Virus record (IMG/VR): IMGVR_UViG_3300032288_002224
Location: 1-33,892 of that record
Reading direction: 5' to 3' (one strand)
DNA from: a virus
Length of the DNA: 33,892 nt
Of this stretch, positions 1 through 33,892 are shown one piece after another. Every line of letters starts with the position of its first letter. The stretch's first letter is position 1. The notes under the pieces were generated by a model that saw nothing but the letters and a program-made list of their open reading frames with translations, was not told the DNA's origin and did no database searches. The position numbers and the translations under genes were made by a program.

Positions 1-1
1 A

Positions 2-493
2 ATTCTATATCTTGATGCTACATCGGCAGCGACAACTGACGCAACCGCGTGGAACTCTACTTCGCCAACGTCAAGCGTATTCAGTGTAGGTTCAAGCGGC
101 GGTGTAAACGAAAGCACCAAAAAACTTGTCGCCTACTGCTTCGCCGCCGTCGCGGGCTACAGCGCCTTTGGTAGCTATACGGGGAATGGTTCGGCGGATG
201 GGCCGTTCGTGTTCACGGGGTTTAGGCCAAAGTTTGTGATGATTAAATGTTCATCAACAGGCGGTGCTGGCTATGACTGGTTTATGTGGGACAGCGCTCG
301 AAACACATACAACGCAGTAGACCACGCCGTTTGGGCCAACTTGAGCGACGCAGAAAACACCACAACGATGGTAGATCTTTTATCCAATGGATTTAAGATC
401 AGACTTACATCGTCATCCGTAAATGCTTCCGGCGCGACATTTATATATGCCGCGTTTGCGGAGACGCCATTTGCTTACGCAAGGGCGCGCTGA
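2..493 (+). CDS. Tail fibre/tail appendage protein, C-terminal fragment (DUF7483-like)
   Basis: The frame is open from base 2 with no stop, so the gene begins outside the window; the GTG at 209 is internal. The visible 163 residues contain the pattern of phage tail-fibre DUF7483 domains: an AYCF...YSAFGSYTGNG stretch, then FTGFRPKFVMIK, a WDSARNTYN segment, LLSNGFKIR, and NASGATFIYAAFAE near the end. In this family the module sits at the distal, host-facing end of fibre or appendage proteins. It ends at a TGA that overlaps the ATG of the following HNH gene (TGATG). The gene and its assembly partner at 1032-1535 are separated only by that HNH gene, so this looks like a host-recognition module. 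The family assignment is from remembered motif patterns; receptor and full length cannot be judged. Confidence 0.75.
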   Translation: MLYLDATSAATTDATAWNSTSPTSSVFSVGSSGGVNESTKKLVAYCFAAVAGYSAFGSYTGNGSADGPFVFTGFRPKFVMIKCSSTGGAGYDWFMWDSARNTYNAVDHAVWANLSDAENTTTMVDLLSNGFKIRLTSSSVNASGATFIYAAFAETPFAYARAR

Positions 494-1029
494 TGTCTGC
501 GGCCATAGAAGATGCTAGCTACTGGCGGAAACGTCCCAAAGGAACACCTAAGGATTTGACTGGAGAAAGGCACCAGTCATTACAAGTCGTCGGGCTGGCG
601 CGAAGGGATGGAAGGCTTAGCCGCTATATGTGGCTGTGTCGTTGCGACTGCGGGAAAGAAATATCCGTAAGCACCGGAGATTGGAACGCAAAACGTGCCA
701 AGTCCTGCGGCTGTTCGAGGCTAAGAAAAGGGCCTGATCATCCAAACTACAAGCATGGCTTGACTGAGACACGGCGTAAAACAGACCTACGCAAAAATTA
801 CGGAATAACCGTAGAGCAATATGATGAAATGCTAGTCGCGCAAAATTATGTCTGCGCTATATGCGGCGATAAAGATGAGAATAAACGGCTTCATGTCGAT
901 CATTGCCATGCATCTGGGCGCGTTCGTGGCTTGTTGTGCCGAGGCTGCAATCTTGGACTTGGAAAGTTTAAGGATAACGTAGAAACTATGTTTGCAGCTA
1001 TTAAATATCTTTCCAAAAATGGAGACTGA
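493..1029 (+). CDS. HNH endonuclease, recombination endonuclease VII-like
   Basis: A 178-residue protein. The C-terminal half has the endonuclease VII-type HNH/zinc fold: Cys121-x2-Cys124 (CAIC), the DHCH catalytic motif at 136-139, and Cys149-x2-Cys152 (LCRGCN). The N-terminal part has a second Cys cluster (Cys49, 51, 53 and 72, 74), resembling the zinc-ribbon DNA-binding region often found in free-standing phage HNH proteins. T4 endonuclease VII resolves branched DNA, whereas stand-alone copies in late phage operons often behave as homing-type nucleases. The ATG overlaps the stop of the tail-fibre gene, and the gene separates the fibre from its assembly-like protein. The composition is slightly more AT-rich than its neighbours. 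Nuclease identity is well supported; junction resolvase versus mobile homing gene is not decided. Confidence 0.85.
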   Translation: MSAAIEDASYWRKRPKGTPKDLTGERHQSLQVVGLARRDGRLSRYMWLCRCDCGKEISVSTGDWNAKRAKSCGCSRLRKGPDHPNYKHGLTETRRKTDLRKNYGITVEQYDEMLVAQNYVCAICGDKDENKRLHVDHCHASGRVRGLLCRGCNLGLGKFKDNVETMFAAIKYLSKNGD

Positions 1030-1031
1030 CC

Positions 1032-1535
1032 GTGTTTATTCTTGATAACCGTGTCCTCCAACTGGACACACCGTTTGAGCATGATGGGACTTCGTTTCCC
1101 GCCAACTGGCTGCGTCTCGCCACGCCGGAAGAACGCGCTGCAATCGGCATTACGGAAATACCGGATTATCCCCGGCCAGATGACAGATTTTTCTGGGTTA
1201 GCGGGCCAAACCCGGATGGCACATGGACGGCGATCCCGAAAGACTTGGTTGGCCTGAAAACCACATGGGCTTCTCAATTCCGCCAGACGGCTTGGACGAT
1301 GCTTGATCCATCCGATTGGCTTGTCACGCGCAAGACTGAAATCGGCACGGAAATCCCGGCTGATTGGCTGTCCTACCGCGAAGCCGTGCGTACGACATGC
1401 GCGCTTGCGATTAGCGACATGGAAGCGACGGCTGACATTGACGCCTTTATCGCGTCTGTCACGAGCGTTGTGTGGCCGGTTGATCCGAATGCGCCGGCTG
1501 TCGTTGCCCCGGTTGAGACGCCTATCGCCGCTTAA
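1032..1535 (+). CDS. Tail-fibre assembly/chaperone-like protein
   Basis: A 167-residue protein starting at GTG two bases after the HNH stop. The N-terminal part (residues 20-60) has the WLRLATPEERAAIGITEIP pattern seen at the start of many phage fibre-associated or fibre-assembly proteins. The C-terminal part has LDPSDWLVTRKTEIGTEIPADW followed by a short helix, the typical ending of the same small proteins that follow fibre genes. It lies one gene after the fibre fragment, which fits a chaperone or hinge role. No catalytic motif is visible. The Pro/Ala-rich tail (residues 150-167) is probably flexible. The role comes from family resemblance and position. Confidence 0.55.
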   Translation: MFILDNRVLQLDTPFEHDGTSFPANWLRLATPEERAAIGITEIPDYPRPDDRFFWVSGPNPDGTWTAIPKDLVGLKTTWASQFRQTAWTMLDPSDWLVTRKTEIGTEIPADWLSYREAVRTTCALAISDMEATADIDAFIASVTSVVWPVDPNAPAVVAPVETPIAA

Positions 1536-1625
1536 GAATCACTCATCGAAAGATGGTGTAACCCGGTCGCTCTTGCGGCATCGGGATTTTGTCGCATGTG
1601 CAACACGTTACACTAGGAGAATAAA

Positions 1626-2072
1626 ATGGCTGGAACGCAGACTGAACTTCACGGCCGCCGCGCCGGGTTGGATAATGACTCAAACCGACTGGCCCTTCTT
1701 GGCCGCCCGTTTTCGGTTACGATGACGGTCGCGACTGACGGCAGCAACAAGACCAAAGTGACTTGTCAGCTTGTCGATGTCGAAGGCACGTCGGTTTCAA
1801 AGGTCATGAACTTTGACCTGTGGCTGTCGGACGCCACGACGGGCTCTGGCCTGACTGCGACGACGGCCTCGGGTGCTGTGGCCGCTGGCGCTTCCGGCGC
1901 TGACATCGCCACGCTGACCAGCAAGAAGGCGCTTCGCGTCCAGACGAATGCTTCTGGCGTCTATATCCTGTCGATCACGGATACGGCGAAGACGGCGTTT
2001 AAGGTGTGCGCGCAGATGCCGGACGGCGAAGTCGTCGTCGGCGCTACGCTTGCTACGGCGAGCTACGGCTAA
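1626..2072 (+). CDS. Putative virion decoration/tail structural protein (unknown)
   Basis: 148 residues, start ATG with a good AGGAG six bases upstream (1616-1620). The protein is rich in Thr, Val, Ala and Gly with alternating beta-strand patterns: FSVTMTVATDGSN, KVTCQLVDVEG and a C-terminal VYILSITDTAKTAFKVCAQ stretch. An Ig-like or jelly-roll structural protein would look like this, but I do not recognise a named family. It follows a 90-bp non-coding gap (1536-1625), the first clear break in the fibre operon, and stops only 6 bp before the terminase start. A small terminase subunit is unlikely because there is no HTH-like or coiled-coil region. Reality of the gene is well supported; function is open. 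Confidence 0.6.
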   Translation: MAGTQTELHGRRAGLDNDSNRLALLGRPFSVTMTVATDGSNKTKVTCQLVDVEGTSVSKVMNFDLWLSDATTGSGLTATTASGAVAAGASGADIATLTSKKALRVQTNASGVYILSITDTAKTAFKVCAQMPDGEVVVGATLATASYG

Positions 2073-2078
2073 TAGCCT

Positions 2079-3653
2079 TTGTCGGCTCTTGATGAAGTGC
2101 TGGCAAGTCTACAGGGCTTGCCAGAGGCCGAGCGGCAGCAAATCCTTGACGCCGCCGCTCGCGCTACTTCTTCCTTAAAGTGGATGCCGTCTCCCGGCCC
2201 GCAAACGGAAGCTTATTTTAGCGCTGCTGACATTCTTCTTTACGGCGGTGCTGGCGGTGGCGGAAAAACTGATTTGGGCCTTGGTCTGGCGTTCACGCAG
2301 CATCAGCGCTCATTGGTCATCCGGCGCAAATACGCCAACCTGTCTGCTCTGACAGAGCGGGCAATACAGATACATGGATCGCGTCAGGGCTATAATGGCT
2401 CCCCGCCGCCGCTTCTGCGGACGGATGACGGGCGCTACGTCCAGTTTGCCGGCTGTCAGCACGCCGGCGACGAACAGGACTGGCAGGGCCATGCCTTTGA
2501 CTACAAGTTTTTCGATGAAGGGACGCAGCTTCTTGAAAGCCAAGTCCGCTTTCATCTGGGCTGGCTGAGATCGACAACCGCCGGACAGCGTGTCAGGGCG
2601 GTGATTGCAACCAACCCGCCAATCAGCGCAGAAGGCGATTGGATCATCGGCTTCTTCAAGCCGTGGCTGGATATTACGCATCCTAATCCCGCAAAGCCGG
2701 GTGAGTTGCGCTGGTATGTGACTGCGCCGGATGGGTCTGACTTGGAAGTAGACGGGCCTGCGCCTGTCAGCCTTCCCGGCAATAAAGCGCCGTCCATTCC
2801 GATGAGCAGGACGTTTGTTCCGGCTTATCTAAAGGACAATCCGTATCTCGTTGACTCCGGTTATCAGGCGAAGCTTGACGGCCTGCCAGAACCGCTTCGT
2901 TCGGCGGTGCGCGACGGTAACTTTATGGCCGCCCGCGCCGACGCGGATTATCAGGTCATTCCGACGCAATGGGTTATTGAAGCGGAGGCCCGCTGGCAGA
3001 CTGGTAAGCCGGACGGCGTGATAATGACGGCTATGGCCGTTGACATCGCGCAAGGCGGCGCTGACCGGACTGTCGTGTCAGGACGTTATGGCGGTTGGTA
3101 TCTGCCGCCAGTTGCGGTCAACGGATCGGAGACGCCGGATGGATCATCGGTCGCCGCGCTGGTGGTTAAGCATCGTCGCGATAATTGTCCTGTGGTCGTT
3201 GATATGGGCGGCGGTTACGGTGGCGACACACTATCCCGTCTTAAAGACAACGGAATAGATTGCGTTCGCTTTAACGCAGCCAACAAGTCAACCAGACTGG
3301 CGCAAGACGGGTCAAAACTGACATTCCGCAATAAGCGAGCGGAAGTCTGGTGGCGCTTTAGAGAGGCGCTTAACCCGGATCAAGAAGGCGGAAGCAAGGT
3401 AGCTCTGCCGCATGATCCTGAATTGCGGTCTGATCTTTGCGCTCCGACATGGGCGCTTACATCGGCTGGCATACAAATTGAGTCAAAAGAGGACATCCGC
3501 AAGCGCCTTGGCCGTTCAACCGACAAGGGCGATGCGGTTGTTATGGCTATGTCAGAAGGCGACATGGCCGTGAAGAAGCGCATCAAGGGATGGTCTGAGC
3601 GTCCGGCGCAGGCAAACCTTGGATACGCCAATTTGAAAAAGAGGCCGCGTTAG
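2079..3653 (+). CDS. terL: Terminase large subunit (packaging ATPase-nuclease)
   Basis: 524 residues; it pumps DNA into the procapsid and cuts it. The ATPase shows Walker A GGAGGGGKT (56-64, Lys63), Walker B YKFFDE (142-147, Asp146/Glu147) and a coupling-type IATNPP motif at 176-181. The RNase H-like nuclease region has acidic residues at Asp322 (VDIAQGG), Asp375 (VVDMGGGYGG) and Asp485 (TDKGDAVVMA), the expected triad. The start is TTG at 2079, giving the MSALDEVLAS N-terminus; the ATG codons further in would remove part of the region before Walker A. It overlaps the next gene by one base (TAGTG). Its place directly upstream of the portal fits BPP-1/P22-style gene order rather than T7. No small subunit is visible next to it. 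Confidence 0.95.
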   Translation: MSALDEVLASLQGLPEAERQQILDAAARATSSLKWMPSPGPQTEAYFSAADILLYGGAGGGGKTDLGLGLAFTQHQRSLVIRRKYANLSALTERAIQIHGSRQGYNGSPPPLLRTDDGRYVQFAGCQHAGDEQDWQGHAFDYKFFDEGTQLLESQVRFHLGWLRSTTAGQRVRAVIATNPPISAEGDWIIGFFKPWLDITHPNPAKPGELRWYVTAPDGSDLEVDGPAPVSLPGNKAPSIPMSRTFVPAYLKDNPYLVDSGYQAKLDGLPEPLRSAVRDGNFMAARADADYQVIPTQWVIEAEARWQTGKPDGVIMTAMAVDIAQGGADRTVVSGRYGGWYLPPVAVNGSETPDGSSVAALVVKHRRDNCPVVVDMGGGYGGDTLSRLKDNGIDCVRFNAANKSTRLAQDGSKLTFRNKRAEVWWRFREALNPDQEGGSKVALPHDPELRSDLCAPTWALTSAGIQIESKEDIRKRLGRSTDKGDAVVMAMSEGDMAVKKRIKGWSERPAQANLGYANLKKRPR

Positions 3654-4018
3654 TGGCGGAAAGCAACTTAAGAAAGCTTTTTGACAAAGCAATCGTAAGC
3701 GGCGGCAACACTCACACGATAGACGACATTGAGGCTGGTATTGCGTTAGGCATTTACCAGTTTTGGGAAGCCGACGACTGTTGCGCCGTTACGGAGCTTG
3801 TTCGTTATCCGCGCGTGAACAAGCTTCATATCTTTATAGCCGCCGGAAACTTTAATTCGATCTGTGAAAAGCTTCTCCCGCAAGCAAAGGCGTTTGCGGA
3901 GAAAAACGGATGCGTGTCGATGACGACGATAGCACGCAAGGGCTTTCTGCGGCGCATTCCGCAATACGGCTTTAAGCCGAAATATGTGGCCTTTGAGCTA
4001 GACTTCGAAAGGAACTGA
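3653..4018 (+). CDS. Conserved podovirus protein, GNAT-like C-terminal pattern
   Basis: 121 residues, start GTG overlapping the terminase TAG. The C-terminal part reads like the acetyl-CoA-binding end of a GNAT acetyltransferase: a helix (SICEKLLPQAKAFAEKNGC), a strand (VSMTTIARKGFLRRIPQYGF) and a closing FELDFE strand. The N-terminal part is too short for a full GNAT fold, and the usual Q/RxxGxG/A loop is not visible. Proteins of this size between terminase and portal are common in podoviruses and are usually left unassigned. I call the coding region real from its tight spacing, but the enzyme identity is a weak structural analogy. Confidence 0.6.
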   Translation: MAESNLRKLFDKAIVSGGNTHTIDDIEAGIALGIYQFWEADDCCAVTELVRYPRVNKLHIFIAAGNFNSICEKLLPQAKAFAEKNGCVSMTTIARKGFLRRIPQYGFKPKYVAFELDFERN

Positions 4019-4020
4019 CT

Positions 4021-4434
4021 ATGGGTAAAGGTGGTGGTGGTGGAGCCAGTCAGGCTCAGCAGTTGCAGCAGATTGCAACGATTCAGGCTTCTCAGCAGCA
4101 AGCAGCGGCTCAGCAAGCTGCGGCGCAGGCAGCGGCAACTGCGGCTGCGGCCTACACGCCGTCTACGCCTCAAGGCTCGACCGCAACAGCTTCTATGCCG
4201 ACACAGTATATGCCCTCGCCGCAGGCGATGGAGGCGGCTCGCAACGCCTTTAACGCCCGTCTGCGCGGTCAGGAAGCCAGCATTCTTGGCGGTGCAAATG
4301 AGGAAGAAAAAGGCATGACGCAGGAGGAGCGTGATCGTCGCCGCAAGAACAAGCTTGCCTCCGCGACTGACACGACTGCCGCTGCGGCTACTGCCCCCGG
4401 CAATACCTACACCGGCTCCACGTTAGGCGGTTAA
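4021..4434 (+). CDS. Low-complexity Gln/Ala-rich small virion-associated protein
   Basis: 137 residues beginning MGKGGGGG, followed by a long Gln/Ala-rich segment (residues 10-45) that could form a coiled or extended helix, a Pro/Thr/Ser-rich linker, and a charged helix around residues 95-112 (GMTQEERDRRRKNKL). Small proteins with a glycine-run start are often found just upstream of gp8-type portals. The role is unknown; scaffolding help or portal association is speculation. It starts two bases after the previous stop and ends three bases before the portal ATG, so translation is probably coupled. Confidence 0.6.
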   Translation: MGKGGGGGASQAQQLQQIATIQASQQQAAAQQAAAQAAATAAAAYTPSTPQGSTATASMPTQYMPSPQAMEAARNAFNARLRGQEASILGGANEEEKGMTQEERDRRRKNKLASATDTTAAAATAPGNTYTGSTLGG

Positions 4435-4437
4435 TCC

Positions 4438-6096
4438 ATGAAGACGCGCGTTAAAGAGCTTATAGAGCATGGCGAACGGCTCTTTAGCTCCCGCATCCAG
4501 ATTGTCAGTCTTTGGCAGTCCATTGCGGAAAACTTTTATGTTGAGCGCGCGGACTTCACGACGACGCGCTCTATCGGGCAGGAATTTGCTGCCCACCTAA
4601 TGACAGGCGTGCCGGCCATGTGCCGGCGCGACCTCGCCAACCAGATTGGCGCGATGCTTCGTCCAAGCGGTCAGCCGTGGTTTCACGCGCGGACGCAGAT
4701 AGAAGAAATCAACCGCGATCCAACCGCCCGCCAGTGGCTTGATTGGGCCAGCGAGCGGATGCGTCTTTCGATGGACGACACGCGCTCCGGCTTCAAGCGG
4801 GCAACGAAGGAAGGCGATCATGACTTCGCGACCTTCGGTCAAGCCGTCCTACAGGTCGAGCTTAATCGCGACCTGACAGGGTTGCTTTACCGCTGCTGGC
4901 ACCTGCGCGATGTCGCATGGGCCGAAAACTATCATTATGAGATTGACCGGGTTCATCGTCGCTGGAAGCCGACGGCCCGTCAGCTAATGCAGCTTTTCCC
5001 GAAAACTGTCAGCGAGAAAGTCCAGAAGCGGGCAGAGAAGTCGCCGTTTGAAGACGTTAAATGCGCGCACATTATTATGCCGGCGGAAGACTATGATCTC
5101 AAGAGAAAGAGTAAGCTCCCGTTCGTTTCTATATATATCGACACCGACAACGAAACTATTTTGGAAGAAGTCCCCGTCGCGGATAATAGCTATATTATCC
5201 CCCGCTGGCAGACGGTTTCTGGGTCACAATATGCGTATTCTCCGGCGACCGTAATCTCCATTTCTGACGCCCGTATGCTACAGCAGATGACGCTGACGCT
5301 TATGGAAGCTGGTCAGAAAGCGGTTGATCCGCCCATGCTGGCGGTCGGTGACGCCATTCAGGGCGGCGTCAATCTGTTCGCCGGCGGCATCACCTATGTT
5401 GACGCCGAATACGACGAGAAGACGGGCGAGGCGCTTCGGCCGCTTCCGATTGACAGGTCAGGCTTCCAGTGGGGCGATGTTCGTGAGCAGAAGGTTCGCG
5501 AGCTTATTATGGAAGCCTTCTACCTCAACCAGATTCAGCTTCCCGAACTGAAAGGCGACATGACCGCCTTTGAGACGCAGAAGCGCGTTGAGGAATATGT
5601 CAGGCGGGCCGCGCCGCTCTTTGAGCCAATGCAGACCGAATACAACGGCGCGCTTTGCGACAAGACTTTTGACCTGCTTTTGCGCAACGGCGCTTTTGGA
5701 TCAGCGTGGGATATGCCGCCAGTCCTGTCAGGACAGAATGTCCGCTTTACGTTTGAAAGCCCCCTACAGGCGGCTCAGACGCGGGCGAACAGCCAAGCCT
5801 TCCTTTCGACGGCTCAGCTTCTCCAGACGGCGGCGCAGCTTGATCCAATGGTCGTCCACGATGTCAACTTTGACCGCGCCTTCCGTGACGCGGCCGAGGG
5901 CGCTGGCGCACCAGCTTCGTGGTTTGTGGATGAGAAGCAAGCCAACGAGAAGAAAGCGCAGGCGCAGCAGGCGCAGGCTCAGCAGGCGCAGCAGCAGGAA
6001 ATGATGGCGCAACTGACTCAGGGTGCGCAGGCGGCGGAATTTGCCGGCGGCGCTGCCAAGAAGTTTAGTGACGCCTTAAGCCCGCGAGCCGCTTAA
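4438..6096 (+). CDS. Portal (head-to-tail connector) protein, T7 gp8-like
   Basis: 552 residues, close to the usual size of podovirus connector proteins (Head-tail_con family; T7 gp8 is 536 aa). It forms the dodecameric ring at the DNA-entry vertex and contacts the terminase and the tail adaptor. Supporting pattern: an N-terminal helix with RIQIVSLWQSIAENFYVERADF, then SWL-type core elements such as AMLRPSGQPWFHA, WHLRDVAWAENYHYEIDRVHRRW, a YSPATVISISDARMLQQM stem, and the MTAFETQKRVEEY region near 380. The last 70 residues are Gln/Ala-rich (AQAQQAQAQQAQQQ) like a barrel or flexible tail. The start ATG follows TAATCC. The stop overlaps the next ATG (TTAATGG). Confident by family pattern and context. 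Confidence 0.93.
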   Translation: MKTRVKELIEHGERLFSSRIQIVSLWQSIAENFYVERADFTTTRSIGQEFAAHLMTGVPAMCRRDLANQIGAMLRPSGQPWFHARTQIEEINRDPTARQWLDWASERMRLSMDDTRSGFKRATKEGDHDFATFGQAVLQVELNRDLTGLLYRCWHLRDVAWAENYHYEIDRVHRRWKPTARQLMQLFPKTVSEKVQKRAEKSPFEDVKCAHIIMPAEDYDLKRKSKLPFVSIYIDTDNETILEEVPVADNSYIIPRWQTVSGSQYAYSPATVISISDARMLQQMTLTLMEAGQKAVDPPMLAVGDAIQGGVNLFAGGITYVDAEYDEKTGEALRPLPIDRSGFQWGDVREQKVRELIMEAFYLNQIQLPELKGDMTAFETQKRVEEYVRRAAPLFEPMQTEYNGALCDKTFDLLLRNGAFGSAWDMPPVLSGQNVRFTFESPLQAAQTRANSQAFLSTAQLLQTAAQLDPMVVHDVNFDRAFRDAAEGAGAPASWFVDEKQANEKKAQAQQAQAQQAQQQEMMAQLTQGAQAAEFAGGAAKKFSDALSPRAA

Positions 6097-6377
6097 TGGC
6101 GCAAATACGCACAAGAAAACCGGGGGCGCGACCTCACTCGCCATCGCCTTGTGACTCATACGATGTGTATGCGCTCAAGGCGTTAGCCGCAGGATCGGCT
6201 TCCGAGTCACAGCAGAAACGCGCATTGAACTGGATACTCAATCAATGCTGTGGCGTGCCAGATAACACTTACTACCCAGACAGCGAACGGGACACAATTT
6301 TTGCTTCTGGGAAACGCTTCGTTGGGCTGGAGATTGTTGCTCTGCTCAACATGAAGAATCCCCCCTCAGAGGGGTGA
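6096..6377 (+). CDS. Bbp19-like small phage protein
   Basis: 93 residues. The central and C-terminal pattern (LNWILNQCCG, then DTIFASGKRFVGLEIVALL) resembles the small Bbp19-like proteins found next to the portal in BPP-1-type podoviruses, where a conserved F..G.R.VGL.I helix is typical. Its molecular job is unknown to me. Its ATG overlaps the portal stop, so it is probably translated with it. A short GC hairpin spans its stop codon (6362-6374). The assignment depends on one motif and on position. Confidence 0.55.
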   Translation: MAQIRTRKPGARPHSPSPCDSYDVYALKALAAGSASESQQKRALNWILNQCCGVPDNTYYPDSERDTIFASGKRFVGLEIVALLNMKNPPSEG

Positions 6378-6431
6378 TTGAGAGCGCTGTGAAGCGCCCT
6401 GTCCCACGCGGCTCGTCGTGATGACGCCCGC
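6362..6431 (+). promoter_or_regulatory. Chain of three hairpins in the scaffold-gene leader
   Basis: The 71-bp gap before the scaffold gene is almost entirely stem-loops. The first is CCCCT-CAG-AGGGG (6362-6374), crossing the previous stop. The second is GCGCT-GTGA-AGCGC (6384-6397) with a GNRA tetraloop. The third is CGTC-GTGAT-GACG (6414-6426), further closed by GCGG (6408-6411) with CCGC (6428-6431). None is followed by a T tract, so intrinsic termination is unlikely. RNA processing, stabilisation or translational control of scaffold is more plausible (inference). A Shine-Dalgarno-like AAGGAT lies just downstream. Confidence 0.45.
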
Positions 6432-6448
6432 ATTAGAAGGATCGTTAT

Positions 6449-7378
6449 ATGAGTGAAGATATGGACGCCCTCGCTGGCGGACTAGCTGATGTGGCTTCGG
6501 CTGACACGGCTGCTCCGGGTGGCGAGACAACCGCTCCTACTTCTGCAACCGGCACCATTCTTGACGGTGACGCCGCTGACAAGCCAGTAACCGCCCCGGC
6601 TGATTGGCCGCAGGATTGGCGGGCTAAGCTGGCTGGAGAGGACAAAAGCTATCTCAAGACGCTTGATCGGTTTAACAGCCCAAGCGATCTGGCAAAGGCA
6701 TACCGTGACGCGCAGCAGCGTTTGTCGTCTGGCAATCTGCGTAGCGCCTTACCGGATAATCCGACAACGGAAGAATTATCTGCATGGCGCACCGAAAATG
6801 GGGTGCCAGAAACGGCGGATGGGTATAAATTCGAAGTGGGCCATCAGTGGTCAGAGCAGGACGTTCCTGTTCTTGAGAACTTCGCCAAATACGCCCACGA
6901 AAACAATATACCGAAGCAATATGCTGACAAGATTGCTGCCTTCTACGCCAGCACTCAGCAGCGCAATCTTCAAATCATCGAAGAATTTGACGCCAACAAT
7001 CACCAGCGCGGAGAAGATGAGCTTCGCGCCGAGTGGGGTCAGGAATACCGTCGCAACATAAATGCGATCAAAAATACCCTTTCCGCTCATGCGCCGGATG
7101 ATGTTGTGGAGGCCATGCTGGCTTCTAGGACGCCTGACGGCCGGCGGTGGGGCGATCATCCCGCGATGCTGAAAGCTTTGGCTTCAATATCGCGTGAAGC
7201 AAATCCGACTGCCACGGTTGTTCCAAGCAACGGCTTTGGCACGATGGATGATGAGCTAACCGCTCTACAGAAGAAGGTCGGCACAAAAGAGTATTGGGCC
7301 GATTCAAAAATGCAAGCGCGCTACAACGAGCTTCTTGAGGCCAAGCTGGCTAGAGAAGGCAAGGGTCGCGCTGCGTAA
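6449..7378 (+). CDS. Capsid assembly scaffolding protein
   Basis: 309 residues, acidic and Ala/Asp-rich. The first 50 residues are disordered-looking (repeated Ala, Thr, Gly), followed by WPQDWRAKLAGEDKSYLKTLDRFNSPSDLAKAYRDAQQRL, a pattern typical of podovirus scaffolds. A long helical middle follows (residues 120-190, e.g. FAKYAHENNIPKQYADKIAAFYAS). The C-terminus is a basic helix (YNELLEAKLAREGKGRAA), which fits the capsid-binding helix of T7 gp9/P22 gp8-type scaffolds. It sits between portal/Bbp19 and the major capsid protein, as expected. It is used during procapsid formation and then expelled. ATG start with AGAAGGAT upstream. Confidence 0.88.
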   Translation: MSEDMDALAGGLADVASADTAAPGGETTAPTSATGTILDGDAADKPVTAPADWPQDWRAKLAGEDKSYLKTLDRFNSPSDLAKAYRDAQQRLSSGNLRSALPDNPTTEELSAWRTENGVPETADGYKFEVGHQWSEQDVPVLENFAKYAHENNIPKQYADKIAAFYASTQQRNLQIIEEFDANNHQRGEDELRAEWGQEYRRNINAIKNTLSAHAPDDVVEAMLASRTPDGRRWGDHPAMLKALASISREANPTATVVPSNGFGTMDDELTALQKKVGTKEYWADSKMQARYNELLEAKLAREGKGRAA

Positions 7379-7380
7379 CC

Positions 7381-7521
7381 GCCCGCGAGGGCAAACCAAA
7401 ACCAACGCTATCGAGATGCCCCGTAGGGCGATAGGCGGCTCCCCGGCTTAAGGCCGGGGGCAACCCGCCGACGCGCGCCTGCGGACAACCAGATCGGAGC
7501 GTCTTTCCCAAACCGAAAGGT
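7381..7521 (+). promoter_or_regulatory. Highly structured leader before the major capsid gene
   Basis: The 151-bp gap between scaffold and capsid folds into successive hairpins. The first is GCCC-GCGA-GGGC (7381-7392, GNRA loop). In the second, an inner GCCC-CGTA-GGGC is closed by CTATC/GATAG with a 5-nt bulge (7408-7434). In the third, CCCCGGC-TTAAG-GCCGGGG (7441-7459) is closed by GCGG (7435-7438) and CCGC (7465-7468). A small ACC-GAAA-GGT loop at about 7512-7521 overlaps the likely Shine-Dalgarno (AAAGGTG). There is no T tract after the strong third stem. The layout suggests an RNA stability or translation-control element for the most abundant virion protein; this is inference from base pairing done by eye. 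Confidence 0.5.
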
Positions 7522-7529
7522 GCTTCAAA

Positions 7530-8372
7530 ATGGCTTCTACAGCTTTTCAGGTACAGTATCGTCAGGAGTTTATTGCTGGTTTCGAACAGGGCCAGTCGCT
7601 CCTCCGCGCTTCCGCCACCACGGAAGCAGTCATCAAGGGTAATCAGGCGGTCTTTCTGGTCGCTGACTCCGGCAACGCTTCGGCGGTGACGCGCGGTGTC
7701 AACGGCCTGATTCCGGGTCGCGCTGACAACCTTAACCAGTACACGGCCACCTTGCAGGAATGGCACGACAAACCCCGCCGGACCGGCTTTAACATTTTCG
7801 GTTCGCAGGGTGACGGTCGCCGCATCATGCAGGAGACGACCATCAAGGTCATGAACCGTAAGATTGACCAAGACATCCTTGGCGAGCTTGCGAACGCGAC
7901 CAACAACACCGGCTCGTCGGCTACGGCGTCGCTGGCGCTTGTGATGAAGGCTCAGGCCATCCTCGGCAAGAACGAAGTCCCGGTCGATGAGGAAGACAAT
8001 ATGTTCTTCGTCGCTTCGCCGGCCTTCCGCGCCTACCTGATGCAGACCAAGGAATTTGGTTCGCGCGATTGGGTGGACATGAACCTGCCGTTCATTTCCG
8101 GCGCTCCCGGCATGAAGCGCATTGAGCGTTGGGCTGGCTTCAACTGGATTTGGCATCCCCGCCTGTCTGGTGCGGCTACCGCGACGGAGAAGTGCTACGC
8201 CTTCCATAAGTCGGCTATCGGCCATGCGGTCAATACCGGCGAAATGGATGTCAAAGCCGGCTACAACGAGGAAGACGATTACTACTTCGCTCGCAGCACG
8301 ATCTTCATGGGATCGAAGCTGCTCCAGACGAAGGGTGTCGTCGAGGTTCGTCACGACGGCTCTGCGTACTAA
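7530..8372 (+). CDS. Major capsid protein
   Basis: 280 residues, at the short end for HK97-fold capsid proteins. The sequence matches the podovirus Phage_capsid-type pattern: MASTAFQVQYRQEFIAGFEQG at the start (N-arm), a VTRGVNGLIPGRADN loop, a long spine-helix-like stretch (GRRIMQETTIKVMNRKIDQDILGEL, about residues 91-115), a VPVDEEDNMFFVASPAFRAYL segment, and a C-terminal YNEEDDYYFARSTIFMGSKLLQ strand region. Position after the scaffold, a strong structured leader and a strong intrinsic terminator directly after it all fit the most highly expressed late gene. It assembles into the icosahedral shell. There is no N-terminal prohead protease region, as expected for T7-like heads with a separate scaffold. 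Confidence 0.92.
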   Translation: MASTAFQVQYRQEFIAGFEQGQSLLRASATTEAVIKGNQAVFLVADSGNASAVTRGVNGLIPGRADNLNQYTATLQEWHDKPRRTGFNIFGSQGDGRRIMQETTIKVMNRKIDQDILGELANATNNTGSSATASLALVMKAQAILGKNEVPVDEEDNMFFVASPAFRAYLMQTKEFGSRDWVDMNLPFISGAPGMKRIERWAGFNWIWHPRLSGAATATEKCYAFHKSAIGHAVNTGEMDVKAGYNEEDDYYFARSTIFMGSKLLQTKGVVEVRHDGSAY

Positions 8373-8378
8373 TCAATA

Positions 8379-8406
8379 GGCTTCGGCTAACGCCGGAGCC
8401 TTTTTT
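8379..8406 (+). terminator. Intrinsic terminator after the capsid gene
   Basis: Stem GGCTTCGGC / GCCGGAGCC (one G-U pair) with a TAAC loop, followed immediately by TTTTTT. It begins 7 bp after the capsid stop. It should end or attenuate transcripts carrying the capsid gene, giving capsid more mRNA than the genes behind it. Confidence 0.85.
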
Positions 8407-8433
8407 CTTCTCCGATCACGAAAGGAAAGCCAA

Positions 8434-8682
8434 ATGGCTTACGCTACGACTAACCCGCCCGTCCGCGTTACGGTCGGCGCTCTTGATGGCAATGCTCCTG
8501 CGGTGTGGGTTTATAAATCCGCCGATGCAGTCGCGACCGTTAAGGGCAGCAAGTATTTCTCCAACGGTTCGAGCCTCGGCATGATCGTTGGCGATTTCGT
8601 CCTTGTCTCTGACACGGCGACCCCGCTTGGCACGCTGACGGTTGTTTCGGCCGTCGCGTCTGACGGCGCGACCGTTGTGTAA
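8434..8682 (+). CDS. Small virion-module protein of unknown function
   Basis: 82 residues; ATG start with GAAAGGAAAG upstream. It is rich in Val, Ala, Thr and Ser with strand-like alternation (VRVTVGALDGN, MIVGDFVLVSDTATPLGTLTVVSAV). Similar small beta-rich proteins follow capsid genes in podoviruses and can be head decoration proteins, but no named family is recognised. It is unusually isolated, bracketed by two intrinsic terminators (8379-8406 and 8695-8724), which suggests its own expression level. Likely a structural or decoration protein (inference). Confidence 0.6.
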   Translation: MAYATTNPPVRVTVGALDGNAPAVWVYKSADAVATVKGSKYFSNGSSLGMIVGDFVLVSDTATPLGTLTVVSAVASDGATVV

Positions 8683-8694
8683 TTGAGCTTTGAT

Positions 8695-8724
8695 GGGGGG
8701 CCATAGTGGCCCCCTGTCTTTTTT
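8695..8724 (+). terminator. Strong intrinsic terminator
   Basis: Perfect 8-bp stem GGGGGCCA / TGGCCCCC with a TAG loop (8696-8714), extendable by one G-U pair, followed by TGTCTTTTTT. It lies 13 bp after the 82-residue gene and just before the Shine-Dalgarno of the next gene, so it separates the capsid pair from the tail genes. Confidence 0.88.
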
Positions 8725-8734
8725 GGAGTAGCAC

Positions 8735-9175
8735 ATGCAGGAAGCAGGCGTTCCGATGATCCGTGAATCGCGGATCAATTTCATTGAGTTTGCCCGTCAG
8801 ACACATCATGTCGTGCCTGAGGACGGGACGGCGTTTGAGGATGTCCTTAAGGACTCCTTCTGGTCGCTTGTCGGTTACAAGTTCAAACCCGGCGACATCG
8901 TAGAAGTTCATGCCGAAGACGGCAGCTATTTTGCTGAGCTTTATGTTCGCGCTGCCGGCCGGAATTGGGCGAAAGTCGCCCTCCTTCGCAAGATTGATCT
9001 TGAGCCTGTTGCGGTCGCTCTTGGTTCGCCTGAGTTTGAGGCGACGTGGAAAGGCCCGCACCGTAAATTCTCTGTCGTCCGTCTGGCTGACAACCAGATC
9101 ATCAAAGACGGCTATGAGACGCGCGAGCAGGCAATCGAATACATCAAATCTCACGTCAAAGCTCTGGCGGCCTAA
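8735..9175 (+). CDS. Conserved protein between capsid and tail tube genes
   Basis: 146 residues; ATG at 8735 has TTGGAG upstream (a second ATG at 8756 is possible). The middle contains a small barrel-like stretch, YKFKPGDIVEVHAEDGSYFAEL followed by AKVALLRKIDL, which looks like an SH3/OB-type beta fold. The C-terminal half has a KFSVVRLADNQIIKDGY strand-turn-strand and a helix (TREQAIEYIKSHVKAL) that resembles single-strand or protein-binding repeats of small size. No enzyme motif is visible. The position suggests head-tail joining or another virion-related role; family unknown. Confidence 0.6.
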   Translation: MQEAGVPMIRESRINFIEFARQTHHVVPEDGTAFEDVLKDSFWSLVGYKFKPGDIVEVHAEDGSYFAELYVRAAGRNWAKVALLRKIDLEPVAVALGSPEFEATWKGPHRKFSVVRLADNQIIKDGYETREQAIEYIKSHVKALAA

Positions 9176-9177
9176 TC

Positions 9178-9810
9178 ATGACAGCATCAACGACGCAACT
9201 ACAGCTTTACAATAAGGCTCTACGCCATCTTGGCGAGCGTAAGCTTGCGTCGTTGAGCGAAGCGCGCGAAAGCCGGCGTTATTTGGATGACGAATACGCC
9301 GACACGCTTCTCCTGTGCCTGCGCGCTGGCAATTGGAATTGGGCGACGCGCGTGACAGAGATCACGGCCGACGCATATGTCGTGCCGGCGTTCGGATATG
9401 AGGCGGCGTTTCCAAAGCCCGCCGACTGGATCAGGACGACGCTGATTTCCACGTCGGAAACGATGGACCCGCCGCTACGCAATTATCAGGATCAGGAAGG
9501 CTACTGGCTGGCAAACGCTGACACGCTCTATATCCGCTACGTCTCCAGCACGCTTGGCAATACGCTGGCAAGCTGGCCGGTGGATTACGCCGAATACGTC
9601 GGCGTTGCGCTGGCGCGGGCGATTGTCGCCAGAATTACGCAGAACGACGCGCTTTCTGACCGGATAGAAGCTCGCGAAAAGCTCTATTGGAAAAAGGCGC
9701 AGGCTAACGATGCGATGGATCAACCGCCGCAGCCGTGGCCGCTTGGCACATGGACGACCAGCCGCATCCGCCGTGGCAATATCGGCAATAATTCAATCAA
9801 GAATTGGTGA
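9178..9810 (+). CDS. Tail tubular protein A (adaptor, T7 gp11-like)
   Basis: 210 residues, near the T7 gp11 length (196). Typical features are TTQLQLYNKALRHLGERKLASLSEARESRRYLDDEYADTLLLCLRAGNWNWATR at the N-terminus (helical adaptor core) and AFPKPADWIRT, then a VDYAEYVGVALARAIVARITQN helix. The protein forms the dodecameric ring between portal and nozzle. ATG follows the previous stop by two bases. It is followed three bases later by the nozzle gene, the normal order. Confidence 0.9.
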   Translation: MTASTTQLQLYNKALRHLGERKLASLSEARESRRYLDDEYADTLLLCLRAGNWNWATRVTEITADAYVVPAFGYEAAFPKPADWIRTTLISTSETMDPPLRNYQDQEGYWLANADTLYIRYVSSTLGNTLASWPVDYAEYVGVALARAIVARITQNDALSDRIEAREKLYWKKAQANDAMDQPPQPWPLGTWTTSRIRRGNIGNNSIKNW

Positions 9811-9813
9811 TAG

Positions 9814-12621
9814 ATGCCTCGCTATAACGCGCCATTTTACAGCCTGAATAGAGGCGAGGTTTCACGCCTTGCTCTTATGCGCGTTGACCAAGAGCGGCTC
9901 GCTATGTCCGCTGACAAGATGGTCAACTGGCTTCCGTTGACGGCTGGCCCTATGACGCTGCGCCCCGGCACGGAATATCTTGGCTCCACCTACAGCGATA
10001 AGAAATGCCGTATCCTTGAGTTCGTTTATGCGACGGACGATGCGGCGCTTCTGGAGCTTACGGATCAAAACCTGCGCGTTTGGGTGGATGGCGAGCTTGT
10101 TGCCCGCGACACCGTAACCAGCACGCTTCAAGCATATTCAGCATGGACTAAAACGGCCTCTACTGGCGCTTCAATTACAGTAGACGGCTCCGGCAACCTG
10201 ATATTTAAGGATGTCAAGCAGGGCGGGCTTTCATACGCTTATGGCACATTAAGCTGCACCGGAAACCTGAATAAGTCTCACGGCCTGCGTTTCCCCGTTA
10301 CGCTTGGCGGCAACTTGTCTCTTAAGATCGGAACGACGCAGGGAGACGACGACGTTTTCCCTGAGACGATGCTTGAGACGGGGACGCACTCAATCAATTT
10401 TGCCCCAACGACAACGACCGTTTACGTCCAGCTAGAAAGCAAGGACGAGCGCTCGTATAAAATTGCTCCTATTACGGTTGAATCCGGCGGCGCTATGATT
10501 ATCCCGACGCCGTGGCTGGAAGCCGACCTGCCTTATGTTAGATACGACCAGTCGGCAGACGTGGTGTTTCTGGCCTGCGCTAATTATCAGCAATATATGA
10601 TCCAGCGCAGAGCTTTTAATTCATGGTCCGTCGTCAAGTATGAAGTCGCTGACGGGCCTTTCCCCGGCAAATCAGGCGATGATACATTCCGGTTCACGCC
10701 TAATGCCCTGCGTGGCGACGCGACGATTACGACGAATAAGCAGTTTTTTCAGGAGTCAATGGTCGGTGCGCTTCTTCGCCTGTATCATTTGCAGCAAGAT
10801 ACGACGGAAGACCTAAACGTAGCTGAGACGTCTACTGCGCCGATATTCGTAACCGGAACGGCCGAGACAACCTATTGGGATCCCAACGGAGGCACAGGAA
10901 CGCCGCCCCCCGGTTCGTTCACGACGATTTCTTCGACAGAGCGTCAATTTACAATTTCCATCACCGGAACGTGGTCAGGCACGATAGCGCTTCAAAGAAC
11001 GTTTGACCCGGAAGGCATATCCGATTGGGTTCAAATAGAGACTTACACGTCTAATCAGTCCAAGACGTATAACGACCATATGTCTAACGTGCAGGCGTAT
11101 TACCGCCTGTTCTTTAAGTCCTATACGTCGGGGACGGCGACCTGCAATCTCTCGATTTCAGGCGGCGGCGGCGCTGGCATCGCCCGCATTATTTCTGTCA
11201 GCACGGCGTCTGTGCCGCATACGGCTACAGTCCAAATCCTCAAGCCGTTTTACGGCTGCGTCACGTCAGGTGGCACAACGCGCGGCTCTGGCTCCACGAC
11301 GCAGTGGCGTTTGTCTCAGTGGGACAGTAATCAGGGCTGGCCTTCGTCTGTCACGATCCACGAAGGCCGCCTCTGGTGGGCCGGTGGCGCTCGCATCTGG
11401 GGTTCTGTGTCGGACAATTACTATTCGTTCGATCTGGATATGGAAGGTGAGGCTGCGCCGATAAACCGTTCTATCGGCAAGGGGCCAATCCAAAATACAA
11501 ACTTTATGATGTCATTAGGTCGCCTTGTCATTGGAACGGACGCTGGCATTATATCCGCTCGTTCAAGCTCATTTGATGAGCCTTTAACTCCGGCCAAGTT
11601 TAACCTGAAATATTCTAATACGCAGGGAACGGCTGATCTTCGTCCTCTAACGCTTGACCAGAAGGGCATATTTGTCCAGCGATCAGGTCGCCGCGTCTAC
11701 ATGATTGTCTTTACGACCCAATCGTTTGACTATCAGACGATTGATCTTACGCGCTTAAATCTTGACATCGGCATCCCCGGCTTCAATAGCCTCGGCATAC
11801 AGCGCCAGTTAGACACCCGCCTGTGGCTGATTAGGCAGGACGGGACCGCGGCGGTGTTCCTGTTTGACGAGCAGGACAAGGTAGAAGCGTGGTTCCGCGT
11901 TGAGGCGGCTGACAGCGGCTTTATTGAAAACGTAGCCGTTCTGCCGGGGACGCTGGAAGATCAGGTTTATGTGGTCGTCCGCCGCACCGTTAATGGCTCA
12001 ACGAAGCGTTATTTGGAGCGTTTCGCGCGCGTCGATCAGTGTCAGGGCATTTCCATCAACCGCCTACTTGACTGCCATGCGGTCTATGAAGGCACGGCCA
12101 CGACGACGCTGACAGGGCTGTCTTTCCTAGAAGGCAAGACGGTAAGCGTATGGGGCGCTACGGCGACGGACGTGTCCAACAGCACCGGCCGCGACCTTGG
12201 CACCTATACCGTCTCCAGCGGCTCAATCACCGTGTCAACGTCTGTCACGAAAGCCGTCGTCGGCCTGCCTTATACAGCGCAGTTTGTGTCGTCCAAGCTG
12301 GCCTATGCCGCCCGCGAAGGAACGCCAATCAACCAGATGAAGCGCGTCAATAAGATTGGCTTCGTCCTTGACCGCACCCACTATCAGGGCGTCCGCTACG
12401 GTCAGTATGACATGCAGACCAGCACCTATACGGCGGATGATCTGCCGTTGATAGAAGACGGCGCTGAAACGGCCGCCAACAAGATTTGGCAATACTACGA
12501 TCAGCAGCAGTTTGAGCTTAACGGCGCGTGGGATACCGACTCTCGCGTCTACGTCGAAGCCGCATCGCCGCGACCGGCGACCGTGTTGGGCTTCACGATT
12601 GAAATGGAAACCAGCGGTTAA
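9814..12621 (+). CDS. Tail tubular protein B (nozzle, T7 gp12-like)
   Basis: 935 residues, somewhat longer than T7 gp12 (794). The N-terminal part (NAPFYSLNRGEVSRLALMRVDQERLAMSADKMVNWLPLTAGPMTLRPGTEYLG) and the middle block around residues 525-620 (EGRLWWAGGARIWGSVSDNYYSFD, then NFMMSLGRLVIGTDAGI) are characteristic of podovirus nozzle proteins. The nozzle closes the tail tube and carries the fibres. A long insertion rich in Thr, Ser and Gly at about 330-460 (FTISITGTWSGTIALQR) has a fibronectin/Ig-like flavour and may explain the extra length. Late operon, directly after the adaptor. Confidence 0.9.
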   Translation: MPRYNAPFYSLNRGEVSRLALMRVDQERLAMSADKMVNWLPLTAGPMTLRPGTEYLGSTYSDKKCRILEFVYATDDAALLELTDQNLRVWVDGELVARDTVTSTLQAYSAWTKTASTGASITVDGSGNLIFKDVKQGGLSYAYGTLSCTGNLNKSHGLRFPVTLGGNLSLKIGTTQGDDDVFPETMLETGTHSINFAPTTTTVYVQLESKDERSYKIAPITVESGGAMIIPTPWLEADLPYVRYDQSADVVFLACANYQQYMIQRRAFNSWSVVKYEVADGPFPGKSGDDTFRFTPNALRGDATITTNKQFFQESMVGALLRLYHLQQDTTEDLNVAETSTAPIFVTGTAETTYWDPNGGTGTPPPGSFTTISSTERQFTISITGTWSGTIALQRTFDPEGISDWVQIETYTSNQSKTYNDHMSNVQAYYRLFFKSYTSGTATCNLSISGGGGAGIARIISVSTASVPHTATVQILKPFYGCVTSGGTTRGSGSTTQWRLSQWDSNQGWPSSVTIHEGRLWWAGGARIWGSVSDNYYSFDLDMEGEAAPINRSIGKGPIQNTNFMMSLGRLVIGTDAGIISARSSSFDEPLTPAKFNLKYSNTQGTADLRPLTLDQKGIFVQRSGRRVYMIVFTTQSFDYQTIDLTRLNLDIGIPGFNSLGIQRQLDTRLWLIRQDGTAAVFLFDEQDKVEAWFRVEAADSGFIENVAVLPGTLEDQVYVVVRRTVNGSTKRYLERFARVDQCQGISINRLLDCHAVYEGTATTTLTGLSFLEGKTVSVWGATATDVSNSTGRDLGTYTVSSGSITVSTSVTKAVVGLPYTAQFVSSKLAYAAREGTPINQMKRVNKIGFVLDRTHYQGVRYGQYDMQTSTYTADDLPLIEDGAETAANKIWQYYDQQQFELNGAWDTDSRVYVEAASPRPATVLGFTIEMETSG

Positions 12622-12642
12622 GCTGACCCGGAGAATACATAG

Positions 12643-13410
12643 ATGGCAATGGCGGCACCCGTCGCGGCTGGCGTATCCCTATTGGGCGCTGGCATCGGCG
12701 CTTATGGACAGATGCAAAGCGCATCATCGCAGGCGGCTGGCCTAGAAAACAATGCGGCAAACACTCTTGCCAGCATACCTCAGTCGATTATTGGACAGGC
12801 TAATGCTCGTCTGGCGGCGCAGGAAGCCGATTGGGCTATGGCCGACGCCAAGCGCGCGGCTGACTACAGCATCCAGATAGGCGAAAACGAATATCGTCGC
12901 TCTTTAACCGACGCGGACAATGCTAGAGCGTCTGGTCAGATCAAGGCATTTAATGCCGCCCGCGAAAAGAAACTTGCTTTATCCGCTATCCAAGCGCGTG
13001 GAGCGTCAGCCGGTGGTGGCGCAGCGTTAGACCTAGCCGGTCAAGTTGGCGCACAAGGCGAATTTAATAAGCTTTATTCTCTCTACGAAGCAGAGAATAC
13101 GGCGCGCTCAATATACGATCAAGGCGTAGCGGCTAAATGGAACGCCCAAAATCAAGCGTATCAGACCATGCTTAGTCGCCGTGCTATGGCGTCTCAAAAA
13201 GCTGGCTATGAAAATCAGGCGCTTTCTTACGGCAACGCGGCAACGTCCGCCATGCTGACTGCGCAAAACTATAGAAGCGCCGCGTCAAACATGCGCTCGC
13301 AAGCCCCATTAGCTGCGGCAGGAACCCTTCTTGGCGGCGTTGGTTCTGCAATCACGTCGTATCGTTATGCCGGCGGCGATCTAAGCAAGCCTCACTCAAT
13401 AATCGGATAG
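12643..13410 (+). CDS. Internal virion protein, T7 gp14-like
   Basis: 255 residues. It begins with a hydrophobic Gly/Ala segment (VAAGVSLLGAGIGAYGQ, residues 6-22), then long Ala/Gln-rich helices (residues 40-210), and a second Gly-rich hydrophobic stretch near 225-240 (LAAAGTLLGGVGSAI). This is the usual layout of gp14-type ejection proteins, which leave the capsid first and form a channel in the outer membrane. It has a GGAG Shine-Dalgarno about ten bases upstream of the ATG. It lies first in a block of three genes corresponding to T7 14-15-16. Confidence 0.8.
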   Translation: MAMAAPVAAGVSLLGAGIGAYGQMQSASSQAAGLENNAANTLASIPQSIIGQANARLAAQEADWAMADAKRAADYSIQIGENEYRRSLTDADNARASGQIKAFNAAREKKLALSAIQARGASAGGGAALDLAGQVGAQGEFNKLYSLYEAENTARSIYDQGVAAKWNAQNQAYQTMLSRRAMASQKAGYENQALSYGNAATSAMLTAQNYRSAASNMRSQAPLAAAGTLLGGVGSAITSYRYAGGDLSKPHSIIG

Positions 13411-13421
13411 CGGGAAACTAA

Positions 13422-15788
13422 ATGCCAACTTTGCCTGACGTTACCTCGCTTGGCCCATTGCAAAGCGGGCAGGGAAGCCGTGCCGGCGCTAATTACAATG
13501 CTCCTGCATATGCGCGCCCGATTGACCCTATTGAAGCGCCGCGTGGTGTAAAGGTAGATGCGCAGGTCGTTGACACTGGCGCTGGCGCTAAAGCTTTAAG
13601 TGCTGGCGTTGAGCGCGCCGCTATGGCAGGTGCGTATTATTTCGGTCATGAGGCGGCCATGCAGGCCCGCTTTAATGAGGCCAACTCTGACTATAAATAC
13701 CTAGTTGAAACATCAAAAGTTAAGCAAGCCATATCTACTGCAACGACCGTAGAAGAAGTTAATGCTCTTAAGGAACGGTTGGCGCAAATACCAGACGAGT
13801 CATCAGCAAATTTACCAGAAGGTCAGCGTGAATATTATAAGCTGAAAGCAGCCGGAAATATTGTCGGCATAGATGAATTTGCAAACAAGCATATCTACAA
13901 CATAAATAAAAACAATGAAATAGCAGCAGTCAATTCTAAGCTTGTCGAGCTTGCAGACGCATATCGGACCGGAGATAACCCTACGCGGGCATATGCGCAT
14001 GAGACAGCGGGTATGCTTTATGAGCAACTAGCTGCGGCTGGATACTACGATCAGGACACAATAAACAAACAGCGAAATGAGTGGACTGTAAATGCGGTCA
14101 AAGGGCAAAAAGAATTATTGCCGCCGCGTGAGCGCATCACCGCTCTAGGCGGTGTTTTGCCGGGGACCGTGCAGGCCGACGAGCTTCCTGTGTTTGCCAA
14201 AGCATTTCTTAACGGCGTTGCCGGCCCGGAAAGCGCTGGCAAATATAACGTCCGCTATACCGCTAAGGGCGGAGCGGAGTTTGGTGATTTATCCCATCAT
14301 CCGAATATTGCTGAGCCTATCGTCAATGGGCCAAACGCCGGAAAGACAAGCTCTGCGGCGGGTCGCTATCAGTTTGTAAATGATACATGGCAGCGCGCAG
14401 CCAGCGCCGTTGGGGCTACGGACTTTGGCGCGGCAAATCAAGACCGCGCCGCTTGGTGGCTGGCGCAGAACGATTACAAGTCCAAAACAGGACGCGACCT
14501 TGCTGCCGACCTTCAATCCGAAGGGCTTTCCAAGCGCATCATGTCTTCCCTTGGCGGAACGTGGGAGGCGTGGCAGTCTGACGCCGGACAGCGCAAAAGC
14601 ATTGCCGCCTTTAACGCAACTATGTCTGGGTCGCCTGATGTCAGCATTGCGATGGACGCTGGCGATCCAGACGCAAAACTGCTTCCTGTCGATGTTCGCT
14701 TGCAAATGCTCCAAAAGGCGATTGCCGACGATTCCCGCGTTACGTCTGCGGAGCGGGCGCAGATCACGGAATTAAAGCAAGACCTGAAAATAGACCTTGA
14801 TATGGTCGCCAACACCGGCGTCCCGCTTGATGGCTTCCGCGAGCGCTTTCAAGCCGTCTATGGGCCGCAAGCTGTTACAGAATTGGACAAGCAGCGCGAA
14901 GCCGCCGCTACCCTATTCACCGTCACGTCTAATATGAAGGACGCGCCGACGGGCCAGTTGGACATGCTGGCCGAGCAGATCAAGCCGACGCCTGATCTTA
15001 TTGGAACGCCGCTCTATGCGCAGCTAGACGCCAACTATAACGCCGCCGTCAAGAAAGCCGTTGAGATTAAGAAGGCGCGGTCAGAGGATATGTCGGCTTA
15101 TGCTGACACGCTTATTGACACCAACCTTCGTCAGCAAGCGGCGTCAGGCGATATTGAGGCCAAGAAAAATCTTGCGACCGCACGGCTAAGGACATTTGAA
15201 AGATTAGGCATTCCGCCGGAAGCGCAGATGCCGGCGACTAAAGCGGAAGCGAAGGAGCTTATGGCTCCGGTCACGATGGCGCTTCCCGGTCAGGAAAAGA
15301 AGGCGCTACAGGAAGTCGTGCCGAAGATTGCGGCCATCTACGGCGACGATCTGGCTGAGCGCGTTATCGGCTTTGCGCTCAATACGGCTCGCGCCGACCA
15401 GCAGACGCAAGAGCAGGCCGCACGCATATTTAAGAAGTTAGGCATGGGCCAGCCGGTCAGCGACACGGAAGTCGCGACGCTGGACGTGACTAAAACAAAT
15501 GACGCGATGGCTGCTGCCGCCGGCGTTCCTGCCGCCCCGGCTCCGACGCCGCGTGACGCTTTCCCTGACTACGGCGCAAGCACGACGCCGGAAGGCGAGG
15601 CGGTCGCGGCGGAAATCCAAAAGCAAAACCAGCCGCAATTCCCGATGCCGAATGATGACGCCATCCGCGATATTATCGCTCAGCCGACTCCCGGTCGCGT
15701 CAAGGCGTTTAATCGCACATTTGGCCCCGGCGCTGCCGAGCGCGTTCTCGGCGCTTCCAAAGAAATCACACCCGGACGGCTCCCGTAA
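13422..15788 (+). CDS. Internal virion (ejection) protein with lambda-R-like muramidase domain
   Basis: 788 residues, in the T7 gp15 position. Residues about 262-402 resemble lambda R/GH104 lytic transglycosylases. GPESAGKYNV (Glu270) matches the catalytic SEGTD region of lambda R, DLSHHPN matches its DYSDHP element, SAAGRYQFVNDTW (Gly314 region) matches STGAGRYQ, and FGAANQDRAAWWLAQ matches the SPKSQDAVAL helix. The domain would cleave peptidoglycan glycan strands during DNA entry. Flanking regions are Ala-rich helices (1-230 and 410-788), typical of ejection proteins. Its stop abuts the ATG of the giant gene. In T7 the murein-cleaving domain is in gp16 and is SLT-type, so both location and fold type differ here. 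Confidence 0.82.
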   Translation: MPTLPDVTSLGPLQSGQGSRAGANYNAPAYARPIDPIEAPRGVKVDAQVVDTGAGAKALSAGVERAAMAGAYYFGHEAAMQARFNEANSDYKYLVETSKVKQAISTATTVEEVNALKERLAQIPDESSANLPEGQREYYKLKAAGNIVGIDEFANKHIYNINKNNEIAAVNSKLVELADAYRTGDNPTRAYAHETAGMLYEQLAAAGYYDQDTINKQRNEWTVNAVKGQKELLPPRERITALGGVLPGTVQADELPVFAKAFLNGVAGPESAGKYNVRYTAKGGAEFGDLSHHPNIAEPIVNGPNAGKTSSAAGRYQFVNDTWQRAASAVGATDFGAANQDRAAWWLAQNDYKSKTGRDLAADLQSEGLSKRIMSSLGGTWEAWQSDAGQRKSIAAFNATMSGSPDVSIAMDAGDPDAKLLPVDVRLQMLQKAIADDSRVTSAERAQITELKQDLKIDLDMVANTGVPLDGFRERFQAVYGPQAVTELDKQREAAATLFTVTSNMKDAPTGQLDMLAEQIKPTPDLIGTPLYAQLDANYNAAVKKAVEIKKARSEDMSAYADTLIDTNLRQQAASGDIEAKKNLATARLRTFERLGIPPEAQMPATKAEAKELMAPVTMALPGQEKKALQEVVPKIAAIYGDDLAERVIGFALNTARADQQTQEQAARIFKKLGMGQPVSDTEVATLDVTKTNDAMAAAAGVPAAPAPTPRDAFPDYGASTTPEGEAVAAEIQKQNQPQFPMPNDDAIRDIIAQPTPGRVKAFNRTFGPGAAERVLGASKEITPGRLP

Positions 15789-18700
15789 ATGACAGAACAG
15801 CTTCCCCCCATCGACATCGGTTCGCCTGTCAGCGCCAACGCGCCGGCGACGGAAGACGAGTCGTATTTTGACAAATACGTCGATGACAAGAGCAAGAAGC
15901 CGCCGTCATTTATTGACCGTGCATACGACACGGCGCGGGCGTCTTATTACAAGGACACGATCTTTGGCATAGGCGAGGCGAAAGAGCAGTCTAACTTCTC
16001 AACCCTTTACCCGGAACAATACCCGGATCGCTTTGGCTACGACCTTAAGCTTATTGAAGCGGCCAAAGATTCGACCGCCGCCAATGCGCCCATGACGCAG
16101 GCGCAGCTTGCCGAGATCAAGAACAAGTCCTACCCGGAGGCGCAGACTGCCGGCGAGAAGACGGCGGATATTTTGGGCGGCCTTGTCGGCGGCTCCGCCT
16201 CGCCGGAGACGTTTGCCCTGCCGGCCGTCAAAGGTCTGACTGCCCTTAAAGCAACATCCGCCCTTGGCTCCAGCGTCGCGTTTGCTGAAAAATATCTTCC
16301 CGGCATGGCCTACCGTGCCGTTGATACCGGCTTGGGGCAGGCCGCCCTCATGGCGACGGTCAACCCCGTCATCCAGAATGGACGCATATCCGCTGGCCTA
16401 CAGCGCGAGTTTGATCCGTGGGAAATGACGCTGGCTCCGCTGGAGGGTTTTGTCGTTGGCGCGGGCCTGCACGTTGGCTTTGAGGTTGCCGGCAAGGCGG
16501 CTGGCAAGGCGGCGCAGGCGTTTGCTGACAGCCCGACCGGCAAATCCATGATGGAGGGCTTTGAGCGCCGTATTGCCGAAAAGGCGATGACGCGCATCAA
16601 GGAAGCTGACGCCGGCTTCCGCGCTCCTACGGACATTATAGAGACGCCGCGCGAAATGGGCGCGAACCTGTTTGACGCGCGCACGGAGGCCGGACAGCCG
16701 GCGACTGATGTAGTCGGAACGGTAGAGGCTATTCCCACACAGGCATCGCTTCCCGCTACGGTTGATAGCGCTGCAAAACCAAACCGGCTCAATGCGGCAG
16801 ATATGTTATCTGACACGCAAGGCGCGCTCAACGGCGGCTCAATAGATGCGATGCGCTTTGCGTCAGCGCCTAGAACAGAAGACATCGACGCTTTAATCGA
16901 GGTCGGTCAGAAGCGCGAAGACGCGGAGATTGACAGAATTTTTGGCGAGGACGCGGAGAAGGTAAAGGGCTTAATCCGCCGAGGACGCATAGATCAAGTC
17001 GATGATATTATTTACGATAAGTTTGGCTCTTATGACACGCCGGAAGCCAAGGAAGTAAATGGTATTATTTATGGGATGGACGGCTATTCCATCGTAAACA
17101 CGGAAAGCCTTAAGTCTCTCCGCGACCGCTTATCAAATCTGGAGTTTGCGGTTCAGGATGCGGCAAACGGCGATACCGGCCAGCTTTCTAAGGAATTGGC
17201 TTGGGTTGCTCCTGAGCTTCCTGACATATCCGCGCCGGAATCAAGCCACACGGAAACGCAGCGCATCGCCCTTCTCTCTCTGGCTAGAGCCATTGAGGAC
17301 ATGAATGCGCTCAACATAGACCCGCTGCCTATTCTCAGGGAGACGGTCAATTACACCGGCCTTAGAGTTGGTGGGGACGTAAGTGACGCGGGTGTGTTGT
17401 TAGACAGGCTCGCGCAATACGCAAATGAATTTCTTGTAAAGGCCGAGACTGAGCGTCGTCCTAAAGCGGCGATGTCTGCTGCGAAAGCAATAGATAGCAT
17501 TCCCGTTGGCGACCGCAGCGCTAAGATACCTGCGCTGACGCCTGAAACGAACGCTATGACAGCGCCGGCTACAGAAGGCGGGCCGGCTGGCATATTCATG
17601 CTTGATCCAACCGAAATGAAGGTTGACGCCAAGCGCTTCCAATTCAAAGAGGGCGGCGACGAGCAGGGTGTTACAAGCCGTCTTAAGTCGGTCACGAAAT
17701 GGGATCAGGCCAAGGGCAATCAAGTTATCGCTTGGCAGGGCTTAAACGGCGAGCTTTACGTCGTTGACGGCCACCAGCGCACCGGCCTTGCCAAGCGCCT
17801 TATTGAGCAGGGCAACGAAACCGACATCAAGCTTCCCGGCCTGCTGTATCGCGAGGCTGACGGCATATCGGCGGAAGACGTTCGCGCGATTGCCGCTGTC
17901 AAGAATATAGCCGAAGGCTCCGGCTCAGCGCTGGACGGCGCAAAGGTTCTGCGCTCGCGGCCTGATCTGATGGATGGTTCGCTGCCGCTGTCAGAAGGAA
18001 AGTCCCGTCAGGCGTATGCTCTATCCCGCTTGTCCGACGAACCTTTCCGTATGGTCGTCAACGACGTTGTGCCGGAGAACTACGGCGCAATCGTAGGCGA
18101 GCGTATCCCGAACGATCCGGCCCGACAGGAAGCCGCAATCAAAGCGCTGGCCCGCTTTGAACCGCGCAATGAGACAGAGGCGTCTGTCCTCGTCCAGCGC
18201 GTAGCGCAGGCTGAGCTTGAGAAAGCGCAGGAGGGTGCGCAGGGGTCTATGTTCGCTGACCTTGAGACGGCTGACAGCACGGCCGGCGAGGAAATGCGGA
18301 TTGTCAGCAAGGCAATTCAAGAGCTTAAGAAGGACAAAACCCTCTTTCAGCGCGTGGTTGCCAACGTCGAGCGTATTGAGCAGACTGGCTCAAGCATTGA
18401 GCGGGAAGCGGCCAAAGAGGTCACGAACGAGGCCGAGCTATTTGCTAAGCGCCTTGCCTCTGACGCCTATTCCGCCGGCCCGCTGCGTGATGAATTAAAG
18501 GCCGCCGCCAAGGATTTTAAAAATGGAAAAATCTCGCTCAACGACGCTACAGCCAGAATACGTTCTGCCCTCCGGGGAGCGGCTGAAACAGATGGCGGCG
18601 CAGGGATTGGCAATCGCGCAGGTGACGCGCAAGAGCTTGGAAGCCAGCGATCAGACGCCGGAGCGCAAGGAGCCAAAAGCGCCGCCGCGCCGGAAGCCGA

Positions 18701-21700
18701 AGTAAGCAATCAAAGCTTCGCCCGCCGAGGGGATGACAATAACGTCTATCTTGGAAATCTGCGTCTCCAGTTTCGCGACGATCATGTTTTCTTTATCGTC
18801 AAGGACGGCCCGGATTTAAGCATATACAAGGACGGTGGATTTAAGCCCAATCGGTCGAATGAAATTTACGCCAAGGAAGCTATTGAAAAAGGCGTTCCGG
18901 CGGACATTGCGGCAAAGATCAAAGATTACCTTGAAGCGCCAAAGTTAGAGAAAGAGCCTGCTATAGAGCGGACGGTGCAGGCTCTTGATGACATGGCGCA
19001 CAAGTTCTTTGCTACAGAGCGCACCGCAGCCGGCGACCAAACCCTCGTTCCCGGCGTCAGGCCGGTCACGGAAGCGGACAAAATAGCCCTTGAGGCAGGT
19101 CGTCCGCTGTCCGGCGGCAATGAGCCTGCCGGCGGCATGTTTGATGAGGCCAACACAAACCAGACGGATATGTTTGGTGCGCCGAAGCTGGCCGGCGAAG
19201 ATACCCCTGACTTACAATTCCGCACGCGCGGCCCAAGCTATCCGCCGGAGGAAGCGAGTCGTATCGCGGAAGCGCGTAACGGCGAAGTCCTGTCCTTGCA
19301 GCAACAGTCGCTTGATCTGGCTGATATGCTTGGCATCCCTGTCCGCGAAGGTCGCGTCCAAGGCGGCCGGTATGTGCAGGGCCAATATGAGCGCAAATTC
19401 GGCGTCGGCCGCGTCAGGCAGATAGGCGATTTCTACACGGTAGCCCATGAAGCCGGCCACGCGATTGAGCAGCGCATCGGCGGCGACCTGCAAACCCTGA
19501 TGAATAATCACGCCGCCGAGCTTGCAAAGCTTGATCCTAGCGGCAACGGAAGTGTGTCAGAAGGCTTCGCCGAATGGATGGTGAAGTTTATCCTGAATCC
19601 GGCTTCCGCGATGAAGGACGCTCCAAACTTCACGCCTGTCTTTACTGACTTCTTAGGCCAGCGCGATCCGTCGATAATGAATGCTCTGGCGCAGGCGTCG
19701 AATAATTACGCCGCGTTTATCTCCGCGCCCACGCCGGTTCAATTAGGTGCAAGCATTACAGGCGTTGAACCGCAGGGCTGGTTTAGAGGGCTTGTCCGCT
19801 CCTATAAGGAAAATGGCCTGACCGCGACGATTGGGCGCGTTCTTGCTGACGCTTATACGTCCGTCCTTGACGCCTATGACCCGCTGACCCGTGCGACCCG
19901 CGACCTGACGCGGATGGTCTATCAGGCCAACGACAAGCAAGTCGTAGACATGAGCGCGGCCGAGCGTCCTGACATCCTTATGCGGATGTGGTTCGCCCGT
20001 TCGGCGCAGGGTGCGGCTTACCAGTTGCGTTACGGCGTCGTGCCTAACCGCAGCACCGTCCCGACCGGCCCGTCCCTGCATGACGCCATTGCCGTGGCGG
20101 TTGGCGAGCCGGGATTGCTTGGCCGATGGGATAACGTCAAGGTCGATGAGTTTGGCTTGTTCCTTGCGATCAAGCGTGCCGAGGTATTGATTGAGCGCTA
20201 TAACGCCGGCGACTTTGGCGAGCGCTATCCTCTGCCTGACAACTGGACAAAAGCGAACGTCGAAAGCGCCAAGGCGGCTATGCTGGCTGAAAATCAGCAA
20301 TATGAGCAAGCCGCTCAGATGGTTCATGACTATACGCAGCAGCTTCTCAAAAAGCAGTTTGACGGCGGAATCATTGACAAGGAGCTTTACGATAAGCTTT
20401 CCGAAACGCCGTTCTACGTCCCGATGTTTCGTGACGTTTCTGACAAGCCCCTGTCAGGCGTCCGTCCCGGCGCGTCCCCTGACAGCCCCGGCCTGACGGA
20501 TACGATAAAGACACTGCGCGGTTCGTCCCGCGATATTATCAATCCGCTGCAAGGCATTATGCAGCAGACGTTCCTTATTGAGCGGACTCTGCGCCACAAC
20601 GACGTTATCCGCGCCTTCGTTGATCTTGCCGCCCGCGCTGGTGCGCCGTCTGGCTATATGGTCGAGCCTGTGCCGGCCAGCGAGGTCAGAGCGCTTACCT
20701 TTGATGTTCGCTCTAGCATTGAAAAGCTGGCGAAAGACAACGGCATTCCTGAATACGACGCTGAGCTTTTGATGTCGTCGATCAATAACGTGTTTGGAGA
20801 AGACCCGCTTCTCGGCACGATGTTCAAGAAAATGCCGACCGAAAAGCGCGGCGAGCCGATTGTCTTCTACAAAGAAGCCGGCGAAATGAAAGCCGTTCGC
20901 CTTATGGCCGGCAAGGAAGGCATGGCGATCTATGAGGCCATGATGACCCTGCCGACGGCTGGCAAGGACGTGGCTGCGCAGGTCATGCAGGCGGCTGGCA
21001 ACATACAGCGCGCCGGTATCGTTTTTGAGCCGACGTTTATGATCTCCAACCTTGTCCGCGATCAGATGGCGGTCGGCATCCTGCGCCCTGATTATATCCC
21101 GTTTTGGGATGGTGCGCGGGGCGTCTGGTCGGAAATTACACAGGACGAGGCAGCGCAACTTTACGGGTATTTTGGCGGTCAGTCCGCCGGCGGCGCTGTC
21201 AACGAATCCGTTGGCATGGCGGTTGGCGCTGGCATAGACGATCTGGGCCGCAAGAACTGGCTACAGCAGAGAACGAAGAACCCGCTGGCGTTTATTGAAG
21301 GAACGCAAATCTCGGAAGCGGGAACGCGCAATTCGATCTTCGCTAAAGCTTACGAGCAGAAACTTTCTGCCGGCATGTCGCCTTATGAAGCGGCCATGGA
21401 AGCCGCATGGGCTGGAACGGACATCCTTGATTTCAGCCGGCACGGATCGAAGACGTTCATCATCCGCCAGCTTACGCCTTTCTGGAACGCCAATATTCAG
21501 GCGCTTGATAAGGCTCGCCGGACAATGCTTGAGCCGCTTGCCCGCGCCGCTAAAGGCGACGTGCTGACTGTGCAGGACAAGCTTGATGTCGCAAATGCTT
21601 ATATGGCGATGTTCAAGTTTGCCGCTGTTGGATCGGCGCTAGGAGCGATTTGGGCGGCAGTGAATAATGAGGATGAGGTCTACCGCGACGCCGACCCGAA

Positions 21701-22994
21701 GCGCAAAGGAACGCATTTCGTGTTCTCGGCCGGCGGCAAGGAATACGATATTCCAAAGCCGTTTGAATTGAGCCTTGGCTTTACACTTGGCGAGCAGGCT
21801 TTTGCAGCGCTTTACAATAAAGACCCACGCGCTGCCTCCAACTTTATAACGGCTGCGTGGGAGACGCTTATTCCGCCCATGCCAATCGTAGAGAACCCGC
21901 TTATCAAAGCGTCTTATGAAGGCGCGACCGGCGTTGACACTTATACCGGCCGGGACATCGTGCCGGAGAATATGCAGAAGTTTAACGAGACGCCGCATCT
22001 GCAATACAACGAGCGCACCGCGCCGTTGGCTGTAGGAATTGGGCAGACTTCTAAAATCATTGCCGACTATCTTAATCAGGCGACTGGCGAGGCGTTCGGT
22101 AAAGCCAAACCGTTCTCCCCGATTAAGGTTGAGCATATGTTTGGCACGGCCTTCGGCACGACCGGACGCGACATGATGGCGGCGTCCCACTGGTTCACGC
22201 CGTCTGACACATCAGCGCCGGCGCAGTTTGAAGATACCGTATTTCTACGCAGGTATATCAAAGACCCGACAAGAACCAGCGACACGATCACAAAATACTA
22301 TCAGCACGTTGCGCAGAAGACGGGCGATTACGTCAGCGCCGTTGCCGCATTTGATGAGCTTATCAAGAAGCGCCGGCCGACTGACGCGAAGGAGCTATAC
22401 AACGGTCTTAAGGCAGACCAGAAGGCGTATGTGCTTCTTGCCTCCGCTGGCACGGATGACGGCAAGTCAGCCTTTGATGCAGGCCAGCGCCGCATCCATC
22501 CCATGACAAGGGCGCAGAACGCTCTAGCGCAGCTTGGCGAGGTAGCCCGCCAGATTGGTTCTAATATCCTGTCTGACAGCGAAACCGGACAGACGATCCA
22601 GTTAAGCCGGCCTATGCGTAAAGCGGCTATTGAGGCCATTCATCAGCTAGGCGCGCAGGAAATGCGCAACGCGCTCGTTATGACGAATGAGCCGGGGTAT
22701 GAAGGCAGAAATATACTTGACGTAAACAAACAATATGCTGTCATTAAAGCAATATCGCCTTCCTTGGCCGATGAGGTCGCCCGCCGATATGCGATGGCCG
22801 GCGTCTATAAGACAGGCCTTGTGGCTAAGAACTGGCCGGCGGCTAGGAAAGAACTGATCCGCAACGGTTCTGAGGCTGACATTTCTGACATTAGCGGCGG
22901 CATTGCAGACGAAGGCTTCGAGTTTGGCGCTGACAAGATTAAGCGTCCACGGAAGCTCCGTCTGCCAATGGAAGGACAGCCGGCCTTTCAGTAA
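15789..22994 (+). CDS. Giant polyvalent ejection protein (ParB-like + zincin + LPD38-like)
   Basis: 2401 residues in the T7 gp16 position, nearly twice the size of gp16. Visible parts in order: Gly/Ala-rich hydrophobic stretches at about 125-260; a ParB/DdrB-like segment at about 590-800 with VVDGHQRTGLAKRL (Asp660, His662, Arg664); a charged linker at about 900-980; a small domain near 985-1050; a zincin motif HEAGH (1220-1224) with SEGFAEW (Glu1258/Glu1262) as likely third ligand; and a long C-terminal half (about 1300-2200) with FEPTFMISNLVRD (near 1748) and RQLTPFWNANIQALDKARR (near 1885), the look of large polyvalent protein domain 38. Such proteins travel into the cell with the DNA and act against host functions (known for the class). 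Substrates here are unknown. Confidence 0.85.
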   Translation: MTEQLPPIDIGSPVSANAPATEDESYFDKYVDDKSKKPPSFIDRAYDTARASYYKDTIFGIGEAKEQSNFSTLYPEQYPDRFGYDLKLIEAAKDSTAANAPMTQAQLAEIKNKSYPEAQTAGEKTADILGGLVGGSASPETFALPAVKGLTALKATSALGSSVAFAEKYLPGMAYRAVDTGLGQAALMATVNPVIQNGRISAGLQREFDPWEMTLAPLEGFVVGAGLHVGFEVAGKAAGKAAQAFADSPTGKSMMEGFERRIAEKAMTRIKEADAGFRAPTDIIETPREMGANLFDARTEAGQPATDVVGTVEAIPTQASLPATVDSAAKPNRLNAADMLSDTQGALNGGSIDAMRFASAPRTEDIDALIEVGQKREDAEIDRIFGEDAEKVKGLIRRGRIDQVDDIIYDKFGSYDTPEAKEVNGIIYGMDGYSIVNTESLKSLRDRLSNLEFAVQDAANGDTGQLSKELAWVAPELPDISAPESSHTETQRIALLSLARAIEDMNALNIDPLPILRETVNYTGLRVGGDVSDAGVLLDRLAQYANEFLVKAETERRPKAAMSAAKAIDSIPVGDRSAKIPALTPETNAMTAPATEGGPAGIFMLDPTEMKVDAKRFQFKEGGDEQGVTSRLKSVTKWDQAKGNQVIAWQGLNGELYVVDGHQRTGLAKRLIEQGNETDIKLPGLLYREADGISAEDVRAIAAVKNIAEGSGSALDGAKVLRSRPDLMDGSLPLSEGKSRQAYALSRLSDEPFRMVVNDVVPENYGAIVGERIPNDPARQEAAIKALARFEPRNETEASVLVQRVAQAELEKAQEGAQGSMFADLETADSTAGEEMRIVSKAIQELKKDKTLFQRVVANVERIEQTGSSIEREAAKEVTNEAELFAKRLASDAYSAGPLRDELKAAAKDFKNGKISLNDATARIRSALRGAAETDGGAGIGNRAGDAQELGSQRSDAGAQGAKSAAAPEAEVSNQSFARRGDDNNVYLGNLRLQFRDDHVFFIVKDGPDLSIYKDGGFKPNRSNEIYAKEAIEKGVPADIAAKIKDYLEAPKLEKEPAIERTVQALDDMAHKFFATERTAAGDQTLVPGVRPVTEADKIALEAGRPLSGGNEPAGGMFDEANTNQTDMFGAPKLAGEDTPDLQFRTRGPSYPPEEASRIAEARNGEVLSLQQQSLDLADMLGIPVREGRVQGGRYVQGQYERKFGVGRVRQIGDFYTVAHEAGHAIEQRIGGDLQTLMNNHAAELAKLDPSGNGSVSEGFAEWMVKFILNPASAMKDAPNFTPVFTDFLGQRDPSIMNALAQASNNYAAFISAPTPVQLGASITGVEPQGWFRGLVRSYKENGLTATIGRVLADAYTSVLDAYDPLTRATRDLTRMVYQANDKQVVDMSAAERPDILMRMWFARSAQGAAYQLRYGVVPNRSTVPTGPSLHDAIAVAVGEPGLLGRWDNVKVDEFGLFLAIKRAEVLIERYNAGDFGERYPLPDNWTKANVESAKAAMLAENQQYEQAAQMVHDYTQQLLKKQFDGGIIDKELYDKLSETPFYVPMFRDVSDKPLSGVRPGASPDSPGLTDTIKTLRGSSRDIINPLQGIMQQTFLIERTLRHNDVIRAFVDLAARAGAPSGYMVEPVPASEVRALTFDVRSSIEKLAKDNGIPEYDAELLMSSINNVFGEDPLLGTMFKKMPTEKRGEPIVFYKEAGEMKAVRLMAGKEGMAIYEAMMTLPTAGKDVAAQVMQAAGNIQRAGIVFEPTFMISNLVRDQMAVGILRPDYIPFWDGARGVWSEITQDEAAQLYGYFGGQSAGGAVNESVGMAVGAGIDDLGRKNWLQQRTKNPLAFIEGTQISEAGTRNSIFAKAYEQKLSAGMSPYEAAMEAAWAGTDILDFSRHGSKTFIIRQLTPFWNANIQALDKARRTMLEPLARAAKGDVLTVQDKLDVANAYMAMFKFAAVGSALGAIWAAVNNEDEVYRDADPKRKGTHFVFSAGGKEYDIPKPFELSLGFTLGEQAFAALYNKDPRAASNFITAAWETLIPPMPIVENPLIKASYEGATGVDTYTGRDIVPENMQKFNETPHLQYNERTAPLAVGIGQTSKIIADYLNQATGEAFGKAKPFSPIKVEHMFGTAFGTTGRDMMAASHWFTPSDTSAPAQFEDTVFLRRYIKDPTRTSDTITKYYQHVAQKTGDYVSAVAAFDELIKKRRPTDAKELYNGLKADQKAYVLLASAGTDDGKSAFDAGQRRIHPMTRAQNALAQLGEVARQIGSNILSDSETGQTIQLSRPMRKAAIEAIHQLGAQEMRNALVMTNEPGYEGRNILDVNKQYAVIKAISPSLADEVARRYAMAGVYKTGLVAKNWPAARKELIRNGSEADISDISGGIADEGFEFGADKIKRPRKLRLPMEGQPAFQ

Positions 22995-23251
22995 GGCCAA
23001 GGGCCGCGCGTAAGCGATTGAAGCTTGATTGAGTCGTCGATGCTGTTGAGCGCATCGGTCTGCTTGCTCATTTCAAAGTCGCGGCGGTCATTGGCAAAAC
23101 GCTGCTCCCACGTTTGCCTATCAATAGCGTCAGCAATCTCCTTGGCCGGGTCTTTCTTCGGCAGCATGTCGAAGTGATCCGCAGTGATTTGCTGTGCAAA
23201 CGCCAATGGCGATGCAAGTAGCGCCAACGCAAATACAGAAATTCTAATCAT
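22988..23251 (-). CDS. Small secreted/periplasmic protein on the opposite strand
   Basis: 87 residues. MIRISVFALALLASPLAFAQQ is a clear signal peptide with an AFA-QQ cleavage site after about residue 19. The mature part is about 65 residues, polar, helical and charged (KEIADAIDRQTWEQRFANDRRDFEMSKQ). A Shine-Dalgarno GAGGG precedes the ATG by about six bases. It overlaps the last 7 bases of the giant gene in convergent orientation and is divergent from the gene at 23299. It matches no family I recognise. A lone leftward secreted gene in a rightward late operon suggests independent expression, possibly a moron active in the lysogen. Confidence 0.65.
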   Translation of the reverse strand: MIRISVFALALLASPLAFAQQITADHFDMLPKKDPAKEIADAIDRQTWEQRFANDRRDFEMSKQTDALNSIDDSIKLQSLTRGPWPY

Positions 23252-23298
23252 GGCTTGCCCTCACGGTAAGGCGAGAATCCTGATTCGAGGCGTCCTTA

Positions 23299-23532
23299 AT
23301 GTCAAGCACAAATCAAATCACGCCGGGTACTTCTGGCGCGACATCGACTAATCAGCTTACGCCGGGAGCCAACGGATCGACGTATGACGATCAAATAAAT
23401 TCAGGGCTTAAGGCGACAATGTATCTTTTGATGGAGGACAATTCATCGAAGATAAAAATGGAAGACGCCTCTGGTTTTATTTTGCTCGAAACCAGCTACT
23501 CGGCGCCAACCACCGTAAATCAGATCACTTGA
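23299..23532 (+). CDS. Repeat-containing small late protein
   Basis: 77 residues. The N-terminal third has two copies of an NQ(I/L)TPG motif about 13 residues apart, and NQIT recurs at the very C-terminus. The middle has an LLMEDNSSKIKMEDASGFILLE stretch with two MED/E-S repeats, a pattern seen in short phage tail or virion proteins. GAGG lies eight bases before the ATG. It is the first rightward gene after the ejection block. Unknown function; a small virion surface or tail-associated protein is a guess. Confidence 0.5.
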   Translation: MSSTNQITPGTSGATSTNQLTPGANGSTYDDQINSGLKATMYLLMEDNSSKIKMEDASGFILLETSYSAPTTVNQIT

Positions 23533-23618
23533 GCAGATACGCCTTTCGCGCCCGCCTAGTTCTGACGGTCGCGATTATCGTTACACGGCTTGCCGTCGAT
23601 AAAGTGAGAAAGCGCTAA
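23529..23618 (+). CDS. Tiny single-span membrane peptide
   Basis: 29 codons, TTG start overlapping the stop of the previous gene (TTGA), stop overlapping the ATG of the next. The sequence has basic ends (SRYAFRAR and DKVRKR) around a short hydrophobic centre (LVLTVAIIVTRLAV). The overlaps support translation, but the size makes it uncertain. It lies just before the lysis genes, where small holin-control peptides are common. Confidence 0.35.
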   Translation: MSRYAFRARLVLTVAIIVTRLAVDKVRKR

Positions 23619-23731
23619 TGATGCACCCCGATCATCTGGCGCTGATTTACCGAATAATGAATTACGGCATGGGCCTGATCTGCGCCGGCTTTGTCATGAA
23701 AATAATAAAGGGTTTTTGGGAGGCTTTCTGA
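23618..23731 (+). CDS. Tiny membrane peptide in lysis region
   Basis: 37 residues starting MMHPDHLAL, with a hydrophobic segment IYRIMNYGMGLICAGFVMKII and a C-terminal KGFWEAF. The ATG overlaps the preceding TAA (TAATG). It is probably one membrane-spanning helix. The position suggests a role linked to lysis, such as holin, pinholin or antiholin, but there is no family match. Confidence 0.4.
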   Translation: MMHPDHLALIYRIMNYGMGLICAGFVMKIIKGFWEAF

Positions 23732-23742
23732 CGGAGGCCGTC

Positions 23743-23862
23743 ATGCACGACAATATCATGGGATTTCAGTTGATCCCGATTTCAGTCTTCTACCTGTTCT
23801 TTTTGGCCGCCCTTGATTGGGTGCGTGCTGAAAATGCCCCTGCCTACGCACGACGACGCTGA
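23743..23862 (+). CDS. Tiny single-span membrane protein
   Basis: 39 residues with a strong ACGGAGG Shine-Dalgarno at 23731-23737. It has a hydrophobic span (FQLIPISVFYLFFLAALDW, residues 8-26) and a basic C-terminus (YARRR). It overlaps the start of the 69-residue gene behind it in another frame. The good ribosome site and topology make it more convincing than its two small neighbours. Function unknown; a holin-associated peptide is possible. Confidence 0.45.
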   Translation: MHDNIMGFQLIPISVFYLFFLAALDWVRAENAPAYARRR

Positions 23863-24043
23863 GCTTGCCCGTTGGGTCAGGCACATAGTCACGCGCTGGC
23901 GACTAGAACACGACGTTAATTTCACAATCCTTCAAGGCATTTGTCTCGGCATACCGATGACGCGCGAAGACTATTTTCGCGTGGTGAGAAAGTATTGCGA
24001 CAAGGCCAGCGAAAATAGAAAGCTTGGAAAGACAAAGAAATGA
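23834..24043 (+). CDS. Small conserved-looking protein upstream of endolysin
   Basis: 69 residues from ATG 23834; TTG 23813 and GTG 23825 are alternative starts that overlap the previous gene more. It is helical and charged: PTHDDAELARWVRHIVTRWRLEHDVNFTILQGICLGIPMTREDYFRVVRKYCDKA. No signal or membrane segment is seen. The stop overlaps the endolysin ATG (ATGA), so the two are translationally coupled. Family not recognised. Confidence 0.5.
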   Translation: MPLPTHDDAELARWVRHIVTRWRLEHDVNFTILQGICLGIPMTREDYFRVVRKYCDKASENRKLGKTKK

Positions 24044-24555
24044 ATTGGCCCTTACAGTCTCAATGCGATGACTTCTACGGCAATCCGCGCGGCAAGAACG
24101 GATTGGCGTCGCGTCAGTGGGAAGCGGCTAATCTTGTCCTGATAAGCCCTGCCTTCCCGCTCTTTTTCCTCGGCAAGCCCTGTCGGATGCGCGTGCATAA
24201 AAAGACCGCTGATGCGTGGATGGCGTGGACAGAGGAAGTCTGGAAGAACGCCGGCCAGAATAAGAACGTCATCCGCGAATGGGGAATGGACAACTTTGGC
24301 GGCGCTTACAACTACCGCGTCATGCGCGGCGGTCGCGTCCTGTCAATGCACGCCTACGGTTGCGCCGCTGACTTCGATGCGCCGCGTAACGGCATGGGCG
24401 ATAAGACGCCACACCTTGCAAAATATTACGATCAGATCGTCGCGCCGTTCGTGAAGATGGGCGGCGTCTGGGGTGGTTCGTGGGATGGCGACCGCGACAC
24501 CGCCGACGAGCGTATGCCGGACGGTATGCATTTCCAGTTTAGTAGGCTTCGATAA
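24040..24555 (+). CDS. Endolysin, M15-type D-Ala-D-Ala peptidase
   Basis: 171 residues. The zinc site of M15 peptidases is visible: SMHAYGCAAD (Ser102, His104, Asp111, the SxHxxGxAxD motif) and DGMHFQF (His164). GGVWGGSWDGD at 141-151 and the GGAYNYRVMRGG block before the first motif also fit phage M15 endolysins. It would cut peptide cross-links in the host peptidoglycan at the end of infection. There is no signal peptide or transmembrane segment, so it needs a holin for access. Its ATG overlaps the previous stop. A homing-type HNH gene begins two bases after its stop, separating it from the holin and spanins. Confidence 0.9.
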   Translation: MNWPLQSQCDDFYGNPRGKNGLASRQWEAANLVLISPAFPLFFLGKPCRMRVHKKTADAWMAWTEEVWKNAGQNKNVIREWGMDNFGGAYNYRVMRGGRVLSMHAYGCAADFDAPRNGMGDKTPHLAKYYDQIVAPFVKMGGVWGGSWDGDRDTADERMPDGMHFQFSRLR

Positions 24556-24556
24556 C

Positions 24557-25063
24557 ATGTGGAAGAAAATAAACTCATTCGATGACTATGAAATATCTGC
24601 GGACGGGACCGTTCGATTTCTGGGTGGATGGCGTCAGTTCGGGAAAAACCGAAGGTATGCCCCGCCATGTATCCGTTCTGTCAGCATCAAAGCAAATGGA
24701 TATGCTCAAGTAACGCTTAATAACGGCAAGAGGATAAAAAACTTTTATGTTCACAGACTGGTTGCCGAGGCATTTTTGCCAAAGCGTGACGGCAAAACTT
24801 ATGTGAACCACAAGGATGGCAATAAAACAAATAACAATATCAGCAACCTTGAGTGGGTAAGCGCGTCACAAAACATCCGACACGCCGTTGATGTCCTCGG
24901 ACTTATGATTGGAGAGCGTCACTCTCAATCAAAGTTATCTGTCTCAGATATAGAGAAAATTAGAAAGTCATCCGACTCAAGAAAAAATCTGGCTGAAGCC
25001 TACGGCGTTACGCCAAGTCATATAGGCGCAATAAAACGAAGGGAAACGTGGACCCACGTTTAA
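24557..25063 (+). CDS. NUMOD4/HNH homing endonuclease
   Basis: 168 residues from the ATG at 24557; a longer frame upstream runs into the endolysin gene and is not likely used. The N-terminus (MWKKINSFDDYEISADGTVR) is a NUMOD4-type DNA-contact motif. The HNH core is at about 62-100: FYVHRLVAEAF, then NHKDGNKTNNNISNLEW (His85 and Asn residues). The C-terminus (SKLSVSDIEKIRKSS ... YGVTPSHIGAIKRRETW) is a helix-turn-helix for target binding. Free-standing proteins of this type act as homing endonucleases. It is distinctly AT-richer than the endolysin before it and the holin after it, which fits recent insertion. It has no apparent intron. Confidence 0.9.
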   Translation: MWKKINSFDDYEISADGTVRFLGGWRQFGKNRRYAPPCIRSVSIKANGYAQVTLNNGKRIKNFYVHRLVAEAFLPKRDGKTYVNHKDGNKTNNNISNLEWVSASQNIRHAVDVLGLMIGERHSQSKLSVSDIEKIRKSSDSRKNLAEAYGVTPSHIGAIKRRETWTHV

Positions 25064-25069
25064 TCAATC

Positions 25070-25216
25070 ATGAGACAGGAAGACATTCGCTTTTTGATCG
25101 TATCGGCCATTTTCTGCCTCGCCCTGTTCGGCGCGGCGGCGCTGCTGACAGGCTGTGAGTCAGCGAAATACGTCGAGTGCATTGCGCGCGACAACACCCG
25201 TAACCCCTGCAACTAG
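25070..25216 (+). CDS. Small lipoprotein
   Basis: 48 residues. A hydrophobic segment (FLIVSAIFCLALFGAAALLTGC) ends in a lipobox LLTGC with Cys29. The mature part is only 20 residues (CESAKYVECIARDNTRNPCN) with two further cysteines. It begins 6 bp after the HNH stop and is followed by the holin candidate. A lipoprotein at the inner face of the outer membrane could be an extra spanin-like or lysis-control component, but its mature length is short for an o-spanin, and a proper one lies at 25539. Confidence 0.6.
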   Translation: MRQEDIRFLIVSAIFCLALFGAAALLTGCESAKYVECIARDNTRNPCN

Positions 25217-25226
25217 GAGAATAGAT

Positions 25227-25406
25227 ATGCTTATCGGCTGGCGCACCTACCTTATGTCCGCTCTGACAGCCGCCTTTGGCGCTTTGGCCGTGGCCGACTG
25301 GAATAGCTTCCTGCAAGACCCAAAGGCCGGTTGGTCGATCATTGCGATGTCAGTCATGATGGCGGTTATGCGTTCGATCACGACCACGCCTCCGGCGAAC
25401 AAGTGA
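25227..25406 (+). CDS. Holin candidate (two transmembrane segments)
   Basis: 59 residues from ATG 25227, chosen because AACTAGGAGA lies directly upstream; an in-frame start at 25155 has no such site. There are two hydrophobic segments: YLMSALTAAFGALAVADW (8-25) and GWSIIAMSVMMAVMRSI (35-51), with a short basic tail. This is the size and topology of class II phage holins. It lies next to a spanin pair and two genes behind the endolysin. It would permeabilise the inner membrane at lysis time. The stop overlaps the GTG of the i-spanin (GTGA). Confidence 0.7.
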   Translation: MLIGWRTYLMSALTAAFGALAVADWNSFLQDPKAGWSIIAMSVMMAVMRSITTTPPANK

Positions 25407-25642
25407 TCGTAACGATCCTGCAAATTCTCGGCGGGCTATTCATGCTCGCCGGGAAAGTATTCGACTTTCTGCATCAGCGTCAGCTAGTCGATCTCGCCAA
25501 GACCGCTCAGCAACTTGATAACCTTAAGGCGCAAGTCAATGCCGCCCATACCGCCGTCAAAATACGCGAGGCGGCTGCTGCCGCTGCTGCCAATGATCCT
25601 ACTGGCGTCATGTCAGACGACGAATTTACACGCCCCGATTAG
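25403..25642 (+). CDS. Rz-like i-spanin
   Basis: 79 residues from GTG 25403, whose start overlaps the holin stop. There is an N-terminal membrane helix (VIVTILQILGGLFMLAGKVFDFL, residues 1-23), then a coiled-coil-like periplasmic helix (QRQLVDLAKTAQQLDNLKAQVNAAHTAVKIREAAAAAA). This fits an inner-membrane spanin that pairs with the lipoprotein encoded out of frame at 25539. Together they fuse inner and outer membranes in the last step of lysis (known for Rz/Rz1). It is shorter than lambda Rz. Confidence 0.78.
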   Translation: MIVTILQILGGLFMLAGKVFDFLHQRQLVDLAKTAQQLDNLKAQVNAAHTAVKIREAAAAAAANDPTGVMSDDEFTRPD

Positions 25643-25769
25643 CGATACGCTTACGTTTTGCGACGGCGCACGGCCAATTTACTGGAGTAAGCGCGATACT
25701 CCAAAGACGGTAGAGCAAATCAAGGCGCACAATGCAGTTGGCAAGCTGTGCGGATGGGGGAAGAAATGA
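25539..25769 (+). CDS. Rz1-like o-spanin (overlapping in another frame)
   Basis: 76 residues from ATG 25539, starting inside the i-spanin and reading in another frame. MPPIPPSKYARRLLPLLPMILLASC ends in a lipobox LLAS-C (Cys25). The mature protein has the ICDGARPI-like pattern TFCDGARPIYWSKRDTPKTVEQIKAHNAVGKLCGW that is typical of Rz1-like proteins in many proteobacterial phages. About 104 bp overlaps with the i-spanin, the classic nested Rz/Rz1 arrangement. Its stop overlaps the ATG of the next membrane protein. Confidence 0.85.
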   Translation: MPPIPPSKYARRLLPLLPMILLASCQTTNLHAPISDTLTFCDGARPIYWSKRDTPKTVEQIKAHNAVGKLCGWGKK

Positions 25770-25996
25770 CGCAAAACGAACACCCGGTTTGGGATTTCAT
25801 TAACGCCTTATTCGAAACGACGACGGAAAAAGTAACCGCCGCTATATCAGGAGCCGCGATTATAAGCCCTGCATTTCATCTAAAAGAAACGTCAGAGACG
25901 GCGGCCTTGTGGCTTCCTATCCTTGGCTGTATTTGGCTCGGCAGTCAGATCGCTCATAAGTGGTGGCACTTTGGCCGCCCGCCGAAGCAGAACTGA
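25766..25996 (+). CDS. Second small membrane protein of the lysis region
   Basis: 76 residues from ATG 25766 (ATGA overlap with the o-spanin stop). It has two hydrophobic regions: VTAAISGAAIISPAFHL (28-44) and AALWLPILGCIWLGSQIAHKWW (52-73). The N-terminus is acidic (NEHPVWDFINALFETTTE). It could be a second holin or antiholin, or an unrelated membrane protein. There is no family match that I can name. Tight coupling to the spanin gene favours a lysis link. Confidence 0.55.
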   Translation: MTQNEHPVWDFINALFETTTEKVTAAISGAAIISPAFHLKETSETAALWLPILGCIWLGSQIAHKWWHFGRPPKQN

Positions 25997-25997
25997 C

Positions 25998-27047
25998 ATG
26001 GCGACAAGGCCGCTGCCGCCAGAAGAAGTGGCGAGGACGCAGGCTGCGCTTCAAAAACACGGTTGGAATATTAGTCATGCGGCAGAGGAATTGGGCATAG
26101 CCCGCTCCAGCCTGCATGACAGGATAAAAGTTAATAACCTCCACCCGAAGCGGTTTGACGCGCCTCCGCTGCCGAGTCCTGTCAGGGACATAGAGCAGCT
26201 TGTATCCGATAGGATAGAGGAGAGCCGCCGCACAAAGCAGGCGGATGACGCCCGCGACCTTATCAAGATCAACGTCAATATTGATGGCCCGTTCGGCTTG
26301 CTGATTTTTGGCGACCCGCACGTCGATAATCCGGGGTGCGATTTTGAAACGCTGGCACGACATAGACAAATCGCAATCGACCATCCCTTTGTTTTTGCTG
26401 GAAATATTGGCGATAACCTTGATAATTGGATCGGGCGCCTCGGTGCTTTGTACGCACATAGCACGACTACTGCGGCGGAAGGCTGGAAGCTAGTTGAATG
26501 GCTTGTCAGCCCGCTTCGCTGGCTATTTCTGATTGGCGGCAATCACGACCTCTGGATGGGGAACGGCGATCCGCTGCACTGGATTTCCCGACAAGCCAAT
26601 AGCGTCTATGAACCGCACGGCGTTCGCATGGCGCTTAAACAGCCCTGCGGCACAGTGACCCGGATTCACTGTAGGCACGATTTCCCCGGCCACTCAATTT
26701 ACCATTCTTTGCACGGCCCAAAGCGCGAAGCGATCATGGGCTTCCGCGATCATCTGATCGTCGCCGGCCATAAGCATACAGGCGGCTCTGAGCAGCTTGT
26801 CACGCCAGACGGCATTGTCAGCCAGATCGTCCGCGTCGCTGGCTATAAGGTCGTGGATTCCTACGCCCACCAATTAGCACTCAAGAAGATGATGATTCAT
26901 CAGGCGGCGCTCATCATCATCAATCCTGATGAGCCAGAAACGTCCGCCGGCCGGTGCTGGTGCGCTCCGACCGTTGAGCTTGGCGTGATGTTTCTTGATG
27001 CGTTGAGGGAGCGCTATGAGCAATCAAAATCAAAAAAACGTAAGTGA
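25998..27047 (+). CDS. HTH-fused calcineurin-like metallophosphoesterase
   Basis: 349 residues from ATG 25998. The N-terminal 50 residues form a Fis/NtrC-type helix-turn-helix (AALQKHGWNISHAAEELGIARSSLHDRIK, 16-44). After a linker, residues 95-265 carry the metallophosphatase motifs in order: GDPHVD (Asp106, His108), GNIGDN (Asp139), GGNHD (Asn182, His183, Asp184), HDFPGHS (His227, His232) and GHKH (His258, His260). The full two-metal site is thus present. The C-terminus is basic (KSKKRK). It could be a phosphatase or nuclease directed to DNA by the HTH, but the substrate is unknown. It lies two bases behind the lysis genes in the late operon. Confidence 0.85.
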   Translation: MATRPLPPEEVARTQAALQKHGWNISHAAEELGIARSSLHDRIKVNNLHPKRFDAPPLPSPVRDIEQLVSDRIEESRRTKQADDARDLIKINVNIDGPFGLLIFGDPHVDNPGCDFETLARHRQIAIDHPFVFAGNIGDNLDNWIGRLGALYAHSTTTAAEGWKLVEWLVSPLRWLFLIGGNHDLWMGNGDPLHWISRQANSVYEPHGVRMALKQPCGTVTRIHCRHDFPGHSIYHSLHGPKREAIMGFRDHLIVAGHKHTGGSEQLVTPDGIVSQIVRVAGYKVVDSYAHQLALKKMMIHQAALIIINPDEPETSAGRCWCAPTVELGVMFLDALRERYEQSKSKKRK

Positions 27048-27222
27048 GCAAATCTTCCTCTACGTCCCTCACTCATGGGCGCAGAAAGCGCTTGAGATCG
27101 GCTGGACGCTGGCCGGCGACCTTGGCCCTCCGCACAACAGCTATTCAATCCTTATGCAATGGAAGAAGGGCGGCGAGCCTGTCATGCCATTCAACTCAAG
27201 GGAGAAGCGCTATGAGAGATGA
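27016..27222 (+). CDS. Small unknown protein
   Basis: 68 residues. The ATG lies inside the phosphoesterase gene (32 bp overlap, different frame). The sequence SEQIFLYVPHSWAQKALEIGWTLAGDLGPPHNSYSILMQWKKGGEP looks like a compact globular protein with conserved-looking Trp and Gly/Pro residues. It overlaps the next gene by 11 bp. Family not recognised. Confidence 0.5.
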   Translation: MSNQNQKNVSEQIFLYVPHSWAQKALEIGWTLAGDLGPPHNSYSILMQWKKGGEPVMPFNSREKRYER

Positions 27223-27445
27223 CGATGAAGACTATTCGGACATCGAAGTTTCGCCCTTCGAAGAAGCGCCGCTTGATCCGGTGGCTGCTCGGGCAGCAAG
27301 TTTCACCAAACTTCTGGCCCTCGTGGATCATGTTAAAGACGATGAGGCTCGTAAGGAAGCTCTTTTAATGCTTCGCGCGATCCGCTTGTCATTTAAGACT
27401 TTGCCGGTAGGCGATCTGTCAGCGCTACCCGGCGGTAAAACGTGA
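27212..27445 (+). CDS. Small acidic unknown protein
   Basis: 77 residues from ATG 27212, where an acidic N-terminus begins (MRDDDEDYSDIEVSPFEEAP); the upstream part of the same open frame is basic, low-complexity and overlaps a better gene. The C-terminal half is a helix pair (SFTKLLALVDHVKDDEARKEALLMLRAIRLSF). Its stop overlaps the next start. Unknown function. Confidence 0.5.
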   Translation: MRDDDEDYSDIEVSPFEEAPLDPVAARAASFTKLLALVDHVKDDEARKEALLMLRAIRLSFKTLPVGDLSALPGGKT

Positions 27446-27642
27446 CGCTTTATGTCATCGCCCTTGTCTGCTTAACCGGACAGCCGTGCGATAAAGAGCA
27501 TTACATCGACTTTCAGGCTTTCCGCGCGCCGCCCGGCGTCATCATCTGCGGCGTCCCGGCGACGACGACTATCATTCAGTCTGTCAGAGCGCCGGGGCGC
27601 GATATGTATATCCGCCAGCGGTGTGAGTTAAGACGTGATTAA
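27442..27642 (+). CDS. Small unknown protein ending the rightward operon
   Basis: 66 residues, GTG start overlapping the previous stop (GTGA). It begins with a short hydrophobic strand (TLYVIALVCLTGQPC) with Cys residues at 10, 16 and 36, and ends with basic residues (YIRQRCELRRD). The hydrophobic start is too short for a confident signal peptide. It ends 4 bp into the convergent DUF551 gene, so it is the last rightward gene. Confidence 0.5.
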   Translation: MTLYVIALVCLTGQPCDKEHYIDFQAFRAPPGVIICGVPATTTIIQSVRAPGRDMYIRQRCELRRD

Positions 27643-27914
27643 ACGAAGCGCAAATCCGGCGGCGGATTTGGAATCGGCATCCAGTGAGTAATGTTATGAA
27701 TAACATACCCATGACCCTTTATTTTACCTTCTCGGTATCGGCCAAAACACGAAGCATCTAACCAGCGCGACCCGTTGTCATCCCAAAATCCAATTCTAGT
27801 TTGCCATTTATAACCAATATGCCTTTGTCCATCCCAGCTTTTCCATTTAACAGCTAAAAGAACAAAACCAGCATAAGGTTGCGGCGCAGTATCAATCGGT
27901 TGCCATTCTGTCAT
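27639..27914 (-). CDS. DUF551-like phage protein
   Basis: 91 residues. It starts with EWQPIDTAPQPYAGFVLLAVK and ends with VIHNITHWMPIPNPPP, the two hallmarks of DUF551 proteins (W.PI.TAP at the start, THWMP.P.PP at the end). In this family both parts flank a small beta fold of unknown function, common in phage early regions. AGGAGA lies 6-11 bases before the ATG, overlapping the stop of the upstream gene. It is the last gene of the leftward operon. Confidence 0.8.
   Translation of the reverse strand: MTEWQPIDTAPQPYAGFVLLAVKWKSWDGQRHIGYKWQTRIGFWDDNGSRWLDASCFGRYREGKIKGHGYVIHNITHWMPIPNPPPDLRFV
27651..27670. terminator. Perfect hairpin at the convergent operon ends
   Basis: CAAATCCG and CGGATTTG form a perfect 8-bp stem with a GCGG loop, inside the last codons of the DUF551 gene and just past the end of the rightward operon. 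No T tract follows in the rightward direction, and only a weak T-rich stretch follows leftward. It may reduce read-through between the converging operons, but it could also be a coding accident. Confidence 0.3.
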
Positions 27915-27923
27915 TTCATTCTC

Positions 27924-28232
27924 CTACCACCGATACCAGCCCGCCAGCGCCATGATGCGTCCCGGCTTCGGCTTATTGATAGCCGCCGGCTTCCGTTCCG
28001 GTTTGGGCGCAGGCTCCTTTGGCGGCTGAATAGCTTTCCATTCAGCATAGCGTTTCCGACACGCCTCGCGGTTTTTCCGCTTGCGCTCCTCGCGCTCCTC
28101 CGGCGTCTCTTTGGCGTATCGAGTTTTGTGCGCACGCCGCCATTCTTCCCTCATCCTTTCCGCATATTCAGGATCGGCGGCCATACGCTCTTTCTTTCGA
28201 GCGTAGGCGCTAGGCTTTGTCTCGTCAGTCAA
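27924..28232 (-). CDS. Highly charged small protein
   Basis: 102 residues from a TTG that overlaps the previous stop (TTGA). The first 70 residues are a long, highly charged helix (KKERMAADPEYAERMREEWRRAHKTRYAKETPEEREERKRKNREACRKRYAEW), followed by a Pro/Lys tail. This pattern is seen in small phage proteins that contact DNA or host proteins, but no family is recognised. It is part of a chain of coupled small early genes. Confidence 0.5.
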   Translation of the reverse strand: MTDETKPSAYARKKERMAADPEYAERMREEWRRAHKTRYAKETPEEREERKRKNREACRKRYAEWKAIQPPKEPAPKPERKPAAINKPKPGRIMALAGWYRW

Positions 28233-28423
28233 TGCGCTCTTATCCAGCAGTTTCCGCCTGCGTCTTGCTGGCAGATAAGGTAAGACGGCGGAAGGCTTAG
28301 ATCAGCGCGGTATTCCGGCTGGCCTGACACCGTGCGGGTCAGCGTGGCCGTCAGGATAAAGACGGCCACACCGAGAAAGAGGATGCCGAAAAGCACCTCT
28401 ATCAATTCCCTCGCCAGCTTCAC
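28229..28423 (-). CDS. Small single-span membrane protein
   Basis: 64 residues from GTG (GTGA overlap with the upstream stop). Membrane helix LIEVLFGILFLGVAVFILTATL at residues 7-28, then a polar tail with two Cys (LICQQDAGGNCW). Not recognised. Its place in the early operon argues against a holin role. Superinfection exclusion or host membrane modification is possible but not shown. Confidence 0.5.
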   Translation of the reverse strand: MKLARELIEVLFGILFLGVAVFILTATLTRTVSGQPEYRADLSLPPSYLICQQDAGGNCWIRAH

Positions 28424-28779
28424 GCAGCCGCCGCAGACTTCTTCGTCGCAACCGCCTTCACGATTTCCTCGGCGGGCGTGTCATCAATCAGATCAAGCGC
28501 AGCCGCTAAGCCGGATTCAATCTGCGAGAACTTCTTCGTGACCTTCGCCTGAACGGGCGAGAACATCGCGCCTTCGGCTGACGCCGCATCGACGGCGTTC
28601 GCGCTTGTCAGAACGCGCTTAAGCATTTCAATCTTCCGATAGTCCACGTCGAGGATCGGAAGCTCATGGCGGTTAAGAGCGCGAAGCTGCGCCATATAGG
28701 CGTTAATCGCGATAGCGCCGGCACGGGCGTCCAGCGCTTCGTCTGACAGGCCGTAAGTCGTATCAACGAGTCTCATCAT
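28420..28779 (-). CDS. Unknown helical early protein
   Basis: 119 residues; two ATGs at the start (28779, 28776), the first overlapping the upstream TGA. It is predicted mostly helical: DEALDARAGAIAINAYMAQLRAL, VDYRKIEMLKRVLTSANAV, FSQIESGLAAALDLIDDTPAEEIVKAVA, ending with KKSAAAA. No catalytic or DNA-binding motif is visible. Codon use and the tight overlaps support it as a real gene. Confidence 0.55.
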   Translation of the reverse strand: MMRLVDTTYGLSDEALDARAGAIAINAYMAQLRALNRHELPILDVDYRKIEMLKRVLTSANAVDAASAEGAMFSPVQAKVTKKFSQIESGLAAALDLIDDTPAEEIVKAVATKKSAAAA

Positions 28780-28889
28780 TTCGTGACCTCATTGCCGTCC
28801 AGTTGAATACGAACGCGCACACGGGGCTGGCGGCTACCCCACACGCACGATTTCCGATTGCGGAAAAACAAAGACAGGAAACGCTTCAA
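28776..28889 (-). CDS. Tiny basic protein
   Basis: 37 residues starting at TTG, overlapping the upstream stop (TTGA) and ending in an ATGA overlap with the next gene. Very basic (KRFLSLFFRNRKSCVWGSRQP, then VRVRIQLDGNEVTK). The overlaps at both ends mirror the rest of this operon, which is the main argument for it. Unknown function. Confidence 0.35.
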   Translation of the reverse strand: MKRFLSLFFRNRKSCVWGSRQPRVRVRIQLDGNEVTK

Positions 28890-28990
28890 CGCGCTTTCTC
28901 CATCCAGAAAACAAACGCTCCAGCCGCCATCCCAAAGGCAAAGAAGCCAAGGTAGATTCCGGCGTCGAAGATCATTTCAGTCGGCGTCAT
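28886..28990 (-). CDS. Tiny membrane protein
   Basis: 34 residues from ATG 28990, starting 14 bp inside the end of the upstream gene. One hydrophobic span (FDAGIYLGFFAFGMAAGAFVFWM, residues 8-30) with a short charged end (EKAR). It is short and without family match. Position in a chain of coupled genes gives modest support. Confidence 0.4.
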   Translation of the reverse strand: MTPTEMIFDAGIYLGFFAFGMAAGAFVFWMEKAR

Positions 28991-29204
28991 AATCACGCTC
29001 CAGAAATTTCAGGCGCGGCAGGCTCAACGGCATAAGCCGGCGGCCTGTGTATGCTTCGTCGCCATGCGGCTTCTCGCCGGTAGCCGCCACAACCATGCGC
29101 GTGACGGCTTCGACTTCTCCGATGACTTCGTAAGCAGGCTTGTCAGCAGCGGCCCGACGTATGGCCGCCTGACGGCGGGCGACGGCCTTCGCGCTAATAG
29201 TCAT
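28977..29204 (-). CDS. Small unknown early protein
   Basis: 75 residues from ATG 29204, chosen because it makes an ATGA overlap with the dCTP deaminase-like gene; a TTG three codons upstream is an alternative. The N-terminus is a basic helix (SAKAVARRQAAIRRAAAD), the rest is mixed (YEVIGEVEAVTRMVVAATGE, RLMPLSLPRLKFLERDYD). Not recognised; nucleic-acid contact by the basic helix is only a possibility. Confidence 0.5.
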   Translation of the reverse strand: MTISAKAVARRQAAIRRAAADKPAYEVIGEVEAVTRMVVAATGEKPHGDEAYTGRRLMPLSLPRLKFLERDYDAD

Positions 29205-29692
29205 CCGGCCCAACTCCCGTCGTCGTGTTCGTGACGAGGGCCGTGTGCGGCTTTTGTCTGCGCCTGATACTTGCCGGCGTAAGCGCGCTCCGTAGGCTCA
29301 TCGAGCCAGTGAAACGCGATCTGACAGATTGGATCGCCAGCAGCGATCTCAACCGGCGTCACGCCTAGATTAACAAGCTCCAGCGTCAGGTTGCCGTGCC
29401 AGCCGGGGTCGAGCAGCGTATTGAACGCCGTGACGTGCCGACGCGCCCAAGTGGACTTGTCGATGACGTAGCCCACGACATCATCGGGTAGGTGAAAATC
29501 CTCAACCGTGTGGGCGAGCGCCGACTGGCCGGACAGAAGGCAGAGCTTGTGAGCGATTCGCACGTCATAGGAGCAAGCGCTTAAGCCATAGCTTTTGCCG
29601 TTCACGACCGTCTTCTCCCCGACGAACGGGGTGATGAGCGGCGGGTCAGCCTGACAGAGCCGGCGGATGGATTGGGCGGATAGCTGGCTCAT
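29201..29692 (-). CDS. dcd: dCTP deaminase/dUTPase-family enzyme
   Basis: 163 residues from ATG 29692, which has GGGGGGCGG upstream; a TTG at 29710 is in frame but less likely. Family motifs: CSYDVRIA (40-47), KSTWARRHV (79-87, the SS-A-R region), DPGWHGNLTLELVN (95-108) with Glu105 as the likely catalytic acid of deaminase members, and YQ.Q near the end (142-145). It converts dCTP to dUTP or removes dUTP, keeping uracil out of phage DNA and feeding dTMP synthesis. The C-terminus is His/Asp-rich. The trimeric dUTPase/deaminase families share these motifs; deaminase is favoured from SYD and the DPGW..LTLE pattern. Confidence 0.82.
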   Translation of the reverse strand: MSQLSAQSIRRLCQADPPLITPFVGEKTVVNGKSYGLSACSYDVRIAHKLCLLSGQSALAHTVEDFHLPDDVVGYVIDKSTWARRHVTAFNTLLDPGWHGNLTLELVNLGVTPVEIAAGDPICQIAFHWLDEPTERAYAGKYQAQTKAAHGPRHEHDDGSWAG

Positions 29693-29732
29693 GCCGCCCC
29701 CCGTGAACAAACGAGGAATCGGCGGCCGGAGC

Positions 29733-29754
29733 TGTATATAAAATTGTATATACT
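29733..29754. repeat. Inverted repeat A flanking attP (8-6-8)
   Basis: TGTATATA, a 6-nt spacer (AAATTG), and TATATACT: 7 of 8 positions pair. A further half-like TGTATAC follows at 29755-29760. The element is closely similar to the site at 29999-30020 (18 of 22 bases over CTGTATAT...ATATAC). It lies 103 bp from the tRNA-derived core, upstream of the dCTP deaminase-like gene. Possible arm-type binding site for integrase or excisionase, or an operator in the deaminase promoter. Confidence 0.5.
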
Positions 29755-29769
29755 GTATACGCGCAGGGA

Positions 29770-29828
29770 CGCTTTTTGTTCGCTTTTTGCGTCGGACGCA
29801 AAGCGTTTTGTTCCGGTTTTACCGGAAC
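29770..29828. repeat. Cluster of short repeats on the left arm of attP
   Basis: CGCTTTTTG is repeated directly at 29770-29778 (with preceding A) and 29781-29789, 11 bp apart, about one helical turn. A palindrome TTTGCGTC-G-GACGCAAA lies at 29786-29802, and a perfect 8-bp inverted repeat GTTCCGGT-TTT-ACCGGAAC at 29810-29828. None has a T tract that would make it a terminator. Such clusters next to att cores usually bind integrase, Xis or host bending proteins; that role is inference. Confidence 0.4.
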
Positions 29829-29856
29829 CAAAATGCCTGATATTTCCGTTGGTTAG

Positions 29857-29916
29857 TGGCGGAAGGGGAGAGATTCGAACTCTCGGTGGAGTTGCCCCCA
29901 CGGCGGTTTTCAAGAC
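29857..29916 (-). other. attP core: 3' part of tRNA-Ser(UGA)
   Basis: Read on the minus strand, this 60-bp piece is the 3' half of a class II tRNA: anticodon loop CTTGAAA (anticodon TGA), 3' anticodon stem ACCGC, variable arm GTGGGG-GCAA-CTCCAC, T arm GAGAG-TTCGAAT-CTCTC, acceptor CCCTTCC, discriminator G and CCA. The 5' half (acceptor, D arm, 5' anticodon stem beyond GT) is absent; homology ends at the anticodon loop. A phage that carries the 3' end of a tRNA next to its integrase restores the host gene on integration. The piece is therefore the likely attP identity block rather than a working tRNA. Confidence 0.85.
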
Positions 29917-29988
29917 ATTCGGTGAGTTTAGCTGCATACTTTCTAACCTCATGTTTTGCTTGCCAGATTTTATCTACAGATTGCCGGT

Positions 29989-31068
29989 TTAAGCGCGCTG
30001 TATATGATTTTGCATATACATGTCGGACACGCCTCTGATCGCTCTTGCCGCTTCGTCTGGCGTCAGATGCTCAAGGTAATCCTCCGTGACCTTCACGGAT
30101 GAGTGGCCCATGTGCTTTTGCAGGTCATAAATATTCATGCCTCCCTTGAGCGCTTCGACGGCAAACAGGTGGCGCAGGTCATGGAAGCGGAAGCGGTCAA
30201 ACCGGCGGCCTTCCTTTTCGGCTTTCGTCATCACTGTGCGGCGCAGGTGCGTGAAGTCGGACGCTGCTTGCGCGAAAATAAAGCCGTTGTCCTTGGGGAA
30301 TATCAGGTCAGTGCCACGCTTCCTCGGCAGAGCCTCAAAGAAGGCCGTGGAGTCCTTTTCTGGCGTCGGGCGCAAGGATATGACCCGCATCTTGTTTCGC
30401 TTGCCTATGACCCGCAGCGTCTTCCTCACGGCGTCATAATCACGCCAGCGGACGGTGACGATTTCGTTCTGACGGCACCCGGTCAGCCACGCCGCCCGAA
30501 TCAGTGCGCCAAACTCCGGCGTCGCGGCGGCAATAATGGCTTCAATGTCCTCCGACAAAGGGAGCGTGATCGGATCGCGCCGCTCCTTGATAAGCCGCCG
30601 GCGGCTGAGCGTGGGATTATCCTCGCGCCAGTTTTCCGTAATGGCGTAGTCAAGCACCCGCGATATAGCCGTCAGGTCACGCCGGATCGTCGCCGGTGAA
30701 ACGCCTTGCTTCCTGCGCACTTTGGCGTAATCGCCAACAATCTTGCCGTTGATCGCGGCAATATTCAGTTTGTCAAAGAACGGCTCCACTTGTTTCAGCG
30801 AAACAAGGTAGCGCTTGGCGGTGTTCGCCGGCAGATGCTTTCCTTCGTGGTCGATCCACTCGGCTACCGCGTCGAGCCATGTAACAACACGATCTCCGCG
30901 ATAGGCCCAATCGGCTGCTTCTTTGAGCATTTTGTCGCGCTCACTTCGCGCAACTTTGACATCGCTTGTTCGTAGCGACTTCTGGATGAGCTTTCCTTTG
31001 ACGTAGGCTCGAATCCAATATGTCTCTCCGCGACGAACGAGATTTCTGTCAGGGTTTTCTGCTGACAT
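29989..31068 (-). CDS. int: Tyrosine recombinase (phage integrase)
   Basis: 359 residues. N-terminal arm-binding strand region (RNLVRRGETYWIRAYVKGKLIQKSLRTSD, 8-36), then a SAM-like core-binding domain (about 62-150) and the catalytic domain. Active-site residues are visible: Arg199 (TGCRQNEI), Lys in the beta-hairpin near 223-226, His296-x-x-Arg299 (HDLRH), His322 (GHSS) and Tyr331 (EDYLEH). It integrates phage DNA at the tRNA-Ser site 73 bp beyond its stop. The ATG has GAGGAAAGG upstream, lying inside the overlapping HTH gene. The last codons contain inverted repeat B. Confidence 0.95.
   Translation of the reverse strand: MSAENPDRNLVRRGETYWIRAYVKGKLIQKSLRTSDVKVARSERDKMLKEAADWAYRGDRVVTWLDAVAEWIDHEGKHLPANTAKRYLVSLKQVEPFFDKLNIAAINGKIVGDYAKVRRKQGVSPATIRRDLTAISRVLDYAITENWREDNPTLSRRRLIKERRDPITLPLSEDIEAIIAAATPEFGALIRAAWLTGCRQNEIVTVRWRDYDAVRKTLRVIGKRNKMRVISLRPTPEKDSTAFFEALPRKRGTDLIFPKDNGFIFAQAASDFTHLRRTVMTKAEKEGRRFDRFRFHDLRHLFAVEALKGGMNIYDLQKHMGHSSVKVTEDYLEHLTPDEAARAIRGVSDMYMQNHIQRA
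29999..30020. repeat. Inverted repeat B flanking attP (8-6-8)
   Basis: A perfect TGTATATG / CATATACA inverted repeat with a 6-nt spacer (ATTTTG), inside the last codons of the integrase gene. It lies 83 bp from the tRNA-derived core, on the opposite side from the similar site at 29733-29754. The near-symmetry around the core fits arm-type sites of a tyrosine recombinase. Confidence 0.5.
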
Positions 31069-31238
31069 GACTGTTCCCTTTCCTCAATCCACTTCTCTAG
31101 TTTTTCTGGATTGAACGTCCACACACTCGCAATTTTAGCGGCACCGGGCAATTCGCCCCTTGCCGCCATAAGCTGAATCTGGCGCGTAGAAATACCTAGC
31201 ATCTTAGCGGCGGCAGAACTTTGAATCCGGTCAGCCAT
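30864..31238 (-). CDS. Excisionase-like HTH protein
   Basis: 124 residues. Residues 5-52 form a MerR/HTH_17-type winged helix typical of excisionases: SSAAAKMLGISTRQIQLMAARGELPGAAKI, then VWTFNPEKLEKWIEER. It has GAGG eight bases before the ATG. The protein continues 70 more residues in a frame that overlaps the first 205 bp of the integrase gene. That tail (EQSCQQKTLTEISFVAERHIG ...) is polar with Ser/Lys and no clear domain. An Xis directing integrase toward excision is the best reading; a transcription regulator is the alternative. The HTH is well supported, the long tail less so. Confidence 0.75.
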   Translation of the reverse strand: MADRIQSSAAAKMLGISTRQIQLMAARGELPGAAKIASVWTFNPEKLEKWIEEREQSCQQKTLTEISFVAERHIGFEPTSKESSSRSRYEQAMSKLREVSATKCSKKQPIGPIAEIVLLHGSTR

Positions 31239-31248
31239 TTACGTCGCC

Positions 31249-31689
31249 TCAAAAATGCTTTTGCTCGCGCCACTTCTCAAAGTCGCGCTCAACAAATTCA
31301 AATTTCATACGCTTAGTCTCGTCTTCATCTAGCTCGCTGCGGCTTCTGACGCCGCAATGAGAGCGCAGCTTCTCAACCGCCTCCTTTTCAGAACGGACTT
31401 TGAGAAAAGCCATGAAGGACGTTTCTTTGCAGAGCAAAGCCGCGCGACCGGATGGGCGCATGTCATTCCACTGGCGGCGTGGCTTTTCAGGCTCGACGGC
31501 TTCTTCTGTTTCAGGTGCATGATTTAATCTCGCGATTGCTACCCAACTTTCGCTAGACGGGTCGGGAGCGCCAAACGCTTGAAGAAAGCGGTTGGCTTGT
31601 TCGATTGGCAATTCGATTACGACCTGTGCGACTTTGCGGCTTTTGACAAACCGCAAATCGCTGTAGGTGCCGGCGAATGCGTTGTTCAT
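31249..31689 (-). CDS. Unknown early protein next to SSB
   Basis: 146 residues, ATG one base after the SSB stop. The N-terminal half (TYSDLRFVKSRKVAQVVIELPIEQANRFLQAFGAPDPSSESWVAIARLN) looks like a beta-alpha-beta fold that I have seen in other phage early regions without a function. The C-terminal half is charged and helical (RSELDEDETKRMKFEFVERDFEKWREQ). There is no nuclease, ATPase or HTH motif. Its place between SSB/exonuclease and Xis suggests DNA metabolism. Confidence 0.6.
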   Translation of the reverse strand: MNNAFAGTYSDLRFVKSRKVAQVVIELPIEQANRFLQAFGAPDPSSESWVAIARLNHAPETEEAVEPEKPRRQWNDMRPSGRAALLCKETSFMAFLKVRSEKEAVEKLRSHCGVRSRSELDEDETKRMKFEFVERDFEKWREQKHF

Positions 31690-31690
31690 G

Positions 31691-32317
31691 TCAGAACGGA
31701 ATATCGTCGGACGGATCAGCGCCAGCGCTCAGGCTGTCATCGGAATAAGCTTCCTGCGTCTGCTTTGCGCCGAGCGACTTAAACTCCGGCGACTGCGCGA
31801 TGCGCTCCTTAAGGCCGTTTCCAAGCGTATCGTAAGCCGCCTGATCGAAGTCTCCCGGTTCAAGCGACAGATACACGGTCGGCTCCGTCAGCTTCGGTAT
31901 GACCAGACCCTTCATCGGCTTGCCGACTGAGGACACGTTGGAGAAGACGCGGCCGTCTGGCTTCGTCTCTTGCGTCACGGTCAACATGCACGGCTTGCCG
32001 AGCAGATTCTTCGTGTCGAACTTGCCGAAATCATCCGGCGTAAAAGCCATACCGCGCCAGCTTTCCAGATCATGCCGCAGCGTAGCCTTTTCGTGCATTG
32101 ACCAAGCGTAGGTCTTGTGCGCCGAGAACGGCTTGCCGTCCGACATAAGCTCGTCGGGAACAAGCCAAGAGATCATCACGCGGCGGGTCATCTTGACCTG
32201 CCCCTGATACTCCGTCTTCTGCGTTCCCATGTCGATAAAACGGTAACATAGGCCAAGGTGTGTGCCGGCCGGGACGGGTTCACGGTTCCCGCCTTCACTT
32301 GGTTTCGGAAGCTTCAT
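31691..32317 (-). CDS. Phage single-stranded DNA-binding protein-like
   Basis: 208 residues. The C-terminus ends in an acidic tail closing with DDIPF, the hallmark tail of bacterial and phage SSBs used to recruit partners. The body has phage recombination/SSB-type segments (VPAGTHLGLCYRFIDMGTQKTEYQG, then RRVMISWLVPDELM, HEKATLRHDLESWRG, FDTKNLLGKPCMLTV) that probably form an OB-type fold. AGGAGA lies five bases before the ATG. It follows the exonuclease gene, giving an SSB-exonuclease pair for replication or homologous recombination. Confidence 0.75.
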   Translation of the reverse strand: MKLPKPSEGGNREPVPAGTHLGLCYRFIDMGTQKTEYQGQVKMTRRVMISWLVPDELMSDGKPFSAHKTYAWSMHEKATLRHDLESWRGMAFTPDDFGKFDTKNLLGKPCMLTVTQETKPDGRVFSNVSSVGKPMKGLVIPKLTEPTVYLSLEPGDFDQAAYDTLGNGLKERIAQSPEFKSLGAKQTQEAYSDDSLSAGADPSDDIPF

Positions 32318-32356
32318 ATTGTTCTCCTGATTAAGCAGCTACTTCGTATCTGGCGC

Positions 32357-33022
32357 TTACGCGGCAGCGTATTTCTGTGTCAGCGTCGCAACGGCGGCGT
32401 CGATCTCGTCAAGGAATTTCACGACTTCTTTCTCAACGTCAGCGATCAGCGCGTCATCGCGATTGATGCGACGGACGTAGAGGCGAAGGTGTTCGGGCAT
32501 ACGGTCGTCGTAGACGACGTAATCGCACCACTGGCGGCCGGTGCAGGCGAGTTGCCACTGAATCTGCGCGGCGTAAGTCTCGTCGAGATAGTCTGTTAGC
32601 AGCACCTTGGCCGTGGTAGCCGCCGTGGGCGCTTTGATCTCAACAAGGCCGTCCTCACCGACAAAGCCGTCAGGGCTTGCGCCAGCGCGATCAATGCGCG
32701 GATGCGGGATAAACGGCGCTTCGTAGATTGGATAATTGGTCTTGCGCTGATACGTTTCGCGCGCCTCGGCTTCCTTGTCGATGCCACGCTGCATAGCGGC
32801 GTTCTTGAAGCCGGACGCCGGAACGCCGGTCAGCACTTCGGCTAAGACCTGATAGAAGTAGCCTTCGCGTTCTGACGAATAGCCGCCGTTCTTAAGCTTC
32901 TTATAGACCTTGAGGATCGGGCTGGCCGTCACCTTGCCGCAGCGGTCGGCATACCAAGTATCGGTACGCTGTAATGCGCCGGCGATGTCAGCGGTCATAG
33001 GCGCGTCACTTATCTTCATCAT
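32357..33022 (-). CDS. YqaJ/lambda-exonuclease-family recombinase nuclease
   Basis: 221 residues; starts at 33022 or 33019 (double ATG), overlapping the upstream gene by 17 bp. It has the PD-(D/E)xK exonuclease core: GVPASGFKNAAMQRGIDKEAEARETY (68-91), GASPDGF (Asp118), LVEIKAP (Glu128, Lys130) and YAAQIQWQLACTGRQWCDYVVY (150-171). Members digest one strand of linear DNA to make single-stranded ends for recombination. No annealing protein (Beta/RecT type) is visible here, but the SSB-like gene lies directly behind. Confidence 0.88.
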   Translation of the reverse strand: MMKISDAPMTADIAGALQRTDTWYADRCGKVTASPILKVYKKLKNGGYSSEREGYFYQVLAEVLTGVPASGFKNAAMQRGIDKEAEARETYQRKTNYPIYEAPFIPHPRIDRAGASPDGFVGEDGLVEIKAPTAATTAKVLLTDYLDETYAAQIQWQLACTGRQWCDYVVYDDRMPEHLRLYVRRINRDDALIADVEKEVVKFLDEIDAAVATLTQKYAAA

Positions 33023-33242
33023 GCGTCTCCGGTGCGGTCATTTGATTGGGGCCGCCCATAAGCGCGCGGCGGTGCATGGCGTAGACAACGGCGCACTCGG
33101 CGTAGTGATCCACGTCGTCTTCGTTGAAGCCGGCGCAGGACAATTCCCGGCGCACTAAGCGAATGTCGGAAAGGTCGGAGATCCAAGACAGGGCCATCGC
33201 CATGTCTGAAATCACGCGGTCGGATCGAAGGTAGGGAGACAT
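33006..33242 (-). CDS. Small unknown protein, first gene of the leftward operon
   Basis: 78 residues from ATG 33242, chosen because AGAGG lies five bases upstream and because the further ATG at 33275 sits inside the inverted repeat of the operator-like site. Compact helical protein (DRVISDMAMALSWISDLSDIRLVRRELSCAGFNEDDVDHYAECAVVYAMHRRAL). Not recognised. The stop lies inside the exonuclease start region, so they are coupled. Confidence 0.55.
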   Translation of the reverse strand: MSPYLRSDRVISDMAMALSWISDLSDIRLVRRELSCAGFNEDDVDHYAECAVVYAMHRRALMGGPNQMTAPETHDEDK

Positions 33243-33265
33243 AGCGGCCTCTGATTTGTCCTCCA

Positions 33266-33310
33266 GTGTTATCATGATGATTACACAAAAGGCAAGAGGC
33301 TTTCAAAAAA
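33266..33310 (-). promoter_or_regulatory. Early promoter with operator-like inverted repeat
   Basis: On the minus strand, TTGAAA is followed after 17 bp by TAATCA, a usable -35/-10 pair, with TTGCCT/GATAAC as an alternative. Overlapping the -10 region is a 21-bp inverted repeat (33266-33286) with halves GTGTAATCAT and ATGATAACAC around a central C, 9 of 10 positions pairing. This is a good candidate repressor site controlling the leftward early operon, which begins at 33242. The repressor gene is not in the window. Confidence 0.5.
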
Positions 33311-33892
33311 ATGTTATCCTCAAGATGCCATTGTTCTTGACGAGCGGATATTCGCTGCGATACCTACTGATTTGCCGGAGTCATCCTCTGGCGACTGCGT
33401 TGAGTGTCCCGCGCGGGCGCAGTCCTTCCGGTAGCGTGGGCTGCGATCAAGCCGGAACTCCAGTCCGAAAGACCGAGGGAGGATCGCCGGGGGAGCAAAC
33501 CCCTCGCAAGCTGCGGTCAACCGTTTAGGCGTTGCTTGCCATAAACGGGTCGAGGGCGACGGGCGGCTCCGTTGAGCATGTCAGGATCGCGTTCGGGATA
33601 GGCAGCTTCGCTTCGGCGGGGGCTGTCGTCCTATGCCGAAAGCTCAAGGCTCTCCATTGAGCATACGCAATAAGGATAGCTGTTGATAACAGATTCCATG
33701 CGTATGAGCGGTGGTAAGTGTCCATATAATATGAAAATAACACGATAGATAAATACAATTACAGCCAATCGGCCAAAGAAGCCGAGGAATAATAAAAACG
33801 CCAATCCGATCTCGATTAACGAGACGCAAACATGAGAATTAAATGCGATGCGCGACGAAAAAATTGCGCCTTTTCGGGCAACCAGTTACCCC
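33287..33892. other. Terminal region without a confident gene
   Basis: About 600 bp. Bases 33290-33620 are GC-rich with no convincing frame. A short rightward frame ending at 33442 (VLDERIFAAIPTDLPESSSGDCVECPARAQSFR) looks protein-like but lacks a usual start codon. Bases 33630-33885 have leftward membrane-protein-like frames, e.g. 33631-33804 from TTG with EIGLAFLLFLGFFGRLAVIVF, reminiscent of a DoxX-type core, and a different frame at 33525-33758 with NLLSTAILIAYAQW. The frames do not join, as in a decayed gene. A nested inverted repeat lies at 33662-33706 (CATACGCA/TGCGTATG around CTGTTGATAACAG). Confidence 0.3.

Follow-up and report, generated by a model that had tools for sequence, protein, structure and literature searches.

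We analysed a 33.9-kb virus record (hereafter the window) whose head, connector and tail genes are podovirus-like. A tyrosine integrase of 359 amino acids is encoded on its minus strand at 29989..31068 (Pfam PF00589, 4.5e-19; PHROG integrase). The start of this gene is overlapped by that of a small excisionase-like HTH_17 protein (30864..31238, minus; PF12728; phrog_66 excisionase, 5.9e-07), a layout also present at the related locus L041 and in phage D3. Directly 3' of the integrase gene lies a 60-bp segment of tRNA-Ser(UGA) that runs from the anticodon loop to CCA (29857..29916, minus), and just past it is a co-directional dCTP deaminase gene (29201..29692, minus; PF22769, 1.2e-19). Two AT-rich 22-mers lie 102 and 82 bp away from the tRNA segment (put initially at about 103 and 83 bp): one at 29733-29754, upstream of the deaminase ATG at 29692, and one at 29999-30020, within the last integrase codons. 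Elsewhere in the window, positions 15789-22994 (plus) hold a single 2401-aa ORF that matches very long profiles of PHROG families whose function is unknown; it possibly codes for an ejected virion protein.

Read on the minus strand, the tRNA segment runs GTCTTGAAAACC...CTTCCGCCA, its start also being given as GTCTTGAAAACCGCC. No complete tRNA was found in the 33.9-kb window. Compared with the complete tRNA-Ser(UGA) of locus L011, the segment has 5 differences in 60 positions; L011, together with L009, is carried on contig G003 (IMGVR_UViG_3300035629_000014), where the integrase is 58% identical to that of the window. The G003 element is flanked by a complete tRNA-Ser(UGA) (427-516) and by a partial second copy past its integrase gene. 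Its attL and attR share 61 bp (456-516 and 16704-16764), starting in the anticodon stem. Identity of the core to a bacterial attachment site is thereby seen, via attL and attR, in the 58% relative, and it concerns the att site of that relative rather than that of the window phage itself. The whole G003 element (456-16764) is 16.3 kb long, short for a typical tailed phage, and may be a satellite or a prophage in decay. Among 385 genomes of the class searched for hosts, the exact core had no match with one mismatch allowed, and a degenerate core had none in 115 genomes of the class. Prophages carrying the window's integrase were likewise sought in the 385 genomes, which yielded only relatives of 31-32% identity; a scan of genome contigs for the same protein gave only relatives of 25-30%. 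From the core and the integrated relative, we conclude that the locus is a temperate-phage attachment site for insertion into a bacterial serine-tRNA gene.

The catalytic residues R199, K226, H296, R299, H322 and Y331 (RKHRHY) of the integrase are invariant in an 11-sequence alignment. A structure model made from 11 sequences (mean pLDDT 78.5; whole-protein pTM 0.52) has three strands followed by a helix (beta-beta-beta-alpha) at residues 10-58, with the core-binding and catalytic domains after them, and its top fold matches are full-length lambda Int (best PDB 1z1b). Pfam matches to an N-terminal arm-binding domain were sub-threshold only (DUF6538; Arm-DNA-bind_2 in a relative). On the strength of the model, the integrase is predicted to have an N-terminal arm-binding domain. 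Its small HTH neighbor is probably the excisionase, to judge from its profile match.

What do the two 22-mers represent? The initial annotation had described them as a pair of similar inverted repeats and had proposed an unusual attP with palindromic arms. Both repeats, and the 60-bp core between them, are indeed at the positions given there. The repeat at 29999-30020 is a perfect 8-6-8 inverted repeat (8/8 pairs), and that at 29733-29754 pairs at 7/8; a direct count of their likeness gives 17/22 rather than the reported 18/22. When the local 500 bp were shuffled 1000 times with dinucleotide content preserved, 8-6-8 repeats pairing at 7/8 or better occurred on average 0.19 times and perfect ones 0.005 times, and a look-alike pair of 22-mers, with the threshold set at 18/22, was found in 0 of 1000. 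The window as a whole holds 29 such 8-6-8 repeats. Since the AT-rich inverted blocks are rarer in local shuffles than observed, they exceed chance and are not noise. Within the window, the pair on the integrase side reaches 8/8 when scored as a palindrome and only 6/8 as a direct repeat, so the palindromic view was reasonable from the window alone.

The same blocks can also be read as direct repeats. On the integrase strand, the block on the side of the integrase reads TATATGCAAAATCATATACA and the distal one CGTATACAGTATATACAATTTTATATACA, and hexamers of the form TAYVCA lie at -102, -90, +155, +164 and +176 from the core start, all in direct orientation. Two candidate arm sites 12 bp apart are on the integrase side: TATGCA at 30011..30016 and TATACA at 29999..30004, both within the 29999-30020 repeat. 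The three beyond the core are all TATACA, at 29754..29759, 29745..29750 and 29733..29738, separated by 9 and then 12 bp, and the second and third belong to the 29733-29754 repeat (all five minus strand). Pairs of TAYVCA at a 12-bp lag occur in the whole 33.9-kb window only at the two reported repeat sites, and none of 20000 shuffles of the distal arm of the window produced the 9+12 triplet; TAYVCA is a short hexamer, with a consensus derived from the very relatives that are compared below. A further TATGCA, at 29933-29938 (-24 from the core), recurs at the same -24 position in both L004 and L005; it may mark an additional protein site, or simply the start region of an open frame that spans the attP.

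We compared the arms with those of loci whose integrases are 78% (L004 and L005), 72% (L040) and 66% (L041) identical to that of the window. Homologues of the first integrase-side site were found at -103 to -106 in all four. L004 and L005 have TACCCA at -103 and -91; beyond the core, their sites at +155/+164/+176 read TATACA/TATACA/TACCCA in L004 and TATACA/TACCCA/TATACA in L005, which has an extra related CACCCA at +143. L040 and L041 carry TATGCA at +131/+140/+152 and a TATGCA-led integrase-side pair at -104/-106, of which the second site is degenerate in L040. Each locus has a single 9+12 triplet, in every case past the core, at +155 in the window, L004 and L005 and at +131 in L040 and L041. 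Individual sites swap among TATACA, TACCCA and TATGCA, while the 12 and 9+12 spacings stay constant and palindromy is lost. As direct repeats at a 12-bp lag, the blocks of the four loci score 7-8/8, or 4/8 where TATACA and TACCCA have been switched, with positions kept; as inverted repeats, they reach only 4-5/8 in the best register. The proposal of unusual palindromic arms had made conservation of the pair in relatives sharing this integrase its own test, and it fails there. L005 alone also has an inverted pair, GTACCCAA...TTGGGTAC, from about 103 bp past the core end, that overlaps arm sites.

More distant relatives (53-58% identity) bear another hexamer, GGCACA, which stands twice on the side of the integrase and two or three times past the core. 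It is found at -70, -57, +122, +142 and +154 in L007 and L016, at -105 and -93 in L043, at -104 and -92 in L009, and at +131 and +143 in L011 on the same contig as L009. Gaps are mostly 12-13 bp, with one of 20 in L007 and L016. No reversed GGCACA was seen near the core in these relatives; orientation is uniform and the same as that of the hexamer in the window. In an Azospirillum plasmid integrase (L034, 38% identity), two GGCACA copies separated by 12 bp lie near the 3' end. Together, these loci chart cleanly how arm sites evolve in a poorly known clade of tRNA-Ser integrases, with spacing fixed and the hexamer drifting; the attP sites of L004 and L005 each carry two versions of the hexamer together.

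Why, then, do the window repeats look palindromic? The motif TATATACA holds the self-complementary TATATA, so that two copies in direct orientation at a 12-bp spacing can pair as 8-6-8 as well, and the palindromes are a by-product. Judged across these loci, the palindromic look comes from the TATA-rich version of the motif in the window phage. Hence, of the initial reading, the attP with its tRNA-Ser core stands, borne out by the 58% relative integrated at a complete tRNA-Ser(UGA) between 61-bp attL/attR repeats, and the claim of an unusual palindromic-arm attP is withdrawn. We consider it very likely that this is a lambda-type attP with five direct-repeat arm sites of one hexamer for the integrase N-terminal domain, the palindromes being incidental. 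The core, the direct-repeat geometry with its conservation, and the insertion of the relative at tRNA-Ser(UGA) are features of the sequences themselves; that the flanking repeats are integrase arm sites is very probable, and we infer that the integrase N-terminal domain would bind the hexamers.

Could the 22-mers instead be palindromic operators for a regulator that acts as a dimer, either the HTH protein or a repressor, and ties the integration state to integrase and deaminase expression? Their perfect or near-perfect inverted symmetry, rare in shuffles, would suit such a role, as would the place of one repeat just upstream of the deaminase gene. However, the relatives keep the direct spacing and not the palindromy, the 22-mer pair occurs nowhere else in the window, and no sigma-70-like promoter was found around 29733-29754. 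The initial annotation was right to put the other repeat inside the last codons of the integrase, but of a repeat in the deaminase promoter only the upstream position holds. Binding at the repeats may, as the initial annotation suggested, link gene expression to the integration state; palindromic operators as such we regard as quite improbable. We give equally little credence to the idea that the repeats on both arms bind the excisionase, with the integrase arm sites elsewhere. Lambda excisionase does also bind arm sites (PMC4880445), and an excisionase-like HTH gene is present; but the 2+3 layout on the two arms resembles published integrase arm sites, and no further repeat of conserved spacing was seen on either side of the core.

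Under the favored reading of five direct arm sites, the catalytic and core-binding domains of the integrase would work on the tRNA-Ser(UGA) core at its anticodon-loop end (the exact crossover position is one that we infer). Its N-terminal domain would bind the five direct TAYVCA sites, two in the last integrase codons and three about 155-180 bp past the core start, before the deaminase gene, and the small HTH protein would serve as excisionase. Integration would swap the 3' end of the host tRNA for the phage copy and would separate the integrase gene from that of the deaminase.

An open frame of doubtful function (29689..29952, minus) passes through the core and the distal arm, and its TGA overlaps the deaminase ATG (ATGA). 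Comparable frames begin 23-30 bp before the core and end on the ATGA of the next gene in the window, L004, L005, L007 and L016, that is, in two clades, and L007 and L016 use another reading frame through the tRNA core. Such an arrangement might place the attP inside a translated frame that couples the integrase to the next early genes, so that integration cuts an early operon and silences its distal half. There is precedent for an attP within a gene in the mycobacteriophage BPs repressor, whose product is altered by integration (PMC4557955). The frame has no PHROG match, its pN/pS of about 0.65 to 1.0 in three pairs gives no clear sign of protein constraint, and L040 and L041 have no co-directional next gene at its end. 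An open stretch past the core has a chance of about 7%, and its staying open in L004 and L005 is unsurprising (0.26 and 0.44). We think coupling through the frame unlikely and treat the frame itself as a weak lead; with or without it, integration would break the leftward gene series apart between integrase and deaminase. Between the core and the distal arm sites, away from the integrase gene, positions 29786-29828 hold two perfect inverted repeats with 8-bp arms, TTTGCGTCGGACGCAAA and GTTCCGGTTTTACCGGAAC. They form no T-run terminator for the integrase direction, and their position may recall lambda sib. A search of the minus strand between the integrase and deaminase genes found no intrinsic terminator.

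How does this site compare with known systems? With lambda it shares the heterobivalent tyrosine integrase fold and separate core and arm sites (PMC4880445), whereas it differs in its tRNA target and in its arm sequence. As to IHF-like sites, isolated one-mismatch sites and one exact site in L007 were found, none conserved or consistent across loci. Within the phage collection, the closest relatives with annotation are D3-like phages (27% identity). In D3, too, the excisionase gene overlaps the integrase start and the annotated attP is just 3' of the integrase gene, but the core sequence differs and the gene that follows lies on the other strand. Cluster J mycobacteriophages have direct 10-bp pairs and a tRNA-Leu core, with the left end of attB in the anticodon loop (PMC3706429). 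They resemble the window in that attB end, in a core just 3' of the integrase gene and in imperfect direct-repeat pairs as arm sites; they differ in the tRNA, in having four core-flanking sites and in an inverted arm-like pair at the integrase start. The transitional state proposed for Adephagia (PMC3203893) resembles the attP sites of L004 and L005 with their two versions of the hexamer. In mycobacteriophage Pixie, a tRNA core lies between two direct arm sites and three more (PMC3203893), and the window likewise has a 2+3 set in direct orientation; Pixie differs in having tRNA-Lys as its core, a sixth site that is inverted, unrelated hosts and another arm sequence. By its layout, the window attP belongs to a known, lambda-type kind and is close to that of Pixie.
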